Shown: piece after piece, positions 1 through 63,011 of the stretch
Layout: each line of letters starts with the position of its first letter
How positions within the stretch are numbered: the first letter of the stretch is position 1
Source: Cellulomonas massiliensis JC225
GTDB taxonomy: Bacteria; Actinomycetota; Actinomycetes; Actinomycetales; Cellulomonadaceae
Length of the DNA: 63,011 bases
Assembly (NCBI RefSeq): GCF_000312005.1
Contig: NZ_HE978588.1
Location: forward strand, 1,003,509 to 1,066,519
Reading direction: 5' to 3'
Position numbers and translations under genes: made by a program
The notes under the pieces: generated by a model
The model's database searches: none
Told to the model about the DNA's origin: nothing
What the model saw: the letters and a program-made list of their open reading frames with translations, nothing else

Positions 1-171
1 CCGGATGCGGCGGATGCGCTCCGCGCCCTCGTGGTCGTCCATCCGCGTGCCGAGGGCGTAGCAGGAGTCGGTGGGGTAGGCGACCACCGCTCCGTCCCGG
101 AGCAGCTGGACGACCTGGGCGATCGCGCGGGGCTGCGGGGTGGTGGGGTGCACGTCGAAGTAGCGCGCCAT
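1..171 (-). CDS. Sua5/YciO/YrdC-type protein, N-terminal part (partial)
   Basis: The first 57 codons of a minus-strand gene run off the left edge. The start reads MARYFDVHPTTPQPR and is followed by an AYPTDSCYALG segment, the nucleotide/threonine pocket signature of the Sua5/YciO/YrdC family. Sua5/YrdC members make threonylcarbamoyl-AMP for the t6A37 modification of tRNAs; the MARYFDVHP N-terminus is more typical of the YciO/YrdC-like branch, whose role is less certain. The ATG is taken from the first in-frame methionine that fits the family; nothing can be said of the remaining C-terminal two thirds. The gene is divergent from the ABC exporter genes, with about 475 bases between them. Confidence 0.8.
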   Translation of the reverse strand, partial: MARYFDVHPTTPQPRAIAQVVQLLRDGAVVAYPTDSCYALGTRMDDHEGAERIRRIR

Positions 172-647
172 GCTCAGAACCTACGCGCGGCCGGGTCACC
201 CGTCCCGGTGACCCGCACGCCAGGATCGCCCGAACGGCGGTATCGACCCGCGTGTCACACCGTGTCATACTCGTCATGACGGTGAGTGACCGGGCGCTGA
301 CACCGCGTCGGGGCGGACCGGGGGTAGCAACGTCTCGGGGGACCGAGACCCCGCCCCGACCGGTCCGGTCGCTCGAGACCGGGGGTGCTGCGCGGGTGCC
401 GGGCGGAGGGTCGGGCACCCGCGCAGCGGTCTCAGCACGGTCGCCGCGGTGCGGTGGCGCCCGTGGGTCGACGTCGGGCGGGTGGGGTGCGTCCCACCCG
501 CCTCGTCGGCCGTCCAGGCCCGGTCGTCGGTCGAGCACCCCCGCCCGCACCCCGGCCGTACCCCTGAGCCGGATACCGCACGCTCAGGGTGGGCATCCGG
601 GACCTCTCCGATGTCGCCGGCCGCGGGCGGCGAGGACGATCGTCCTC
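172..647. promoter_or_regulatory. Long intergenic leader with consecutive stem-loops
   Basis: This gene-free stretch lies between the divergent Sua5-like gene and the ABC exporter. It holds an inverted repeat GGGTCACC/GGTGACCC (193-214), a direct repeat CGTGTCA at 251-257 and 261-267, and then four hairpins on the exporter side: 307-360 (outer GTCGGGGCGG/CCGCCCCGAC, inner GTCTCGG/CCGAGAC), 375-433 (14-bp perfect stem plus GAGACC/GGTCTC), 477-502 (GGCGGGTGGG/CCCACCCGCC) and 562-589 (CCCTGAGC/GCTCAGGG). No convincing ORF with a ribosome binding site is seen. It may be an attenuated 5' leader; that reading is inference. Confidence 0.5.
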
Positions 648-648
648 G
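631..648. promoter_or_regulatory. 18-bp perfect palindrome over the ribosome binding site of the ABC gene
   Basis: CGAGGACGATCGTCCTCG is a perfect palindrome whose last base is the first base of the GTG start codon of the exporter ATPase. It contains the only Shine-Dalgarno-like sequence (GAGGA) for that gene. It could be a DNA operator for a dimeric repressor or an RNA hairpin that hides the start site. Confidence 0.55.
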
Positions 649-1427
649 TGACCCTCACCGATGCCCGCCCCACCGAGACCCCCATCGCGTCCGCCCGCGG
701 CCTCGTCAAGACGTACGGCCGCGGCGCCACGACCGTCCGCGCGCTCGACGGCGTCGACGTCGACTTCGAGCGCGGCCGCCTCACCGCCACCATGGGCCCG
801 TCCGGGTCCGGCAAGTCCACGCTCATGCACTGCCTCGCCGGCCTCGACCGCCCCACGGAGGGCACGGTCGTCGTCGACGGCGAGACGGTGTCGGCGATGT
901 CGGAGCGGCACCTCACGCGCCTGCGGCGCGACCGCCTCGGCTTCGTCTTCCAGGCGTTCAACCTCGTGCCGACGCTGACGGCGCTGGAGAACATCACGCT
1001 GCCCCTCGACATCGCGCGGCGGAAGGTCGACCGCGACCACCTCGACGCGGTCGTGCAGGCCGTCGGGCTCACCGACCGGCTCGGTCACAAGCCCGCCGAG
1101 CTCTCGGGCGGCCAGCAGCAGCGCGTCGCGTGCGCCCGGGCGCTGGTCACCCGGCCCGCCGTCGTGTTCGCCGACGAGCCGACGGGCAACCTCGACTCCA
1201 CCTCGGCCCGGGACGTCCTCGGCTTCCTGCGCCGCTCGGTCGACGAGCTCGGCCAGTCCGTCGTCATGGTCACGCACGACCCGACCGCCGCGTCGTACGC
1301 CGACCGCGTCCTGTTCCTCGCCGACGGCCGGATCGTCGACGAGCTGCGCGACCCGACGCCGGACACCGTCCTCGAGAAGCTCGGCGCGCTCAGCCGCGAC
1401 GCCGCCGCGCCCGCCGGGGCGCACTGA
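648..1427 (+). CDS. ABC transporter ATP-binding protein (MacB/LolD-like)
   Basis: The 259-residue ATPase subunit of an ABC exporter. It has a Walker A GPSGSGKS near residue 50, a Q-loop region FVFQAFNLVPTLTALEN, the signature LSGGQQQRVACARAL and a Walker B/D-loop VVFADEPTGNLDS, the standard order for the MacB/LolD/FtsE subfamily. The GTG at 648 is chosen because GAGGA lies upstream and the N-terminus then matches the family length; the frame stays open upstream but reads as low-complexity Arg/Pro. It overlaps the permease gene by one base (TGATG), so the two are co-translated and form one transporter. The cargo cannot be told from sequence. Confidence 0.93.
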   Translation: MTLTDARPTETPIASARGLVKTYGRGATTVRALDGVDVDFERGRLTATMGPSGSGKSTLMHCLAGLDRPTEGTVVVDGETVSAMSERHLTRLRRDRLGFVFQAFNLVPTLTALENITLPLDIARRKVDRDHLDAVVQAVGLTDRLGHKPAELSGGQQQRVACARALVTRPAVVFADEPTGNLDSTSARDVLGFLRRSVDELGQSVVMVTHDPTAASYADRVLFLADGRIVDELRDPTPDTVLEKLGALSRDAAAPAGAH

Positions 1428-3991
1428 TGCTGCGGGTGGCCCTGCGGGGGGTGCGCGCCCACGCGGTGCGGTTCGGGCTCTCGGTCCTCGCGGTCGCGCT
1501 CGGCGTGGCCTTCGTCGCGGGCACGTTCGCCCTGCGGACGATGCTCGCGGACACCTTCGACGGCATCGTCGAGGCGTCGGCGCCGGCCGAGGCGTACGTC
1601 CGCGGGGCGGACGAGGTCGCGGCCGGCGACATGCAGGTCGGCGACAGCCGCAACCGGGTGGCGATGGCGCTGGCCGACGAGGTCGCCGCGGTCGACGGCG
1701 TGCGCCTCGCGCTGCCCGACGTCTCGGGCCCGCTCGTCCTCGTCGGCGCCGACGGCACCGCGGTGCAGTCGACCCAGGCGCCGAGCCTCGGGATCGCCTT
1801 CGACCAGCGTGACCCCTCGATGTCGCTGCTCGACGGCCGCGCGCCCCGCTCCGCCGACGAGGTGGCCCTGGAGGAGGCGACGCTCGCGTCGTCCGGGCTG
1901 GCGCTCGGCGACGCGACGCGCGTCGTCGTCGGCGGCGAGGTCCGCGACGTCACCGTCGTCGGGGAGGTCTCCCTCGGCGGCCCGATGGCGGGCGCGACGC
2001 TCGTCCTGCTCGAGCCCGACGCGGCGGCGGCCCTGTACGCGCCGGAGGGCACCGTCTCGAGCATCGCGCTCTACGGCGACGCGGGCCTGAGCGAGCAGCA
2101 GCTCACCGACCGCGTCGCGGACGCGCTGCCGGACGTCGCGGACGGCGCCCGCGCGGAGGTCGTCACGGGTGCCGAGCTGCGCGACGGGCTGCAGGAGGAC
2201 ATCGGCGAGATCCTCGGGTTCGTCACGACGTTCCTGCTGATCTTCGCGGCGATCGCCCTGTTCGTCGGCGCGTTCCTCATCGCCAACACGTTCGCGATGT
2301 CGGTGCGCCAGCGGGTGCGCGAGTTCGCGCTGCTGCGGGCCGTCGGCGCGTCGCCGGCGCAGGTGTTCGCGACCGTGGTGGGGCAGGCGCTCGTCGTCGG
2401 GCTGGTCGGCGCCGGGCTGGGCGTGCTCGGCGGGCTCGGCCTCGTCTCGCTCGTCCGGGTCGTGCTCGGCACCGCCGGGATGGACCTGACGGGCGACGTC
2501 CCCCTGACGGCGCCCGCCGTGGTGATCTGCCTCGTGCTCGGCGCGGTGGTGTCCGCGGTCGCGGCCGCGTTCCCCGCCCGCACCGCCGCCCTGGTGGCGC
2601 CGGTCGAGGCGATGCGCGGCGAGGTCACGGTGCGCGAGCGGTCGCTGCGGTTGCGGGCCCTGCTCGGCGGCGTGCTCGTCGCCGCGGGAGCCGGCTCGGT
2701 CGCCGCCGCCGCGCTGCGGCCGGAGGCCGACTCCGCCGAGCAGCTCTACGGTCTCGGCGCGGCCGTCGTGCTCGTCGGGGCGCTCGTCGCCTCGCCTCCG
2801 CTGGCGCGCTCGGTGCTGCGGGTGCTCGCGGTGCCGTTCGCCTGGGCGCTGCGGCCGGTCGGCCGGCTGGCGCAGGGCAACGTCGTGCGCAACCCGCGGC
2901 GGACCGCGAGCACGGCCGGCGCGCTGATGATCGGCATGGCGCTGGTCGGGGCGGTGTCCGTCATCGCGTCCTCGGCGCAGGCGTCGCTGCGCACCGTCGT
3001 CGAGAGCTCGACGGACGCCGACCTGGTGCTGCGCTCGGCGAACCAGATGGTGCCGGCCGGCGCGGCGTCCGACGTCGCGGCGCTGCCCGAGGTCGGGTCG
3101 GCCGACGAGGTCGCGTTCGCGTACGCGGCCGTCTCGCCGGACCCGGGTCAGGACCCGTCGACGGACGACACCGCCGGCGTCGTCGGCCTCGCGCCGGGCG
3201 TGCTCGGGGGCGCGGTGCTCGTCGACGAGCGGGACGGCGACGTCGACGACCTCGCGGACGGCACGGCCGTGGTCAACACGGCGGTCGCCGACGGCGACTG
3301 GCACGTGGGCGACGCGCTCGTCGTGCGGACGTCCGAGGGCGAGCGGGACCTGCGGGTCGCGGCGGTCATCGACAGCCGGGTGCTCGGCTCGGCGGTCGTC
3401 GTCACGCGCGACGTCCTGGACGAGCTCGCGCCCGGCGACGCGCAGATGGTCGACACGGTGTTCGTCGACGCCGCACCCGGCGTCTCGCAGGCCGACCTGC
3501 GCGACGCCGTCACCGCCGCCGTCGCGCCGTACGTCGTCGTCTCGGTGCAGGACCGCGACGAGTTCGTCGACGGGATGGCCGCGCAGGTCGACCAGCTGCT
3601 GGTGATCCTCTACGCGCTGCTCGGGCTGTCGCTCGTCATCGCCGTGCTGGGCATCGTCAACACGCTCGCCCTCTCGGTGATCGAGCGCACCCGGGAGATC
3701 GGGCTGCTGCGCGCCGTCGGCCTCGGCCGGGTCCAGCTCGCCGGGACCGTGACGGTCGAGTCGGTGCTCACCGCGCTGTTCGGCACGCTCGTCGGGCTGG
3801 CGGTCGGCGTCGGGCTCGCGTCGGTCCTGCCGACGGTCTACGCCGACGACGGGCTGGACCAGCTCGTCGTCCCGTGGTCCGGGCTGGGCGTGATGGTCGG
3901 GCTGGCGGTCGTCGTCGGGGTGCTCGCGGCCCTGTGGCCCGGGGTGCGCGCGGCGCGGATGCGGGCGCTGGACGCGATCGCGAGCGAGTAG
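1427..3991 (+). CDS. FtsX-like ABC transporter permease
   Basis: An 854-residue inner-membrane permease. An N-terminal membrane helix (LSVLAVALGVAFVAGTFAL) is followed by an extracytoplasmic MacB-type domain, a first FtsX core (around residues 260-440, with ANTFAMSVRQRVREFALLRAVGAS), a second extracytoplasmic domain, and a second FtsX core at the C-terminus with VNTLALSVIERTREIGLLRAVG. The duplicated FtsX architecture is typical of Gram-positive antimicrobial-peptide or lipid exporters of this class. It pairs with the ATPase encoded just upstream. The C-terminus ends next to a strong bidirectional hairpin. Confidence 0.93.
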   Translation: MLRVALRGVRAHAVRFGLSVLAVALGVAFVAGTFALRTMLADTFDGIVEASAPAEAYVRGADEVAAGDMQVGDSRNRVAMALADEVAAVDGVRLALPDVSGPLVLVGADGTAVQSTQAPSLGIAFDQRDPSMSLLDGRAPRSADEVALEEATLASSGLALGDATRVVVGGEVRDVTVVGEVSLGGPMAGATLVLLEPDAAAALYAPEGTVSSIALYGDAGLSEQQLTDRVADALPDVADGARAEVVTGAELRDGLQEDIGEILGFVTTFLLIFAAIALFVGAFLIANTFAMSVRQRVREFALLRAVGASPAQVFATVVGQALVVGLVGAGLGVLGGLGLVSLVRVVLGTAGMDLTGDVPLTAPAVVICLVLGAVVSAVAAAFPARTAALVAPVEAMRGEVTVRERSLRLRALLGGVLVAAGAGSVAAAALRPEADSAEQLYGLGAAVVLVGALVASPPLARSVLRVLAVPFAWALRPVGRLAQGNVVRNPRRTASTAGALMIGMALVGAVSVIASSAQASLRTVVESSTDADLVLRSANQMVPAGAASDVAALPEVGSADEVAFAYAAVSPDPGQDPSTDDTAGVVGLAPGVLGGAVLVDERDGDVDDLADGTAVVNTAVADGDWHVGDALVVRTSEGERDLRVAAVIDSRVLGSAVVVTRDVLDELAPGDAQMVDTVFVDAAPGVSQADLRDAVTAAVAPYVVVSVQDRDEFVDGMAAQVDQLLVILYALLGLSLVIAVLGIVNTLALSVIERTREIGLLRAVGLGRVQLAGTVTVESVLTALFGTLVGLAVGVGLASVLPTVYADDGLDQLVVPWSGLGVMVGLAVVVGVLAALWPGVRAARMRALDAIASE

Positions 3992-4003
3992 CGGCAGACG
4001 AAA

Positions 4004-4034
4004 GGCGGCCGGCGACCCGACGTCGCCGGCCGCC
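4004..4034. terminator. Bidirectional terminator hairpin
   Basis: GGCGGCCGGCGAC (4004-4016) and GTCGCCGGCCGCC (4022-4034) form a perfect 13-bp stem with a 5-base loop. It is flanked by AAA upstream and TT downstream and sits between the convergent permease and EF-G2 genes, so it can serve both. Confidence 0.85.
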
Positions 4035-4048
4035 CTTCGCCGCGGCGG

Positions 4049-6103
4049 TCAGGCCGGGACGAGGTGGTCCGGGCAGACCTCGAACCGGTCGGGGCGGATG
4101 GTCAGCTCGGCCCGCCCGCCCGTGATCGAGCGCAGGTCCAGCACGTACCGCGCGAGCTCCTTCTCGGGCACGCTGGCCTCGATCGTCACGGAGCCGTCGT
4201 CGCGGGAGGTGGTCGCGTTGATGCGGCCGCGCCGCGACGAGAGGTCGCTCATCACGTCCCCCTGCGCGTGCGACGGCACCGTGACCTCCACGTGGCTGAT
4301 CGGCTCGAGCACGATCGACCCGGCCTGCGCGAGCGCCTCGCGGACGCCGACCGAGGCGGCGGTGCGGAACGCCATGTCGGACGAGTCGACCGAGTGCGAC
4401 TTGCCGTCGTAGACCTCGACGCGCAGGTCGACGACGGGGTAGCCGTGCGGCCCGCCGTGCTCCATCGCCTCCAGCACGCCCTTCTGCACCGCCGGCAGGT
4501 AGGAGCGCGGGATCGCCCCGCCGACGACCGAGTCGACGAACTCGAACCCGGACCCCTGCGGCAGCGGCGAGACCCGCAGCTGCACCACGGCGTACTGCCC
4601 GTGCCCGCCGGACTGCTTCTTGACCTTCCCCTCCGCCTCGACCGACCGGCGGATCGTCTCGCGGTAGCCGACCGGCACCGGCGAGGTCGACACGTGCACG
4701 CCGAACACCCGCGCCAGGCGCTCGATCGCCACCGTCAGGTGCGTGTCGCCGAGCCCGCGCAGGACGGTCCGGTCGCCCGAGCGGTCGACCGAGAGCGTCG
4801 GGTCCTCTGCGGTGAGGCGGGTGAGCGCCGCGGAGAGGCGGTCGTCGTCGGACTGCGTGACGGGCTCCAGGGCCAGTGCGTAGACGGGCGGGCGCTCGCG
4901 CGCGGGGACCGCCGTCATGCGCGCGCCGGGGCCGGCCTTGTCGGCGAGCAGCGATCCCGACGGCGTGCCGGTGAGCTTGGCGACGGCCACGACCTCGCCC
5001 GCGGCCGCGGACTCCACGGGCACGTGCTCCTTGCCGAGGAGCCGGAACAGGGCGGGGACGCGCTCCTCCGTGCGGGTCGTCGTGTTCACCAGCCGGTCGC
5101 CGGGCCGCAGGGTGCCGGAGAGGACGCGCAGCAGCGTGACCTGCCCGACGAACGGGTCGGCGGTCGTCCGGAACGCGTGCACCAGGAGGGGCCCCGCCGG
5201 GTCGGCGACGACGTCGACGCGCGTCTCGCCCGCCAGGACCGCCAGCGTGCGGTCGGCCGCGGCGGGCGTGAGCTCGCACAGCAGGTCGGCGAGGCGGTCG
5301 ATGCCGACGCCGGTCGCGCTGGAGACGACCAGGACGGGGAACGCCTCGCCGTCGCGGACCTCGTGCGCGAGCGTGCGCTCGAGGTCGTCCGCGCTGGGCA
5401 CCTCGCCGGACAGGTAGCGCTCCAGCTGGTCGTCGTCGTGGGAGACGATCTCCTCGGTGACCTCGTCGTGGAGCCGGTGCTCCTCGTCGGCCACGTCGTC
5501 CGGGAGCGCCGCGTCGTGGTGGGTCCCGTCGCCGTCGTACTCGTAGCCGTGCTCGGTGAGCACGTCGGCCACGCCGCGGAAGTCCTGCTCCTCGCCGAGC
5601 GGCAGCTCCAGCGGGACGAAGCCGTCGCCGAAGGCCGCCCGCAGCTCGTCCAGGACGTGCCGGAAGCTCGCGCGCGCCTTGTCCTCCTTCGTCACCACCA
5701 CCATCCGCGGGACGCCCGCCTCGGACGCCAGCCGCCAGGCGGTGCGGGTGCCGGCCTGCACGCCGTCGACGGCCGAGACGACGACGAGCGCGAGGTCCGA
5801 CGCGCTCACCGCGGCGTCGACCACCCCCACGAAGTCGGGCGACCCGGGTGTGTCCAGGAGCGTGACGTCGTACCCCGCGGCGCCGCAGCGCCATCGAAAG
5901 GGGGCGACGCCGAGGCTGAGCGAGACGCCGCGGGCGATCTCCTCGGGCTCGTGGTCGCTGACCGTCGACCCGTCCTCGACCCGGCCTGGCCGGGTGAGCA
6001 CGCCGGCGCGGTGCAGCAGCGCCTCGACGAGGGTGGTCTTGCCCGCCCCGGCGGCGCCCAGCAGCGCCACGGTGCGGACCCTGGGCGTCGTTGCCTGGTC
6101 CAT
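4049..6103 (-). CDS. Elongation factor G-like protein (EF-G2)
   Basis: A 684-residue translational GTPase paralog of EF-G. The G domain has G1 GAAGAGKTT (about residues 16-24), a switch region ARGVSLSL, G3 DTPGSPDF and a G4 that reads TKED in place of the usual NKxD. Domains II-V follow, including the QSGGHGQYAVV segment of domain IV and RGRINATTSRDDG in domain V. Actinobacteria usually carry this second EF-G copy next to the essential FusA; its role is not settled and translocation activity has been doubted for such paralogs. The ATG at 6103 is chosen since the start MDQATTPRVRTVALLGAAG fits the family; the frame is open further upstream but without family similarity. Confidence 0.9.
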   Translation of the reverse strand: MDQATTPRVRTVALLGAAGAGKTTLVEALLHRAGVLTRPGRVEDGSTVSDHEPEEIARGVSLSLGVAPFRWRCGAAGYDVTLLDTPGSPDFVGVVDAAVSASDLALVVVSAVDGVQAGTRTAWRLASEAGVPRMVVVTKEDKARASFRHVLDELRAAFGDGFVPLELPLGEEQDFRGVADVLTEHGYEYDGDGTHHDAALPDDVADEEHRLHDEVTEEIVSHDDDQLERYLSGEVPSADDLERTLAHEVRDGEAFPVLVVSSATGVGIDRLADLLCELTPAAADRTLAVLAGETRVDVVADPAGPLLVHAFRTTADPFVGQVTLLRVLSGTLRPGDRLVNTTTRTEERVPALFRLLGKEHVPVESAAAGEVVAVAKLTGTPSGSLLADKAGPGARMTAVPARERPPVYALALEPVTQSDDDRLSAALTRLTAEDPTLSVDRSGDRTVLRGLGDTHLTVAIERLARVFGVHVSTSPVPVGYRETIRRSVEAEGKVKKQSGGHGQYAVVQLRVSPLPQGSGFEFVDSVVGGAIPRSYLPAVQKGVLEAMEHGGPHGYPVVDLRVEVYDGKSHSVDSSDMAFRTAASVGVREALAQAGSIVLEPISHVEVTVPSHAQGDVMSDLSSRRGRINATTSRDDGSVTIEASVPEKELARYVLDLRSITGGRAELTIRPDRFEVCPDHLVPA

Positions 6104-6241
6104 GATCGTCTCCCGGCCGCCGCGTGACGCGGGCACCGGCGGTGGTACCCCGCGGCTGCTGCCCACACTAATGACGGGCCCGCGGCGGCGACAGGACGTG
6201 GGTCCCTGGCGACCCCAGGGGCGCAGGACGGCTCGGGGACG

Positions 6242-6280
6242 ACGACGGCGCGCGACCCCGAGGGGTGCGCGCGCCGTCGT
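6242..6280 (-). terminator. Terminator hairpin of the FKBP gene
   Basis: ACGACGGCGCGCG pairs with CGCGCGCCGTCGT, extended inward by ACCCC/GGGGT past one bulged G. It lies 17 bases beyond the stop codon of the minus-strand FKBP gene. Confidence 0.75.
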
Positions 6281-6296
6281 GCCGGAGCGGGTGCGG

Positions 6297-7244
6297 TCAG
6301 TACGCGTCGACGATGTCGACGACGAAGACCAGCGTCGAGTTGGCCGGGATCGAGCCCTGCGCGGTGTCGCCGTAGCCCTGGTCAGGCGGGATGACGAGCA
6401 TGACCTGGCTGCCGACGGTCTGGCCGACGAGGCCGGTGTTCCAGCCCGCGATGACCTGCGCCTGGCCGAGCGGCTCCACGACGAAGACCGACTTGTCGTC
6501 CCACGACGAGTCGAACGCGGTGCCGTCCCACAGCCAGCCGCTGTAGCGGACGACCACCGAGTCGCCCTCCGCGACCTTCTTGCCGTCGCCCTTGATGAGC
6601 GGCTGCGCGACGAGCTCCTTGGGCGCGTCGCCGGACGCGGGCTCGATCGACGGCGTGCCGTCGTCGGCGAGCGTGACCGTCGGCAGGCCGTCCTTCGGCG
6701 CGACGGCCTCGCCCTCGGCGCGCGCGGCGGGCGTGCGGGCGTCCATGACCTCGATCGCGTAGACGGCGGTGCCCTGGCCGTTGTCGACCGCCATGGCGAT
6801 CCGGGCGCCGACGTGTGCGCCGGTGAGCGCCGTCTCGAGCGGCTCGATCTGCGTCTTGCCGGCGACGAGCGACTGCGGCGAGGCGTCGTAGGTGCCGCCC
6901 TGCTCGGAGCCGTCCGCGCCGCTGACGACGAGGATGTGCATCGGCAGCACGTCGCCGGTCTCGATGGCCTTCCCGTCGCCGTCCTCCACAAGGCGCGCGA
7001 CCGGGGTCGTCACCGTGAACGGCTCGCTGGGCAGCGTGATGGTGGGCTTCTCGCCGGACTTGCCGGAGATCTCCACCTTCTCGAGCGCGGCCTGGTCGGC
7101 GACGGCGTTCGCCGAGGCGGACGCGGACGCCGAGGCGGACTCGCCGGGCTCGGGGGTGTCCTCGCTGCTGCAGGCGGCGAGGCCGAGGCCCAGGGTCAGC
7201 GCGAGGGCGGTCGCCGTCAGGCGCGCGGTGGTCGTGCGGCGCAC
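6297..7244 (-). CDS. FKBP-type peptidyl-prolyl isomerase, lipoprotein
   Basis: A 315-residue exported protein that helps fold secreted proteins by prolyl cis-trans isomerisation. The N-terminus is a lipoprotein signal peptide with an LGLAAC lipobox, followed by an Ala/Ser-rich linker. Two FKBP-like units follow: a degenerate one (about residues 60-165) and a C-terminal canonical one with VVVRYSGWLWDGTAFDSSW, a VIAGWNTGLVG turn and VMLVIPPDQGYGD. The GTG start at 7244 is preferred over the longer ATG form because GGAGGAA lies just upstream, which the longer form would swallow. It appears monocistronic, with its own terminator hairpin. Confidence 0.9.
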   Translation of the reverse strand: MRRTTTARLTATALALTLGLGLAACSSEDTPEPGESASASASASANAVADQAALEKVEISGKSGEKPTITLPSEPFTVTTPVARLVEDGDGKAIETGDVLPMHILVVSGADGSEQGGTYDASPQSLVAGKTQIEPLETALTGAHVGARIAMAVDNGQGTAVYAIEVMDARTPAARAEGEAVAPKDGLPTVTLADDGTPSIEPASGDAPKELVAQPLIKGDGKKVAEGDSVVVRYSGWLWDGTAFDSSWDDKSVFVVEPLGQAQVIAGWNTGLVGQTVGSQVMLVIPPDQGYGDTAQGSIPANSTLVFVVDIVDAY

Positions 7245-7347
7245 GGGGTTCCTCCGTCGAGTCGGGGACCGCCGATCCACGCGGCGGACCGGGTCACGGT
7301 ACGCGACCTTCCTGGGAGGCTGCCGGGAACGTCCGGCACCCGAGGTC

Positions 7348-8652
7348 CTAGACCGCCGCGGGGGTGCGCAGCGCCGCCACCCGCTCGAGGATCCGGTCCA
7401 GCACCGTGCCGCGGTCGAACTGCAGGGCGTGCAGGCGGGCCCGGTCGGCGAGGTCGGCGCGCTCGTCGTCCGACATGCCCAGCACGGCGCGGTCGATCGC
7501 GGCCGCGAGCGAGTCCGGGTCGCCCGTCGGGACGATCAGCGCGCTGTCGCCGACCGCCTCCGGGATCCCGCCGGTGTCCGTGGTGATGACGGGTCCACCG
7601 CCGGAGAGCATCTTCTCGACGAGCGCGATGCCGAAGGTCTCGACGAACTCGGGCCGCGGCTTCGACGGCAGCGCGAACGCCGCCGCACCCGCCATGAGGT
7701 GCGGCTTCTCGTCGTCGTCCACGTCGTCGAGGAACCGGATCCGCCCCGCGACGGCCGAAGCCGCCGCCTGCTCGCGCAGCGCCGCGGCCTGGGGCCCGGT
7801 GCCCGCCACGACGAGGTCGACCTGCCGCGCCGCCTCCGAGCGGGCGTACGCCTCGATGAGGTCGTCGACGCCCTTGGCGTGCGCGAGCCGCGACAGGAAC
7901 AGGACGTACCCGCCGTCGGTCAGCCCGCGGGCGGCGAGCACGCGAGCGGTCTCCTCGTCGTCCCGCCGGACGTACGCGCCGACGTCCACGGCGGGGTAGG
8001 AGATCGCGACGCGCTCGCGGATGCGCTCGGCGAACCGGGTGCCGTGGCGGGCGTCGATCGCCTCGGCCTCGACGACGACGAGGTCGCGCGTGTACTCCGA
8101 CACGGCGAGGCAGACGTCGTGCTCGAGGTAGGCCGTGAGCACCTGCGCGGCGGCGCCGAACTCGTCGCGCTCCACGCACGCGCGCACGACGTTGGTGACG
8201 TCGGAGCCGACGGCCTCGGCGACCGTCGTCACGTCGACCGGCAGACCCGTCGCCCGGGCGATGCGCGCCGCGTCCGCGACGACGAACGCGTGCGGGCTCA
8301 GGTACAGGGACATGGCGACGGTGGGGACGCCGTCGGTGAACAGCTCGACGAGCCGCCCGGTGAGACCGGCGATGTAGCGGCCGTCGACGACCTTGTAGTC
8401 CCCGACGGGCTCGGGCCGCTCGACGACGATCCCCTCGCGGTAGGGCAGGAGGGTGTCGAGCGGCTTGAGCGGCAGGCCGGAGCGCTGCAGCACGTCGATC
8501 GGCCAGGTGACGATGCGGACCTCGTCGAACCCGCGGTCGAGCGCGGCCTCGGCGAGGTTGCGGGCCTCGCCGGAGTGGCCGCAGATGACCGGGTCGGCCC
8601 GGACCACGACGACGAGGCGGCGGGTGGGGCGGCTGCCCGTGGTCGTGCTCAT
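7348..8652 (-). CDS. Glycosyltransferase family 4 protein
   Basis: A 434-residue GT-B fold glycosyltransferase. The N-terminal half starts LVVVVRADPVICGHSGEARN and the C-terminal half has the sugar-nucleotide-binding part with YVLFLSRLAHAKGVDDLIEA and the EX7E motif in PEFVETFGIALVEKML, both typical of GT4. The start overlaps the stop of the GH92 gene (ATGA), and GGAGGG lies ten bases before the ATG, so the two are co-translated. The donor and acceptor are unknown. No signal peptide or membrane segment is seen, so it acts in the cytoplasm. Pairing with a glycosidase that also lacks a signal suggests turnover of an intracellular glycan or glycoside. Confidence 0.88.
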   Translation of the reverse strand: MSTTTGSRPTRRLVVVVRADPVICGHSGEARNLAEAALDRGFDEVRIVTWPIDVLQRSGLPLKPLDTLLPYREGIVVERPEPVGDYKVVDGRYIAGLTGRLVELFTDGVPTVAMSLYLSPHAFVVADAARIARATGLPVDVTTVAEAVGSDVTNVVRACVERDEFGAAAQVLTAYLEHDVCLAVSEYTRDLVVVEAEAIDARHGTRFAERIRERVAISYPAVDVGAYVRRDDEETARVLAARGLTDGGYVLFLSRLAHAKGVDDLIEAYARSEAARQVDLVVAGTGPQAAALREQAAASAVAGRIRFLDDVDDDEKPHLMAGAAAFALPSKPRPEFVETFGIALVEKMLSGGGPVITTDTGGIPEAVGDSALIVPTGDPDSLAAAIDRAVLGMSDDERADLADRARLHALQFDRGTVLDRILERVAALRTPAAV

Positions 8653-10889
8653 GGGGTCGTCCCTCCGGTCGGGGTGGGGAGCTGGGGGCGTCGGGCCGGG
8701 GCGGTCGACGAGGGCGGGCGCTCGGCCTTGCCCCACGGCGACGGGTCGGGGCCGAGCTCGACGAGGAGCCGGCCCCCGCGGTGCACCTCGTGGCCGCTGA
8801 GCCAGGTGCGGTCGAGCGGGTGCCCGTCGAGCCAGACCGCCTGCACGTACTGGGCCGGCCGGTCGGGCGCGGGCTCCCGGAAGCCGGCGGTCTCGAGCGT
8901 CAGCGTGCCGCTCGGCACGTCGATCGCCGCCTCGCGCCACGTCGGCGCGTTGACGAGGAACGTGTTCTGCCCGGCCACCGGGAAGAGCCCGAGGCTGGCC
9001 CAGACGAACCACGACGAGAGCCCGCCGGAGTCGTCGTTGCCCGGCAGCCCGCCGCGGCCGGTGCCGAACTGGTTCTGCACGACCGCCTGCACGACGTCGG
9101 CCGTCCGGTCCGGCCGCCCGGCGTAGTGGTACGCCCAGGGCGCCTCCATGTCGGGCTCGTTGTTGAGGCCCTCGAAGCGCTGCAGCGCGTAGCCGGCGGT
9201 CATCTCCTCCAGCGTCGGGTGCACGCCCGGCTGCGTGACCGCCGGTGCCCCGAAGCCGAAGAAGCGGTCGAGCAGCCCGACGAACGCGTCGTCGCCTCCC
9301 GCGAGGCCGATGCGGGACGCCATGTCGTGCAGCAGCCGGAACGAGTAGTTCCAGCGGCCGCCCTCGTAGAACTCGGAGTCGTGCAGGAGCCCGGTGCGCT
9401 CGTCGTAGGCGTTCGCCCAGCGGGCCGCGAGCGGCTCGAACTGCTCGACGAGCGTCGCGTCGCCCAGGTGCCCGGCGACCACCGCCGTGCACCAGTACCC
9501 GAACGCGAGGTCGAGCGTGTGGCTGATCGGGTGGGCGCGCCCCCGCAGCAGGAAGTCCTCGCCGTACGTGCGCCGCAGGTCGTTGTGCATGTGCACGAGC
9601 GCCCAGTCCCAGTCGACGCCCGGCAGCCCGAGCTGGCACAGGTCGGCGAAGAACGTGTGCGCGAGCGCCGAGCCCTGCCGGCTGAACCGGTCGGCGCCGC
9701 GCGCCATCCGGTAGCCGATCGGGAGGTTGCCCTCCTCCTCGGCGATGTGCAGGAGCGCGTTCGCGAGCTCGACGGCGCGGTCGGGGACGAGGGCCGTCAG
9801 CAGCGGCAGCTGCGTGCGGTAGATGTCCCACATCGTCGAGATGTCGAAGACGAACGGCCCGGGCGTCGGCCAGAACGGCGACTCGTCCGCCGCCAGGCAC
9901 GGCTTGACGAGCGAGTGGTACAGCGCGGTCGAGAAGACCGTGGACGCCTCGCGCGTCGGCGCGTCGACCCGGACCTTGTCGAGGTGCTCGCGCCAGGTCG
10001 CGGCGGTGTGCGCGCGGCGCCGCTCGAAGCTCGACGGGCCGGGGCCGCAGTCGTCCTCGAGGTTCCGTCGCGCCTGATCGACGCCGCGCAGGCTGAACCC
10101 GATCCGGATCTCGATCGTCTGGCCCGGCTCGCTGGGCCCGGCCCACATGAGGCCGAACGTGCGCAGCGTCGTCGGGCGGATGCGGTCGAAGTCGAGCCGC
10201 GTGCCGCCGGGCATGAGGCGCCGGTCGTACCAGAGCATCTGGCGCCACTGCGCGGCGTCGCACTCGACGTGCACGGCGAGCGGCGCACCCTCGACGACGA
10301 TCTCGCCCTGCGCGACGCCCGGCGCGACCGAGTGCAGGTGCGCCCGCAGGGGGACCGTCCGGCCGTAGGGGATCGTCAGGCCGCCCATCGAGAAGTCGAT
10401 GACCACCCGGGCGTCCCGGTGCGCGGGGAACGTGTACCGGTGCACCGCGCTCTTCGGGCCCACCGTCAGCTCCGCGCGGATCCCGCTGCCGAGCGTCGCG
10501 GCGTAGTAACCCGGCTCCGCGTACTCGTCGTCGACGTCCCACGTCTGCCCCAGGTCGTCCAGCGGCTGCAGCATCGGCGTGACGCGGAAGTAGTTGTAGT
10601 ACTTGCGGATCGCACCCGTGCCCGACTGCTGGAAGTGCGTGAAGCCAGACGCGACGGTGCGCTCGTGCAGGACGGGCGGCAGGCCCTCGGTGGACAGGTC
10701 GTAGCGGCCGTAGCCCGTCGGGTAGGCGCCGCTGTACGCGCAGGCGCTGACCATGCCGAGCGGGTGGGTCGCGCCCGGGTGGGTGTTGCCCACCTGCGGC
10801 TTCGGCCACCACCACGAGGCGGCGAGGCCCTGCGGGGGCGGCAGGTGGGTCGCCTCCGTGCCGATGAAGGGGTCGACGAGGTCGTACAT
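8649..10889 (-). CDS. GH92 family glycosidase (alpha-mannosidase type), cytosolic
   Basis: A 746-residue glycoside hydrolase family 92 protein. The N-terminal beta domain begins with VDPFIGTEA and includes GNTHPGATHPLGM; the catalytic (alpha/alpha)6 part contains MWDIYRTQLPLL and the family hallmark GNDDSGGLSSWFVWASLG. GH92 enzymes are calcium-dependent exo-alpha-mannosidases, most of them secreted by gut Bacteroidetes. This copy has no signal peptide, which is unusual and implies a cytosolic substrate. The ATG is preceded by AAGGGAG at good spacing. It is the first gene of a two-gene operon with the GT4 gene. Confidence 0.88.
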   Translation of the reverse strand: MYDLVDPFIGTEATHLPPPQGLAASWWWPKPQVGNTHPGATHPLGMVSACAYSGAYPTGYGRYDLSTEGLPPVLHERTVASGFTHFQQSGTGAIRKYYNYFRVTPMLQPLDDLGQTWDVDDEYAEPGYYAATLGSGIRAELTVGPKSAVHRYTFPAHRDARVVIDFSMGGLTIPYGRTVPLRAHLHSVAPGVAQGEIVVEGAPLAVHVECDAAQWRQMLWYDRRLMPGGTRLDFDRIRPTTLRTFGLMWAGPSEPGQTIEIRIGFSLRGVDQARRNLEDDCGPGPSSFERRRAHTAATWREHLDKVRVDAPTREASTVFSTALYHSLVKPCLAADESPFWPTPGPFVFDISTMWDIYRTQLPLLTALVPDRAVELANALLHIAEEEGNLPIGYRMARGADRFSRQGSALAHTFFADLCQLGLPGVDWDWALVHMHNDLRRTYGEDFLLRGRAHPISHTLDLAFGYWCTAVVAGHLGDATLVEQFEPLAARWANAYDERTGLLHDSEFYEGGRWNYSFRLLHDMASRIGLAGGDDAFVGLLDRFFGFGAPAVTQPGVHPTLEEMTAGYALQRFEGLNNEPDMEAPWAYHYAGRPDRTADVVQAVVQNQFGTGRGGLPGNDDSGGLSSWFVWASLGLFPVAGQNTFLVNAPTWREAAIDVPSGTLTLETAGFREPAPDRPAQYVQAVWLDGHPLDRTWLSGHEVHRGGRLLVELGPDPSPWGKAERPPSSTAPARRPQLPTPTGGTTP

Positions 10890-10961
10890 CGCTCGCTCCC
10901 TTCCGTCCGCCCGGGACCGGGCGACGCCGCCGTGATCCGCCGGACGGTACGGCAGGAGTGT

Positions 10962-10980
10962 GTCGCGCACGTTGCACGAC
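10962..10980. promoter_or_regulatory. Possible operator upstream of GH92
   Basis: GTCGCGCA and TGCACGAC flank three bases, with one mismatch between arms. It lies between the divergent GH92 and DUF2510 genes and resembles a LacI/TetR half-site pair. No regulator gene is adjacent, so the assignment is weak. Confidence 0.3.
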
Positions 10981-11040
10981 CGTGAAGGGTGCGGCGGCGC
11001 CCGGCTCAAGCCGGTCCCGGCCGCCGCCGACATACGGGGC

Positions 11041-11475
11041 ATGAGCGACACGCGGAACCCGCCGCCCGGGTGGTACGCCGACGGCGTGACCGTCGGGGCG
11101 CTGCGCTGGTTCGACGGCGAGCGGTGGACCGAGCACCTGCAGGTGCAGACGCCGCCCGCACCGTACGGCCAGGTCCCGTCTCCGCACGCGCCCGTGCGGC
11201 AGCCGGCGAACCCGGGCGTGGGGGCCGACCCGTCCGACGCGGTGCACTGGCTCATCCCGACGGGCCGCTCCTGGCAGTCGATCGCCTCCGGCTACCTCGG
11301 CCTCGTCGGCCTGCTGCTGTGGCCCCTGGCGCCGTTCGCCGTGTGGACCGGAGCGGTCGCGCTGCGCCGCGCCCGCGACGGCGGGCACGGTCGCGGCCGG
11401 GCCGTGTTCGGCATCGTCGCCGGTGTCGCGGGGAGCGTCATCGGCGCCCTAGTGCTCGTCAACGCGTTGCGCTGA
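11041..11475 (+). CDS. DUF2510 membrane protein
   Basis: A 144-residue protein with an N-terminal DUF2510 motif (PPGWYADG followed by LRWFDGERWTEH) and two hydrophobic C-terminal helices (about residues 78-105 and 118-142). DUF2510 is a short tryptophan-rich domain common in actinobacterial membrane proteins; its function is unknown. The ATG at 11041 is taken because DUF2510 proteins begin a few residues before PPGWY. It converges on the Pr6Pr gene with only three bases between stop codons. Confidence 0.8.
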   Translation: MSDTRNPPPGWYADGVTVGALRWFDGERWTEHLQVQTPPAPYGQVPSPHAPVRQPANPGVGADPSDAVHWLIPTGRSWQSIASGYLGLVGLLLWPLAPFAVWTGAVALRRARDGGHGRGRAVFGIVAGVAGSVIGALVLVNALR

Positions 11476-11478
11476 CGG

Positions 11479-12099
11479 TCAGTCGGTCGCGCCGCCGACG
11501 AGGGCGCGCCGGCGCATGCGGCGGTCGACCAGGATGATCAGCAGTCCCAAGGCGTAGAAGCCGACGCCGTACATCAGCACGTTGAGCAGGAAGCCGCCCC
11601 AGCCGAGCTCGCCGAGGTCGATGAACCCGTATGGGTAGTCGAGCCCGAAGACCGTGCCGCGGATCGTCGTGAAGGTGACGTACGCCAGCAGGTAGCCGAA
11701 CCAGTACGCGGCGTAGCGCCAGCGCATCCGGCGGTGCGCGTCGAAGAGCAGGAAGTCGAGCACCGCGAACGCCGGGTTGATCTGGTGCTCGATCTGACCG
11801 GACGTGAGTCCGGGGAAGATCTGCGGCGCGTCGGCGGCCTCCGGCGCGAGGACGAACGCGGCGACGAGCCCGGTGATCGCGAGGAACAGCGTCACGCCGC
11901 CCTTGAACCAGGCCGGCGGCTGCCCCTTGCCGCGGATCGACCCCACCGCGCCCCAGACGAGGACGATCGCCAGGAGGAAGCCCGACTGGTTCGTGAAGTA
12001 GAGCAGCCCGTCGACCTCGCCGTGGAGCCAGATCTCCTGGGTCCCGATGAGCGCGAGCATGGCGACGAACAGGCGCAGCAGCGCCACGACGTAGTTCAC
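11479..12099 (-). CDS. Pr6Pr family membrane protein
   Basis: A 206-residue integral membrane protein with about six hydrophobic segments, starting FVAMLALIGTQEIWL, and with the YFTNQSGFLLAIVL and YPYGFIDL segments typical of the Pr6Pr (FAR-17a/AIG1-like) family. No function is established for bacterial members. The GTG start has GGGGAG upstream. It is likely monocistronic. Confidence 0.8.
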   Translation of the reverse strand: MNYVVALLRLFVAMLALIGTQEIWLHGEVDGLLYFTNQSGFLLAIVLVWGAVGSIRGKGQPPAWFKGGVTLFLAITGLVAAFVLAPEAADAPQIFPGLTSGQIEHQINPAFAVLDFLLFDAHRRMRWRYAAYWFGYLLAYVTFTTIRGTVFGLDYPYGFIDLGELGWGGFLLNVLMYGVGFYALGLLIILVDRRMRRRALVGGATD

Positions 12100-12327
12100 G
12101 TTCTCCCCTTCGACCAGCGGCTCCGTCGCCGCTGGGCGTCACGGTGCCATGAAGCGCCCGGTCCGGGCGAGCACCCGGGCGGGTTGCGCCGACGTGTCGC
12201 CGGGGGTCTGTCCGGGGCCAGTCCGGGGTCGGGCCCGGGTCCGACCGGGGTGCTCCCGGATACCCGCACGAGCGTCGCGGGGCGAGGCTGGTGCTGTCGG
12301 CGAGATCCGCCGCGAAGGAGGAGGACC

Positions 12328-12573
12328 ATGAACGACTACCACGCACCCCTCGGCCGCCAGGGCCTCATCCGCCCGCGGTACGGGCGCGTCCTCGGCGGCG
12401 TGTGCGCGGGCCTGGGCCTGCGCTTCGGCCTGAACCCGTGGATGGCACGGCTGCTGTTCGTGCTGATCCTCATGCTCGTGCCGGGCAGCCAGATCCTTGT
12501 GTACCCGATCCTGTGGATCCTCATGCCGTCCGAGTCGGCCACCTGGCGCCCGCGCACGGCGACGACCGCGTAG
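12328..12573 (+). CDS. PspC domain protein
   Basis: An 81-residue membrane protein with one PspC domain: RPRYGRVLGGVCAGLG followed by a hydrophobic stretch from FVLILMLVPGSQILVYPILWILM. PspC proteins belong to the phage-shock/envelope stress network and may act as membrane-bound regulators. The ATG follows a perfect AAGGAGGAGG ribosome binding site. It is a stand-alone gene, convergent with the HxlR regulator. Confidence 0.85.
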   Translation: MNDYHAPLGRQGLIRPRYGRVLGGVCAGLGLRFGLNPWMARLLFVLILMLVPGSQILVYPILWILMPSESATWRPRTATTA

Positions 12574-12589
12574 CCCCTCGGAGCGTGGC

Positions 12590-12970
12590 TCAGCGGGCCG
12601 GGCGGGCGACGATCTCGTCGGCGTGGTCGGCGACCCAGCCGAGCAGCGGCAGCAGGTGCGCCGCGAGGTCGGTGCCCAGCGGCGTGAGCGAGTAGTCCAC
12701 GCGGGGCGGGATGCTCGCGGTGACGTCGCGGTGGACGAGGCCGTCGGCCTCCAGGGTCCGCAGGGTCTGGGCCAGCATCTTCTCGCTGATGCCCTCGACC
12801 GTCCGGCGCAGCTCGCCCCAGCGCATCGTCCGCTCCGAGAGCGAGGCGAGGACGAGCACGCCCCACTTGCTCGTCACGTGGTCGAGGACCACCCGCGAGG
12901 GGCACGCGGCGGAGAGGACTCCGTCGGTGAGGAGGCGGTCCAGGACGCTGACCTCGTTGCTTACCGTCAC
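12590..12970 (-). CDS. HxlR family transcriptional regulator
   Basis: A 126-residue winged-helix protein of the HxlR/DUF24 family, with SKWGVLVLASLSERTMRWGELRRTVEGISEKMLAQTLRTLE as the DNA-binding core. A cysteine at residue 23 (SAACPSR) sits where quinone- and diamide-sensing members of the family keep their redox cysteine. It is divergent from a QorB-type quinone reductase gene, the same arrangement as E. coli ytfH/ytfG, so it very likely represses that gene and itself. A TAAGGT box six bases before the GTG start suggests a leaderless transcript. Confidence 0.88.
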   Translation of the reverse strand: MTVSNEVSVLDRLLTDGVLSAACPSRVVLDHVTSKWGVLVLASLSERTMRWGELRRTVEGISEKMLAQTLRTLEADGLVHRDVTASIPPRVDYSLTPLGTDLAAHLLPLLGWVADHADEIVARPAR

Positions 12971-12972
12971 GT

Positions 12973-12999
12973 CCGTACCTTACGCCGAAGTGGGTACGG
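12973..12999. promoter_or_regulatory. Operator in the hxlR/qorB intergenic region
   Basis: CCGTACC (12973-12979) and GGTACGG (12993-12999) form an inverted repeat with a 13-base spacer. It overlaps the TAAGGT -10-like box (12977-12982, minus strand) of the HxlR gene, as expected for autorepression. Confidence 0.6.
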
Positions 13000-13086
13000 C
13001 GGATCGGGAAGTGATCGCGTTGCCTGCTCGTTGGCGCCGACCGAGAGGGTGGGCACCGGCCCGCCCGGCCACGAAGGAGCACGCGC

Positions 13087-13941
13087 ATGTCCATCGCCGT
13101 CACCGGCGCCACCGGTCACCTCGGTCGTCTCGTCGTCGAGCACCTCCTCGCCGGCGGCGTCGCGCCGGGCGAGGTCGTCGCACTCGGCCGCCGCCAGGAC
13201 CGTCTGGACGAGCTCGCGACGCAGGGCGTGCGGACCGCGGTCGCCCCGTACGAGGACGCCGACGCGCTGCGCCGCGCCCTCGACGGCGTCGAGACGCTCG
13301 TCCTCGTCTCGGGCAGCGAGGTCGGGAAGCGGGTCGAGCAGCACCGCGCCGCGATCGACGCCGCGAAGGCGGCCGGCGTGACGCGCGTCGTCTACACGAG
13401 CGCCCCCCACGCCGACACGAGCACGCTCGTCGTCGTCCCCGAGCACAAGGCCACCGAGGAGCTGCTGCGGGAGTCGGGGCTCGCCGTCGTCGTGCTGCGC
13501 AACAACTGGTACACGGAGAACTACGTCGGCACCGTCCAGCAGGCCGCGCAGACCGGCGTGATCCTGGGGAGCACGCACGGCGGCCGCGTCGCCAGCGCGT
13601 CGCGCACCGACTACGCCGAGGCGGCCGCGGTGGTCGCGCGCGGCGGGCACGACGGGCGGACCTACGAGCTGTCGGGCGACGTCGCGTGGAGCTACGACGA
13701 CCTCGCCGCAGCGGCGTCCGAGCTGCTGGGCCGTCCGGTCGAGCACCGCGACCTGTCGGCCGACGAGCACCGCGCCGCGCTCGTCGCCGCCGGGCTCGAC
13801 GAGGGCACCGCCGGCTTCGTCGTCCAGATGGACGCCGACACCGCGAACGGCGACCTCGCCGACGCCACGACGTCGCTCCGCGAGCTCGTCGGCCGCCCGA
13901 CGACCCCCCTCGTCGACGGCCTCCGCGCCGCCCTGTCCTGA
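13087..13941 (+). CDS. qorB: NAD(P)H:quinone oxidoreductase, QorB type
   Basis: A 284-residue atypical short-chain dehydrogenase of the NmrA/QorB class. It starts with the dinucleotide-binding motif VTGATGHLG and carries segments conserved with E. coli QorB (YtfG): SSEVG-like SGSEVGKRVEQHRAAIDAAKAAGV, YTSAPHADTS, LRNNWYTENY and the C-terminal GRPTTPL. These enzymes reduce quinones with NADPH and limit redox cycling in the cytoplasm. Divergence from a cysteine-bearing HxlR regulator supports quinone or electrophile response. The start is preceded by GAAGGAG. Confidence 0.88.
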   Translation: MSIAVTGATGHLGRLVVEHLLAGGVAPGEVVALGRRQDRLDELATQGVRTAVAPYEDADALRRALDGVETLVLVSGSEVGKRVEQHRAAIDAAKAAGVTRVVYTSAPHADTSTLVVVPEHKATEELLRESGLAVVVLRNNWYTENYVGTVQQAAQTGVILGSTHGGRVASASRTDYAEAAAVVARGGHDGRTYELSGDVAWSYDDLAAAASELLGRPVEHRDLSADEHRAALVAAGLDEGTAGFVVQMDADTANGDLADATTSLRELVGRPTTPLVDGLRAALS

Positions 13942-13974
13942 CCCCTCCCCGCCCGCCCGCCCCCTCCCCGCCCG

Positions 13975-14042
13975 CGAGTTCGTAGCGCGGCGACCGGTTC
14001 GTGGCTCAGACGCTACGAACCCGTCGGCCCGCTACGAACTCG
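13975..14042. repeat. Nested inverted repeat (CGAGTTCGTAGCG)
   Basis: CGAGTTCGTAGCG (13975-13987) is mirrored perfectly at 14030-14042. Inside lies a second imperfect stem, GGTTCGTGGC/GCTACGAACC. It sits between qorB and the ABC-F gene and looks like an extragenic palindromic element; it may also act as a terminator for qorB. Confidence 0.65.
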
Positions 14043-14119
14043 TCCGGACGGCGCGAGGGCGGGCGGGCCGGCCCGGAAAGAGGTTCGGGGGGCGGGCCGG
14101 CTCGGGGGAGGATGGGGCC

Positions 14120-15766
14120 GTGAGTGCGACGGTCCAGGCCCGAGGTGTGTCCGCAGGGTTCGGGGACCGGGAGCTCTTCTCCGGTCTCGACCTCGTCGTC
14201 GCGCCGGGGGACGTCGTCGGGCTCGTCGGGCCCAACGGCGCCGGCAAGTCCACGCTGCTGCAGATCCTCGGCGGCCGACGAGCACCCGAGTCGGGGACGG
14301 TCGTCGTCAGCCCGCCCGACGCGCCGCTCGGCTACCTCGCGCAGGAGATCGAGCGCGACCCGGACGAGAGCGTGCGGGCGTTCCTCGAGCGTCGGACGGG
14401 TGTCACGGAGGCCCAGCGGCGGATGGACGAGGCCGCGGACGCGCTCGCGGCCGGCGAGCCGGGCGCCGATGACACGTACGCCCACGCCCTGGAGCGGTGG
14501 ATGGCGCTCGGCGGCGCCGACCTCGACGCCCGCCTCGGCACCGTCGCCGACGACCTCGGCCTGACGGTGGACCTCGACCTGCCGATGACGGCGCTCTCCG
14601 GCGGCGAGGCCGCGCGCGTCGGGCTCGCGGCGCTGCTGCTCTCCCGGTTCGAGCTGTACCTGCTCGACGAGCCGACCAACGACCTCGACGCCGACGGCCT
14701 GGCCCGCCTGGAGCAGTTCGTCGACGAGGTGGACGCGCCGGTCGTCGTCGTCAGCCACGACCGCGAGTTCCTCAGCCGCACGGTGACGACGGTCGTCGAG
14801 ATCGACCGCTCGCTGCAGCGGGTGGCCACGTACGGCGGCACGTACGACGCCTACCTCGACGAGCGCAGCACCGCCCGCCGCCAGGCGCGCGAGGCGTTCG
14901 AGGAGTACTCGGCCCGGCGCGAGGCGCTGCAGGCCCGGGCCCGCCGGCAGCGCGCGTGGATGGAGAAGGGCGTGCGCAACGCGCGCCGCAAGGCGACCGA
15001 CGGCGACAAGCACGTCAAGCACCACCGCGGCCAGACGTCCGAGAAGCAGGCCGCGAAGGCGCGGCAGAGCGACCGGATGCTGGAGCGGCTCGAGGTCGTC
15101 GAGGAGCCGCGCAAGGAGTGGCAGCTGCGCATGACGATCGCGACGGCGGGCCGCTCCGGCGACGTCGTCGCGACGACCCGGGCGGCGACGGTGCGGCGGG
15201 GTGACTTCGTGCTCGGCCCGGTGGACCTGCAGCTCGACCGGCAGGACCGCGTGGCCGTCACCGGGCCGAACGGCTCGGGCAAGTCGACGCTGCTCGCGCT
15301 CCTGCTGGGCCGGCTGGCTCCGACCGAGGGGGCGGCGAGCCTGGGCTCCGGCGTGCTCGTCGGCGAGGTCGACCAGGCCCGGGCGGCGTTCGAGGGGGAC
15401 GAGCCGCTGGGCACGGCGTTCGCCCGCGAGGTGCCCGACTGGCCGACCGCGGACGTCCGGACGCTGCTGGCGAAGTTCGGGCTCGGCGGCCACCAGGTGC
15501 CGCGCCCGGCGTCCTCGCTCTCGCCGGGCGAGCGCACCCGTGCGGCCCTGGCGCTGCTGCAGGCGCGCGGCGTGAACCTGCTCGTCCTGGACGAGCCGAC
15601 GAACCACCTGGACCTGCCCGCGATCGAGCAGCTCGAGCAGGCGCTCGACGCGTTCGACGGCACGATCCTGCTCGTCTCGCACGACCGCCGGATGCTCGAG
15701 ACGGTCCGCCTCACGCGCCGCTGGCACGTCGAGGACGGCCGCGTCACGGAGGTCGTCCCGGACTAG
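14120..15766 (+). CDS. ABC-F family ATPase
   Basis: A 548-residue soluble protein with two ABC domains and no membrane segment. Domain 1 has GPNGAGKST, LSGGEAARVGLAALLL and LLDEPTNDLD; domain 2 has GPNGSGKST, LSPGERTRAALALL and VLDEPTNHLDL. A charged linker rich in Arg/Lys/Gln (about residues 250-345) is the P-site tRNA interaction motif region. ABC-F proteins act on ribosomes, either as housekeeping factors or in antibiotic protection; sequence alone does not decide. The GTG start has GGGAGGA upstream. The stop is ten bases before the next gene. Confidence 0.9.
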   Translation: MSATVQARGVSAGFGDRELFSGLDLVVAPGDVVGLVGPNGAGKSTLLQILGGRRAPESGTVVVSPPDAPLGYLAQEIERDPDESVRAFLERRTGVTEAQRRMDEAADALAAGEPGADDTYAHALERWMALGGADLDARLGTVADDLGLTVDLDLPMTALSGGEAARVGLAALLLSRFELYLLDEPTNDLDADGLARLEQFVDEVDAPVVVVSHDREFLSRTVTTVVEIDRSLQRVATYGGTYDAYLDERSTARRQAREAFEEYSARREALQARARRQRAWMEKGVRNARRKATDGDKHVKHHRGQTSEKQAAKARQSDRMLERLEVVEEPRKEWQLRMTIATAGRSGDVVATTRAATVRRGDFVLGPVDLQLDRQDRVAVTGPNGSGKSTLLALLLGRLAPTEGAASLGSGVLVGEVDQARAAFEGDEPLGTAFAREVPDWPTADVRTLLAKFGLGGHQVPRPASSLSPGERTRAALALLQARGVNLLVLDEPTNHLDLPAIEQLEQALDAFDGTILLVSHDRRMLETVRLTRRWHVEDGRVTEVVPD

Positions 15767-15776
15767 GGTCGGCAGC

Positions 15777-16868
15777 ATGGCTCCCCTCCCCTTCGGTGTG
15801 GTCGGCAGCGGGTGGCGCGCCGAGTTCTTCGTGCGCATGGCGCGGCTCATGCCCGAGCGGTTCACGTGCGTCGGCGTCGTCACGCGGTCGGCCGAGCGCG
15901 GCGAGCAGGTGGAGCGCGCGTGGGGCGTGCCGACGGTCCGGACGATCGAGGAGCTGATCGTCGCGACCGGTGCGACGACCGACCGACCGGAGCTCGTCGT
16001 GACCGCCACGCCGTGGCCCGTCACGCCGGACGCGGTGCGCGAGGTCGCGGCGGCGGGGGTGCCCGTCCTGGCGGAGACGCCTCCGGCGCCGGACGTCGAG
16101 GGGCTGCGCGAGCTGTGGGCGGACGTGGGCCCGACAGGGCTCGTCCAGGTCGCGGAGCACAGCCCGTTCATGCCCGCGCACGTCGCGCGCCGCCAGGTCG
16201 TGCTCTCCGGCGCGATCGGCGAGGTCACGCACGTGCAGGTCTCGTCGACGCACATGTACCACGCGGTCGGGCTCGTCCGGCACCTGCTCGGCGTCGGCCG
16301 CGGCGAGGTGACGGTGCAGGCGGCGGCGCTCACGGCCCCGTTGATCGACCCGATGGACCGCAACGGGTTCACCGGCGACGACGAGCCGCACCCGGCCCGC
16401 ACGCTGCTCGCGACCCTCGACTTCGGCGGCGGCCGCTCGGCCCTCTACGACTTCACCGACAACCAGTGGCACAACCCGCTGCGCACCAACCGCATCGTCG
16501 TCCGCGGCTCGGCGGGCGAGATCGTGAACGACACCGTCACCCGCTGGGCCGGACCCCGCACGGTGCTGGAGTCGACGATCCGGCGGCGCGTCTCGGGGCT
16601 CGAGCAGAACCTCGACGGCTTCGACCTCGAGCACCTCAGCCTCGACGGCCAGGTGCTCTACCGGAACCCGTTCCACGGCGCCCGGCTCGCGGACGACGAG
16701 ATCGCGGTCGCGGCGCTCCTCGACGCGACCGGCGCCTGGGTCCGCGGCGACGCCCCGCCGCCCTACCCGCTCGCCGACGGCTGCCAGGACCACCTGCTCG
16801 GCCTCGCCCTCGACGCGGCGACCGACGGCGCGATCACCACCGCCCGCGAGGCCTGGGCGGACGCCTGA
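15777..16868 (+). CDS. Gfo/Idh/MocA family oxidoreductase
   Basis: A 363-residue NAD(P)-dependent sugar or cyclitol dehydrogenase. The N-terminal Rossmann fold starts FGVVGSGWRAEFFVRMA, and LAETPPAPD stands where the family has its E-K-P motif (here ETP, so the usual lysine is replaced). The C-terminal domain carries the substrate side. The missing EKP lysine means a divergent activity or loss of classic catalysis. It follows the ABC-F gene closely and precedes an F420 oxidoreductase gene. The substrate is unknown. Confidence 0.85.
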   Translation: MAPLPFGVVGSGWRAEFFVRMARLMPERFTCVGVVTRSAERGEQVERAWGVPTVRTIEELIVATGATTDRPELVVTATPWPVTPDAVREVAAAGVPVLAETPPAPDVEGLRELWADVGPTGLVQVAEHSPFMPAHVARRQVVLSGAIGEVTHVQVSSTHMYHAVGLVRHLLGVGRGEVTVQAAALTAPLIDPMDRNGFTGDDEPHPARTLLATLDFGGGRSALYDFTDNQWHNPLRTNRIVVRGSAGEIVNDTVTRWAGPRTVLESTIRRRVSGLEQNLDGFDLEHLSLDGQVLYRNPFHGARLADDEIAVAALLDATGAWVRGDAPPPYPLADGCQDHLLGLALDAATDGAITTAREAWADA

Positions 16869-16923
16869 GGGCGGTACCCCGCCCCCGGATGCGGGCCCGC
16901 CCGACTCGGACGACGGTAGGACC

Positions 16924-17907
16924 GTGACCCGATTCGGCTACACCCTCATGACCGAGCAGTCCGGCCCGCGCGAGCTCGTGGGGTACGCCGCGGACGCCGA
17001 GCGGCGCGGCTTCGACCTCCTCGTCTCGAGCGACCACTACTTCCCCTGGCTCGACAGCCAGGGGCATGCGCCGAACGCCTGGACGCTGCTCGGCGCGGTG
17101 GCGCAGGCGACGAGCGACGTCGAGCTGATGACGTACGTGACGTGCCCGATCCTGCGCTACCACCCGGCCGTCGTCGCGCAGCAGGCGGCGACCCTGGGGG
17201 TGCTGTCCGGCGGGCGGTTCCTGCTCAACCTGGGCGCGGGCGAGAACCTCAACGAGCACGTCGTGGGCGAGCGGTGGCCCGCCGTCGGCGAGCGCCACGA
17301 GATGCTCGAGGAGGCGGTGGAGATCATCCGCGACCTGCTCACGGGCGAGCGCGTGACGCTCGAGGGCTCGTACTACCGGGTCGACTCCGCGCGGGTCTGG
17401 GACCTGCCCGACGACCCGGTCGAGATCGGCGTGGCCGTCTCCGGCTCGCAGTCCGTCTCCCGGTTCGCGCCGCTGGCCGACCACCTCGTCGCCGTGGAGC
17501 CCGACGCGGACCTCGTCCGCGGCTGGGCCGAGGCCCGGCCCGCCGACGCCGGACCGTCCCGCACGATCGGGCAGGTCCCGATCTGCTGGGACCCCGACCG
17601 CGACGCCGCCGTCGCGCGCGCCTACGACCAGTTCCGCTGGTTCGCCGGCGGCTGGCACGTGAACGCCGACCTGCCGACCACGGAGGCCTTCGAGGCAGCG
17701 AGCCAGTTCGTGCGCCCCGAGGACGTCGCGGAGCAGATCCCCTGCGGCCCCGACCTCGACCAGATCGTCGAGACCGTCTCCGCCTACTGGGAGGCGGGCT
17801 TCACCGATGTCGCGCTCGTCCAGGTCGGCGACGAGGGCCAGCAGCGCTTCCTCGACGAGGCCGCGGGGCCGCTGCTCGAGCGCCTGCGCGCGGCGGCGCC
17901 CGCCTGA
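16924..17907 (+). CDS. F420-dependent LLM class oxidoreductase (TIGR03557-like)
   Basis: A 327-residue luciferase-like TIM-barrel protein: FGYTLMTEQSGPRELV at the start, SSDHYFPWLDSQGHAP, and LNLGAGENLNEHV, a signature of the F420-dependent glucose-6-phosphate dehydrogenase-like branch (TIGR03557). Such proteins use deazaflavin F420 and mark actinobacteria and archaea. The natural substrate is unknown. The GTG start follows the previous gene by 55 bases, and a small gene follows 30 bases downstream, so an operon is possible. Confidence 0.88.
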   Translation: MTRFGYTLMTEQSGPRELVGYAADAERRGFDLLVSSDHYFPWLDSQGHAPNAWTLLGAVAQATSDVELMTYVTCPILRYHPAVVAQQAATLGVLSGGRFLLNLGAGENLNEHVVGERWPAVGERHEMLEEAVEIIRDLLTGERVTLEGSYYRVDSARVWDLPDDPVEIGVAVSGSQSVSRFAPLADHLVAVEPDADLVRGWAEARPADAGPSRTIGQVPICWDPDRDAAVARAYDQFRWFAGGWHVNADLPTTEAFEAASQFVRPEDVAEQIPCGPDLDQIVETVSAYWEAGFTDVALVQVGDEGQQRFLDEAAGPLLERLRAAAPA

Positions 17908-17937
17908 CCCTCGTCCCCTCCCGGAAGGAGCACCGCC

Positions 17938-18303
17938 GTGTCCGTGACCGCGTTCCAGGACCTGCCCCTCGCCGACCGCGACCGCGAGTGGGACGGCGCC
18001 GCCGCCGAGAGGCGCGTGCGCGCGTGGGCGAAGGCCGAGGACGAGCCGAACGAGCGCTACCGCGACGCGCACGTCTGGTACGACGCCGAGGCCAAGGAGA
18101 ACTTCACCGCGTACAAGCTGCTGATCGCCGACGTCGTCGACGGGCGGCTCGTCGCCGTGCCCCGCGGCGTGTTCGCGGCGGCCGCCGTCATGCAGGGCAG
18201 CCGGGGCGGCGTGGACGTGCCCGACAAGGACCGCGACCGCATCAGGAGCCACCTCGCGAAGTATTACGCGAAGCTCGACGACACCCCGCCGTGGGAGTCC
18301 TGA
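17938..18303 (+). CDS. Conserved small protein, function unknown
   Basis: A 121-residue soluble protein, highly charged. The C-terminal half (YKLLIADVVDGRLVAVPRG, then GSRGGVDVPDKDRDRIRSHLAKYYAK) resembles a short domain that also occurs at the end of some phage prohead-protease/scaffold proteins in actinobacteria; it is not accompanied here by any phage gene. A strong GGAAGGAG ribosome binding site precedes the GTG start. Co-transcription with the F420 oxidoreductase is likely. No function is proposed. Confidence 0.7.
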   Translation: MSVTAFQDLPLADRDREWDGAAAERRVRAWAKAEDEPNERYRDAHVWYDAEAKENFTAYKLLIADVVDGRLVAVPRGVFAAAAVMQGSRGGVDVPDKDRDRIRSHLAKYYAKLDDTPPWES

Positions 18304-18410
18304 CCGGCCGGACGGGCGCCCGGCACGCGCCGAACCGGGTCCTCTGACCTGCGGATTCGGGCGTCCGAAGACCGCCGGATGTCCGGATTGCGCAGTCATG
18401 GGATGTCACG

Positions 18411-19568
18411 ATGGAGCGCGTGCCACCCACTTCCGCCCAGATCCGCCGCTGGCGCCGGTACCTCGCCGACGAGCGCGCCGAGGCCGCCGTCTACCGCGAC
18501 CTCGCGTCCCGTCGCACCGGTGAGGAGCGCGCGATCCTGCTCGCGCTCGCGGACGCCGAGCGCCGGCACGAGCAGCACTGGCTCGACCTGCTCGGCGACG
18601 ACGTCGGCCGCCCTCTGCGGGGCGACTGGCGCACGCGGTTCCTCGGGTTCCTGGCCCGCCGGTTCGGCTCGGTCTTCGTCCTGGCGCTCGCGCAGCGGGC
18701 GGAGGCGCGGTCCGAGTACGGCGACGAGGCGGACGCGACGCCGCGCATGGCCGCCGACGAGCGGATCCACGAGGAGGTGGTGCGCGGGCTCGCCACCCGT
18801 GGCCGCCAGCGGATCTCCGGCACGTTCCGCGCGGCGGTGTTCGGCGCGAACGACGGGCTGGTCTCCAACCTCGCGCTCGTCCTCGGCATCGGAGCGAGCG
18901 GGGCGGCCCAGCACACGGTGCTGCTGACCGGCCTGGCGGGCCTGCTCGCGGGCGCCCTGTCGATGGGCGCAGGCGAGTACGTGTCGGTCCGGTCGCAGCG
19001 GGAGCTGCTCGAGGCGTCCCGCCCGGCGCAGGCGGCCGGTGACGCGCTGGCGTCGCTCGACGTCGACGCGAACGAGCTCGCGCTCGTCTACCGCGCCCGG
19101 GGCATGGACGCCGACGCGGCCCAGGAGCGCGCGGACGTCGTCCTCTCCTCGCTGGAGCGCTACCAGGCGCAGCAGCAGGTGTCCGGCGCGCTGCTGCGCA
19201 CCTCGGTCGCCCTGCCCGGCGGCACCCCCGCGCCCACGGCCGACGACGAGGAGGCCGAGGCCGCGCCCGAGGTCGACGAGCACGAGGCGATCGGGACGGC
19301 CTGGGGTGCGGCGAGCGCGAGCTTCTGCTTCTTCGCGTCCGGCGCGATCATCCCCGTGCTGCCGTACCTGTTCGGCGCGAGCGGGCTCGCGGCCGTGGCG
19401 TGGTCGGCCGGGCTGGTCGGCCTCGCGCTGCTCGGCACGGGCTCCATCGTCGGGCTGCTGTCGGGCACGTCGCCGGTCAGGCGCGCGCTGCGCCAGCTCG
19501 CGATCGGCTGGGGCGCCGCCGCGGCGACGTACCTGCTCGGTCTCGCGTTCGGGACGAGCGCGGCGTGA
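18411..19568 (+). CDS. VIT1/CCC1-family transporter with ferritin-like N-terminal domain
   Basis: A 385-residue membrane protein. Residues 1-130 form a ferritin/rubrerythrin-like helical domain with EAAVYRDLA and the metal-ligand pair ERRHEQH; residues 140-385 form the VIT1/CCC1 transport domain, with FGANDGLVSNLALVLG, GALSMGAGEYVSVRSQ and three more hydrophobic helices at the end. CCC1/VIT proteins move Fe2+ or Mn2+ out of the cytoplasm, and the ferritin-like domain is thought to collect the ion. It lies just upstream of the iron-boxed siderophore gene, which suggests an iron-handling neighbourhood. Confidence 0.88.
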   Translation: MERVPPTSAQIRRWRRYLADERAEAAVYRDLASRRTGEERAILLALADAERRHEQHWLDLLGDDVGRPLRGDWRTRFLGFLARRFGSVFVLALAQRAEARSEYGDEADATPRMAADERIHEEVVRGLATRGRQRISGTFRAAVFGANDGLVSNLALVLGIGASGAAQHTVLLTGLAGLLAGALSMGAGEYVSVRSQRELLEASRPAQAAGDALASLDVDANELALVYRARGMDADAAQERADVVLSSLERYQAQQQVSGALLRTSVALPGGTPAPTADDEEAEAAPEVDEHEAIGTAWGAASASFCFFASGAIIPVLPYLFGASGLAAVAWSAGLVGLALLGTGSIVGLLSGTSPVRRALRQLAIGWGAAAATYLLGLAFGTSAA

Positions 19569-19604
19569 CCGTCCGGCGGTGGACGTGGGGTGCGTCACTC
19601 CCTC

Positions 19605-19634
19605 TTCACAGGTGAGGGTTGCCTTCCCTTATGC
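19605..19634 (+). promoter_or_regulatory. Promoter with DtxR/IdeR-like iron box
   Basis: TTCACA (19605-19610) and TTATGC (19629-19634) are spaced by 18 bases. The 19-base TGAGGGTTGCCTTCCCTTA (19613-19631) fills the spacer and -10 and matches the DtxR/IdeR consensus TTAGGTTAGGCTAACCTAA at 12 of 19 positions, including both AGG/CCT arms. It should repress the siderophore gene when iron is plentiful. Confidence 0.7.
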
Positions 19635-19641
19635 TGCTCGC

Positions 19642-20607
19642 GTGACGACGACCACGACGACGCCCGACGCCTCGGCGCCCGCTCTCGAGGTCGCCTCCCC
19701 GTTCCGGATGTTCGCGGTGACGGTGTCCCGCATCGACCGGGTCTGCGAGAGCGTCCTGCGGGTCACGTTCACCGGCGAGGACCTCGACCGGTTCGCGGAC
19801 AACGGGTTCGACCAGCGCATCAAGTTCTTCCTGCCGATGGAGTGCGGGTACGGCGAGCTGCTCGACCTCGCGTCGACCGCCGACTGGTACGGCCGCTGGC
19901 GCGAGCTGCCCGACGACCGTCGCCACCCCATCCGCACGTACACCGCACGCGGCGTGCGCCCGCACGCCCGTGAGCTGGACGTCGACATCGTCCTGCACGG
20001 CGACGGCGGCCCCGCCTCCCGCTGGGCGCGGTCCGCGCGGCCCGGCGACGAGCTCGTCGTGCTCGGCCCGAACGCCGACGCCGTCGGCCCGCACGGTGGC
20101 GTCGACTTCGTCCCGCCGGCGACCACCGACCGGCTGCTCATCGCCGGCGACGAGACGGCCCTGCCCGCGATCGCGGGCATCCTCGAGCGCCTGCCCGCCG
20201 ACGCGCGCGGCGAGGTCGTCATCGAGATGCCGACCAGCCTGGACGTGCTCGAGCTGACCGCCCCCGAGGGCGTGACGGTGCGCTGGCACGGCCGCGACGG
20301 CGCCGCGCACGGCAGCTACCTCGTCCCCGCGGTCCAGGCCGCGTGCGCGCGCCTCATGCCGGGCGAGGCCCCGGAGGCCGAGGTCGTCCTGGAGGACGTC
20401 GACGTCGACCACGGGCTGCTGTGGGAGGTGCCCGTCGACGCCGAGGGCCACCCGCTGCGGGCGTCCGCGTCGCTCTACGCGTGGCTCGCGGGCGAGGCCG
20501 GGGTCATCAAGGAGCTCCGCCGCCACCTCGTCACCCGGTGCGGCGTCGACCGCAAGGCCGTGGCGTTCATGGGCTACTGGCGCGAGGGGCGCAGCGAGCA
20601 CAGCTGA
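19642..20607 (+). CDS. Siderophore-interacting protein (ferric-siderophore reductase)
   Basis: A 321-residue FAD-binding reductase of the ViuB/SIP family, which releases iron from imported siderophores. It has the FAD-binding barrel with HPIRTYTARGVR, the SIP signature DIVLHGDGGPASRWARSARPGD, an LLIAGDETALPAI segment and the C-terminal W-GEAGVIKELRRHLV helix. The GTG at 19642 is chosen over the long upstream frame because it starts the family N-terminus and lies just behind the promoter and iron box. It is a single-gene unit. Confidence 0.9.
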   Translation: MTTTTTTPDASAPALEVASPFRMFAVTVSRIDRVCESVLRVTFTGEDLDRFADNGFDQRIKFFLPMECGYGELLDLASTADWYGRWRELPDDRRHPIRTYTARGVRPHARELDVDIVLHGDGGPASRWARSARPGDELVVLGPNADAVGPHGGVDFVPPATTDRLLIAGDETALPAIAGILERLPADARGEVVIEMPTSLDVLELTAPEGVTVRWHGRDGAAHGSYLVPAVQAACARLMPGEAPEAEVVLEDVDVDHGLLWEVPVDAEGHPLRASASLYAWLAGEAGVIKELRRHLVTRCGVDRKAVAFMGYWREGRSEHS

Positions 20608-20992
20608 GCGCCCCCTGCGTGCCGAGGCTCGCCGACCGTGAGAACGGGACGTGACGGTGAGAACGGTGAGAACGGGATCGTCCGCAGTGGTGAGCGTGAG
20701 ACCAGATGCGTCCGTACAGGTCCTTTCGCCGCCGTTTGAGGCGCAACCGCTGCGGCCGTCGCGTCCAATCCGGGGCCGTGGCGACCAGCTGCGGGCGCAA
20801 CCCCGCCTCCACGTCCGCCTCGTGGTCTCGCCGCGGCACTGGCTAGCCGGATTGGTCGACGAGCTCGCCGGAGACGCACACCGACCGTGGGGCGTTCTTT
20901 GGGCGTGGCGCTCGGCGATGCTCGAGGTGGCAGACCGACGCTGTCCTGACGCATCGCGGGGTGACAAGGGGTACCGCAACGTATAGACAACG
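20608..20992. other. Gene-free left edge of the accessory island
   Basis: Between the siderophore gene and the XRE gene nothing convincing is coded. Near its left end GTGAGAACGG occurs three times (20638-20647, 20657-20666, 20666-20675). A possible promoter (GTGACA at 20961, TATAGA at 20982) precedes the XRE gene, and GACA/TGTC (20987-20998) makes a small inverted repeat there. No integrase or tRNA was found to mark an attachment site. Confidence 0.5.
20638..20675 (+). repeat. Three direct repeats of GTGAGAACGG
   Basis: Perfect 10-base copies lie at 20638, 20657 and 20666, the last two overlapping by one base. Role unknown; they are too few and too short to be a CRISPR array. Confidence 0.6.
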
Positions 20993-21274
20993 GTGTCCAT
21001 GATCGACTCGGTCCTGGCAGTGCCGTACCGTCCGGGTGTGCAGAACGACGACCGCAAGGCCGAGCGCCGCGCGGCGGTCGGCCGGCGAATCCGCGAACTG
21101 CGCCAGTCCCGGGGCCTGACCCAACAAGACCTGGCGACGCGGTCCGGTCTTGCCCGCAGCTACATCGCGAGCCTTGAGACCGGCGACCGGAACATCTCCA
21201 ACGACGCGTTGTGGGCGCTGGCCGACGCGTTCGGTCTGACTCCCGCCGCGTTCTACCTCGGTTCGGAGCGGTAG
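20993..21274 (+). CDS. XRE family transcriptional regulator
   Basis: A small helix-turn-helix protein, 93 residues from the GTG at 20993 or 78 from the GTG at 21038. The HTH_3 fold reads VGRRIRELRQSRGLTQQDLATRSGLARSYIASLETGDRNIS and nearly fills the protein. A TATAGA box five bases before 20993 would allow a leaderless transcript, while neither start has a clear ribosome binding site. It opens the accessory island and probably controls the small-gene operon that begins at 21540. Confidence 0.8.
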   Translation: MSMIDSVLAVPYRPGVQNDDRKAERRAAVGRRIRELRQSRGLTQQDLATRSGLARSYIASLETGDRNISNDALWALADAFGLTPAAFYLGSER

Positions 21275-21467
21275 CCCTCCCTTCCATCACTGTGCGTCCC
21301 AACCGTTCGCCCGGTGGACATCGCGTCCAGTATGGCACGAACAGAGTGTTCCGCATAGTGTCATCCATTCGATGCCCGGCGTCGGCATGGAGGCGGTGCG
21401 TCCAGCATCTCGGACTCCGGTGATCATGCGGCATCGCCACGCCAAACACTCCCGTGCTTGACGCCTC

Positions 21468-21496
21468 TGGCATCGCCCTGCTTCGCTAGGTATGTA
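21468..21496 (+). promoter_or_regulatory. Promoter of the small-gene operon
   Basis: TTGACG (21468-21473) and TATGTA (21491-21496) have the ideal 17-base spacing. It lies 44 bases ahead of the ATG of the first gene of the array and is the only good promoter seen until 27.5 kb. Confidence 0.55.
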
Positions 21497-21539
21497 TCGG
21501 ATAGTAGACATGCCTCGTGTCCGGTGAAAGGAGTGGTCG

Positions 21540-21935
21540 ATGTCAACAGCCAGCAGCGAGTGGGGCCCGAACCTCAGCCCGCGCCTCGCCGGCGCGCGCT
21601 GGTGGGGTGGCGCCATCGTCACCACGGCCCTCGGCGTCGCCGCCGGCGCGTCGACGCTCCTGGCTGGCGGGCCGACCGGTGCGTCAGTCGCGATCTTCGC
21701 GCTGACCGCCACCTGCGCCGCGTACAAGGTCGGCGCCCGGCTGGAGTCCCGACGAGGTTGGCGACAGGGCTACGAATCCTCAGCCCGCGTCATCATCGAA
21801 CGCGTCCAAGGCCGCGTGTCCGACATCGAGACACGCGCCGTCCTTCTCGGGGACCCGACACCTGAGCCCTGGGACCCGCACGTACCCATCAAGATGCCGC
21901 CGGGCTGGCGCCGCAACGAGGCGCAGCATGGGTGA
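21540..21935 (+). CDS. Small membrane protein of the island, unknown function
   Basis: A 131-residue protein with two hydrophobic helices (about residues 20-58, from WWGGAIVTTALGVAAGA to IFALTATCAAY) and a soluble C-terminal half containing YESSARVIIERVQGRVSDIE. The ATG is preceded by AAAGGAG. Its stop overlaps the start of the next gene, so it heads the operon. No family is recognised. Confidence 0.75.
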   Translation: MSTASSEWGPNLSPRLAGARWWGGAIVTTALGVAAGASTLLAGGPTGASVAIFALTATCAAYKVGARLESRRGWRQGYESSARVIIERVQGRVSDIETRAVLLGDPTPEPWDPHVPIKMPPGWRRNEAQHG

Positions 21936-22200
21936 CGCAGCCGTCCCGACGCTCACCCTGGCGAACGCGATGAGCACGTGGGCCGTGCGGTCGATCGACC
22001 GGCGCCCGTACCTCAGCAGTTGGTGGTGCCAGGACGCGGCCATCGTCACCGAGCCAGGCACCGGCGACGTCCAAGCGCACCTGCCGCCGCGGCTGTCAGC
22101 GATGCCCCGCACCGGTCCGTGTTCGTCGACGGGGCCGGCTGGCGACCGCTGGGGGCCGCTGGTGCGTCTCCCGCGGTGGCTTACCACGGAGTCGTCGTGA
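21928..22200 (+). CDS. Array paralog E, internally deleted form
   Basis: A 90-residue protein whose start (TLTLANAMSTWAVRS) matches the start of the other array members (ALTLADATGIWALGT in the gene at 23233) and whose continuation YLSSWWCQDAAIV and HLPPRLSA matches their C-terminal ends (SSWWQEPVTRI and LPPRIGA). About 70 residues of the usual middle are absent, and the last 25 residues resemble nothing, so it looks like a deleted and frameshifted copy. It overlaps the preceding stop codon by eight bases. It may be a relic. Confidence 0.5.
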   Translation: MGDAAVPTLTLANAMSTWAVRSIDRRPYLSSWWCQDAAIVTEPGTGDVQAHLPPRLSAMPRTGPCSSTGPAGDRWGPLVRLPRWLTTESS

Positions 22201-22279
22201 GCAGCGGGGTCGTCGACGACGACAGCGGCGACGCGTTCGTCGGTGCCCGACGAGCGGCCGCCGACAACTTCAGGCCCGG

Positions 22280-22492
22280 ATGGTCGCTGCCGCGGACACG
22301 TGGTTGGTGTGGTGCGCCACCGCTGGTGTGCATCCCCTCAGCGGTGACGTCGGGGACCTGGAGCGCGCCGCCCGGCAGCTGCGCGGCTCGGGCGCGACGG
22401 AGCGGGACGTGCTGGACCTCGTTGACCAGGTCGGCTTCATGACGGGGATGTGGCGTACCGCGGCCTGGGTCCAGCTCCGGCGAACGATCTAG
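22280..22492 (+). CDS. Small protein with WLVWC motif, unknown function
   Basis: A 70-residue ORF (or 82 from a GTG at 22244) reading DTWLVWCATAGVHPLSG, then LERAARQLR and DLVDQVGFMTGMWRTAAW. A second, broken copy of the same sequence lies at 26310-26530, which supports it as a real protein family. The first part is loosely like the SAM-like core-binding domain of tyrosine recombinases, but no catalytic domain follows. No clear ribosome binding site is seen at either start. Confidence 0.5.
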   Translation: MVAAADTWLVWCATAGVHPLSGDVGDLERAARQLRGSGATERDVLDLVDQVGFMTGMWRTAAWVQLRRTI

Positions 22493-22504
22493 GCGGGGGC
22501 TGCG

Positions 22505-22870
22505 GTGCGTGTCGTCGAGGAGCTCGTGCTGGCGGAGGCGTCCGGGTCGTGGCTGGTGCGGTCGGGGTTGCAGCCGCCGTTCGTGATGGACGCCGACGTG
22601 ATGGCGGTCAGCCGGGTGCCGTACGTCGCCGGCCCGACGGCGGTGATCGACGGGGTGTGGTTGCGCATCGGGTGCGTGCTCATCCCCGGCCGGGACGGCT
22701 GGAACGACATCCGGGTTGGTGCACGACACCTCTACCACCTGAGGTCGGGTTAAGGCAGAGGTGACTACAGCTCGTGGTGGCAGGAGCCGGTCACCCGGAT
22801 CGACGCCGTCACCGAGGACGACCTGGCGGTACTCCCCGGCTGGCTCCCGGCCAGGGCCGAGGGTCAGGAC
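22505..22870 (+). pseudogene. Array paralog A, interrupted by an in-frame TAA
   Basis: A GTG-started frame encodes 82 residues (ELVLAEASGSWLVRSG at the start, DIRVGARHLYHL near the end), then meets TAA at 22751-22753. The same frame continues without another stop: GDYSSWWQEPVTRIDAVTEDDLAVLPGWL matches the C-terminal end of paralog B (GWWLQQTAVRIEPVTDPDLARLP) and runs directly into the ATG of B at 22871. A single CAA-to-TAA change would explain it. Either the gene is a young pseudogene or the stop is read through to give an A-B fusion. Confidence 0.6.
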
Positions 22871-23233
22871 ATGCCGATCTTCGAGGTCGTACTCGCGGAC
22901 GTGGTCGGTGTGCTGGCGGTGTACTCGACCACCGCGACTGTCTACTACCTGGACGCGGATGTTCCGGCGTTGTTGCGGGTCCCGGGCGCGAGCTCGCGCA
23001 CCGGGCCGAGTGACTTCAGGTGGGTGCCGCTGCTCGAGGTCGAGTCGGCCACCCGCGGCGGCCTCGGTGTGCTGCGGGTGGGTGACCGGCACCGCTGGTC
23101 CTTCGCCTACCAGGACTCCAACCACCCGCAGGCGCCGGCGCGTGGGTGGTGGCTGCAGCAGACGGCGGTCCGCATCGAGCCGGTCACGGACCCGGACCTC
23201 GCAAGACTCCCGCCGCGGATCGGGGCCTGGTGA
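22871..23233 (+). CDS. Array paralog B, unknown function
   Basis: A 120-residue protein predicted as mostly beta strand. Conserved family features are VVLADVVGVLAVYS at the start, TVYYLDADVPALLRVP, a LRVGDRHRW turn, and the terminal WWLQQTAVRIEPVTDPDLARLP. It is in frame with paralog A upstream and overlaps paralog C downstream (TGATG). No ribosome binding site of note precedes its ATG, consistent with translational coupling or an original fusion with A. No known family is recognised. Confidence 0.7.
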   Translation: MPIFEVVLADVVGVLAVYSTTATVYYLDADVPALLRVPGASSRTGPSDFRWVPLLEVESATRGGLGVLRVGDRHRWSFAYQDSNHPQAPARGWWLQQTAVRIEPVTDPDLARLPPRIGAW

Positions 23234-24228
23234 TGGACGAGAACATTCGGGACGTCGAGGCGCTCACGCTCGCTGACGCGACGGGCATCTGGGCGCTGGG
23301 CACCCACAAGGGACAGCTCTGGCTGCTCGACGCTGACGACCACCGGCTCGCCCTCGTGGCCGCGCCCGACCAGGGTGCCGAGGGGTCCTCGGCGGCGATC
23401 CGCTGGTCGCGGGTGGTGCTGGTGCTCCGGGCGCCCGACACCGAGACCGGGGTCCTGCACGTCGGTTCCCTGCACCTGGTCGAGCTGGACCACGACAACC
23501 AGACCGGCACCCGGACGCACTTCGTACCGATGCGAATCACGTCGATCTCCCGCCTGACACCCCCCGGCCTGGTCGCCCCGCCATCGCCCCCAGCGCGTGC
23601 CAGCGCCGCGGCGCCCGGACAGGCCAAGGCGAGCGCGCGTGAGCGGCGTCACGCCGAACTGCGGGCGCGCGCACTGGCGGGTGACGCGGTGGTGGTTCTG
23701 CCCGACGGGGAGCACGTCGTCATCAAGGACCTGGACGAAGAGCCCATCGTGCTCCCGGACCGCGCCGTCCAGGACCTGTTCGCCGTGGGTCTGGCACTGG
23801 GGCCGACGCCCCGCGTCCGCAAGCGAGACCGTCCCCGGCTCGTCGTCGATGACCGGGCCGAGTTCCGCGCGGGCGGCGTCGACCTCTCCGTGAAGGAAGG
23901 GCTACGCGCCGTCCGGGACGGCCTGGCCTACGCCGTGCGTCGCGGGCTGGAGGACGCCCGGGCCGACGTCGACCAGGTTCTCGAGCCGGAGCCCGCCGCG
24001 GATCTCCCGGCGACCGCCCACGACCCTCCCGTACCCGGCGAGGCTGGTGAGTTGACGGTCGACCTGACCGAGCTCGGTGCACCGACGGACGACCTGCTCG
24101 ACCAGGTCACCGAACACGGGCGTCGCATCGTCCTGACGAACGAAGGACACCGCTCTGCGGTGCTGCTCCCGTGGCCGCAGTGGCGCGACCTCAACCGCCC
24201 TCCGGACCCCGCCGGCCGGTCGACGTGA
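23233..24228 (+). CDS. Array paralog C fused to a Phd/YefM-like C-terminal domain
   Basis: A 331-residue protein in three parts. Residues 1-112 are an array module (VEALTLADATGIWALG, LWLLDADDHRLALV, GVLHVGSLHLVEL). A Pro/Ala-rich linker and a charged helical part follow (about 112-270). The end, VDLTELGAPTDDLLDQVTEHG then RRIVLTNEGHRSAVLLP, resembles the Phd/YefM antitoxin fold. No toxin gene is adjacent. It overlaps its neighbours on both sides, so it is co-translated with paralogs B and D. Function unknown. Confidence 0.7.
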   Translation: MDENIRDVEALTLADATGIWALGTHKGQLWLLDADDHRLALVAAPDQGAEGSSAAIRWSRVVLVLRAPDTETGVLHVGSLHLVELDHDNQTGTRTHFVPMRITSISRLTPPGLVAPPSPPARASAAAPGQAKASARERRHAELRARALAGDAVVVLPDGEHVVIKDLDEEPIVLPDRAVQDLFAVGLALGPTPRVRKRDRPRLVVDDRAEFRAGGVDLSVKEGLRAVRDGLAYAVRRGLEDARADVDQVLEPEPAADLPATAHDPPVPGEAGELTVDLTELGAPTDDLLDQVTEHGRRIVLTNEGHRSAVLLPWPQWRDLNRPPDPAGRST

Positions 24229-24590
24229 CCCCCGAGTGCCTCGACCCCTTCACACACCCGGGCCGGCTCATCGTCACCACGGAATCGGGTGCGACGTACC
24301 TGTTCGACTCCCGCAACGACGACCGCCCCGTCACCGTCACCCGGGTCATCGCTCACAGCCTGGGCGAACCGGCGGACCTTCGCCGGGACGGCCGACCGAT
24401 CGCCGTGCTCGCGGTGGCGCACGAGAGTGACGGGAGGTACGCGGCGGGGATCCGCGTCGGTTCGCCGATGTGCCTGTCCCTCGAGCCGCTCGGCCCGCAC
24501 GCCGAGATGACGATGCGGATCTCGACTCCCGTCACACAGATGACCCACCTGCCGGACGGCTCACCCGGCCCTACACCCCCAGGAGCCTGA
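24225..24590 (+). CDS. Array paralog D, unknown function
   Basis: A 121-residue protein starting from a GTG that overlaps the stop of paralog C. It is the most distant array member: GRLIVTTESGATYLFDSR corresponds to the first beta hairpin, VTRVIAHS to the RVP strand, and AAGIRVGSPMCLSLEPL to the RVG turn; the WW end is replaced by MRISTPVTQMTHLP. The next gene begins two bases after its stop region. No family is recognised. Confidence 0.65.
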   Translation: MTPECLDPFTHPGRLIVTTESGATYLFDSRNDDRPVTVTRVIAHSLGEPADLRRDGRPIAVLAVAHESDGRYAAGIRVGSPMCLSLEPLGPHAEMTMRISTPVTQMTHLPDGSPGPTPPGA

Positions 24591-24591
24591 C

Positions 24592-25290
24592 GTGCCCGAC
24601 GGCGAAACGGCCGACCGGCCCGTGGCCGACGAGCGCCAGCCAGCGGCCGAGCGCGAACGAGCCAAGCGGATCGCGGCCCGCCGCGCCCTGCTCGAGCTGC
24701 TGCCGGTGGGCCCGCAGGACCTGGACGCCGCCGCACGGCGCTGGTGCTCCTGCCACCCCCAGCCGGCAGGCGACCCCCATCACGGCGAGACGTGCGTCTG
24801 CCAGCTCACCGAACCCGAACGACGCCAACGCACCGCACGCGCTCGCGAGACCGTCCGGCAGATCGCCGAAGGGTCACGGCCCGCGCGCGAACAGCACCTA
24901 CGCGAACTCCCGGCGACCGCCGCCGAGCTCGGCGTCGACGCCCACGAAGAAGTCATCGCCGCACCCTGGGTCCTCACCGGCACCGTCGACGGCGTCGCCT
25001 GGTACATGAGGGAGCGGTGGGACACCTACGCGATCGCCATCTCCAGCGGTGAGGACCCGAGCATCCAGCCCTGGGGCGCACGGGGCGTCCAGACCACCAC
25101 CATCCGCGAAGGCGACGCCAACGACCTCTACCAGGGCACCCCGCCCGACTACGGTCACGCCCTGCGGTTCATCGTCGGCGTCATCCGCGAGCACCTCACC
25201 CGGGCCAGCTGCGAGCACCCGCACCGCGACGGCGACCGCTACTGCCCACGATGCGGCGTCGCTCTCACCGACCCCGCCCAGACCCGGTGA
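24592..25290 (+). CDS. Island protein with zinc-ribbon-like C-terminus
   Basis: A 232-residue soluble protein. A CSCHPQPAGDPHHGETCVC cluster (about residues 44-62) and a C-terminal CEHPHRDGDRYCPRCG (about 209-224) look like two zinc sites. The middle carries GVAWYMRERWDTYAIAI, which may be another beta-rich fold. The GTG start follows AGGAG. It continues the operon from paralog D. No function is proposed. Confidence 0.65.
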   Translation: MPDGETADRPVADERQPAAERERAKRIAARRALLELLPVGPQDLDAAARRWCSCHPQPAGDPHHGETCVCQLTEPERRQRTARARETVRQIAEGSRPAREQHLRELPATAAELGVDAHEEVIAAPWVLTGTVDGVAWYMRERWDTYAIAISSGEDPSIQPWGARGVQTTTIREGDANDLYQGTPPDYGHALRFIVGVIREHLTRASCEHPHRDGDRYCPRCGVALTDPAQTR

Positions 25291-25303
25291 ACGACGGCAC
25301 GCC

Positions 25304-25735
25304 ATGAACGACGACTCCAGCGGCCAACCGAACGTCGAGCACGGCCCGACCAAGCCCGCCAAGCAACAGGCGCGCGTCACCGGCAGCACATGGGCCGAAC
25401 AGGTCGGACCGTCCCTCACCGAAGCCGACACCGCACGGCTCCTGGATAGGGACGTGTGCGCCGTCGCGGACGACCCCGGCCTGCTGCGGCTCCGCACCGA
25501 CAACGGCCGACTCGTCTATCCGTTCTTCCAGTTCCACGACGGCCACCAGATCGACGGCATCGCCGACGTCGTTCGAATCCTGCCACCGGTCCTGTGCCCA
25601 ACCACCATCGCGTCCTGGCTGACACACCGGCAGCCGTTCACCGGTGGGCGGCGTCCCCTTGACGCGCTCATCGACGGCGACAGGACGCTGGTCCTCGACG
25701 CCGCAGCCGACCTGGCCTCCACCGCCGCGGGCTGA
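25304..25735 (+). CDS. MbcA/ParS/Xre-type antitoxin-like protein
   Basis: A 143-residue protein. After a polar N-terminus, RLVYPFFQFHDGHQIDGI and the end GGRRPLDALIDGDRTLVLDAA resemble the toxin-binding region of the Xre/MbcA/ParS (DUF2384-type) antitoxins that partner RES-domain toxins. No RES gene is seen beside it, so it would be an orphan. It is the last intact gene of the operon, with the relic zone after it. Confidence 0.6.
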   Translation: MNDDSSGQPNVEHGPTKPAKQQARVTGSTWAEQVGPSLTEADTARLLDRDVCAVADDPGLLRLRTDNGRLVYPFFQFHDGHQIDGIADVVRILPPVLCPTTIASWLTHRQPFTGGRRPLDALIDGDRTLVLDAAADLASTAAG

Positions 25736-27047
25736 GCGGAAGTCGCCACTCGTCGGGAGTGGTCCCGCGCGTTGGCCACGAGACCCTCGGTCGCGGACCG
25801 CCCGGCGCACCTATCACGCCCCCAACAAGAGCTCTCAGAGCACCACCCACAGGGGACGGACCGAAGATCGGGGCCGCACGACAGCGTCAACCTCAAGGTG
25901 TACGGACGAGCGTGTCACGCTCGGCGGCTTCGTCCGCTCAGGGCCCGCTATGAAGGGGCCGAGAAGGTTAGGGGATGCGCGAATAGCGGGTTCGTCGAGG
26001 GTGCTTCCGCTTGTAGCGCGCCCACCACGACTCGGGCAGCGGAGGTGGCAGCACCGCCCCAGTCTCGCGAACTCCGCGACCCGCACGATGCCCTCGGCCG
26101 CCCACGGCTCCACGGATCTCGAGTTTCGGTGTACTCGGCGCGCTCAAGGCACCATACAGCCCGCTGACCTGGGGCGACACCGCCTCCGCGCCCACGCCGC
26201 ACCACGCTCACCACAGCGAACATTATGAGAATCGCCAAAGCGCGTTATGAGGCACTGACGCGCAAGCCTCGGATCAGGACCTTCATGATTTGTGCTAGGT
26301 CCCTTCCAAGCGCGGATGGTGATCGCGGTGAACGCTGGCTCGTGTGGTGCGCGAGCAACGGTGTGAACCCTTTGGACGCGACCCTAACCGACTTGGAACG
26401 CGCTGCCACACAGCTCCGCAGCGCCGGGGGAACGGACTCGAATGCTCGACCTTCTCGACCAGGTCGGCTTCATGACGGGACTGTGGCGCACGGCAGAATG
26501 GCTTTAGCTCCGTCGCGCCCGCTAGTTCGCCCGGGCTGGCCGACGTGGAGTTCACGATGCGCACGCCTCGTGCGCGCTGCCAGCTCAGTCACCATCGCGC
26601 GCGCCACCAATGGTGAACACCCGCAACGGGCTCGCCGTCATGGGTGGGGACTGATATCCACACCCGACGAACGCCGCGCGCTTCGGCGAGCACGTGAACG
26701 CGCCGACCGGATTCTCAAAGCTACCTACCGAGACGACCCCGTCAGCCCTGGCCAGCGACGGCCGCCGACTTCCCCATGAACCCGACGACCGCTGCTCGAA
26801 GGCGCCACGCCAGTCGCCGGTGCCCGAGCGCGCGCGCCCGCGAGACCGCGCGGTGTCGCCGGATGGTCCGCCTGGGGCATCAAGCGTCGCCGCCACCGCA
26901 CGACGGGGGATCGGTGGCATGAGCCGTCAAGCGCTGCGCCCCACTCGAAGCTGAGGTCCTGGACTCGCTCGCCGACTGACCCCGGCGCACTGACCCGTGG
27001 GTGCCCTGCGGTACGTTGCCGGAGGTCCAAGCCTCGAGGGAGAGCGT
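25736..27047. other. Relic zone without an intact gene
   Basis: About 1.3 kb with short overlapping frames on both strands, none with a good start or recognised fold. The only supported content is the broken WLVWC paralog at 26225-26530, and possibly a short downstream remnant around 26640-26760 reading ERRALRRARERADRILKATYRDD. Base composition is more mixed than in the flanks. It probably records deletions in the island. Confidence 0.5.
26225..26530 (+). pseudogene. Broken second copy of the WLVWC protein
   Basis: The frame from 26225 reads RWLVWCASNGVNPLDATLTDLERAA and then TQLRSAGGTDSN, matching the gene at 22280. After a one-base shift near 26440 the match goes on in another frame as MLDLLDQVGFMTGLWRTAEWL and ends in TAG where the first copy has CAG. 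A frameshift and a nonsense change therefore separate the copies. Confidence 0.65.
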
Positions 27048-27560
27048 GTGCACGAGCAGGAAGTCCACTGGCGCACCGACGGCCATCAGCTCGACCCCAC
27101 GGACGACATCGGGATGCTCCGGTTCGAGGTCGCGGACCTGAACGTCATCATCAAGGCGGCCGCGGCCGCCAGCCCGCTGTACGACGACATCGTCGCCGCG
27201 CGAGGCCTGCCGGGCGGCACGAGCGTCCTCCCGCTGAGCTGCTTCGCCCTCACCGACGAGTGGACACCGGAGCGTCTCGCCGAGGGCACCCGGTTCCGGA
27301 TGTACCGGGAAGCGCCCGCGCACGTCCTCCTCGACGCCGGGTTCGAGCTGTGGCCGACGGCCGTCTCCGACGAGAACGGCCCCGACCCGCGCAACGAGGT
27401 CCACTTCGACCTCATCGTCGCCGCCAGCACCGACCTGCGGCTGGAAGAGCTCGGCATCGACCAGCCCAAGCAGACCCGCGCGAACGCGCGCGAACGCCTC
27501 GCCCCGGCATTCCGGCGTGCCCTCGACCTGCTGGGTGATCCTGTGGACCTGCCCGGGTAG
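27048..27560 (+). CDS. Hypothetical protein
   Basis: A 170-residue soluble acidic protein (starts HEQEVHWRTDGHQLDPT; includes RNEVHFDLIVAAS and a C-terminal helix RERLAPAFRRALDLL). The GTG at 27048 is chosen because AGGGAG lies six bases upstream. No family is recognised. It ends within a cluster of CGGGTAG half-sites that precede the next gene. Confidence 0.65.
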   Translation: MHEQEVHWRTDGHQLDPTDDIGMLRFEVADLNVIIKAAAAASPLYDDIVAARGLPGGTSVLPLSCFALTDEWTPERLAEGTRFRMYREAPAHVLLDAGFELWPTAVSDENGPDPRNEVHFDLIVAASTDLRLEELGIDQPKQTRANARERLAPAFRRALDLLGDPVDLPG

Positions 27561-27583
27561 TTGCCTACCCGCGCGGGTAGAGT
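27554..27583 (+). promoter_or_regulatory. Palindromic operator with three CGGGTAG half-sites and a -10 box
   Basis: CGGGTAG (27554-27560), CTACCCG (27565-27571) and CGGGTAG (27574-27580) alternate in direction; the last two form the perfect 16-bp palindrome CTACCCGCGCGGGTAG (27565-27580). TAGAGT (27578-27583) fits the TANNNT -10 consensus and overlaps the last half-site, so a bound protein would block transcription of the small gene at 27613. Confidence 0.6.
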
Positions 27584-27612
27584 TCAGGATGAACCGGAAG
27601 AGGAGGTGCACG

Positions 27613-27831
27613 ATGGCAACGCTGGTCCGCATGCAGAGCATGCTCGAAGTGCCTCCTGCCGCGCGCCCGAACGGGTTCGTGCACGTCCACTCCGTCCAGC
27701 TCGACGAACCTCTCGACGTCGGCATGTGCGTGGAGTTTCAGGACGAGGGCGGCAACTGGCTGACAGGCGACGTCGTGGCCGTCACGACCGACCGGCTCGG
27801 CCCTCGGTACACCCTGCGCCTGCAGGGCTGA
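27613..27831 (+). CDS. Small hypothetical protein
   Basis: A 72-residue protein, mostly beta by pattern (FVHVHSVQLDEPLDVGMCVEF, then WLTGDVVAVTTDR and YTLRLQG), perhaps a small barrel. The ATG at 27613 has a near-perfect AGGAGGTG five bases upstream; an earlier in-frame ATG at 27589 lies at the predicted transcription start and could give a leaderless form. Its promoter is covered by a palindromic operator, so it is probably tightly regulated. No family is recognised. Confidence 0.65.
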   Translation: MATLVRMQSMLEVPPAARPNGFVHVHSVQLDEPLDVGMCVEFQDEGGNWLTGDVVAVTTDRLGPRYTLRLQG

Positions 27832-28161
27832 CCGCTTCCCGTTTCTCCGCAACAGCCGGGGCGGCCGCATCATCGTGCCCCCGAGCCATCCTGCGACTCC
27901 GCCGATCGACTCCCTCACAGCGCTGCGGTCCTATTCAGAGTCGATCGACGGCTAAGCGCAACGAGAGCTCGGTACAGGTGTCCGGCGCGATCGGCGGCGG
28001 TCAATCCCGCGCCCCAAATCCGGAGAAGTGGTCAGATTCCGCGGTGGGGACCCCGTCGTCACCTTAGGCGCGCCGGGCGGCTCCTCGCCCGTTCGCCCCA
28101 AGCAGTGGGCTCGGGAGAGACCACCCGCGCTTCCGGGGCGAGTTCGTGCATCGCTGCGGTG
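27832..28161. other. Intergenic stretch with a spaced inverted repeat
   Basis: No gene is seen between the small protein and the convergent Abi gene. CGATCGACTC (27903-27912) and GAGTCGATCG (27938-27947) form a perfect 10-bp inverted repeat with a 25-base spacer, which might be a terminator or a remnant of a mobile end. Confidence 0.4.
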
Positions 28162-28881
28162 TCAGATGCGGGAGCGGGTCTTCAGCAGAGTGGCGACACG
28201 CTGCGTGCTTGTGAGCCAGGTACGAAGTTCGGGGTCGATCCATCCGGCGACGTCGTACGCGGCTTTAATCTGCCGTTGGGTGCGTCCCGCGTTAAGTAAG
28301 GGCTCGAGGTGCGCGACCCGGTTCCTCAACTGGTAAACGCGGTCGACCTCATCCGTCACCGCTTGCCCGCTGTAGCCGGTCGGCAAGTGCGGGAACGCAT
28401 GCGCGATCTCGGCCTTCCACAGGAGTTGGCGGCCTGCGTCCGTGTCGGGCAGCAGGAAGCGCCAAGTCCCGAACGACGTCTGCGCGAGCACGTCAGCGTG
28501 TCCTACCGTCGGATTCGGCCGCCCTGCGGCCGCAGTGGCAGCTCGGTCAGCGGCCTCGGTCACCGCCCGCTCGGCGAGTCGTGCCAGCAATGGAGCTGGG
28601 TCGAGGAGCCAGTCGCTCCCGTAGCTCCGATTGGTGTCTCGGTCGCGCTGGGTCGCGTTCCAGATGCACAGGCGCGCGTCGATCGCGTTGCGCAGGATCA
28701 CCTCGAACCTGTGGAGGATTCCGTACACGCCGGCTGACAGGTCGATGTTCCACTCGTACAGTCGCAGGGCCCGAGTTGGGTTGCCGCCCGTGCATGCGAG
28801 GTACGGCGCGAGCCTCGGTGCTGCGATCGACGCCATGCGTGCCGCGTGAGGGGCGACCCCCGCTTGAGCCGGTGTGGACAC
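28162..28881 (-). CDS. Abi_2-type abortive infection protein (HEPN fold)
   Basis: A 239-residue protein of the Abi-like (AbiD/AbiF, Abi_2) family. The N-terminal helices read LYEWNIDLSAGVYGILHRFEVILRNAI, followed by QTSFGTWRFLL and the HEPN RNase motif RNRVAH (R186, N187, H191). Such proteins stop phage spread by degrading RNA in infected cells. The GTG at 28881 has no ribosome binding site but sits six bases behind a TAGTCT box, so the message is probably leaderless. It points away from the type I operon and belongs to the same defence cluster. Confidence 0.82.
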   Translation of the reverse strand: MSTPAQAGVAPHAARMASIAAPRLAPYLACTGGNPTRALRLYEWNIDLSAGVYGILHRFEVILRNAIDARLCIWNATQRDRDTNRSYGSDWLLDPAPLLARLAERAVTEAADRAATAAAGRPNPTVGHADVLAQTSFGTWRFLLPDTDAGRQLLWKAEIAHAFPHLPTGYSGQAVTDEVDRVYQLRNRVAHLEPLLNAGRTQRQIKAAYDVAGWIDPELRTWLTSTQRVATLLKTRSRI

Positions 28882-28933
28882 GTTGGTAGACTAGATGACG
28901 AAAGCGGAGACAGGTTCTTCGTTATGCTCTTGT

Positions 28934-28970
28934 CCAGTGGTCCGCCCGGTTCAGTCCGGCGGGCCATTGG
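28934..28970. other. Strong stem-loop, possible RNA element or terminator
   Basis: CCAGTGGTCCGCCCGG (28934-28949), loop TTCAGT, CCGGCGGGCCATTGG (28956-28970). All positions pair as RNA if two G-U wobbles and one bulged C are allowed. No neighbouring gene ends here, so a plain terminator role is not obvious. Confidence 0.5.
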
Positions 28971-29429
28971 CGTTATATAGGCGGTTCGTTGCCTGACTGG
29001 CTCGCATCGATGCGTCGCGTGACGGCCTGGATTCGCCGACGGTGGGTAAGCGGTCGATCCCGCTGCCTCCATGGGCGCGGACCGGCAATGCCCGAGGCGT
29101 CGGCTTCAGATTGTCAGTGCGAGAGACCAACTCCGTCGGCGGTCACCGCTTCCACTCGACCTTCCGCTGCTGGCAGTTCGTTCTCTTCCAGCCGGCGCGA
29201 ACGCAGTTCGATGGAACCCAGTTCGGCTCGAATCGACTGCACGCGCGGATCGTTGCCGCGCGCATTCGGAGTTGCCTCGGACGAGGCGCTGCTCAGCGGC
29301 CCCGCGACGGCGCAATCCGAGCGACACCCTTACCCGCTCGGCAGACGCTTCGACGCTCCGGGACCATGCCACGTCGCGAGTTCACACTTCACGGCAGTCT
29401 CGATGTGTGGTGTGAACTGACTTCGACGC

Positions 29430-29458
29430 TTGACGGGTGCTGGGGTCTGTTCTACGAT
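29430..29458 (+). promoter_or_regulatory. Promoter of the NYN/type I operon
   Basis: TTGACG (29430-29435) and TACGAT (29453-29458) are separated by exactly 17 bases, the best sigma-70-like promoter in the island. It lies about 48 bases before the NYN start codon. Confidence 0.7.
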
Positions 29459-29506
29459 CGCCTCAAGGGGTCGGAGTCGCCGACTCAAGAACGCGGAGGA
29501 CTACCA

Positions 29507-30043
29507 ATGAACCGGCAGCACATCCCGCATGGGACTGCCCAGGCCCGTGCACTGTGCACCGGCCGGACTCTGTACCTGATCGACATCGAGAACATGGCAG
29601 GCTGCAGCAGCCTGGCGACTGCCGAGGTGGCCACCATCCAGGCGCGCATGCGGGCGATGGGCATGCTGGCGACCGGTGACCCGGTTGCCGTGGCGAGCAG
29701 CCATCACAACGCTCTCGCAGCACATTTCGGTTGGACAGGCTCGGCTCAGCGCCTGGTCCGTAGCGGGCCGAGCGGCGCCGACCAGGAACTGCTGAGTGTC
29801 ATCGCCGACGTTCGCTGGATCTCGGCCCGCTACTCGCGTGTCGTGCTCGCATCTGGGGACGGCATCTTCGCCAATGCGATCGCTGAGCTGAAGCGGGCGG
29901 GTTGCCGGGTGACGGTCGTCCCTCCAGATCAGGGGCTCTCGAAGCGGCTGCGCCTGGCTGCCGGCCAGGACGTCACGCCGATGCCCGCCACTGCGCCGAG
30001 CAACGTAATCTCGCTCTTCCCTATCCACAAGGACGTGATGTGA
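29507..30043 (+). CDS. NYN-domain (PIN-like) putative RNase
   Basis: A 178-residue protein with the NYN/PIN-like fold: YLIDIENMAG at the first catalytic strand (D and E/N ligands), LLSVIADVRW in the middle, and VVLASGDGIFANAIAELKRAGCRVTVV as the SGDGDF-like strand. NYN proteins are metal-dependent RNases. The ATG at 29507 follows GGAGGA; the stop overlaps the GTG of the methyltransferase gene, so they are co-translated. As first gene of a restriction operon it may be an effector triggered when modification or restriction fails; that role is inference. Confidence 0.8.
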   Translation: MNRQHIPHGTAQARALCTGRTLYLIDIENMAGCSSLATAEVATIQARMRAMGMLATGDPVAVASSHHNALAAHFGWTGSAQRLVRSGPSGADQELLSVIADVRWISARYSRVVLASGDGIFANAIAELKRAGCRVTVVPPDQGLSKRLRLAAGQDVTPMPATAPSNVISLFPIHKDVM

Positions 30044-32154
30044 ACGCCCGGGCGCACGAAGCAATCCTCATCACCAAGAGCGACATCGCTGAGCTCGCTG
30101 GGGTCGGGCGCTCCACCGTGAGCAACTGGACGAGCCGACACAAGGACGATTTCCCGGCACCCGTCGCCGGCACCGCGACGAGTCCCCGCTACGACGAGGC
30201 GGCAGTTGTCGCCTGGCTGAACGCGCGCGGGCGGACGGTTGACACGTTTCAGATCGACCGGGCACTTTGGAGTTCCCTTGATGCTTGGCGCGGCTTCGGA
30301 CGCCCCGAGGCAGTATCGGCGCTAGCGGGCTCAATGGTTGCCTGGCGGTTCCTGAGCGACCCCGACTCGCCCGGCTTTGACCCCGGCGTCGCCCCTGGGG
30401 CGCGATGGCACGCCGTCGCAGAGGAGCAGGACGCGTCGCTCGGGCCCCGACTTCGAGCGGCGATGGAGAGCTACGACGAACGTCAGCCGACCGAGTACAG
30501 GCTGTTCGGCTCAGTGACCTCGGGCCTGTACACCACACTCTTCGACGAGCTCGAACGACGACCCGATGCACTGCGTGCCTTCGTCGTGGCGCTGAGTTCG
30601 ATCGACGCCAACAGCCTCGCTCGGGCGTACGAGGCGTTCCAGGACCGACTCACCACGTCCGTGCTTCGCGGATATGACGACAACGCGACGAGCGAGACGC
30701 TCGTGGATCTGATCGCGTCGGCAGCGGCCTCCGTGAGTGGGCCGGCACATGACCCGTGCGTCGGCTCGGGGCGCCTCCTGCTCGCCGTCGCCGAGCGCGG
30801 AGAGGAGCGTCAGCCGCTGAGCGGACAGGAGTTCGCCACGTCGGTCTGCATGCATGCCCGGCAACGCGCGTTGCTCACGGGCTATAGCGTGACTGTTCGA
30901 AACGAGGACGCCTTCGAATCCTCGAGCTCGGCCGACGCTGCGGTCGTCGTCCTCGATCCGCCTTTCGGACTGCGTTCGCACGACCCCCAGCGCCTCGCTC
31001 TCGATGCCCGTCTTCGGTTCGGCATGCCTCCCGCCTCGAACCTCGACACCGGGTGGCTTCAGCTGGCCATCTGGCATCTGCGGGAAGGGGGGCGTGCGTT
31101 CGTGCTGCAGCCCACGGGCAGCGCGTACCGCGGCGGCCGGGAGGCGGAGATCCGAGCCGAGATGGTTCGCGCCCGCGCGGTCGAAGCTGTCGTCGCGCTC
31201 CCTGGAGGGCTCGCCGCCCGCACCAACATCCCGTTGAACCTCTGGGTCCTGGCGCGCCCAGGCGAGGCCGCCCACCCCTCGCGCGTGCTGCTGATGGACC
31301 ACAGCACAGATGCGAGCCTCGACATTCCGGCGATCGCCGCCGCGCTCAAGGATTGGCGCGAGCGCCGGATCAAGCCGGCCGGCGCGCGCGCCGTCGCTGT
31401 GTCGTTCGACGAACTCGCGACGGAGCAGTTCAACCTCGGCCCACAGAGGTGGCTAGCCGTCGCCCAGCCCGCGCCGACCGTCGACAAGATCCGTCAGCAT
31501 CTCGAGAGCCTGAAGTCGAGCCTCGCCCGGCTCGAAGAGCTGCCAGTACCGCCCGCAGCAGACCTCGATGCGCCACCCGCACCACCGCGTATGGCGACTA
31601 TCAAGGACCTCGGGCAGTTGGGGGTCGTCACCGTGATACGTCCACCGGCACGGCCGATCCGAGACCTGCTGAGTGCGAGCGGCACCCTCGTCGCGACATC
31701 CCGCTGGATCCGTGACGGGGCAGACTCCGTGCGCATCGACACTGACCGCCTGAAGGGAACGCCCAGGATCACCGAGCCCGGTGATGTCGTGGTTGAGCTC
31801 GCCCATCGCATCGCCGCACGAGTCGACACCGAGGGCGGCCGCGTCGTGGCAGCCCCTCACACGTGCTTACTGCGGATCATGTCGGCAGACCTCGACCCGC
31901 ACTACGTCGCGGCGATGCTGACCAGTCGCGCGAACGACTCAACTATCGCGGGCGCTACGGTCCAACGCGCTAGCGTGCTCGGATTCAGGGTTCCCGTTGT
32001 ACCGATCGCGCAGCAGCGGCAGATCGTCGAGACGCTGGCCGCGCTCGACGAAGTCACCAATGTGACAGAGGACGTTCTCGACGCGGCTCGTTCAAGCCGC
32101 TGGGCGCTGGTCGAAGGCGTCTCAGCCGGCACCGCGGCCCCGGCGGAGGCGTGA
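30040..32154 (+). CDS. HTH - N6-adenine methyltransferase - specificity domain fusion
   Basis: A 704-residue single-chain protein. Residues 10-65 form a helix-turn-helix with a wing (TKSDIAELAGVGRSTVSNW). A helical part like the HsdM N-terminus follows, then the methyltransferase core with motif I DPCVGSGRLLLA (D238) and motif IV as DPPF (D306) in place of NPPF. From about residue 520 it resembles the HsdS half-unit, ending PIAQQRQIVETLAALDEVT. The layout suggests self-contained DNA methylation with its own target recognition, plus DNA binding for autoregulation. It overlaps the NYN gene and precedes a complete type I system by 73 bases. Confidence 0.8.
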   Translation: MNARAHEAILITKSDIAELAGVGRSTVSNWTSRHKDDFPAPVAGTATSPRYDEAAVVAWLNARGRTVDTFQIDRALWSSLDAWRGFGRPEAVSALAGSMVAWRFLSDPDSPGFDPGVAPGARWHAVAEEQDASLGPRLRAAMESYDERQPTEYRLFGSVTSGLYTTLFDELERRPDALRAFVVALSSIDANSLARAYEAFQDRLTTSVLRGYDDNATSETLVDLIASAAASVSGPAHDPCVGSGRLLLAVAERGEERQPLSGQEFATSVCMHARQRALLTGYSVTVRNEDAFESSSSADAAVVVLDPPFGLRSHDPQRLALDARLRFGMPPASNLDTGWLQLAIWHLREGGRAFVLQPTGSAYRGGREAEIRAEMVRARAVEAVVALPGGLAARTNIPLNLWVLARPGEAAHPSRVLLMDHSTDASLDIPAIAAALKDWRERRIKPAGARAVAVSFDELATEQFNLGPQRWLAVAQPAPTVDKIRQHLESLKSSLARLEELPVPPAADLDAPPAPPRMATIKDLGQLGVVTVIRPPARPIRDLLSASGTLVATSRWIRDGADSVRIDTDRLKGTPRITEPGDVVVELAHRIAARVDTEGGRVVAAPHTCLLRIMSADLDPHYVAAMLTSRANDSTIAGATVQRASVLGFRVPVVPIAQQRQIVETLAALDEVTNVTEDVLDAARSSRWALVEGVSAGTAAPAEA

Positions 32155-32227
32155 TGCGCCCAACGGCACCCGCCGACCATCCCGACCAACCCCTCAACGC
32201 ACCAGCTTCGAAGACGACAGGACGACC

Positions 32228-33733
32228 ATGACCGACCGCGTCACCCAGCCTGAACTCGAGCAGTACCTCGCACGTGCGGCCGACCTCCTGCGCGGCAGCA
32301 TCGACCAGGCCGACTTCAAGGCGTACATCTTCCCGCTGATGTTCTTCAAGCGGATCAGCGACGTCTACGTCGAGGAGTTCGAGGCCGCTCTCGAGGAGTC
32401 CGGGGGCGACCACGAGTACGCCGCCTTCGCCGAGAACCACCGCTTCACGATCCCGGACGGCCACCTGTGGTCCGACGTGCGAGAGCGCACTGAGAACATC
32501 GGCACCGCGCTTCTGACGGCGTTCCGCGAGATCGAGAAGGCCAACCCCGAGACGCTGTTCGGCATCTTCGGTAACGCCAACTGGACGAACAAGCACAAGC
32601 TCCCTGACCGCAAACTCGCCGACCTGATCGAGCACTTCTCGACCAGGACCTTGTCGAACGCAACCGTTCCTCCAGACGTGTTCGGAAACGCGTATGAGTA
32701 CCTCATCAAGCGATTCGCGGACCAGTCGAACAAGAAGGCGGGCGAGTACTACACGCCGCGCTCAGTGGTCGGTCTGCTCGTGAACATCCTCGACCCGCAG
32801 GAGGGCGAGAGTGTCTACGATCCCGCCTGCGGAACCGGCGGCATGCTGATCGAGGTCATCGAGCACGTCAAGGAGCACGGCGGCCACGTCAACACGCTGT
32901 GGGGCAAGCTCTATGGCCAGGAGAAGGTGCTCGCCACCTCCGCGATCGCGCGTATGAACCTGCTGCTGCACGGCGTCGAGGACTTCAGGGTCGTCCGCGA
33001 GGACACCCTGAGGAACCCTGCCTTCTACTCCGGCAACCGCCTCGCCCAGTTCGACTGTGTGGTCGCCAACCCGCCCTTCTCTCTGAAGAACTGGGGCGAG
33101 GACGAGTGGGCCTCGGACAAATGGGGCCGCAACACGCTCGGCGGGGTGCCACCGAAGGGGTACGCCGACTGGGCCTGGGTCCAGCACATGCTTACCTCAG
33201 CGCGCTCGACGACGGGCCGGGTTGCTGTCGTCCTGCCGCAGGGCGCGCTCTTCCGGCAGGGGGCCGAGGCGCGTATCCGCTCCCACGTCCTCAGGCACGA
33301 CATGGTCGACGCCGTGATCGGCCTCGCCCCGAACCTGTTCTACGGCACAGGGCTTGCGGCGTGCGTGCTGGTCCTGCGCCACACCAAGCCCGCCGAGCGG
33401 CGCGGCAAGGTCCTGTTCATCAATGGCGAGTCCCTGTTCAAGCGCGGGCGCAACCAGAACACTCTCGAGCCCAAGCACGCCGAGCGGCTCTTCGAGCTCT
33501 ACCAGGGGTTCGACGAGGTCGACGGCCTCGCCCACGTCGTCAACCTCGCCGAGATCACCGGCAACAACGACAACCTCAACATCCCGCTCTACGTCGCCCC
33601 CGCTGACGACGGCGAGAAGGTCACGCTCGCCGATGCGCTCGCCAACCTCGAAGCCGCGCACGCCCGCGCCGCCGAGACCCGCGCAGCGCTGGAGCAGGAA
33701 CTTGCGAACTGGGGATTGGAGGCCAGCGCATGA
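32228..33733 (+). CDS. hsdM: Type I restriction-modification methyltransferase subunit, first copy
   Basis: A 501-residue HsdM. The N-terminal helical domain (ELEQYLARAADLLRGSIDQADFKAYIFPLMFFKRISDVY) precedes the N6-adenine methyltransferase core with YYTPRSVVGLLVNIL, motif I DPACGTGGM (D198) and motif IV NPPF (N281). All key residues are present. It methylates adenine in the target chosen by HsdS. It overlaps the start of a second, clearly different HsdM gene by four bases, so the operon makes both. The ATG follows AGGA. Confidence 0.92.
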   Translation: MTDRVTQPELEQYLARAADLLRGSIDQADFKAYIFPLMFFKRISDVYVEEFEAALEESGGDHEYAAFAENHRFTIPDGHLWSDVRERTENIGTALLTAFREIEKANPETLFGIFGNANWTNKHKLPDRKLADLIEHFSTRTLSNATVPPDVFGNAYEYLIKRFADQSNKKAGEYYTPRSVVGLLVNILDPQEGESVYDPACGTGGMLIEVIEHVKEHGGHVNTLWGKLYGQEKVLATSAIARMNLLLHGVEDFRVVREDTLRNPAFYSGNRLAQFDCVVANPPFSLKNWGEDEWASDKWGRNTLGGVPPKGYADWAWVQHMLTSARSTTGRVAVVLPQGALFRQGAEARIRSHVLRHDMVDAVIGLAPNLFYGTGLAACVLVLRHTKPAERRGKVLFINGESLFKRGRNQNTLEPKHAERLFELYQGFDEVDGLAHVVNLAEITGNNDNLNIPLYVAPADDGEKVTLADALANLEAAHARAAETRAALEQELANWGLEASA

Positions 33734-35223
33734 GCACGCGCATTACCCAGCGCGAGCTGGAGTCCTACCTGTGGGGCGCGGCGATCGTGCTCCGCGGCCT
33801 CATCGACGCCGGCGACTACAAGCAGTACATCTTCCCGCTCGTGTTCCTCAAGCGGATCTCCGACGTGTATGACGAAGAGCACGCCACGGCGATGGAGATC
33901 TACGGCGAGAAAGCACTCGCCGACCTTCCGGAGAACCACCGCTTCGCCATCCCCGCGGGCTGCCACTGGGACGACATCCGCTCGACGACGGAGAACATCG
34001 GCGCCACGATCGTCAAAGCCATGCGCGCCATCGAGTCCGCCAACCCCGACACGCTCCCCGGTGTGTTCGGCGACGGCGACTGGGGCAACAAGAACCTCCT
34101 GCCAGACTCGACACTCGCCGACCTCATCGAGCACTTCTCCACCAAGACGCTGTCCATCGCGAACCTGCCCGAAGACGAGCTCGGCAACGGCTACGAGTAC
34201 CTGATCAAGAAGTTCGCCGACGACTCCGGGCACACCGCCCAGGAGTTCTACACCAACCGCACGCTCGTGCACCTGATGACGCTGATGCTCGAGCCCCAGC
34301 CCGGCGAGTCGGTCTACGACCCCACCTGCGGCACCGGCGGCATGATCATCTCCGCCGTCGCCGAGCTCAAGCGACAGGGCAAGGAGTGGCGCAACCTGCG
34401 CCTCTACGGCCAAGAACTCAACTACGGAACCTCCGCCATCGCCCGCATGAACCTGTTCTTGCACGGCATCACCGACGGCCACATCGCCCACGGCGACACC
34501 CTCGCCCGGCCGGCCTTCCTCAACGCCAAAGGCGGCCTGGAAACCTTCGACGTCGTGCTCGCCAACCCGCCCTACTCCATCAAAGCCTGGAACCGCAACA
34601 CCTTCGCCAAGGACCCCTACGGCCGCAACATGTGGGGCGTCCCGCCCCAGGGCCGCGCCGACTACGCCTTCTTCCAGCACATCGCCAAGAGCCTCAACCC
34701 CAAGACCGGACGAGCAGCAATCCTCTTCCCCCACGGCGTCCTGTTCCGGCGCGAGGAAGCAGCGCTGCGCGAGGCACTCGTCAAGTCCGACCTCATCGAG
34801 TGCGTCCTCGGACTTGGCGCCGGCCTGTTCTACAACAGCCCGATGGAGGCTGTCGTCGTCACCCTGCGCGCCAACAAGCCCCCGGACCGCGAGGGGAAGG
34901 TCCTGTTCATCAACGCGGTCAACGAGGTAGCCCGCCAGTCCGCGCAGTCATTCCTCCGGGAGACTCACCAGCAGAAGATCCTCGACGCCTACCGCGCGTT
35001 CGACGACGTCGACCAGTTCGCCGCCGTCGCGACCCTTGACGAGATCGCCGCGAGATCGCACAGCCTCGCGATTCCTCTCTACGTCGCGGGAGCCAAAGCC
35101 TCAGGCGCCGGGGAACAGATCGACGTCGCCGATGCCGTCGGCGAATGGCGAGCCGCAGCAGACACGTCCGACGCCGCCATCGCCGACGTCCTCGAGCTTC
35201 TCCGATCGGAGGTCAGGGCATGA
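33730..35223 (+). CDS. hsdM: Type I restriction-modification methyltransferase subunit, second copy
   Basis: A 497-residue HsdM, collinear with the first over its full length but well diverged; shared blocks include YIFPLVFLKRISDVYDEEH, LADLIEHFSTKTLS and GNGYEYLIKKFADDS. Motif I DPTCGTGGM (D197) and motif IV NPPY (N279) are intact, so it too should be active. A standard type I operon has one hsdM. The two may form a heterodimer on HsdS, or one may be a recent insertion. It overlaps both neighbours by four bases. Confidence 0.92.
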   Translation: MSTRITQRELESYLWGAAIVLRGLIDAGDYKQYIFPLVFLKRISDVYDEEHATAMEIYGEKALADLPENHRFAIPAGCHWDDIRSTTENIGATIVKAMRAIESANPDTLPGVFGDGDWGNKNLLPDSTLADLIEHFSTKTLSIANLPEDELGNGYEYLIKKFADDSGHTAQEFYTNRTLVHLMTLMLEPQPGESVYDPTCGTGGMIISAVAELKRQGKEWRNLRLYGQELNYGTSAIARMNLFLHGITDGHIAHGDTLARPAFLNAKGGLETFDVVLANPPYSIKAWNRNTFAKDPYGRNMWGVPPQGRADYAFFQHIAKSLNPKTGRAAILFPHGVLFRREEAALREALVKSDLIECVLGLGAGLFYNSPMEAVVVTLRANKPPDREGKVLFINAVNEVARQSAQSFLRETHQQKILDAYRAFDDVDQFAAVATLDEIAARSHSLAIPLYVAGAKASGAGEQIDVADAVGEWRAAADTSDAAIADVLELLRSEVRA

Positions 35224-36359
35224 CCCTGAACCTCGACAAGTCCACGTGGAAACGCGTCGCGTTCGGTGACGTCGTGCGCAATGTCAACGAGACCGTCCGC
35301 TACCTCGAATCCACAGGACTCGACCGGATCATCGCGATGGACCACATGGACCCAGGCGAACTGAAGATCAGTCGCTGGGGCACAGCCGAAGACGGCACAA
35401 CATTCACGCGGCGCGTGAAGCCCGGCCAGACCTTGTTCGGCAAGCGCCGCGCCTACCAACGCAAGGTCGCCTACGCGGAGTTCGACGCCATCTGCTCTGG
35501 AGACATCTACACCTTCGAGGCCGACGAGACTCAGATGCTCGGGGAGTTCCTCCCGTTCCTCGTCCAGTCGAACGAGTTCTTCGACCATGCCCTCGGAACC
35601 TCGGCTGGCTCGCTGTCACCACGCACCAACTGGCGTGACCTCGCCAACTTCGAGTTCGATCTTCCACCGCTTGACGAGCAGAAGCGCATCGCCGAGCTCC
35701 TCTGGGCCGTCGAGCTGCACCGGCTGGCCGTCCTCGGCCTTTCGGCGTCGCTGCAGAGCGCGCTCGACGCCCGTCTCGGTGAACTGTGGGATGCCGATGG
35801 GGGCAAACTGGCGATCGGCGAGATTGCCGACTGCGTCACAGGCACCACGCCTTCGAAGTCCAACGCGTCCTATTGGGACAACGCTGAAGTGCCGTTCTAC
35901 ACACCGTCGGAGATTGATGGGGAAACGATCCGCATCGCGCGACAGCGAGTAAGCGAGGCGGGGGCCAAGTGCGGCAGGCGTCTTGCGCCTTTCTCCGTAG
36001 CTGTTGCATGCATCGGCGGCGACATGGGCAAGTCCGCAGTCATCCAAGAACCTGGGATTTCTAACCAGCAGATCACCTCGATCATTGGGCTCGGAGAAGA
36101 CGACGCGTACTTGGTGCAGTCGCTCCTTGCGCATCCTCGGGGTCGGCAAGCCATGGAGGCGCGCGAGACGACCACGATCGTGAGGAAGCTCAACAAGAGT
36201 GACCTCATGAAGGTAGAGGTGCCCTGGCCTGACGATCGTTTGGCCCTGCGCCAGCTGGTCGCAAAGAGGCGAGCGGGATTGGCCGGGGCGGACGCGGAGC
36301 GCGACGCTCTCCGCCTCCTCACCTCAGCACTCGAGTCAGCTGTCTTCGGAGGCGAGTGA
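35220..36359 (+). CDS. hsdS: Type I restriction-modification specificity subunit
   Basis: A 379-residue HsdS with two target-recognition domains. The first half (residues 1-150) ends at the conserved PPLDEQKRIAELLWAVE helix; the second starts GKLAIGEIADCVTGTTPSKSNASYW and covers about residues 195-345. The two halves recognise the two parts of a split DNA target. The second half has lower GC and less biased codons than the rest of the operon, a common sign of domain shuffling. It overlaps HsdM2 and touches HsdR (TGATG). Confidence 0.9.
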   Translation: MTLNLDKSTWKRVAFGDVVRNVNETVRYLESTGLDRIIAMDHMDPGELKISRWGTAEDGTTFTRRVKPGQTLFGKRRAYQRKVAYAEFDAICSGDIYTFEADETQMLGEFLPFLVQSNEFFDHALGTSAGSLSPRTNWRDLANFEFDLPPLDEQKRIAELLWAVELHRLAVLGLSASLQSALDARLGELWDADGGKLAIGEIADCVTGTTPSKSNASYWDNAEVPFYTPSEIDGETIRIARQRVSEAGAKCGRRLAPFSVAVACIGGDMGKSAVIQEPGISNQQITSIIGLGEDDAYLVQSLLAHPRGRQAMEARETTTIVRKLNKSDLMKVEVPWPDDRLALRQLVAKRRAGLAGADAERDALRLLTSALESAVFGGE

Positions 36360-39295
36360 TGGCCCCCCAGTTCAATGAGGCGAACACCGTCCGGGACTTC
36401 GTGCGCGATCTGGTTCAATCTGTCGATGTCCAGTTCGTGCCGGGGAACGAGCTTCCGCGACGCACGGACGAGGTGCTGCTGGAGGGCTCAACCAAGGCTG
36501 CGCTCGCGCGCCTGAACCCTGAGATTGCAGCCGACCCCGCCAAGGCGGACGAGGTCATCTACAACCTCCGGGCGATCCTGCTCTCCGCTCGTACGTCTCC
36601 GCACCCGGTGCCGGCGAACGAAGAACTCATGGCGTGGCTGACCGGCCAGAAGTCGATGCCGTTCGGCCCGAACGGTGAGCACACCACCGTCCGCCTGATC
36701 GACTTCGACCACCCCGAAGACGACTCGTCGAACCAATGGATGGTCTCCACCGAAGTCACGTTCGCCCAGGGGCGCGTGGAGAAGCGGTTCGACATTGTGC
36801 TGTGGTGCAACGGCCTCCCGCTCGTCGTCGGCGAGGCGAAGACCCCGATCCGATCGGCGTACACGTGGATCGACGGGGCCGCGCAGATTCACGACGACTA
36901 CGAGGCGTCCGTCCCCCAGTTCTTCGTCCCGAACGTCTTCTCATTTGCGACCGAAGGCAAGGACTTCCGGTACGGCACCGTTGGCATGCCCGTCGAACTG
37001 TGGGGTCCATGGCGGGAAGACCCCACCGACGAGGACGGGCCGGTCAAGATCGGCCTCGAAGCGGTCCGCGAGGCCGTCCAGGGCGTCCTCGCGCCCCGCG
37101 CCGTGCTGGAGTTCCTGCGGTTCTTCACGCTGTACGCGACCGACAAGAAGCACCGAAAGATCAAGGTCATCGCGAGGTTCCAGCAGTTCCAGGCGACCAA
37201 CCTCATCGTCGAGCGCGTGCTGCACGGGCGGATCAAGCAGGGTCTGATCTGGCACTTCCAGGGGTCGGGCAAGTCGCTGCTCATGCTGTTCACCGCGCTG
37301 AAGCTGCGGGCCATAGCCGAGCTGACGAACCCGACGATCCTGATCGTCGTCGACCGGATCGACCTGGACACCCAGATCACCGGCACCTTCAACGCCTCCG
37401 ACGTCCCGGGACTCGTGTCGACCGACTCGCGCGCCCAGCTCCAGTCGCTGCTGAGTACCGGCGCGCGGCGGATCATCATCACGACGATCCACAAGTTTGG
37501 TGAGGCTCCCGGCGTCCTGGACGACCGGCACAACATCATCGCGATGGTCGACGAGGCCCACCGCTCCCAGGAGGGTGATTACGGGCAGAAGATGCGCCAG
37601 GCGCTGCCGAACGCGTTCCTCTTCGGTCTGACCGGCACCCCGATCAACCGGCGCGACCGCAACACCTTCATGTGGTTCGGCTCCCCCGAGGACGAGGGCG
37701 GCTACCTGTCTCGGTACTCCTTCCACGACTCCATCCGAGACGGCGCAACCCTGCCGCTGCACTTCGAGCCGCGCCTGTCGGAGATCCACATCGACCAGGA
37801 GGCGATCGACACCGCGTTCGCCGAGCTCGCCGAGTCAAGCGACTTGTCTGAGCAAGACAAGACGACGCTGTCGAAGAAGGCAGCCTCGCTCGAGGTGCTC
37901 ATCAAGGCGCCGAACCGAGTCGCGCAGATCGCCGCCGACATCGCCGAGCACTTCCGCACCAAGGTCGAACCCGAGGGGTTCAAGGCGCAGGTCGTCGTCT
38001 ACGACAAGGCCTCGTGCGTTGCGTACAAGCACGAGCTCGACAAGCACCTCGGGCCCGAGGCGTCGACGATCGTCATGTCCAAGTCGCGCGGCGACTCACC
38101 GGAATGGGCGAAATGGACGCCGAACGCCGAGGAGCTGGAGCAGGTCACCGCACGGTTCAACGACCCAGCCGACCCGCTGAAGATCATCATCGTCACCGCG
38201 AAGCTGCTCACCGGCTTCGACGCCCCGATCCTGTACTGCCAGTACCTCGACAAGCCGCTCAAGGAGCACACGCTCCTGCAGGCCATTACCCGCACCAACC
38301 GGGTCTACCCGCCCCGCAAGACCCACGGCCTCATCGTCGACTACCTCGGCATCTTCGACGACGTCGCCAAGTCTCTGGCATTCGACGAGAAGTCGGTCCT
38401 CCGGGTCATCTCGAACATCGCCGAGCTCAAGGCGCAGTTCGCGCCGGCGATCACCGCCGCGCTCGCGTTCTTCCCCGGCGTCGACCGTACCGTCGGTGGC
38501 TACGAGGGTTTGATCCAGGCGCAGGCCGCGATCGCCGACGACGCCCAGAAGGACGCGTTCGGTCTCGCGTACAGCGTCGTCTCCCAGCTGTGGGAAGCGA
38601 TCAGCCCGGACCCGATGCTGGCAGAGTTTGGCCACGACTACCGCTGGCTCACCGACGTCTATGAGTCAGTCCGGCAGCCCGACATCACCGGCCGGCTGGT
38701 CTGGCACGCGCTCGGGGCCAAGACGCTCGAGCTCATCAATGAACACGTCGAGGTCGAACTTCCGCAGGCCGCCGACACCATCGTGCTCGACGCACAGACC
38801 ATCGAAGACCTGATGGCCGGAAAGAAGGACGCCACCCCGGAGGAGATCGAACGGCAGATCACCGCCCGGATCGCCCGCCACCTCAACAACCCCGTCTTCG
38901 TCGAGCTCGGACAGCGGCTCAACGCGCTGCGAGAGAAGTACGCCGACATCCAGCACTCAAGTCTCGACTTCCTCCGACAACTACTTGAGCTGGCACGGGA
39001 CACCGTGGCCGCCGAGAAGGCCATCAACGAGGTGCCTCGTGAGGAACGCGGCCGGGCCGCGCTCACCGAGCTTTTCGACGCGCTCAAGGGAGACCAGACG
39101 CCAATCATCGTGTCCAACGTCGTCGACCGGATCGACGAGGTCGTTCGCGCCGTCCGGTTCGAGGGATGGCAGTCGACGATCCGCGGCGACCAGGAGGTCC
39201 GCAAGGCACTGCGCTCGACGCTCTACGTGCAGTTCAAGATCCGCGATAACGACGTCTTCGAGAAGGCGCTCGGCTACGTGCGGGAGTACTACTAG
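36359..39295 (+). CDS. hsdR: Type I restriction endonuclease subunit
   Basis: A 978-residue HsdR. The N-terminal PD-(D/E)xK nuclease domain has D in RFDIVLWCNG and E159-A-K161 in VVGEAKTPIRS; the superfamily 2 motor follows with Walker A GSGKS (K305), DEAH (D398) and SAT-like motif LTGTP, then ITRTNRVYPPRK. It translocates and cuts unmodified DNA in complex with HsdM and HsdS. The ATG at 36359 overlaps the HsdS stop and follows CGGAGG; a GTG three bases earlier is also possible. Intact and full length. Confidence 0.92.
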   Translation: MAPQFNEANTVRDFVRDLVQSVDVQFVPGNELPRRTDEVLLEGSTKAALARLNPEIAADPAKADEVIYNLRAILLSARTSPHPVPANEELMAWLTGQKSMPFGPNGEHTTVRLIDFDHPEDDSSNQWMVSTEVTFAQGRVEKRFDIVLWCNGLPLVVGEAKTPIRSAYTWIDGAAQIHDDYEASVPQFFVPNVFSFATEGKDFRYGTVGMPVELWGPWREDPTDEDGPVKIGLEAVREAVQGVLAPRAVLEFLRFFTLYATDKKHRKIKVIARFQQFQATNLIVERVLHGRIKQGLIWHFQGSGKSLLMLFTALKLRAIAELTNPTILIVVDRIDLDTQITGTFNASDVPGLVSTDSRAQLQSLLSTGARRIIITTIHKFGEAPGVLDDRHNIIAMVDEAHRSQEGDYGQKMRQALPNAFLFGLTGTPINRRDRNTFMWFGSPEDEGGYLSRYSFHDSIRDGATLPLHFEPRLSEIHIDQEAIDTAFAELAESSDLSEQDKTTLSKKAASLEVLIKAPNRVAQIAADIAEHFRTKVEPEGFKAQVVVYDKASCVAYKHELDKHLGPEASTIVMSKSRGDSPEWAKWTPNAEELEQVTARFNDPADPLKIIIVTAKLLTGFDAPILYCQYLDKPLKEHTLLQAITRTNRVYPPRKTHGLIVDYLGIFDDVAKSLAFDEKSVLRVISNIAELKAQFAPAITAALAFFPGVDRTVGGYEGLIQAQAAIADDAQKDAFGLAYSVVSQLWEAISPDPMLAEFGHDYRWLTDVYESVRQPDITGRLVWHALGAKTLELINEHVEVELPQAADTIVLDAQTIEDLMAGKKDATPEEIERQITARIARHLNNPVFVELGQRLNALREKYADIQHSSLDFLRQLLELARDTVAAEKAINEVPREERGRAALTELFDALKGDQTPIIVSNVVDRIDEVVRAVRFEGWQSTIRGDQEVRKALRSTLYVQFKIRDNDVFEKALGYVREYY

Positions 39296-39578
39296 TGGGG
39301 CGCGAACGCTGGTACGCGCTTCGTCGAGGGCCGATCCGTCGGAGAGTGGCGGCTGAAGCCCTCAAGGCCTGCGATCTGATCGGCCGTGAGCGGTAGCGCG
39401 CCACGCCCTCGCGAGGGACCGGCCGTAGTACGTGCCAGTGAGGCGTGGCGCGCTCTGCACTTCGTGACGCTCTGACCTGCACCTTCTCAGGTTCGACGAG
39501 CCAGCGGATCTCACGTTCGCTGATCTGAGCGCACCAAATCTCATCTCCGCAGGCCCTCGGCATGCGGGCATCGGACGG
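39296..39578. other. Right edge of the island, with a large inverted repeat
   Basis: No gene is seen. GCGCGCCACGCC (39396-39407) and GGCGTGGCGCGC (39442-39453) form a perfect 12-bp inverted repeat with a 34-base loop; it may terminate the restriction operon. No direct repeat matching the left edge was found by eye. Confidence 0.45.
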
Positions 39579-40184
39579 TCACCGGACGAACCCGGCCGCG
39601 ACCTTCAGGCGCTGCACCTGGTACCTCCAGGGCGCCAGCCGCGGCGCGTCCAGCGTGAGGCCGGCGTCGGCGGCGATCCACTCGACGACCTCGTCCGTCG
39701 TCCGGTCGTCGGTCTCCACGTGCGTGGCGTAGTGCTCCTGGGCGAGGGCGGCCACGCAGCGCGGGATCTGCTGCACGGCCCAGGTCTCGCGACGCAGGCC
39801 GGTGCGCCCGAGCGTGACGCGGGTGCGGAGCCGCGCGCGCAGCGTCTCCGGTCTGGCGACGAGGGTGTAGTGGCGGACGTCCACCCCGCGGGCACGCAGA
39901 CCGCCGACGATCTCCTGGAAGTACTCGTCACGCACGATCGTCATCGGCACGAGCACCGGGCCGGCGTGGGTCGCCTCGGCCTCCTGGAGGATGTCGACGA
40001 CCGCGGAACGCCACGGGGCGAGGTCCTGGAAGTCCTCGGGGCGCACTGCGGGCGGGAGCGTCCGCCGGAGGGCGAGACCGACGGGCTCGGGGTCGGCGAC
40101 GTGCGCGTCGGCCGACCGGCGGCGGAGCTCGACGGCGGTCTGGCTCTTCCCCGCGCCGAACGCGCCGTTGATCCAGACGATCAC
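39579..40184 (-). CDS. TmrB-like P-loop protein
   Basis: A 201-residue P-loop ATPase closely patterned on Bacillus subtilis TmrB, the ATP-binding tunicamycin resistance protein: IVWINGAFGAGKSQTAVEL (Walker A), PEDFQDLAPWRSAVVDIL, VPMTIVRDEYFQEIVGGL and HYTLVARPETLRARLRTR. Related nucleoside/zeta-type kinases share the fold. It starts from a GTG. It lies just outside the defence island and 37 bases downstream of a TetR gene in the same direction, so it may be part of that regulon. Actual resistance is untested. Confidence 0.8.
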   Translation of the reverse strand: MIVWINGAFGAGKSQTAVELRRRSADAHVADPEPVGLALRRTLPPAVRPEDFQDLAPWRSAVVDILQEAEATHAGPVLVPMTIVRDEYFQEIVGGLRARGVDVRHYTLVARPETLRARLRTRVTLGRTGLRRETWAVQQIPRCVAALAQEHYATHVETDDRTTDEVVEWIAADAGLTLDAPRLAPWRYQVQRLKVAAGFVR

Positions 40185-40221
40185 CCGTCGGAGCCTAGAG
40201 CGCCTGACGTAGCACGGCCCG

Positions 40222-40815
40222 TCAGTGGCGGCCGGCGGCGCCGTGCCGCGCCCAGCCGTCGTCGAGGAGCCGGAAGCCGGCGTCGACCGTCGCGCGGGGG
40301 TCCTCGCTCCTGGTCGCGAGCAGCTGGATCTGCAGCGCGAAGCGCACGTACAGGCGGATCGCGTCGTCCGGCTCGGCGAGCCCCGCCTCCGCGGTGAGCT
40401 GGTCCACGAGCGCGTCCTCGTGGCGCAGCCACATGCGCTCGGCGTGGTCGACCAGCGACGGCGTGCGGGACATGAGCGCGAGGACCTGCCGGTAGGGCTC
40501 CGAGGAGAGCTCCGCGATCTCCGCCAGGTAGTGGTCCCGGAGCGCGGCCGAGACGCTCGTGCCCGCCCGGCGGTCCCGGACCGCGGCGACGAGGCGCTCG
40601 TGCCGCTCGGCCTCGTCCGAGAACGCGAGCGACTCCTTCTGCGGGAAGTACGCGAACACGGTCGTCGGGGAGACGTCCGCCCGGTCCGCCACCTCGCGCA
40701 CGCTCACGGCGTCGAAGCCGCGCTCGAGGAACAGCTCCAGGGCGGCGTCGCGGATCGACTCCCGCGTCGCCGCCTTCTTGCGCTCCCGTCGGCCTGCGCG
40801 GGGTGCCTCGCTCAC
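40222..40815 (-). CDS. TetR family transcriptional regulator
   Basis: A 197-residue repressor (from the GTG at 40815). The N-terminal HTH reads RESIRDAALELFLERGFDAVSVREVADRADVSPTTVFAYFPQKE; the C-terminal ligand domain is of the actinobacterial type with SRTPSLVDHAERMWLRHEDAL. A longer form from ATG 40827 is possible, but that ATG lies inside the predicted -10 box TATGCT (40823-40828), so the GTG seven bases on is the better start and the message is leaderless. It is divergent from a DUF998 gene and shares a palindromic operator with it. Confidence 0.85.
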   Translation of the reverse strand: MSEAPRAGRRERKKAATRESIRDAALELFLERGFDAVSVREVADRADVSPTTVFAYFPQKESLAFSDEAERHERLVAAVRDRRAGTSVSAALRDHYLAEIAELSSEPYRQVLALMSRTPSLVDHAERMWLRHEDALVDQLTAEAGLAEPDDAIRLYVRFALQIQLLATRSEDPRATVDAGFRLLDDGWARHGAAGRH

Positions 40816-40846
40816 GACGATCAGCATAGGACCGAACTCGAACTGA

Positions 40847-40889
40847 CACCAATACTGTATTGACTACACGTTTGAACCGGGTCCAGACT
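40847..40889. promoter_or_regulatory. Divergent promoters around a TetR operator
   Basis: CAATACTGTATTG (40850-40862) is a perfect palindrome around one central base. It overlaps the -35 of the TetR gene (TTGGTG, 40847-40852, minus; -10 TATGCT 18 bases away) and the -35 of the DUF998 gene (TTGACT, 40860-40865; weak -10 CAGACT at 40884-40889). One bound repressor would shut both. Confidence 0.7.
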
Positions 40890-40919
40890 CGGCGTTCTCC
40901 GACGGAAGAGAGGCGTCCC

Positions 40920-41660
40920 ATGACCGACATCGCCACCCAGGAGCACGCCGGCTCCCCGGGCGCTGCCCCGCCGGGCACCGGGCGCGACGGCCAGCGGCGC
41001 GCCGCCGGCGCCTGGCTCGTCGCCGGGCCGGCGATCTTCCTCGTCGCCGAGCTCGTCACGGCGGCGGCGTGGACCGACCCGCCCTACAGCTACACGTACG
41101 ACTTCATCAGCAACCTCGGCGTGCGAGGCCCGTCGACGCTCTTCGGCCAGGCCATGGAGTCGCCTCTGTACTGGCTGATGAACGCTGGCTTCTTCGCGTT
41201 CGGGATCGCGATCCTCGTCGGCGTCGCGCTGCTGCGCGGGGTCTCCGGCTGGAGGCGGTGGGCGGCGCTGCTCCCGGCCGCGCTGCTGGCCGGCGGCGGG
41301 GTGCTGCTCGGTCTGTTCCCGGGCTCCGGCGAGGCGCTCGAGAACGGCACCGGGGACCTGCACAGCACGGGCGCGTTCGCCGGCTTCCTCGGCGGCAACG
41401 CCCTGGCGATCGTCCTGGGGCGCTTCCACCGGCGGCTCGGCCTCTCGGCGGGGATGGGCCGGGCGCTCGTCGTCGTCGGCGTCGTCGGTCTCGTCTCGAC
41501 GGTCGCCTACCTCACCCTGATCATGCTGTCCGCCGGCAGGTCGACCGTCGGCGTCATCGGCCTCGTCGAGCGCGGGGCCGTGCACCCGTTCCTGATCGGC
41601 ACGCTGTGCGCCGGGGCGTCGATCCTGCGGAGGCCCACCCCGACGAGGCGGCGCGACTGA
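40920..41660 (+). CDS. DUF998 membrane protein
   Basis: A 246-residue integral membrane protein with about six helices and the DUF998 hallmarks YTYDFISNLGV after helix 1 and GSGEALENGTGDLHSTGAFAGF between helices. Function unknown; in actinobacteria it often neighbours TetR regulators, as here. The ATG at 40920 follows GAGAGG. Expression is probably controlled by the divergent TetR repressor. Confidence 0.85.
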   Translation: MTDIATQEHAGSPGAAPPGTGRDGQRRAAGAWLVAGPAIFLVAELVTAAAWTDPPYSYTYDFISNLGVRGPSTLFGQAMESPLYWLMNAGFFAFGIAILVGVALLRGVSGWRRWAALLPAALLAGGGVLLGLFPGSGEALENGTGDLHSTGAFAGFLGGNALAIVLGRFHRRLGLSAGMGRALVVVGVVGLVSTVAYLTLIMLSAGRSTVGVIGLVERGAVHPFLIGTLCAGASILRRPTPTRRRD

Positions 41661-41684
41661 GCCCGCGCCGGTGAGCCCGTGCCG

Positions 41685-42254
41685 TCAGGCCGCCGCGCGT
41701 CGCGCCCGGACGACGAGCGGGATGCCGACCCCTGCGCCGACGGCCACGATCCCCAGCAGCCACCACACCCAGGCCGGGGTGCCGCCGTCGGTCTGCTCCG
41801 GCGACGGGGTCGGCGTCGGCGTCGGTGTGGGCGTCGGCGTGGGCGTCGGTGTCATCGTGGGCGTGCTGCTGGGCGTCGGGCTCGGCGTGGGAGCCGCCTC
41901 GGTCCCGGTCGGCTGAGCCGACGGGGGTGTCGCGACCGGCGGCTCGGCGGGCGTGGTCGGCGCGGGCGTGACGACGGACGTCGGCGACGGACGGGCCGGT
42001 GTCGTGGCCGTGGCCGTGGCCGTGGCGGTCGGCCGAGTCGGGACCGTGGCGGTCGGCGTCGGCCGTGCGGGCCGGGTCACGGTCGGCGTCGGCCGTGCCG
42101 AGACCGTCGGCAGGGTCGCCGTCGGCGACGGCACCGTCCTCGTCGGGCTCGGCCGCTCGCCGCCGTCGCCGCACGCGGCCAGCAGCAGCAGGGCGACGAG
42201 CGCACCCAGCACAGCGGGTGTCCTCCACGTGCTCCGCCTCGCAGGTGCGGCCAC
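41685..42254 (-). CDS. Thr/Pro-rich lipoprotein with C-terminal membrane anchor
   Basis: A 189-residue low-complexity protein. The N-terminus is a lipoprotein signal (LGALVALLLLAAC), the middle about 110 residues are TP/TA/PS repeats ending in a run of PT dipeptides, and the end is a membrane helix (WVWWLLGIVAVGAGVGIPLVV) with a basic tail. It has no enzymatic domain and may be a cell-wall-spanning stalk. The GTG start follows GGAAGGG. The DNA shows a matching run of GTCGGC/GTCGGT units near 41810-41880 that may vary in length. Confidence 0.65.
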   Translation of the reverse strand: MAAPARRSTWRTPAVLGALVALLLLAACGDGGERPSPTRTVPSPTATLPTVSARPTPTVTRPARPTPTATVPTRPTATATATATTPARPSPTSVVTPAPTTPAEPPVATPPSAQPTGTEAAPTPSPTPSSTPTMTPTPTPTPTPTPTPTPSPEQTDGGTPAWVWWLLGIVAVGAGVGIPLVVRARRAAA

Positions 42255-42376
42255 GGCGCGTCCCTTCCGGCAGCTGCGCGGCGGCAGCTGCCGCCCAGGA
42301 CGCCGCACGAGCCGCGCCCGTCAGAGCCGACGGTAACGGCGGCGGTGCCCGCGCGGAAGGCCCACCCGGCGTGCCG

Positions 42377-42418
42377 CCGCTGCCCGGGGCGCGGTGCCCC
42401 GCGGTCCCCGGGCAGCGG
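42377..42418 (-). terminator. Terminator hairpin
   Basis: CCGCTGCCCGGGG (42377-42389) and CCCCGGGCAGCGG (42406-42418) form a perfect 13-bp stem 14 bases beyond the stop of the minus-strand secreted protein at 42432. Confidence 0.75.
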
Positions 42419-42431
42419 ACGCCCGACGGGG

Positions 42432-43328
42432 TCAGGGCAGCGGCCGAGCCAGCCTGGCCGCCGGCGCCAGGGCCCTCGCCGGGACGCGGGTGGAGCGGAG
42501 CGAGTCCGCCGCGATGAGGGCGGCGGTGTCGAGCTGTCCGTCCCCCGTGTCGGCGACCGCGATGCGGACGGCGACACGTTGCCCCGGGGTGACCCGGGCG
42601 GTGCAGGTGAGCGACCAGGTGAAGGCGTTCAGCTCGGTGTCGTAGTCACCGGCCCCGGGGTCGTTCGCTGCGAAGTTGGCCTCGTAGTAGCGGCGGTTCG
42701 TGTCGGCGTTGACGGTGTCCGTCCCGACGAGGACGCGCGTGGACGGGACGTAGGAGCACGGCGCCCCGCCCACCCAGATGGCGAACGCGTCGGAGTAGCC
42801 GCGCTCCTGCCAGACCGCGTACTCCTCCGAGCCGAGCGCGTACGTGAGGCGCAGGACCCGACCTCGCGGCACGACCTGCATCACCAGCACGGCGGCGTCG
42901 TACGTCGACGTCTCGAACAGGCGCGTCAGCCGACGGTCGCCCGCGCCGCCGAGGTCGCCCGTCGTGGTCAGCGACGCGTTGGGACCGAGCAGCGACGAGC
43001 GCGTGAAGTCGACGTCGTCGTCGGAGTCCGGGTCGGCGTCGACCACGGAGCCGGTGGACAGCACGACGCCGTCCGCGTCGAGGTCACCGACCTCGACGCC
43101 GGAGTACGTGCCGGCCTGGAAGGGCTGCCCGACGAACCTGGCGCTGCGCAGCGTCACGTTGCGTCCGACGAGGGTCGACGCGAGCTCGAAGGCGGTCTGG
43201 TCCCGCAGTGAGACGACGTCCTGCCCCGGGGACGCGGCGGCGGACTGCCCCCCGGCGGCGAGCCCCGCCGCGAGCAGACCCGAGATGGCGACCGTCGCGA
43301 GCGCGCGACGGGCGTGTGGCTCTTTCAT
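42432..43328 (-). CDS. Secreted choice-of-anchor L-type protein
   Basis: A 298-residue exported protein. A signal peptide (ALATVAISGLLAAGLAAGG, with AAA before the mature part) precedes a beta-rich domain with SGVEVGDLDADGVVLSTGSV, LTYALGSEEYAVW and DAFAIWVGG, as in proteins of the choice-of-anchor L group. These are surface or secreted proteins of unknown function. The ATG at 43328 follows TGGAG. No sorting signal or membrane anchor is seen at its C-terminus, so it is probably released or bound noncovalently. Confidence 0.78.
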   Translation of the reverse strand: MKEPHARRALATVAISGLLAAGLAAGGQSAAASPGQDVVSLRDQTAFELASTLVGRNVTLRSARFVGQPFQAGTYSGVEVGDLDADGVVLSTGSVVDADPDSDDDVDFTRSSLLGPNASLTTTGDLGGAGDRRLTRLFETSTYDAAVLVMQVVPRGRVLRLTYALGSEEYAVWQERGYSDAFAIWVGGAPCSYVPSTRVLVGTDTVNADTNRRYYEANFAANDPGAGDYDTELNAFTWSLTCTARVTPGQRVAVRIAVADTGDGQLDTAALIAADSLRSTRVPARALAPAARLARPLP

Positions 43329-43762
43329 GATGCTCCAGGTGACTTCGGGCACCACGTGCCGCATGGCGCATGGTGCGACGTGTGCGCTGACGCGATGGGG
43401 GAACCACCTGTGTCGCCCGAAGTGGCGGCGTCGCTGCCGCCGGAGCGCGGCCCGGGAGCGGGCCCGCCTCGTCCCTCCTGATGTGTCCGGTCGTCCACCG
43501 GACGGAGTGGCGGTCTCCTTGCTGAGGCCATGTGGCCGACCGTGGGTCGGCGTGGTCGGGGGCTGTGCGGCGCATCCCGACGTGGTGAGTCCTTCCTACT
43601 CCCGCTCCCGGGCACGGTGTCAAGGGTTGTGTGATGCCCATCGCCGTCTCCGTGACTGCGGCGTGCCCAGGTGGTTGACACCGCGACCGACCGCGGGTCT
43701 ACCGTCGGATCGCTGGGGGAACAGCTGGTCGCTCGAAGACGTCACTCCCGCAAGGAAGCGAG
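43329..43762. promoter_or_regulatory. Divergent control region of the secreted protein and levansucrase
   Basis: No gene is seen in these 434 bases. A perfect -35 TTGACA (43675-43680) with TACCGT (43700-43705) 19 bases on is the likely levansucrase promoter. GTCCGGT/ACCGGAC (43485-43503) is a short perfect inverted repeat, possibly an operator. Confidence 0.5.
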
Positions 43763-45448
43763 ATGACCTTGATGTCTTCGACCCCGGCGCGCCGTGCGCG
43801 CCGTTCCTTCGCCGTCGCGACCGCGACGGCACTGCTGATCGGTGGGGCCGCCGTCGCGGCGCCCACCTCGGTCGCCGCGGACGACCCGTCCGACGACGTG
43901 ACGATCCTGCGCGAGCCGGGCTTCCCGGCGCCGTCCCTGCACAGCCAGAAGGCGTTCGACATCGAGTCGGACTTCACGGCCAGGTGGACGCGCGCGGACG
44001 CCCTGCAGATCAGGGCGATGAGCGATCCCGGCGCGCCCGCCGGTGCGAACTCGCTGCCCGAGGAGTACACGATGCCCGACATCCCGCAGGACTTCCCGGT
44101 CCTGACCGAGGAGGACGGCACGCAGATCTGGGTGTGGGACACCTGGACGCTGACGGACGGCCGGTCGAACCAGGTGAGCTTCAAGGGCTGGGAGGTCATC
44201 TTCGCGCTGACCGCCGACTCGACCGCCGGGTACACCTTCGACGCCCGGCACACCCACGCCCGGCTCGGGTTCTTCTACCGCAAGGCGGACGTGCCGGCGG
44301 ACCAGCGCCCCGAGAACGGTGGGTGGATCTACGGCGGCCACGTCTTCCCGGACGGCGCAGCGGGGGCCATCTTCGAGGACCAGTCGTTCTCGACGGTCAC
44401 GGAGTGGTCCGGCTCGACCCGCATCATGGACGGGAACAAGCTCCGGATCTTCTACACCGCGGTGGCCTTCTACCGGGACGCGAACGACGAGGAGATCCAG
44501 CCCGCGGACCCGCGCATCGTGCAGTCCGAGGGTCGGATCTTCGCCGACGAGGACGGCGTCTGGCTCACCGGCATGCGGGACCAGCACCAGCTGCTCGTGC
44601 CCGACGGCACCTACTACCAGACCCGGGAGCAGAACGCGTTCGTCAACTTCCGCGACCCGTTCACGTTCGAGGACCCGAAGCACCCGGGCAAGACGTACAT
44701 GGTGTTCGAGGGCAACACCGGAGGCGAGCGGGGGTCGGTCCCGTGCACCGAGGCGGACCTCGGCTACCGCGAGGGGGACCCGTACGCGGAGGACCCCGAC
44801 ACGGTCACGGCGTCCGGCGCGAACTTCCAGATGGCGAACGTCGGCCTGGCGGTGGCGGACAACAAGGCCCTGACGAAGTGGCACTTCCTGCCGCCGATCC
44901 TGTCCGGGAACTGCGTGAACGACCAGACCGAGCGCCCGCAGATCTACCTCAAGGGCAACAAGTACTACCTGTTCACGATCAGCCACCGGCACACCTACGC
45001 CCGGGGCGGCGAGAACGACTCGGCGGACCCGCGCTTCTGGTACATGGACGGACCGGACGGCGTCTACGGCTTCGTCGGCAACGGGGTCCGCTCGGACTTC
45101 CAGCCGCTCAACGAGGGGAGCGGGCTCGCCCTCGGCAACCCGACCAACCTCAACTACGAGGTCGGGACCCCGGCCTCCCCGGGGAACGGCCAGACGGCGC
45201 GCTCCTTCCAGGCGTACTCGCACTACGTGATGCCGAACGGGCTCGTGGAGTCGTTCATCGACGCGATCGGCAACCCGGACGTGCGGCGTGGAGGCACGCT
45301 CGCCCCGACGGTCCGCCTCGACATCGCCGGGACGTCCGCGGTCGTCGACCGTGACTACGGCGACAACGGCCTCGGAGGCTACGGCGACATCCCGGCGAAC
45401 CGGGCACAGGCCGTGCCCGCGACGCCGGACCCGCGTCCGCTGCCCTGA
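43763..45448 (+). CDS. Levansucrase (GH68), secreted
   Basis: A 561-residue secreted fructosyltransferase that splits sucrose and builds beta-2,6-fructan (levan). A signal peptide (about residues 1-39) is followed by the five-bladed propeller of GH68. The catalytic triad is visible: nucleophile D126 in WVWDTW, transition-state stabiliser D298 in FRDPF, and acid/base E390 in TERPQIYL. Inulosucrase activity cannot be excluded. The ATG follows AAGGAAGCGAG. It converges on the fructan-degrading operon and shares a terminator with it. Confidence 0.92.
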   Translation: MTLMSSTPARRARRSFAVATATALLIGGAAVAAPTSVAADDPSDDVTILREPGFPAPSLHSQKAFDIESDFTARWTRADALQIRAMSDPGAPAGANSLPEEYTMPDIPQDFPVLTEEDGTQIWVWDTWTLTDGRSNQVSFKGWEVIFALTADSTAGYTFDARHTHARLGFFYRKADVPADQRPENGGWIYGGHVFPDGAAGAIFEDQSFSTVTEWSGSTRIMDGNKLRIFYTAVAFYRDANDEEIQPADPRIVQSEGRIFADEDGVWLTGMRDQHQLLVPDGTYYQTREQNAFVNFRDPFTFEDPKHPGKTYMVFEGNTGGERGSVPCTEADLGYREGDPYAEDPDTVTASGANFQMANVGLAVADNKALTKWHFLPPILSGNCVNDQTERPQIYLKGNKYYLFTISHRHTYARGGENDSADPRFWYMDGPDGVYGFVGNGVRSDFQPLNEGSGLALGNPTNLNYEVGTPASPGNGQTARSFQAYSHYVMPNGLVESFIDAIGNPDVRRGGTLAPTVRLDIAGTSAVVDRDYGDNGLGGYGDIPANRAQAVPATPDPRPLP

Positions 45449-45461
45449 GCACGGCGCCGTT

Positions 45462-45500
45462 CCCTGCCCTCACAGCACCCAGGGTGCTGTGAGGGCAGGG
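45462..45500. terminator. Bidirectional terminator hairpin
   Basis: CCCTGCCCTCACAGCACCC (45462-45480) and its exact complement (45482-45500) form a 19-bp stem, extended outward by CACGG/CCGTG. It lies between the convergent levansucrase and secreted GH32 genes. Confidence 0.85.
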
Positions 45501-45523
45501 CCGTGCCGCCAGGGCGCCCGCGC

Positions 45524-47503
45524 TCAGTCGCTGAGCACGACGTGGTCGACCATGAGATGGCCCCAGGAGCCGGTGGCGTCGTCGAGCACCTGGAGCTGGG
45601 CGGTGCGGCCTCGCAGCTCCCGCACGTCCCACGTCACGGGGCGCAGGTGCGGTGAGTCGTCGCCCGTGGCGGTCCGCACGGGCCGGCCGTCGACCAGCAG
45701 CTGGACCGAGGTCGCCGGTTCGGAGCCGAGCGGGTGCCGGCCCCCGGCCACGAGCAGGTGCACGGTGCGGCGGTCGATCGTGAAGGGTGCGGAGGTCAGC
45801 ACCCCGGTGGCGGCGTCACCGGGTCCCACGAACGTGTCCGCGACCCGCGCACCCACCTGACCGAGCAGGTCGCCGGCCGTCGGCGCCGCGGACGCCAGGT
45901 CGCCCGTCGCCGTCCAGCCCTGCGGCCACCCGTCACCCTCGAAGTCCGCCAGGACGCGCGCGGGCCTCTGCTCCGGCGCCGCGAGGTCGGTGATGCGGAC
46001 GTCGTGGAACGTCGCCCGACCGCCCACCGAGTACAGGGCGAGCCCGTCGTCCGAGGGCCCGGCGAAGACCTGCGAGGAGTGGACCTGTCGGCCGTCGTCG
46101 ACGAACACCTCGACGCTGGTGCGGTCCACCAGGATCCGCAGGTGCACCCGCCGTTGCCCGGGGTCGAACGGCGCCCTGCTCTCCACCCGCTCTCCGGTGG
46201 CGTCCGGGTGCCCCGTCCCGCCGCGGTTCAGGTAGCTGTAGCCACCGTGGACGCCGGCGTCGGCATGCCGGGTCCCGTCCGCCGAACGCCGGAGCTGGAC
46301 GCCGACGTTCGTCGCCTCCTCCCACGTGACGTCGGCCTCGAGCTCGTAGGCCACGCCCCGGTGGTCGACCGGCAGGTGGCCGTCGACCACCACGTCGCCC
46401 AGTGCGCGCGTGCCGGTCGCCAGCGAGTGCAGCGACGACACCGGGCGGGAGGCGAGCGCGTACGAGGCACCGGTGCGCTCCAGGCGCAGCTCGCGGACGA
46501 CGGAGTCCGTGCCGTTGAAGCCGTCGGCGTCCCACGTGGGTGTGGTGTACGGGTACGCCCAGCTGTTCATCCACGCGACCGCGTAGCGCCGCTCGTCCGG
46601 TGCGGTCGGGTCCTCCCAGGTCACGGCTCCGTACCAGTCGAACCCGTGGTCGAGCCAGCGCGGCCGGGCCTCGTCCTCGCGGAAGGCCGTGCCGTCGAAC
46701 GAACCCGTCCAGTATGCGAACGTCGCGGGGTCACCGGTGGCGTACCCGTTGGCGCTGACGCCGAGCACCCACCTCCACGAGCCGTCGTCGGCACGGATCC
46801 GGAACAGGTCCGGGCACTCCAGCAGGCCCAGCCCGGGCTGCTCGAACGACGAGCGGTACTCCCACCCGTGCAGGTCGCTCGACGTCCAGACGCTGACCGC
46901 GTCGCCCTCGGCGACCAGCGCGACCCACCGCTCGCGCTCGGCGTCCCACACCACCTTCGGGTCGCGGAAGTCGCGCCGGCCGCCGTTCGCGATGACGGGC
47001 TCGTCGCCCGCGGGCCGGAAGGTCCGCCCTCGGTCGGTGGAGTACCAGAGGAACTGCGCCTGCGGGCCGGAGGCGTCGACGATCTGGCCGGGGGTGGGGT
47101 GGTCCATCTGCGTCACCATCATGACGACGGCGCCGGCTCCGAACCCGGCGGTGCCCCTCTCGTCGACGACCGCTGAACCGGACCACAGGTCGTAGTTCGC
47201 GTTGGTGCCCTTGGGGGCTGCGACCCCCTGGTCGGCCCACCGGACGAGGTCCGTCGACGTCGCGTGGCGCCACGCGGTGCCGATCCGCGCGGGGTAGTCG
47301 GCGTTGTACAGGTAGTAGTAGTGGAACTGCCCGTCGAGCCACAGGGGCCGTTGCGGGTCGTTCTTCCAGTGGTCGGGCACCGTGAAGTGGTACGCGGCGC
47401 GGTACGAGTCCGGTGGGCCGGCCGCTGCTCCGGGTGCGGCGGCGGCCGTGGTCGCGAGGGCGCCGACGGCGACGAGCGCGGTCGCCAGGGTTCGTCTGTG
47501 CAT
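45524..47503 (-). CDS. Secreted GH32 enzyme (levanase or levan fructotransferase type)
   Basis: A 659-residue exported fructan-active enzyme. After a signal peptide come the GH32 propeller and beta-sandwich: nucleophile D49 in HWKNDPQRP (the usual WMNDPNG is altered), D181 in FRDPK and acid/base E229 in ECPDLF. The variant nucleophile motif and the MNSWAYPYTTPTW segment recall levan-specific enzymes, including levan fructotransferases that make difructose anhydride. About 130 residues at the C-terminus (from RVLADFEGDGW) are an extra domain, perhaps for binding levan. It is last in the importer operon. Confidence 0.87.
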   Translation of the reverse strand: MHRRTLATALVAVGALATTAAAAPGAAAGPPDSYRAAYHFTVPDHWKNDPQRPLWLDGQFHYYYLYNADYPARIGTAWRHATSTDLVRWADQGVAAPKGTNANYDLWSGSAVVDERGTAGFGAGAVVMMVTQMDHPTPGQIVDASGPQAQFLWYSTDRGRTFRPAGDEPVIANGGRRDFRDPKVVWDAERERWVALVAEGDAVSVWTSSDLHGWEYRSSFEQPGLGLLECPDLFRIRADDGSWRWVLGVSANGYATGDPATFAYWTGSFDGTAFREDEARPRWLDHGFDWYGAVTWEDPTAPDERRYAVAWMNSWAYPYTTPTWDADGFNGTDSVVRELRLERTGASYALASRPVSSLHSLATGTRALGDVVVDGHLPVDHRGVAYELEADVTWEEATNVGVQLRRSADGTRHADAGVHGGYSYLNRGGTGHPDATGERVESRAPFDPGQRRVHLRILVDRTSVEVFVDDGRQVHSSQVFAGPSDDGLALYSVGGRATFHDVRITDLAAPEQRPARVLADFEGDGWPQGWTATGDLASAAPTAGDLLGQVGARVADTFVGPGDAATGVLTSAPFTIDRRTVHLLVAGGRHPLGSEPATSVQLLVDGRPVRTATGDDSPHLRPVTWDVRELRGRTAQLQVLDDATGSWGHLMVDHVVLSD

Positions 47504-47574
47504 GCGGTCTCCGTTGACCTCTGAGCGATGGGGGCAGGCTCGGGCGCCGCCACGTGCCGGCGCCCGAGCCGGGT

Positions 47575-48573
47575 TCAGGACCGCGACGCGTCGCCCTCGG
47601 GCGCCGTCGCCGTCGCCGCCAGGTCCTCCGCGTCGAGGACGAGGGTGGCGCCCTCGCGGCGGACCGGCATCGGGTCGCTGATCGTCCCGACGAACCGGCC
47701 GTCGGCGTCGTCGTGGTGGAACGCGAGCAGCGCCCACGAGCCGTCGCGACGCCGCACGAGGCGGCCGCTGTACAGCGAGGAGTCGGTGAGCTGCGCCGCC
47801 CCGGCGATGTCGTACGGACCGAGGAGGTCCGCGGCCGAGGCCGCCCAGACCCCACCCGTGGTACCCGTCGCGCGGCGGGAGCCGGACGCGTCCGTCGCGA
47901 GGCAGGAGAAGAGCAGGACGGGAAGGCCGTCCACGAGCTCGACCTGCATCACCTCGAGCTGACCGAACCCCTGACCCGGCTCGCTCAGGGGTGGCCGCAC
48001 CTCCCACGTGCGCAGGTCCGGCGACCAGGCGTGACCGACGACGCCGCGCTCGTCGGCAGGTCCGCGCCCCGCCCGAGCGGTCACGAGCATGTGCCACCCC
48101 TCGCCGCCGGGATCGGCGAACACCCACGGGTCGCGGAACGCCTCGTCGTGCCACTGCCCGTCCTCGAGGCGCTCGTACCACCGCGGGTCCGCGCTCAGCA
48201 CGGGGTTGTCGGGGGACTTGTGCCACGTCAGCAGGTCGGCCGAGGTCGCGTAGCCGATGCGCTGGACGTTGCCCGCGGGGGTCAACGTGGAGCCCGTGTA
48301 GAACAGGAACCAGGTGCCGTCGGGGTGGCGCACGACCGACCCGGTCCAGGTCGCCAGGTCGTCCCACGCGCCGGCGTCGCCGCGCACGAGCGCGTCGGGC
48401 AGCCGCTCCCACGCCACGAGGTCGTCGGACACGGCGTGCCCGATCGACGCCCGGTAGTGCCGCGCGTCGGGGTCGTGCAGCGCACGCGAGGCGTACAGGA
48501 AGAACAGGTGGTGGCGCTCGCCGTCGTCGGCGAACCAGAAGTCCCACACCCACGAGTCGGGCAGCTTCAGCAT
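47575..48573 (-). CDS. Cytosolic GH32-type fructosidase
   Basis: A 332-residue enzyme consisting of little more than the five-bladed propeller of the GH32/68/43 clan. D11 in WVWDFWFADD, D148 in FRDPW and E207 in QLEVMQVEL are the candidate triad. It lacks a signal peptide and the C-terminal beta-sandwich of standard GH32 proteins, so it should work in the cytoplasm on imported short fructans or difructose anhydride. It begins four bases after the stop of the inner-membrane permease gene and is thus part of the operon. Confidence 0.83.
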   Translation of the reverse strand: MLKLPDSWVWDFWFADDGERHHLFFLYASRALHDPDARHYRASIGHAVSDDLVAWERLPDALVRGDAGAWDDLATWTGSVVRHPDGTWFLFYTGSTLTPAGNVQRIGYATSADLLTWHKSPDNPVLSADPRWYERLEDGQWHDEAFRDPWVFADPGGEGWHMLVTARAGRGPADERGVVGHAWSPDLRTWEVRPPLSEPGQGFGQLEVMQVELVDGLPVLLFSCLATDASGSRRATGTTGGVWAASAADLLGPYDIAGAAQLTDSSLYSGRLVRRRDGSWALLAFHHDDADGRFVGTISDPMPVRREGATLVLDAEDLAATATAPEGDASRS

Positions 48574-48577
48574 GTCC

Positions 48578-49513
48578 TCACCCCTTGACGCCGCTCGCGG
48601 CGACGCTGCTGACGAATGCGCGCTGGAAGGCGAGGAACACCACGAGCACCGGGACGGTGATCATCGAGGTGTAGGCCATGATCTCGCCCCACGCGGTGTT
48701 GAGCTGGAAGAAGTACTGCATCCCGACCATCACCGGCCGCAGCGACTCCTGCTGCACCGTCATCAACGGCCACAGGTAGGAGTTCCACGCCGGCAGGAAG
48801 GTCAGGATCGCCACGGTCGCGAACGCCGGGCCTGCCAGGGGCACGACGATCCGGCGGTAGATCGTGAACCAGCCGGCGCCGTCGATGCGGGCTGCCTCGT
48901 CCAGCGACCGTGGGATGGTCGAGAAGTACTGCGTGAACAGGAAGATCGAGAACGCGTTCGCGATGAACGGGACGATCTGCACCTGGTAGGTGTTGAGCCA
49001 CCCGAAGTCGTACTTCGGCACACCGTTCTCGAAGACCAGGGTCGGCAGCTTCGAGACCCAGTAGACCATCGGCACCGCGATCGTCTCGAAGGGCACGATG
49101 AGCGTGGCGATGACGACGCTCAGCACGAGACCGCGGCCTCGCCAGCGCAGCCGCGACAGGGCGAAGCCGCACAGGCTGTTGACGAACAGCCCCAGCACCA
49201 CGATCGCCGTCGTGACGATCACCGAGTTGAGCATGAACCGCCCGACGGGGACGCGGTCGAAGACGTCGGCGTAGTTCTGCAGGCTGATGTCCCCGACCGG
49301 CAGGAACGCGCGCCACGAGTCGGTGTCCGACAGGATCTGGCTGTCCGGCTTCAGGCTGGAGACCACCATGAACACGAGCGGGAACAGGAAGAAGACCGCC
49401 AGGGCCGACATGGCGAGGTAGGACCACGTGCGCCGGCGCCGGCGGAGCCTGCGCTCGCTCGGCTCCGCGGCGCGGCGGGCCGGGGCGGCGGTGGGTGCGG
49501 TGACGGTGGCCAT
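48578..49513 (-). CDS. Sugar ABC transporter permease (MalG type)
   Basis: A 311-residue inner-membrane component of a CUT1-type carbohydrate importer. Six membrane helices are evident, and the EAA loop reads DEAARIDGAGWFTIYRRIVVPLAGPA. It pairs with the MalF-type permease encoded just upstream, with stop and start overlapping by one base. The substrate is probably a fructo-oligosaccharide, given the two GH32 genes downstream. Confidence 0.92.
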   Translation of the reverse strand: MATVTAPTAAPARRAAEPSERRLRRRRRTWSYLAMSALAVFFLFPLVFMVVSSLKPDSQILSDTDSWRAFLPVGDISLQNYADVFDRVPVGRFMLNSVIVTTAIVVLGLFVNSLCGFALSRLRWRGRGLVLSVVIATLIVPFETIAVPMVYWVSKLPTLVFENGVPKYDFGWLNTYQVQIVPFIANAFSIFLFTQYFSTIPRSLDEAARIDGAGWFTIYRRIVVPLAGPAFATVAILTFLPAWNSYLWPLMTVQQESLRPVMVGMQYFFQLNTAWGEIMAYTSMITVPVLVVFLAFQRAFVSSVAASGVKG

Positions 49514-50466
49514 CAGCTGTCCTTCTCCCGCGTGAGGGCGCGCTGGACGAGGGCGATGACCAGGACCAGGACGAAGAAGATCAGGGAGATCGCCGCGCCG
49601 TAGCCGGTCTCCTGCTCCCGGTAGCCCTTGCGCACGGCGTGGTAGACGATCGTGGACGTCGAGTTCACGGGGCCGCCCTGCGTCATGACGTCGATCTGGA
49701 CGAACAGGCCGAGCGCGGCGATCGTGATGGTGACGAGCACGAACACCGTCGTCGACCGCAGACCGGGCCAGGTGACGTGCGTGAACTGCTGCCACGGGGT
49801 GGCGCCGTCCATGCGCGCGGCCTCGTAGAGCTCCTCGGGGATCGTCTGCAGCCCGGACAGCCAGATGAGCATGTGGAACCCGACGGCCTGCCAGATCGAG
49901 AGCACGATGATCGCGCCGAGCGCGGTGTCGGGGTCGTTCAGCCAGGCCTGCCCCTGCCACGCACCGAAGGTCACCGTGTCGATGAACGAGTTGATGAGCC
50001 CGTCGGGCTGGTACATGAACTTCCACAGGATCGAGACGACGACGATCGACGTCACGACGGGCACGAAGTAGACGACCCGGAACCACGTCACCCCGCGCAG
50101 GCGCTGGTTGACCAGGACGGCGAGCAGGAGACCGAAGCCCGCCTGGACCGGCACCACGACGACGGCGAACAGGAACGTGTTGAGGACCGAGCGCAGGAAG
50201 ACGGGGTCCGACGTGAAGGCCCGGACGAAGTTCTCGAGCCCGACGAACCGCGGCGGGTTCGGTGAGATCAGCCGGGCGTTCGTGAACGAGAGCACGAACG
50301 CGAGCAGGACGGGGACGACGAGGAAGAGCACGAGCAGCACGACGGCCGGTGCGGCCATCGACAGGCCGGCTCGGCCTTCGCGCCGTCGCTGCGAGCGTGG
50401 TCGCCGCGGCGGGTTCGCGCGCTCGCGGACGGCAGGGCTGGGGGACCCCAGCGTGGATGTGTTCAT
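49513..50466 (-). CDS. Sugar ABC transporter permease (MalF type)
   Basis: A 317-residue permease with a basic N-terminus (RRPRSQRRREGRAG), six helices, and the EAA loop ELYEAARMDGATPWQQFTHVTWPGLR. Partner of the MalG-type subunit. It is separated from the binding-protein gene by a very stable hairpin that likely lowers its expression relative to that protein. No ATPase gene is present, as usual for actinobacterial CUT1 systems that share one MsiK-type ATPase. Confidence 0.92.
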   Translation of the reverse strand: MNTSTLGSPSPAVRERANPPRRPRSQRRREGRAGLSMAAPAVVLLVLFLVVPVLLAFVLSFTNARLISPNPPRFVGLENFVRAFTSDPVFLRSVLNTFLFAVVVVPVQAGFGLLLAVLVNQRLRGVTWFRVVYFVPVVTSIVVVSILWKFMYQPDGLINSFIDTVTFGAWQGQAWLNDPDTALGAIIVLSIWQAVGFHMLIWLSGLQTIPEELYEAARMDGATPWQQFTHVTWPGLRSTTVFVLVTITIAALGLFVQIDVMTQGGPVNSTSTIVYHAVRKGYREQETGYGAAISLIFFVLVLVIALVQRALTREKDS

Positions 50467-50486
50467 GGCGTGTCCGTAGGGGTTCG

Positions 50487-50531
50487 GCCCGGCCGGGGCT
50501 CCGTCGAGGACCGACGGAGCCCCGGCCGGGC
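50487..50531 (-). terminator. Intra-operon hairpin (partial terminator)
   Basis: GCCCGGCCGGGGCTCCGTCG (50487-50506) and its exact complement (50512-50531) form a 20-bp stem with a 5-base loop, just after the binding-protein stop. Such elements protect the upstream message and reduce readthrough, so the binding protein is made in excess over the permeases. Confidence 0.75.
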
Positions 50532-50539
50532 TGGCCGGC

Positions 50540-51832
50540 TCAGAAGCCGTAGCCGTCGTTCGACTGGATGTTGGTGTCGATCTCGCTGACCGCACCGTCC
50601 AGCGTCGACTGCACGTCGGCGCCGTTCATGATGTCCTTGGCCGCCTTCTCGAACGTGCTCGAGATCACCGGGTACGCCGGGGTGGCGGGCCGGGCGAGGG
50701 CGAGCTCCTGGGACAGCTCGACGAACGGGCGCAGGTCGCCGTCCTCAGCGAAGTACTTCGACGCCCCGAGCGCGGACTCGGTCGCCGGGATGACCACCTG
50801 ACCGTCGCTGAAGGCGACGAGGTACTCGTCCTTGAAGCTGAACTCCAGGTAGGCGCGCGCACCGGCGGCCTGCGCCTCCGAGCACCCGGTCGAGATGCCC
50901 CACTGCCAGGAGCCGCCGCCGATCCTGGGGCCCTGGCCGAAGTCCGGCGGAGGGAGGATCAGCAGGTCGTCGCCGACGGTCTGCAGCGACTCGAGCGCGT
51001 TCCAGACCCCGGTGTAGCTCAGGGCCACCTCGTCGTCGTTGAACTCCTGGTTGCCGATCGTCCCGCTGTTCGACGTCAGGCCGCGCGCGAACGCGTCCTG
51101 GAACCAGGTGAAGAAGGCGACCGCGCCGGGGCCGTTCAGCCGGCCGTCCGCCGACAGCATCGTGTCGCGGTCGATGAGGTCGCCCCCGGCGGACTGCAGC
51201 ATCGGTGAGTACGCGTACGACCACCACTCCCCGGTGTCCTCGGCGCCGATGTCGAGCGGGGTGTCGTAGCCGGCCGCCTTCAGCGTCTCGAGCGCGGCGG
51301 TGAACTCCTCGACGCTCCACGGCTGGTCGACCGTCGGGATGCGGATGTCGTTCTTCTCCAGCACCGAGCGGCGGGCGAACACCGACAGCGCGGCGTCCCA
51401 GTACCCGGCCGAGTAGATCTCGTCCTTGTAGGTGCCGACCGCGGTGGGCAGCAGGCTGTCGGTGATCTCCGACGAGATCCCGAGCGGCTGGATGTACTTC
51501 GCCCACGCCCAGTTGGGGACGATGGGCCCGTCCATGTCGAGCAGGCACGGCAGGTCGCCCGACGCCGCGGCGGCGACGATGGCGTCGTTGTACGCGCCCT
51601 GCGGGAACGACTCCTCCGCCACCTCGTAGTCGTCCTGCGAGGCGTTGAAGTCGCTGATGATCTGCTGGTAGACCGCCAGCTCGGCCGGGTTGCCGGCCGA
51701 GTGGGTCCACATCGTCACCGTGGTCGGACCGTCACCGGCCGCGTCGTCCTGACCGGCCTGGCCGCACGCGGCCAGGCCCATGACGGTCACTGTGGTCGCC
51801 GCTACCATCGCGGCGAGGGATCTGCGCTTCAT
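50540..51832 (-). CDS. Sugar ABC transporter substrate-binding lipoprotein
   Basis: A 430-residue SBP_bac_1-type binding protein. The signal ends in the lipobox VMGLAAC. The mature part begins with TTVTMWTHSAGNPAELAVYQQII and includes GEWWSYAYSPMLQSAGG and SYTGVWNALES, typical of CUT1 binding proteins. It captures oligosaccharides outside the membrane for the two permeases. The ATG follows AGGAGAGG. It is the second gene after the LacI regulator in the same direction. Confidence 0.92.
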   Translation of the reverse strand: MKRRSLAAMVAATTVTVMGLAACGQAGQDDAAGDGPTTVTMWTHSAGNPAELAVYQQIISDFNASQDDYEVAEESFPQGAYNDAIVAAAASGDLPCLLDMDGPIVPNWAWAKYIQPLGISSEITDSLLPTAVGTYKDEIYSAGYWDAALSVFARRSVLEKNDIRIPTVDQPWSVEEFTAALETLKAAGYDTPLDIGAEDTGEWWSYAYSPMLQSAGGDLIDRDTMLSADGRLNGPGAVAFFTWFQDAFARGLTSNSGTIGNQEFNDDEVALSYTGVWNALESLQTVGDDLLILPPPDFGQGPRIGGGSWQWGISTGCSEAQAAGARAYLEFSFKDEYLVAFSDGQVVIPATESALGASKYFAEDGDLRPFVELSQELALARPATPAYPVISSTFEKAAKDIMNGADVQSTLDGAVSEIDTNIQSNDGYGF

Positions 51833-51914
51833 CTCGGGGTTCCTCTCCTGGTGACCGACCTAGCCCGTCGGGCACCGCTCTGTGACCGCCCTGACCGGCG
51901 GTCGTGGGGGTTGC

Positions 51915-52967
51915 CTAGCGCCCGTCGCCGGCCCCAGGTGTCACTGAGGTCGGCGGCGGGCCCACCGAGGCCCGGCGGACGATCGGGCACGGCATGAGGT
52001 GGGCGGCGCCGTCCCCGGGTGCGGGGCGGGCGCCGACCACGACCTCCATCGCCCATCGCCCCATGTCGTAGTGCGGCAGCGCGACGGTGGTCAGCGGAGG
52101 GTCGAGCTCGGACGCGACCAGCTGCTGGTCGTCGTACCCGACCACCGACAGGTCACGGGGCACGTCCATGCCCCGGCGGTGCGCGGCGACGTAGGCGCCG
52201 ACCGCCACCCGGTCGTTGAAGCAGAACAGGGCTGTCGGGCGACGCCCCGGGGGCAGGTCCAGCAGCGCCTCGGCCGCCTCCCGTCCGCCGGCCGACGTGC
52301 GGGCGTGCCGGTGCAGCGCCGGGTCCGGCTCCAGGCCGGCCGCGCGCAGCGTGTCGACGTAGGCCTGGTGACGCAGGCCCGCGGCGATGGGCTTCTCCGG
52401 CTCGTCCACGTCGACGTACGCGATCCGCGTGTGCCCGGCGGCCACGAGCTCGCGCGTCGCCGCCACACCGCCGGCGTAGTCGTCGGGGACCACGGCCGGG
52501 AAGCCGCCGCCTGCCGGGCGGCAGTCGAGGAACACCGTCCTCGACGGCAGGCCGGCCGGGACCTCCTCGAGGACCCGGTGCCACATCGCGGCGTAGATCA
52601 TCGCGTCGACCTGCTGGGCGGCGAGCGCGGCGATGGCCCGGGACTCGACGTCGCTGTCGGCCCCGGTGTCCACGAGGAACACGAGGTAGCCGTGCTCCCG
52701 CGCGACGTCCTGGGCGCCCGCGAGCATCCGGCCCGCGAAGGGGGTCGTGGCGATCTGGTCCGAGATCAGCCCGATGGTCCGGGTGCGCTGCAGACGCAGG
52801 CCCCGCGCCACCGAGTTGGGCGTGTAGCCGATCTCCGCGGCGGCGCGCCGGACCCGCTCGCGCGTCTCGGCCGGGATGCGGACGTCGCGCTCGTTCAGCA
52901 CGAGCGACACGGTCGCCGTCGAGACGCCGGCGGCCGTCGCGACGTCCGAGATGCGCACCCGAGCCAT
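51915..52967 (-). CDS. LacI family regulator of the fructan importer operon
   Basis: A 350-residue repressor. The HTH reads RISDVATAAGVSTATVSLVLN with hinge helix NSVARGLRLQRT; the ligand domain is of the periplasmic-binding type. It sits upstream of, and in the same direction as, the importer and GH32 genes, with 82 bases between it and the binding protein, so it may be the first gene of the operon and control it together with itself through the site at 52996. The ligand is presumably a fructan fragment. Confidence 0.9.
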   Translation of the reverse strand: MARVRISDVATAAGVSTATVSLVLNERDVRIPAETRERVRRAAAEIGYTPNSVARGLRLQRTRTIGLISDQIATTPFAGRMLAGAQDVAREHGYLVFLVDTGADSDVESRAIAALAAQQVDAMIYAAMWHRVLEEVPAGLPSRTVFLDCRPAGGGFPAVVPDDYAGGVAATRELVAAGHTRIAYVDVDEPEKPIAAGLRHQAYVDTLRAAGLEPDPALHRHARTSAGGREAAEALLDLPPGRRPTALFCFNDRVAVGAYVAAHRRGMDVPRDLSVVGYDDQQLVASELDPPLTTVALPHYDMGRWAMEVVVGARPAPGDGAAHLMPCPIVRRASVGPPPTSVTPGAGDGR

Positions 52968-52994
52968 GGAAGAGCCTCACTTCGTCGTGAGTGG

Positions 52995-53006
52995 TAAATC
53001 GATTGA
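52995..53006. promoter_or_regulatory. LacI-type operator upstream of the first lacI gene
   Basis: TAAATCGATTGA has a perfect 8-bp core AATCGATT (52997-53004) with the central CG typical of LacI-family sites. It lies 28 bases before the start of the minus-strand lacI gene, in the divergent region shared with the second lacI gene. Confidence 0.6.
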
Positions 53007-53098
53007 ACGCATAGAACTGGATGGGTGCGGGCGCCGTCAAGCACGCGCGTCGACGCGCTCGCGGGTCGAGCGCGGGGGCCTCCGCTAGGGTCGCCGTC

Positions 53099-54172
53099 AT
53101 GGCGACGGCGGGTGGCGAGGCTGCCGGCCGGCCCCACCGGTCGGTCCGTCGCCGCCCCACGATGCGGGACGTGGCCGCTCGGGCGGGCGTCAGCTTCAAG
53201 ACGGTCAGCCGCGTGTTCGACCCGAACGGCCGCGTGTCGGAGGAGAAGCGCGAGGCGGTGCTCATGGCCGCGAGGGAGCTGCGCTACCAGCCCGATCCGG
53301 CGGCGCGGAACCTCCGGCAGAACCTGCGTCGGTCGCACAGCCTCGGGGTCGTCCTCTCGAGCGTCGACAACCCGTTCGCGTCCGCGGTGCACCGCGCCGT
53401 GCAGGACGTCGCGGAGGAGCGCGGCTTCGCGGTCTTCAGCGCCAGCACCGACGACGACCCGCAGCGCGAGCGACCCCTCGTCGAGGCGCTCATCGCACGG
53501 CGCGTCGACGGCCTGGTGCTCACGCCCACGGCGGACGACCAGGGCTACCTGGCCGCCGAGCTGCGCGACGGCACACCCGTCGTCGGCATCGACCGGACGG
53601 CGCACGGCCTGGAGCTCGACACCGTCGTGGTGGACAACATCGCGGGTGCGCGGCGCGCGACCGAGCACCTGCTCGATCACGGGCACTCCCGGGTCGCGTA
53701 CCTGGGCGACCTGTCGACGATCACGACCGCGCGCGATCGCCACGCGGGGTACGAGGCCGCGCTCCGGGGTCGCGGCATCGCGGTGGACTCCGCTCTCGTC
53801 CGCACCGACCTGCACGACGCGGAGGCCGCTCGGCGCGCGGCGTCGGACCTCCTGGCGGGGCCGGGCCGCCCGACGGCCTTCTTCGCGAGCCAGAACACGA
53901 TCACCATCGGCCTCATGCGCGCCCTGCGGGACCTGGGCCTGGACGGCCGCGTGGCCCTGGTCGGCTTCGACGACTTCCCGCTGGCCGACCTCGTCGTGCC
54001 GGCCGTGACCGTCGTCGCCCAGGACCCACGGGCGATCGGCCGCGCGGCCGCGGAACGACTGTTCGAGCGGATCGGCGGCCTCGACGCCCCCGCCGCGCGC
54101 ATCGTCCTGCCGACGACGTTCGTGGTCCGCGGCTCCGGGGAGATCGCGCCGGCGCAGTCACCGGCTCCCTGA
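53099..54172 (+). CDS. LacI family regulator of the fructose-type importer
   Basis: A 357-residue repressor with HTH TMRDVAARAGVSFKTVSRVFD and hinge DPAARNLRQNLRRS. The ligand domain has FAVFSASTDDDPQRERPLVEAL and RVDGLVLTPTADDQ, close to RbsR/FruR-like proteins that bind monosaccharides. It lies upstream of the binding protein/permease/ATPase genes, whose promoter carries two LacI-type operators that it probably recognises. The ATG at 53099 is the first that leaves a normal N-terminal extension; no strong ribosome binding site is seen. Confidence 0.9.
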   Translation: MATAGGEAAGRPHRSVRRRPTMRDVAARAGVSFKTVSRVFDPNGRVSEEKREAVLMAARELRYQPDPAARNLRQNLRRSHSLGVVLSSVDNPFASAVHRAVQDVAEERGFAVFSASTDDDPQRERPLVEALIARRVDGLVLTPTADDQGYLAAELRDGTPVVGIDRTAHGLELDTVVVDNIAGARRATEHLLDHGHSRVAYLGDLSTITTARDRHAGYEAALRGRGIAVDSALVRTDLHDAEAARRAASDLLAGPGRPTAFFASQNTITIGLMRALRDLGLDGRVALVGFDDFPLADLVVPAVTVVAQDPRAIGRAAAERLFERIGGLDAPAARIVLPTTFVVRGSGEIAPAQSPAP

Positions 54173-54254
54173 CAGCCGTTCCCCGACGGCGCACTGGCCA
54201 CCCCCTGCCACCTGCAGGAACGCGCGCACGGCGGGCCATCCCCGCTGGCCGGTG

Positions 54255-54272
54255 CGCGACAACGTTGCCAAA
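54255..54272. promoter_or_regulatory. LacI-type operator O1 (imperfect)
   Basis: CGCGACAACGTTGCCAAA shares the left half and centre with the perfect site O2. Its centre is 80 bases upstream of the O2 centre and about 40 bases upstream of the -35 box, a spacing that would allow looping. Confidence 0.65.
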
Positions 54273-54301
54273 TCGTGATGTGGGCCGGTGGTCCCGGGCT
54301 C

Positions 54302-54352
54302 TTGACGTCTGTGACTCCCCTCACCTAGACATGGCGCGACAACGTTGTCGCG
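54302..54352 (+). promoter_or_regulatory. Promoter and perfect LacI-type operator O2
   Basis: TTGACG (54302-54307) and TAGACA (54326-54331) form a promoter with an 18-base spacer. The perfect 18-bp palindrome CGCGACAACGTTGTCGCG (54335-54352) covers the expected transcription start, the classic place for a repressing LacI-family site. Confidence 0.75.
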
Positions 54353-54385
54353 ACGGCGCGACGACGCCGGTAGAGGGGAACCGCC

Positions 54386-55483
54386 ATGACACACGTCCGC
54401 ACACGTCTGCCCCGCTTCGCGACGGCCACGACAGCTCTCGCCGCCGCAGGTCTCCTCGTCAGCGGCTGCTCGTCCGGCGGCCAAACGGGCGGCGCGCCGA
54501 CGGTCGGCGCCGACGAGCCCGTCGGGGTCTCGCTGATCGTCAAGACGACGACCAACCCGTTCTTCGTCGCGATGCAGGAGGGCGCGAAGGCCGCGGCCGA
54601 GGCGGCGGACGTCGACCTCACCCTGGCCGCCGGCAAGGAGGACGGGGACGAGGACAGCCAGATCCAGGCGATCGAGAACGCGATCTCGCAGGGGCAGCAG
54701 GGCATCCTCATCACGCCCAACGGCCCCGCGGTCGTGGACGCGATCGACCGGGCGCGCGACGCGGGCCTGTACGTGATCGCCCTCGACACCCCGCCCGACC
54801 CGGCGGACGCCGTCGACATCACCTTCGCGACGGACAACCGCGACGCGGGCCGCCGGATCGGCGAGTGGGCCGCCGCGCACCTCGACGGCGAGAAGGCGAC
54901 GATCGCACTGCTGGACCTCTTCGACGACAAGGTCGTGTCCGTCGACTACGACCGCGACCAGGGCTTCCTGCAGGGCATGGGCATCGACGTCGCGGACGAG
55001 AACGCGAACGGCGACGAGGCACCGACCGGCAGCTACAGCGGCGGGCAGTACGAGATCGTCTGCAACGAGGCGACGAACGGGGCCGAGGACGGGGGGACCT
55101 CGGCGATGGAGACGTGCCTGTCCAAGAACCCCGACATCAACCTCGTGTACACGATCAACGAGCCGGCCGCCTATGGTGCCCACCAGGCGCTCACGAGCGC
55201 GGGCAAGGAGTCGGGGGTCACGATCGTGTCGGTCGACGGCGGGTGCGCCGGCGTCGGGTACGTGGCCGACGGGGTCATCGGCGCGACGTCGCAGCAGTAC
55301 CCGGTGAGGATGGCCGAGGAAGGCGTCAAGGCGATCGCGGACCTCGCGCGCACGGGCACCAAGCCGTCCACGTCCGCCGGCCTCGACTTCTTCGACACCG
55401 GCGTCGCTCTGGTCACGGACCAGCCCGCCGACGGCGTCGAGTCGATCACGACCGACGAGGCGCAGAAGGTCTGCTGGGGCTGA
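54386..55483 (+). CDS. Sugar ABC transporter substrate-binding lipoprotein (FrcB/RbsB type)
   Basis: A 365-residue binding protein of the ribose/fructose (Peripla_BP_4, CUT2) class. The signal has a GLLVSGC lipobox. The mature part reads VGVSLIVKTTTNPFFVAMQEGAKAAAEAADV, GILITPNGPAVVDAIDRARDAG and ALDTPPDP, typical of monosaccharide binding. Gene order binding protein, permease, ATPase equals frcBCA of rhizobia, and the fructan setting makes fructose the likely ligand. AGAGGGGAA precedes the ATG. Confidence 0.9.
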   Translation: MTHVRTRLPRFATATTALAAAGLLVSGCSSGGQTGGAPTVGADEPVGVSLIVKTTTNPFFVAMQEGAKAAAEAADVDLTLAAGKEDGDEDSQIQAIENAISQGQQGILITPNGPAVVDAIDRARDAGLYVIALDTPPDPADAVDITFATDNRDAGRRIGEWAAAHLDGEKATIALLDLFDDKVVSVDYDRDQGFLQGMGIDVADENANGDEAPTGSYSGGQYEIVCNEATNGAEDGGTSAMETCLSKNPDINLVYTINEPAAYGAHQALTSAGKESGVTIVSVDGGCAGVGYVADGVIGATSQQYPVRMAEEGVKAIADLARTGTKPSTSAGLDFFDTGVALVTDQPADGVESITTDEAQKVCWG

Positions 55484-55485
55484 CG

Positions 55486-56520
55486 ATGACCACCGCCGCC
55501 ACCGTGCCGCCCGAGGTGGACCCGGCCGAGGAGTTCCTCGACCGGCAGACCCCCGGCCGCCGCGTCCATGCCCTGCTGCGTCGCTACCCGGCGCTGTCGC
55601 CCGCACTCGTGCTCGTGCTGTCGGTCGTCTTCTTCGGGATCCTCAACGACCGGTTCCTGGCGCCCGCGAACCTCTCGCTGGTCGTCCAGCAGGTCGCCGT
55701 CGTCGGCGCGCTCGCCGCCGGTCAGACGCTCATCATCCTGACGGCCGGGATCGACCTGTCGGTCGGGGCCGTCATGGTGCTCTCCTCGATGGTCAGCGCC
55801 CAGACCGCCACGGCGAACGGCGTGCCCGCCGCGGTGGCCCTGCTCCTGGGGCTGCTGGTGGGCCTCGGCGCCGGGCTCGTCAACGGGCTCCTGGTGACCA
55901 AGGTCAAGCTGCCGCCGTTCATCGTCACGCTCGGCACCCTGAACATCTTCGTGGCGCTCACCCTGCTGTACTCCAAGGGCGCGACGGTCCGTGGCCGGGA
56001 GATGCCCGCGCTCCTGACGTGGACCGGCACGACGTTCTCCGTGGGTGGGGTGCGCGTGACCGTCGGCGTCCTGCTGATGCTCGCGCTCTACGCGGTCCTC
56101 GCCTACGTGCTGTCCCAGACCTCGTGGGGGCGGCACGTCTACGCCGTCGGTGACGACAAGGATGCCGCGCGGCTCGCGGGCATCGCGGTCTCCCGCGTGC
56201 TGCTGAGCGTGTACGTCACGGCCGGCGCCGTGTTCGCCGTCGCCGGCTGGATCCTGATCGGGCGGATCAACGCCGCCAGCCCGAACGCGGGCGCCGACGC
56301 GAACCTCGACTCGATCACCGCCGTCGTGATCGGCGGCACGAGCCTGTTCGGAGGTCGCGGTGCGATCTGGGGGAGCCTGCTCGGCGCCCTCATCGTCGGG
56401 GTGTTCCGCAACGGGCTGTCGCTCGCGGGCTTCGACGTGCTCTACCAGACGCTCACGGTCGGCGTCCTCGTCATCGTGGCCGTCTCTGTCGACCAGTGGA
56501 TCCGCAGGGGGCGAGGATGA
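55486..56520 (+). CDS. Sugar ABC transporter permease (FrcC/RbsC type)
   Basis: A 344-residue permease with eight to ten helices and the CUT2 signature GQTLIILTAGIDLSVGAVMVLSS plus AVVIGGTSLFGGRGAIWGSLLGAL near the end. It forms the channel for the importer with the FrcB-like protein upstream (two bases apart) and overlaps the ATPase gene (ATGA), so the three are strictly co-expressed. Fructose is the probable substrate by context. Confidence 0.92.
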   Translation: MTTAATVPPEVDPAEEFLDRQTPGRRVHALLRRYPALSPALVLVLSVVFFGILNDRFLAPANLSLVVQQVAVVGALAAGQTLIILTAGIDLSVGAVMVLSSMVSAQTATANGVPAAVALLLGLLVGLGAGLVNGLLVTKVKLPPFIVTLGTLNIFVALTLLYSKGATVRGREMPALLTWTGTTFSVGGVRVTVGVLLMLALYAVLAYVLSQTSWGRHVYAVGDDKDAARLAGIAVSRVLLSVYVTAGAVFAVAGWILIGRINAASPNAGADANLDSITAVVIGGTSLFGGRGAIWGSLLGALIVGVFRNGLSLAGFDVLYQTLTVGVLVIVAVSVDQWIRRGRG

Positions 56521-57287
56521 ACACCACCCAGACACCCGTGCTCCAGGCGCGGGGCCTCGTGAAGACGTTCGGCCGGGTGGTCGGGCTCGACGGCGTCGAC
56601 CTGGACCTGTACCCGGGCGAGGTCCTGGCCGTGATCGGCGACAACGGGGCGGGCAAGTCGACCCTGATCAAGTGCCTGTCCGGCGCGCTGCGCCCGGACC
56701 GGGGCGAGCTGCTGCTGGACGGGCGGCCGGTCACGTTCGACCGACCGCAGGACGCCAGGGCCGCCGGCATCGAGACCGTCTACCAGAACCTGGCCGTGTC
56801 GCCCGCTCTCGACATCGCCAGCAACCTCTACCTCGGCCGGGAGCGGCGGTGGCCGGGTTGGCAGGGCTCCCTCCTGCGGCGGCTCGACCACCGCGGGATG
56901 CGGGAGTCCGCACGCCAAGCCGTGCGCGACCTCGGCATCACGACCCTGCAGGACGTCACCCAGCCGGTCGAGACGTTGTCCGGCGGCCAGCGGCAGGCCG
57001 TGGCGGTCGCGCGCGCCGCCGCCTTCGGGTCGAAGATGGTGATCCTGGACGAGCCCACCGCCGCCCTCGGGGTGCGGGAGTCCAACCAGGTGCTGCAGCT
57101 CGTCAAGGACCTGCGCGAGCGGGGCCTGCCGGTCATCCTGATCAGCCACAACATGCCCCACGTGTTCGAGGTCGCCGACCGGATCCACATCCAGCGCCTC
57201 GGACGGCGGGCGGCGGTCGTCACACCGGAGACCCACACGCCGAACGAGGCGGTCGCCATCATGACGGGAGCCGCGACGGCGGCCTGA
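56517..57287 (+). CDS. Sugar ABC transporter ATPase (FrcA type)
   Basis: A 256-residue single ABC domain with Walker A GDNGAGKST, signature LSGGQRQAVAVARA and Walker B VILDEPTAALG. Monosaccharide importers of the RbsA type carry two fused ABC domains; the single domain here is the FrcA form, which supports a fructose role. The start overlaps the permease stop. The final gene of the importer operon, followed by a terminator. Confidence 0.92.
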   Translation: MNTTQTPVLQARGLVKTFGRVVGLDGVDLDLYPGEVLAVIGDNGAGKSTLIKCLSGALRPDRGELLLDGRPVTFDRPQDARAAGIETVYQNLAVSPALDIASNLYLGRERRWPGWQGSLLRRLDHRGMRESARQAVRDLGITTLQDVTQPVETLSGGQRQAVAVARAAAFGSKMVILDEPTAALGVRESNQVLQLVKDLRERGLPVILISHNMPHVFEVADRIHIQRLGRRAAVVTPETHTPNEAVAIMTGAATAA

Positions 57288-57303
57288 CCGCCTCCCCGAC
57301 CGG

Positions 57304-57340
57304 CGCGAGGCCGCGACCCGTGCGGGGGCGCGGCCTCGCG
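57304..57340. terminator. Bidirectional terminator hairpin
   Basis: CGCGAGGCCGCG (57304-57315) and CGCGGCCTCGCG (57329-57340) form a perfect 12-bp stem with a 13-base loop between the convergent importer and lipoprotein GH32 genes. Confidence 0.75.
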
Positions 57341-57349
57341 TCATCGCGG

Positions 57350-58903
57350 TCACGGGGAGCGCAGCGGCCGCACCGTCAGGGACCGGACCGTCGCCGCGCC
57401 GCCGACCGCGGACACCGCGATGCCGTTCGCCCCTTCCGGGGGGTACACGAGACTCGTCGCGACCAGCGCGCCGTCGTCAACGAACGCCTCCACGGTCGAG
57501 GCATCGACGAGCACCCGCAGGTGCACCACGCCATCGACGGGTCGGTAGCCGGTCGTGCGGCGTGGCACGAGAGCGGGGCCGGAGCCGTCGCGCGCCCCGA
57601 TCACGGGACTGCCGGCCCCCGACCGGTCGACGAAGAGCTGCGGGTCGTCGCCGCTCGTGACGCCGATCGCGACGCCCCCGCGGGCGCCGTCACCGGTGCG
57701 CACGTGCACGGCCACCTCGCGGGCGGTGCCGACGTCCAGCTCCGCGTCGAGCTCGTACGCGGTCCCGCGCCAGTCGACCGCCCACGTCCCGTCGACGGAG
57801 CGAGGCCGCCAGGTGGTCGGGCTGCCCCACAGAGTCTCGAGCTCGGCGGCGGGCGTCTGCACGAGCCGAGGCAGCCCGTCGACCGTGCGCAGGGCGAGCT
57901 CGCGCGGGACCGACATCTGCCCCTGCCACCCGACGGTCGGCGCCGAGTACGGCGCACGCCAGTTGCCGGCCCACCCGAGCCAGAGACGACGCCCGTCGGG
58001 TGCGTTCTCCCAGGTCTGGGCCGCGTAGAAGTCCTGACCCACGTCGGTCACCTGCACCAGGTCGGCCGGCCCCCGCCGGGTGAACGTCGTGCCGTCGAAG
58101 TCGCCGACGAAGTACTGAGCCGTCGAGCCGCTCGTCTCCGGGCTGTCCCCGACGCTCACGGTCAGCACCCACGCGACGTCGTCACCCCCGTCGACCGGCA
58201 GGGGGAACAGGTCGGGGCACTCCCAGACGGCGGTGTGCAGCCCTTGCCCGTCCCCGAACCGCGAGAGGAACGACCAGTGCCGCAGATCGGTGGACGCGAA
58301 CAGCTCCACGGCGTCCCCCACCGAGACGACCATGACCCACCGGCGCGTCGGCGCGTGCCAGAACACCTTCGGGTCGCGGAAGTCGGCCCGTCCGTCGTTC
58401 GGGATCACGGGGTTGCCGTCGTACCGCGTCCACGTGCGTCCCCGGTCCGACGACGTCGCCAGGCTCTGCGCCTCTCCTCCGGCGGTGCTCGTGTACAGCG
58501 CCGCCAGTCCTCCGCCGGGCAGCAGACCGCTGGTGTTCGCCCCGTCGACGACGGCGCTGCCCGACATCGCGAGGCCGAGCTCGTCGTGCTCGAGCGCGGT
58601 CGGCAGCGTCTGCCAGTGCACGAGGTCGGCGCTCACGGCGTGCGCCCACGTCCCGTCGGCCTGGTGGAACAGGTGCCACTCGTCGTCGTACCAGACGAGG
58701 CCGTTCGGATCGGCGAGCCGGCCCGTCGGCGGCGCGTAGTGGAACGCCGGGCGCCACGCGTCCTCCGGGTCGGGCGACGGGCCGACGGACGGCGGAGTCG
58801 GTGAGGGCTCCGGCGGCGTCGTGCAGGCGCCGATGCCCAGCACGACCGCCGCGCACATGACGGCCACGACTCGTCGCCGGGCCCGCTCCCCCCGCGAGCG
58901 CAT
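57350..58903 (-). CDS. GH32 family lipoprotein (fructan hydrolase)
   Basis: A 517-residue GH32 enzyme anchored at the cell surface: signal peptide with lipobox GIGAC (C27), a Pro/Ser linker, then the propeller and beta-sandwich. The nucleophile is D65 in RLADPNG (the usual WMND asparagine is alanine), with D177 in FRDPK and E228 in ECPDLF. It probably releases fructose from levan or inulin ends for the adjacent fructose-type importer. The ATG is almost in contact with its GGAGG, so a start some residues later (for example ATG at residue 16) is possible. Confidence 0.87.
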   Translation of the reverse strand: MRSRGERARRRVVAVMCAAVVLGIGACTTPPEPSPTPPSVGPSPDPEDAWRPAFHYAPPTGRLADPNGLVWYDDEWHLFHQADGTWAHAVSADLVHWQTLPTALEHDELGLAMSGSAVVDGANTSGLLPGGGLAALYTSTAGGEAQSLATSSDRGRTWTRYDGNPVIPNDGRADFRDPKVFWHAPTRRWVMVVSVGDAVELFASTDLRHWSFLSRFGDGQGLHTAVWECPDLFPLPVDGGDDVAWVLTVSVGDSPETSGSTAQYFVGDFDGTTFTRRGPADLVQVTDVGQDFYAAQTWENAPDGRRLWLGWAGNWRAPYSAPTVGWQGQMSVPRELALRTVDGLPRLVQTPAAELETLWGSPTTWRPRSVDGTWAVDWRGTAYELDAELDVGTAREVAVHVRTGDGARGGVAIGVTSGDDPQLFVDRSGAGSPVIGARDGSGPALVPRRTTGYRPVDGVVHLRVLVDASTVEAFVDDGALVATSLVYPPEGANGIAVSAVGGAATVRSLTVRPLRSP

Positions 58904-59073
58904 CCTCCACGGTACGCCGCGCCGCCCCGACGAGCACCACACGCTCGGACCGTGCGGGCACGCGCGCGCACGCGCTCGCGGTGCACGGCGGGGCCTCCCA
59001 TCGGACGATGGGACCTCCGCCACGGGCGTCTCGGTCCCACCCACGGCCGACCCGAGGGCGCGGAGGAGACGGC

Positions 59074-59691
59074 ATGACGGACGCGGCGGCCCCCCGGGAG
59101 CGCGCGGACCCGGCGGAGTCCCGGCGCCGGTCGGCAGGGGTGCTCCTGGCGGACGCGGTGCGGGTGCTGGCTGTCGTGAGCGTCGTCGTCGGCACCTGGC
59201 GGTTCGGACTGGTCGGCGCCGCGCTGTTCGCCCTCGTGCTCGGCGGCACGGCGGTCCCGCGACTCGTCGGCGTCCCGCCCCTGCTCGACGCCGCCTACTC
59301 GGCCACCCTGCTGTTCGCCGCCTGGGCCGCGCAGCTCGGCTGGTACGAGGCGGTCGGCTGGCTCGACCTCGCGGTGCACGCCGTGGCGACCGGCCTCGTC
59401 GCGCTCGTCGCGACGCTCGCCCTCGCCCGGTGGGGCGCGGTCGGACCCTCGTCGGCCCCGCACTGGCGCGTGGGGGTCGGCGTGCTCGTCGTCGGGCTCG
59501 GGGCGCTCGGGTCGGTGCTGTGGGAGGTCGGCGAGTGGTACGGGCACACGCAGCTCGACCCGACGATCCACGTGGGCTACGACGACACCCTCGGCGACCT
59601 CGTCGCCGGCGTGCTCGGCAGTGTCCTCGCGGCGGTGCTCCTGGCCCGCAGCGCGCTCGTCGAGCGTGGTCTCCGGCCGGGGCACGGCTGA
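59074..59691 (+). CDS. Membrane protein, DUF2238/YjdF-like
   Basis: A 205-residue integral membrane protein with five or six helices. The LGSVLWEVGEWYGH segment followed by VGYDDTLGDLVAGVLGS matches the conserved E/D pattern of the YjdF/DUF2238 group of predicted membrane proteins. Function unknown. The ATG follows GGAGGAGA at ideal spacing. No operon partners are evident. Confidence 0.75.
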   Translation: MTDAAAPRERADPAESRRRSAGVLLADAVRVLAVVSVVVGTWRFGLVGAALFALVLGGTAVPRLVGVPPLLDAAYSATLLFAAWAAQLGWYEAVGWLDLAVHAVATGLVALVATLALARWGAVGPSSAPHWRVGVGVLVVGLGALGSVLWEVGEWYGHTQLDPTIHVGYDDTLGDLVAGVLGSVLAAVLLARSALVERGLRPGHG

Positions 59692-59793
59692 CGCACCGCG
59701 GCCGTTCCGCCGTGTGGTGGGCCGACGGGTCCGGACTTACCGTCGACCTGGCGCGTCCGACCGGCGCGCACCTCGTCCGCCCAGGAGGAAGCC

Positions 59794-60096
59794 ATGCCCA
59801 CCGCCACCCTGCACGGGACCGTCCTCGCGGAGGCGCCGGAGTCCGACGTCCTGCACATCGAGGGCAACGTGTACTTCCCGCCCTCCTCCGTGCGGACCGA
59901 GCTGCTCGAGGAGTCGCCCACGCCGTACACCTGTCCCTGGAAGGGCGAGTGCCAGTACTACTCGGTCCGCGACGGCGACGACCTGCTCCAGGACCGCGCG
60001 TGGAGCTACCCGCAGCCGTACCCGACCGCGTTCGAGCGCGTCGGCGCGGACTTCAGCGGGTACGTCGCGTTCTGGAAGGAGGTCCAGGTCGCCTGA
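59794..60096 (+). CDS. DUF427 domain protein
   Basis: A 100-residue cytoplasmic protein matching DUF427: VYFPPSSVRTELLEESPTPYTCPWKGECQYYSV and the ending AFWKEVQV. DUF427 is a compact beta fold found across actinobacteria with no settled activity. A CAGGAGGAAG ribosome binding site precedes the ATG. It stands alone between a membrane protein gene and a coiled-coil gene. Confidence 0.88.
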   Translation: MPTATLHGTVLAEAPESDVLHIEGNVYFPPSSVRTELLEESPTPYTCPWKGECQYYSVRDGDDLLQDRAWSYPQPYPTAFERVGADFSGYVAFWKEVQVA

Positions 60097-60144
60097 CGGT
60101 CGAGCCGGGTGCCACCCGGCGGCTCGGCTCGGTAGGGTCGGGTC

Positions 60145-60669
60145 GTGGTGGGTTCCGAGGCCGGACAGGCGCGGGACGATCGTGCGGACGCCCGTGACGG
60201 GACCGCGCGTGCGCGGGACCAGGCCGCCACCCAGCGGGACGACGAGGCCTCCGTCCGGGACGCGGACGCCGCCGCGCGCAGTGCCGAGGCCGGCCGGCGC
60301 GACCAGGCGCTGCGGGACCGGCTGTGGGCCGCCACCGAGCTCGAGGACCGTGGCGGGACGTCGGACGAGAGCCTGCGGGCGCGGTACGAGGAGGCGGTCC
60401 TCGCGCGTGAGCTCGCCGACTCGCGCGCCCAGCAGGCTCACGACGAGCTGATCGACCTCCTGGACAGGACCCGGGACGACCGCCGGCGCGACGACCGCGA
60501 CCGCCGAGCCGCGGCGGCCGACCGGAGGTACGCCGAGGCGGACCGGCAGGCGGCGGCGCAGGACCGCGCCTCCTCGCACGGCGACCGCGACCGCGCGGAC
60601 GCCGACCGGGAACAGGCGGAGATCGAGCGCAACGTCGAGTGGCCTGCGCCCGGGACCGCCGCGCCCTGA
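60145..60669 (+). CDS. Charged coiled-coil/disordered protein
   Basis: A 174-residue very hydrophilic protein made of RDxAADR-like units (for example DRDRRAAAADRRYAEADRQ), predicted helical or disordered. Such Asp/Arg/Ala-repeat proteins recur in actinobacteria, often beside signalling genes, without known function. It starts from a GTG with only a weak ribosome binding site. It is convergent with the PPOX gene. Confidence 0.6.
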   Translation: MVGSEAGQARDDRADARDGTARARDQAATQRDDEASVRDADAAARSAEAGRRDQALRDRLWAATELEDRGGTSDESLRARYEEAVLARELADSRAQQAHDELIDLLDRTRDDRRRDDRDRRAAAADRRYAEADRQAAAQDRASSHGDRDRADADREQAEIERNVEWPAPGTAAP

Positions 60670-60678
60670 CCTCTCGCC

Positions 60679-61155
60679 TCAGCCGTCGAGGCGCGCGGCC
60701 ACGTCGGCGGGGAAGCCACCCGTCGCGATCGGCCCCCAGCGCGTCGGCGTGACGCGGATCAGCGACTTGCCCTGGAGCCGCATGGCCGCGCGGTACTCGT
60801 CCCAGTCGGGGTGCTCGCCGGCGATGCAGCGGTAGTAGTCCACGAGCGCGTCCTCGGCCTCCGGCATGTGCAGCACCTCCGCCTCGCCGTCGACCTGCAC
60901 CCAGGCGCCGTCCCACTCGTCCGAGAGCACGACGACGGAGACGCGGGGGTCGCGCTCGGCGTTGCGGGTCTTGGCTCGCGCGGGGTACGTGGAGACGACG
61001 ATCCGGCCCTGGTCGTCGACGCCGCCGGAGACGGGCGAGACCTGCGGCCGGCCGTCGCGCCGCGTGGTGACGAGCAGCAGGTGGTGGCGGGGACGGACGA
61101 AGTCGAGCAGCTCGGCGAGCTCGACGGTGCGGGTCGTGGCGATCGATCGGGCCAT
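60679..61155 (-). CDS. PPOX class F420-dependent oxidoreductase
   Basis: A 158-residue split-barrel flavin/deazaflavin protein: RHHLLLVTTRRDGRPQVSPVSGGVDDQGRIVVSTYP, then AKTRNAERDPRVSVVVL and WVQVDGEAEV, the pattern of the TIGR03618 F420-dependent family. These act on diverse organic substrates such as biliverdin-like compounds. The ATG at 61155 is the first family-consistent start. It lies 27 bases downstream of the glycerate kinase stop on the same strand. Confidence 0.88.
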   Translation of the reverse strand: MARSIATTRTVELAELLDFVRPRHHLLLVTTRRDGRPQVSPVSGGVDDQGRIVVSTYPARAKTRNAERDPRVSVVVLSDEWDGAWVQVDGEAEVLHMPEAEDALVDYYRCIAGEHPDWDEYRAAMRLQGKSLIRVTPTRWGPIATGGFPADVAARLDG

Positions 61156-61182
61156 GCCGTCGAGGCTAGGCCCGCACCGCCC

Positions 61183-62325
61183 TCAGCGCCCGGGCCCTGC
61201 GCCGAGCCGCAGGAGCCGCAGCGTCGTCGCCGTGGCGCGCTCGAGGTCCGGCTCCGCCTCGCGCAGGGCCCGTGCCACCGGGACGGGGCCGGACGAGATG
61301 GGGACGACCGCCGCGACGCCGCGCGCGAGCAGCGCCTCGGCGGCGGCCGCCTCGACGCGGCCCGCCAGGACGACGACGGGGACGTCGGCGTCCCCGGCCG
61401 CGTCGGCGACGCCGACCGGGACCTTGCCGGCGAGCGTCTGGGCGTCCACCGAGCCCTCGCCGGTGAGGACCAGGTCCGCGTCGCGCAGGTGCCCGCGCAG
61501 GCCGACGGCGTCGGCGACGAGCTCGACCCCGCTCCTCCGGTGCGCGCCCAGAGCGAGGAACGCCGCGCCCAGACCGCCCGCCGCGCCCGCCCCCGGCACG
61601 TCGCGGACGCGTCGGCCCGCCGCCTGCTCCAGCGCGTCGGCCAGCGTGGCGAGCGCGCGCTCGAGCTCCTCCACCTGCTGCGGCGAGGCCCCCTTCTGCG
61701 GTCCGAAAACCGCGCTGGCGCCCGACGGCCCGAGCAGCGGGCTGGTCACGTCGCAGGCGAGCTCCACGCGCACGTCGCGCAGGCGGCGGTCCAGCCCGGT
61801 GAGGTCGACGGCTGCCACCCCGCCCAGGGCACCGGGGCTCGGGTCGACGTGCCGCCCGCCGGCGTCGAGCAGGCGCGCGCCGAGGCCGACGAGCAGGCCG
61901 GCGCCCCCGTCGTTGGTCGCCGAGCCGCCCAGCCCGACGAGGAGCCGGCGCGCGCCCGCGTCGAGCGCGGCCCGGACGAGGTCCGCGACCCCCCGTGAGG
62001 TGCCGGTGAGGACGTCCCGCTCGTCCGGGCGCACGAGCCCGAGACCCACGGCCGACGCCACCTCGAGCACCGCCACACCGCCCGGCGCGACGCCGACCGC
62101 GCCCGTGACGGCACGCCCGAGCGGATCGAGCGTGGGGACGGCGACGATCCGGCCTCCGAGCGCCGCGACGAGCGCCTCGGTGGTCCCCTCGCCCCCGTCG
62201 GCCATCGGCACCTCGACGCACGTCGCGTCGGGGACGGCACGGCGCACGCCGCGCGCCATCGCGGACGCCGCCCGCGCCGCCGTCAGCGACTCCTTGAACG
62301 AGTCCGGCGCCAGCACGACCTTCAT
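61183..62325 (-). CDS. Glycerate kinase (GlxK/GarK type)
   Basis: A 380-residue glycerate 2-kinase, which phosphorylates D-glycerate with ATP to 2-phosphoglycerate. The family start VVLAPDSFKESLTA, PMADGGEGTTEAL, GLGGSATNDGGAG, FGPQKGAS and TGEGSVDAQTLAGKVP are all intact. The ATG at 62325 follows GCGAGGA. The DoxX-like gene ends 38 bases upstream of its start on the same strand, so they may be co-transcribed. Confidence 0.92.
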   Translation of the reverse strand: MKVVLAPDSFKESLTAARAASAMARGVRRAVPDATCVEVPMADGGEGTTEALVAALGGRIVAVPTLDPLGRAVTGAVGVAPGGVAVLEVASAVGLGLVRPDERDVLTGTSRGVADLVRAALDAGARRLLVGLGGSATNDGGAGLLVGLGARLLDAGGRHVDPSPGALGGVAAVDLTGLDRRLRDVRVELACDVTSPLLGPSGASAVFGPQKGASPQQVEELERALATLADALEQAAGRRVRDVPGAGAAGGLGAAFLALGAHRRSGVELVADAVGLRGHLRDADLVLTGEGSVDAQTLAGKVPVGVADAAGDADVPVVVLAGRVEAAAAEALLARGVAAVVPISSGPVPVARALREAEPDLERATATTLRLLRLGAGPGR

Positions 62326-62363
62326 CCGGGCATCCTCGCGGAGGAGAGGGCGGAGCGGGAGCG

Positions 62364-62792
62364 TCAGCGCCGGCGGCGGGCCGTCAGCGTGCGCAGCGCG
62401 TCCGTCGCGACCAGCGCGCCCGCGACCAGCACCGGCTGGAAGAGCAGGCGCACGGCGCGCTTGGTGTCCGTGTCGAGCCCGAACCCGTCCTTGTGCTCGA
62501 CGTACTGCGCCACGTTGCCCGGGAAGATGACGACGAAGAACGCGGCGGCCGCGGCGCCCACCCACGCCCGGGCGGGCTGCCGCCACGTGCCGACGAGCGC
62601 CGCCCCGAGCGCGAGCTCGGCGACCCCCGAGACGAGCACGACGGCGTCCGCGTCGGCGGGGAACCACGACGGCACCTGGGCCTGGAACTCCTCGCGGGCG
62701 ACGGTCAGGTGGGTGGTGCCCGCGCCGAGCAGCGCGGCGCCGAGCGCCACCTGCCCGGCGGCACGGGCGATCCGGGCGACGGGTGCGGTCAT
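62364..62792 (-). CDS. DoxX-like membrane protein
   Basis: A 142-residue membrane protein with four helices, including TTHLTVAREEFQAQVPSWFP after helix 1 and VSGVAELALGAALV and FFVVIFPGNVAQYVEHKDGFG, a pattern seen in the DoxX-like family. Function unknown; some members act in thiosulfate or oxidative stress complexes. The ATG starts the message; the glycerate kinase gene follows. Confidence 0.82.
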   Translation of the reverse strand: MTAPVARIARAAGQVALGAALLGAGTTHLTVAREEFQAQVPSWFPADADAVVLVSGVAELALGAALVGTWRQPARAWVGAAAAAFFVVIFPGNVAQYVEHKDGFGLDTDTKRAVRLLFQPVLVAGALVATDALRTLTARRRR

Positions 62793-63011
62793 GCGTCGAT
62801 CGTCACCGACGGCCGCCGAGGGCGCGAGGCGGCTCGTCCGGGGCTGAAGGTCCCACCGCCGGAGGTGTCCTCAGGACGGGCCGTGCGGCCCTTGACCGCG
62901 TCGTCCGACGGCGGTATTTCCGCGCCCGTCCGACCCGAGGAAGGGCGCTCCTAGTGTGACCTGGCTCATAGGGGGCCGGGACTCTGGTCCCAGGTCAGGG
63001 CCCTGGTACGG
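62793..63011. promoter_or_regulatory. Intergenic end of window with a plus-strand promoter
   Basis: TTGACC (62892-62897) and TATTTC (62915-62920) have 17-base spacing and point right, beyond the window. GGGCCG/CGGCCC lies just before it. No gene is seen. Confidence 0.45.

Follow-up and report, generated by a model that had tools for sequence, protein, structure and literature searches.

A predicted NYN RNase paired with an HTH-methyltransferase-like fusion heads a PacII-like type I restriction operon in Cellulomonas massiliensis and recurs in other loci

A 63,011-nucleotide stretch of Cellulomonas massiliensis JC225 (GCF_000312005.1, NZ_HE978588.1, positions 1,003,509-1,066,519, forward strand; hereafter the window) was found to contain a six-gene restriction operon on the + strand at 29507-39295, whose new element is its first gene pair, a predicted NYN RNase and a fusion protein (FUS). 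Our best, still tentative explanation is that this pair could be a mobile, autoregulated RNase and guard cassette ahead of a PacII-type m6A/m4C type I system. The features are as follows.

29379..29418, no strand assigned: putative operator, inverted repeat AGTTCACAC-N22-GTGTGAACT with divergent TTCACA half-sites
29430..29458, + strand: sigma-70-like promoter, TTGACG-N17-TACGAT, 9/12 consensus bases
29507..30043, + strand: NYN-domain (PIN-like, LabA-type) predicted RNase, 178 aa, ATG start, GGAGG at 29495-29499
30040..32154, + strand: FUS, HTH - N6-methyltransferase-like domain - one target-recognition domain (TRD), 704 aa, GTG start, motif IV DPPF
32228..33733, + strand: HsdM1, PacII M1-type, NPPF (Pfam and PacII chain match)
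33730..35223, + strand: HsdM2, PacII M2-type, NPPY (Pfam and PacII chain match)
35220..36359, + strand: HsdS specificity subunit, 379 aa (Pfam Methylase_S, PADLOC Specificity_I)
36356..39295, + strand: HsdR restriction/translocation subunit, 979 aa (Pfam and TIGR00348)

The sequence-only reading of this DNA had described six overlapping or nearly touching genes in one direction, and all six were recovered, in order and on a single strand; four of the five junctions are 4-bp overlaps and the remaining one, FUS-HsdM1, is a 73-bp gap. Its description of the operon as composite was likewise borne out by the gene content, the NYN-FUS pair standing ahead of hsdMMSR. The G+C content of the operon is 0.64-0.68, versus mostly 0.69-0.78 in the rest of the window. 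An Abi/PD-T4-5-like gene detected with PADLOC adjoins the operon. An Rfam scan of 27000-41000 gave no match to RNA families. The neighbouring gene at 39579-40184 was considered as a marker of an island boundary and rejected, since it occurs too patchily in the genus (10/35, counting its own genome) for an empty site to be defined.

The last four genes resemble a known enzyme. Both HsdM proteins carry Pfam N6_Mtase and HsdM_N domains, with HsdM1 matching the PacII M1 chain 7vru_A (E 3.3e-154) and HsdM2 the M2 chain 7vru_B (E 1.3e-172). PacII is an m6A/m4C type I enzyme with two M subunits that follow an M1 NPPF / M2 NPPY rule (PMC9613975). HsdM1 is thus expected, from its motif, to form m6A and HsdM2 m4C. 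R22 of HsdM2 aligns with PacII M2 R29, an arginine that the window's M1 also has at this position, and the pocket motifs are AGEY (M1) and AQEF (M2) in the window versus AGEF and AAEF in PacII. HsdS matched Methylase_S in two stretches (Pfam, E 7.6e-13) and Specificity_I (PADLOC, E 5.4e-90); HsdR carries HSDR_N, SWI2_SNF2 and T1R_D3-like domains (Pfam) and scored 481.6 bits against TIGR00348 (cut-off 284.6). The doubled HsdM had been singled out as unusual. Two HsdM genes are indeed present, but as a novelty the doubling was dropped, the PacII class being known (PMC9613975) and hsdMMSR occurring without the cassette too.

For NYN, the Pfam model PF01936 (E 1.5e-6) covers residues 102-152 only. 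The predicted structure (pLDDT 89) had as its best fold matches 2qip (E 2.8e-4, TM 0.49) and the MARF1 NYN domain (E 2e-3), which are modest at a TM of about 0.5, and a PDB sequence search with NYN returned no relative. Residues D26, E28, N29, D92 and D118 are kept in all 33 FUS-linked copies. The domain, the conserved acidic residues and the PIN-like fold of the model together place the protein among predicted NYN/LabA-like PIN-fold nucleases. With its 4-bp gene overlap and one partner whose DNA binding is presumed from its HTH, the NYN-FUS pair also has the arrangement of a type II toxin-antitoxin gene pair.

In FUS, Pfam identified the N6_Mtase domain (E 2.7e-30), while the HTH fell under the Pfam cut-offs and the TRD had no Pfam match. 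PADLOC placed the HTH at residues 11-64 through a mad1 match (E 1.2e-5) and covered the C-terminus with specificity models, and the secondary structure of the predicted model (pLDDT 84, pTM 0.66) is compatible with the HTH and TRD assignment. An iterated FUS profile scores HsdM well too, so each protein went to whichever of the two profiles scored it higher, after which the HTH was visible in an alignment of 45 FUS proteins. With an HTH at the N-terminus of a methyltransferase fold, FUS has the build of an M.SsoII-like autoregulatory methyltransferase. The best fold matches were the PacII M1 chains 7vs4_A and 7vru_A; superposition on the third, 7eew, gave an rmsd of 32 over 649 columns and hence no rigid match. 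Five distant, partial FUS matches were found in phages, in unannotated records.

The sequence-only reading had called FUS an extra methyltransferase, which became doubtful for the family. Motif IV is canonical in 11 of the 33 NYN-linked FUS proteins, the window copy among them, and non-canonical in 22, with E as the first residue in 18; motifs I and IV are both canonical in eight. In contrast, motif IV is present in 41/41 HsdM segments. The window FUS retains DPPF and a GxG motif I and may therefore be a working methyltransferase; in most of its relatives, the altered motif IV is more in keeping with a sensor than with an enzyme of modification. Over 15 pairs, divergence of the FUS TRD nearly keeps pace with that of the FUS methyltransferase domain, unlike the HsdS proteins of the same sister pairs, which are far apart. 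That FUS reads or methylates the site of the neighbouring HsdS was unsupported, as the own-operon HsdS was the best TRD match in only 1 of 20 operons.

The occurrence of the pair was then compared across loci (numbered with L). A single-protein query against genome contigs gave no match, and a four-sequence NYN alignment was used instead. FUS lay directly downstream in 21 of 61 NYN loci; the NYN scan rests on two peptide patterns, and its 59 loci are a sample and no census. Where NYN and FUS share a strand and 9 kb or more of downstream sequence was available, hsdM came next in 17/19 loci, and hsdR was also present in 16; in the two exceptions the gene that follows codes for an Mrr-type endonuclease in one and, on the far side of a called antisense ORF, for an AAA_15 ATPase in the other. 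NYN loci without FUS had hsdM, hsdS or hsdR downstream on the same strand in 0 of 34 cases (7 with less than 3.2 kb of flank). Distant weak methyltransferase-like matches were seen in two such loci, L112 and L115; these and the weak FUS-like match in L148 were left out.

The full order NYN-FUS-hsdM-hsdM-hsdS-hsdR, whose NYN / HTH-MTase-TRD / two-HsdM part the earlier reading had proposed to search for, recurs in four other loci, beyond chance, and twelve more have NYN-FUS-hsdM-hsdR with one hsdM. In L107, HsdM2 is in two pieces and HsdS was detected by tblastn only. The co-occurrence of NYN and the fusion with type I systems, whose absence would have counted against that reading, was supported. 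It had also staked its case on close relatives not simply carrying the restriction genes bare. The objection holds only by half: five other genomes do have hsdMMSR without the cassette (HsdR 84-87% identical; one, L141, interrupted), but four other hsdMMSR operons carry it. In five of the 20 operons measured (L086, L107, L059, L083, L120), FUS and hsdM lie no more than about 20 bp apart. NYN-FUS without hsd genes occurs as six pairs with FUS on the opposite strand and in C. comes; FUS without NYN occurs in 13 loci (L061-L073) and stands ahead of hsd genes in two of them, L068 (hsdMSR) and L061 (hsdR). The carriers include Corynebacterium glutamicum plasmids. L111 was dropped (contig shared with L058), the FUS-like match of L061 (353 bits) stayed outside trees and motif counts, and the FUS tree omits L073, whose sequence is too short.

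NYN and FUS distances were strongly correlated (Mantel rho 0.76; 0/2000 permutations as high), and the two correlations with HsdR were 0.09 and 0.08. Cassette-bearing hsdMMSR operons have HsdR proteins 83-85% identical to the window's but unlike FUS proteins, and a single clade for the FUS of the five hsdMMSR operons was rejected (AU p=0.004), a post hoc test whose group was chosen after the tree was seen; the NYN tree alone does not require the coupling to hsdMMSR to have arisen more than once. As far as these sequence comparisons go, the unit is the NYN-FUS pair, found also without hsd genes and recombining with them. Its repeated attachment to different restriction systems suggests that the pair is a unit conserved for control or for back-up defence.

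The operon had been placed behind one good promoter. The element TTGACG-N17-TACGAT is present, but the pattern alone is within chance (2 on both strands of 13.3 kb versus 0.8 +/- 1.0 in shuffles); its standing improves through an operator motif that related operons have in common in this region. The inverted repeat of the window is likewise not significant alone, 3 of 20 shuffles being equally good, and the longer pattern GTTCACACNNCAC-N{0,30}-GTGTGAAC occurs at a single place in the 3.41-Mb genome. Across loci, the hexamer TTCACA/TGTGAA was found in 15 of 25 cassette promoters (29 sites versus 3.2 in shuffles) and in 0 of 35 NYN-only promoters; it is missing from the other ten cassette promoters, only two of the six divergent pairs have it, two of seven plasmid NYN genes without FUS have one hexamer, and among held-out cassettes it appeared in 2/3. 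The palindrome GTGAA-N5-TTCAC, with a spacing chosen after the data were seen, occurs eight times in 1.76 Mb, each time upstream of FUS or NYN-FUS, and half-site pairs at any spacing of 0-30 occur 16 times near FUS and 29 times elsewhere. Half-sites at FUS promoters occur at further spacings too; the window has them in another arrangement, without the N5 palindrome. Their nearness to predicted -35 boxes was seen without a shuffled control.

Comparison supports, as a prediction, autoregulation of the FUS promoter by FUS, and the HTH probably serves control of the operon's own promoter. CRP sites have the form TGTGA-N6-TCACA. A host CRP-type regulator at the operator is unlikely, since the palindromes here are TGTGA-N7-TCACA, the spacings vary, and the sites follow FUS (15/25) and not NYN (0/35). 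L093, almost identical to L083, was excluded from the promoter hexamer, spacing and -35 analyses and L152 (near-copy of L091) from the promoter hexamer count only; both were kept, where present, in neighbourhood counts, trees, residue alignment, Mantel tests and the palindrome scan. The 1.76-Mb scan did not take in the sub-loci L001-L057, L111, L133-L140 and L157-L161.

Under the guard-cassette explanation, FUS, with the build of a single-chain type I methyltransferase, would bind the TTCACA half-sites adjoining the -35 box and repress the shared promoter, a control predicted from comparison to extend to FUS itself, NYN and, by read-through, the hsd genes. FUS probably controls NYN: pairing, gene overlap and co-evolution point to an antitoxin-like partner that would hold the RNase inactive. 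DNA, or an anti-restriction protein that mimics DNA, would meet in FUS a likeness of the restriction enzyme's M-S core; some of the type I M subunits that resemble the FUS fold have structures solved with Ocr or ArdA, according to the titles of these entries. If FUS mimics this core, agents engaging the core would therefore also remove FUS from the promoter and from NYN. Occupation or titration of the core by foreign DNA or an Ocr/ArdA-type inhibitor would then free NYN to cut RNA as a back-up defence. A more far-reaching version is unlikely in our estimate: FUS, once a methyltransferase, would have become a sensor that imitates the type I M-S core as a decoy. Engaged by a phage inhibitor or by unmodified DNA, it would leave the operator and release the RNase, a single protein thus regulating the operon and arming a second defence line at the RNA level, and the same exchangeable cassette would guard many unrelated restriction systems.

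We counted for the guard-cassette explanation the NYN-FUS co-evolution, hsdM as next gene in 17/19 loci, the 0/34 NYN loci without FUS that have hsd genes downstream, the operator enrichment, the acidic residues of NYN, the altered motif IV, the non-monophyletic FUS, the shared pace of TRD and methyltransferase domain, the type I M-like fold and the PrrC/EcoprrI precedent. Against it we counted DPPF and GxG in the window copy, the absence of the N5 palindrome there and the non-significant inverted repeat, the 10/25 hexamer-free promoters, the hexamer in only 2/6 divergent pairs and in 2/7 plasmid NYN-only loci, the post hoc N5 spacing, the 29 half-site pairs elsewhere, the 13 FUS loci without NYN, a TRD not notably closer to its own operon's HsdS, and a NYN tree that forces no multiple origins.

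Several of these observations could be read otherwise. It is rather doubtful that the cassette is a controller only, with FUS, like M.SsoII, delaying or limiting hsd expression on entry to a new cell and NYN trimming the operon's mRNA, without killing or back-up. Such a role would suit the putative operator near the promoter, the close spacing of FUS and hsdM in 5/20 operons (up to about 20 bp), which fits co-transcription, and the repression by M.SsoII of its own gene through its N-terminal domain (PMC3978073); a controller would, however, have no obvious use for an RNase whose active site is conserved, and NYN-FUS exists without hsd genes in the six opposite-strand pairs and C. comes. Those same versions, the plasmid location, the free recombination with hsd genes and the adjoining Abi/PD-T4-5-like gene could instead mark a stand-alone toxin-antitoxin or abortive module, a mere fellow traveller of restriction systems on plasmids or islands and functionally unlinked to them. 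We think this distinctly unlikely, as so constant an order, with hsdM the next gene found in 17/19 testable same-strand cassettes and within about 20 bp in 5/20, is not expected from hitch-hiking.

Very improbable in our view is that FUS is an active extra methyltransferase protecting additional sites, with NYN incidental. The window copy, with DPPF and the GxG motif I, and the 8/33 copies canonical in both motifs would allow it, but motif IV is non-canonical in 22/33 linked copies (18 E-first), such sites have no evident nuclease, sister FUS proteins show no exchange of the TRD, and the HTH and putative operator indicate regulation.

Searches of the literature on NYN with restriction, defence islands, antiphage systems, HsdM and MADS, with most subscription journals outside their scope, recognised no description of the NYN-FUS cassette, a single small unit that has been attached to many restriction systems and that combines a predicted operator with a methyltransferase-like partner often altered in its catalytic motif. 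If it is a guard, it would show how a restriction system can notice being blocked. The more modest reading, a portable controller, would if true bear on how type I systems control expression; these systems are not known to have the usual C-proteins. Genetics would be straightforward in the C. glutamicum plasmid carriers.

Among known systems, the methylation-associated defence system (MADS) resembles the cassette in that the FUS HTH matches mad1 (PADLOC, E 1.2e-5) and, more generically, the methyltransferase domain and TRD match mad2 and mad5; in FUS these parts form one fused protein. The MADS gene set comprises mad1 to mad8, and membership was rejected, the seven proteins scanned with PADLOC showing only mad1-, mad2- and mad5-like similarity (HsdM mad2-like, HsdS mad5-like). 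The third-best fold match, 7eew, is by its title an intact type I-like methyltransferase of Vibrio vulnificus solved with Ocr, and superposes poorly at full length. METTL14, a pseudo-methyltransferase with a degenerate EPPL motif, has E in place of the first motif IV residue as do 18/33 linked FUS proteins, which mostly keep the motif IV aromatic residue that METTL14 lacks; as a subunit of RNA methylation with an active partner (PMC5023411), it offers an analogy only. Like FUS, M.SsoII combines a methyltransferase with a DNA-binding region at the N-terminus, and it acts at its own promoter, as is predicted for FUS; M.SsoII is an active m5C enzyme (PMC3978073), whereas FUS is type I-like, mostly non-canonical in motif IV and paired with an RNase. 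The PacII system has the same two distinct adjacent M genes with NPPF and NPPY, each window protein being nearest to the matching PacII chain, plus HsdS and HsdR; the window operon differs in having the NYN-FUS cassette at its head. Restriction systems with an attached RNase are known, a studied case being PrrC, which is encoded within the hsd operon of EcoprrI and follows a back-up logic (PMC3710099). The window likewise encodes a predicted RNase with a type I system, and by this analogy a fail-safe RNase, as first proposed for NYN, is a live reading. The make-up is not that of PrrC: among the six genes Pfam found NYN only and no ABC NTPase, and where PrrC unites a HEPN anticodon nuclease and an ABC NTPase in one protein, the window has a NYN nuclease with an HTH-methyltransferase-TRD partner.

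The NYN gene, encoding a predicted LabA-type RNase, heads an operon at 29507-39295 that the sequence-only reading had described as six overlapping or nearly touching genes on one strand; all six were found, with agreement between gene calling and domain searches for each:

29507-30043, plus strand: NYN
30040-32154, plus strand: FUS, an HTH-MTase-TRD (HTH, N6-methyltransferase-like, TRD) fusion
32228-33733, plus strand: HsdM1
33730-35223, plus strand: HsdM2
35220-36359, plus strand: HsdS
36356-39295, plus strand: HsdR

Neighbouring genes overlap by 4 bp at four junctions, while 73 bp separate FUS from HsdM1, and the G+C content of the operon is 0.64-0.68, compared with mostly 0.69-0.78 in the rest of the window (host genome size, 3.41 Mb). 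For the single good promoter proposed earlier, a sigma-70-like candidate ends 48 bp upstream of the NYN start codon; taken alone it is near chance level. Adjoining the operon, a minus-strand gene at 28162-28881 encodes a protein like PD-T4-5 in PADLOC (E 2e-14) with a weak Abi_2 match; an Arthrobacter plasmid (L150) has a relative, 30% identical, next to a type I system. Directly after the operon lies a small minus-strand AAA_33 gene (39579-40184), matched in 10 of the 35 genus genomes searched, its own counted, and a fructan-use cluster with GH68 levansucrase, two GH32, ABC sugar transporter and LacI regulator genes spans 43763-52967.

At the sequence level, the NYN-FUS pair, hereafter the cassette, is conserved. 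When FUS was searched for in overlapping sets of 58, 396 and 396 genomes, the matches listed included at least three loci beyond the window with NYN directly upstream of FUS (L058-L060). A contig scan with a four-sequence NYN alignment returned 59 loci; with one duplicate removed and these three added, 61 were classed, of which 21 have FUS directly downstream, 6 have it on the opposite strand less than 3 kb away (one gene intervening at L099), and 34 lack it. Two of the 21 run out within 2.5 kb; among the 19 with flank, hsdM and hsdR follow in 16, and the cassette is followed by hsdM and hsdS at L078, by an Mrr-type endonuclease gene at L095, and by an AAA_15 ATPase gene, past a called antisense ORF, at L114. 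Downstream of the 34 FUS-less NYN genes, no same-strand hsdM, hsdS or hsdR match was found (less than 3.2 kb being viewable in seven), and L112 and L115 have weak methyltransferase-like matches farther downstream. Among 17 plasmid records carrying this NYN, FUS is adjacent in nine (H1, H2, H3, H6, H7, H9, H13, H14 and H17; H3 assigned by coordinates alone) and not in eight (H5 counted unopened). Five of these nine cassettes lead into hsdM, one into insertion sequences and one into other genes, and two lie at the record start with their downstream side out of reach. The pair also occurs in two Gemmatimonadota records and one Planctomycetota record.

Several variant settings were observed. At L060 (9051-11251), a pair of overlapping genes, one for HTH-MTase and one for the TRD, takes the place of a single FUS gene, and at L061 (154-5772, on an 8-kb contig) a FUS-like gene is followed directly by hsdR, with NYN and a separate hsdM absent. 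In Microbispora, divergent FUS/NYN pairs (L108 and L125, about 7800-13650) lie near a large protein without a Pfam match and an FkbM-type methyltransferase. Streptosporangiales NYN genes without FUS (L079, L080, L085, L089, L094, L100, L104-L106, L110 and L113) mostly adjoin a conserved gene in divergent orientation, the representative of which gave no Pfam match; this is a separate, perhaps housekeeping, role. Plasmid NYN genes at L155 (7004-14471) and L164 (6465-13354) neighbour PP2C phosphatase, FHA, and penicillin-binding-like or FtsW-like genes; this is a second NYN association, with no relation to restriction.

The gene order NYN, FUS and two hsdM recurs, as a database check found, in four loci (L075, L086, L107 and L120), hosted by Arthrobacter sp. 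ok362, an Actinomycetota MAG, Microbacterium halotolerans, where the second HsdM is in two pieces, and Mycolicibacterium septicum. The M1 plus M2 composition was borne out, but it is not new: doubled HsdM is already known from non-canonical type I enzymes of the PacII-like class, in which, according to PMC9613975, M1 carries NPPF and makes m6A and M2 carries NPPY and makes m4C. Window HsdM1 has NPPF and is nearest to PacII M1 (7vru_A, E 3.3e-154), and HsdM2 has NPPY and is nearest to PacII M2 (7vru_B, E 1.3e-172), with R22 at the position of PacII M2 R29. The pocket motifs of the two are slightly different, AGEY and AQEF.

An HsdR search of 396 genomes gave seven others with a strong match. 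Five, from the window's own taxonomic order, carry hsdMMSR (two hsdM, hsdS, hsdR) without the cassette (HsdR 84-87% identical), and the remaining two, with HsdR 40-41% identical, likewise lack NYN and FUS; Streptomyces hirsutus and Exiguobacterium aurantiacum also have plasmid-borne hsdMMSR that is cassette-free. Relatives lacking the cassette, which would have counted against the composite reading, exist, but as hsdMMSR rather than plain hsdMSR, and NYN-FUS does co-occur with hsd genes elsewhere. One of the five, L141, is broken within its M genes and has no NYN or FUS in the 10.6 kb upstream of HsdM1; its hsdMMSR (1194-9625) is interrupted by about 8 kb including a second HsdR-like reading frame. 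DNA similarity between the window and the four uninterrupted operons begins at 32252-32258, where HsdM1 starts, so NYN-FUS is a segment of its own.

Comparison of protein distances shows the cassette and the hsd genes to be exchangeable modules. In Mantel tests (2000 permutations) on the 20 loci where NYN, FUS, HsdM and HsdR are all present, near-copies included, NYN correlated with FUS (rho 0.76) and HsdM with HsdR (rho 0.78), no permutation being as high in either case, and values across the two sets were low: NYN-HsdR 0.09 (287/2000), FUS-HsdR 0.08 (341/2000), NYN-HsdM 0.15 (75/2000) and FUS-HsdM 0.16 (39/2000). For the five cassette-headed hsdMMSR operons, identity to the window is 83-85% in HsdR, 38-41% in NYN and 28-33% in FUS. 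A single FUS clade for them was rejected (AU p 0.004, for a group chosen after tree inspection, with a short search and long branches); the tree of the shorter NYN does not require multiple origins. By HsdR phylogeny, L075 and the window fall among cassette-free operons with moderate support and the other three form one supported group. L059 and L103 have near-identical HsdR (tree distance about 0.07) and very different FUS.

The NYN protein looks active by prediction. D26, E28, N29, D92 and D118 are kept in all 33 FUS-linked copies, and position 58 holds D in 28 of them and E in the other 5; since FUS-less proteins retain the same residues (34 or 35 of 35), this conservation speaks for an intact site and not for a special link to FUS. 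In fold comparison, the NYN model (pLDDT 89) comes closest to 2qip, a functionally uncharacterised Vibrio protein and the only match below E 0.001, and to MARF1 NYN domains. In PADLOC, FUS scores best against PDLC03037, a type I methyltransferase model (E 6.8e-40). It has an altered motif in most relatives: read at aligned columns, the catalytic motif IV is canonical ([DNS]PP[FYW]) in 11 of 33 NYN-linked copies and 3 of 12 without NYN, its first residue being E in 18 of the 33, and GxG of motif I is retained in 23 of the 33. Both motifs occur in 41/41 HsdM segments, cassette-free operons included, under a looser test that sought the motif anywhere. A degenerate motif, EPPL, has been documented in METTL14 (PMC5023411), and we infer that EPPF inactivates FUS. 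Window FUS may be an active methyltransferase, because DPPF and GSG are present. Over 15 pairs of FUS, identity in the TRD ranges from 4 points above to 13 points below that in the MTase domain (for example 64/66, 59/61 and 64/66), while HsdS differs strongly within five sister pairs (23-41% in the best stretches), which suggests that FUS keeps a fairly stable target within a lineage; comparison of the FUS TRD with the HsdS target gave no link.

A putative shared operator is associated with cassette and FUS promoters. The 180-bp regions preceding NYN contain the hexamer TTCACA/TGTGAA in 15 of 25 cassettes (29 sites, versus a mean of 3.2 and a maximum of 10 in 100 shuffles) and lack it in the other 10; it was found in 0/35 NYN-only loci and 2/6 divergent pairs. 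Of the solitary FUS loci, 6/11 have it upstream of FUS (13 sites versus 1.4 in shuffles), and L061 has none near its start. Held-out plasmid cassettes have it in 2/3, one being an L156 relative, and plasmid NYN genes without FUS have one hexamer each in 2/7. All eight copies of GTGAA-N5-TTCAC in 1.76 Mb (107 loci plus the window) precede the start of FUS or of NYN-FUS by at most 260 bp, the N5 spacing having been picked after the data were seen and the related L086/L107 and L156/L168 leaving about six independent cases; at any spacing of 0-30, 16 half-site pairs are near FUS and 29 elsewhere. A half-site stops 2-3 bp short of the best-scoring -35 box in 6/26 promoters (L059, L083, L088, L091, L103 and L156), counted without a shuffled control. 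In the window, AGTTCACAC-N22-GTGTGAACT stops 11 bp short of the -35 box; an extended version of the pattern occurs at one place in the genome, and the repeat by itself is not significant.

Every cassette part has known relatives; single-protein libraries give generic names only for its proteins, and no description of the cassette was recognised in the literature searched on it. FUS would repress the shared promoter. In the main rival explanation, FUS would be purely an expression controller comparable to M.SsoII (PMC3978073). In the release model that we propose, FUS would also restrain NYN, and its occupation by DNA or a DNA-mimic inhibitor would set NYN free. This step is suggested because the FUS fold resembles type I M subunits, its matches including structures titled as solved with Ocr or ArdA (7eew, 7bst and 7bto, going by their titles), and because PrrC beside EcoprrI offers a precedent (PMC3710099); PacII itself is inhibited by both Ocr and ArdA, as PMC9613975 reports.
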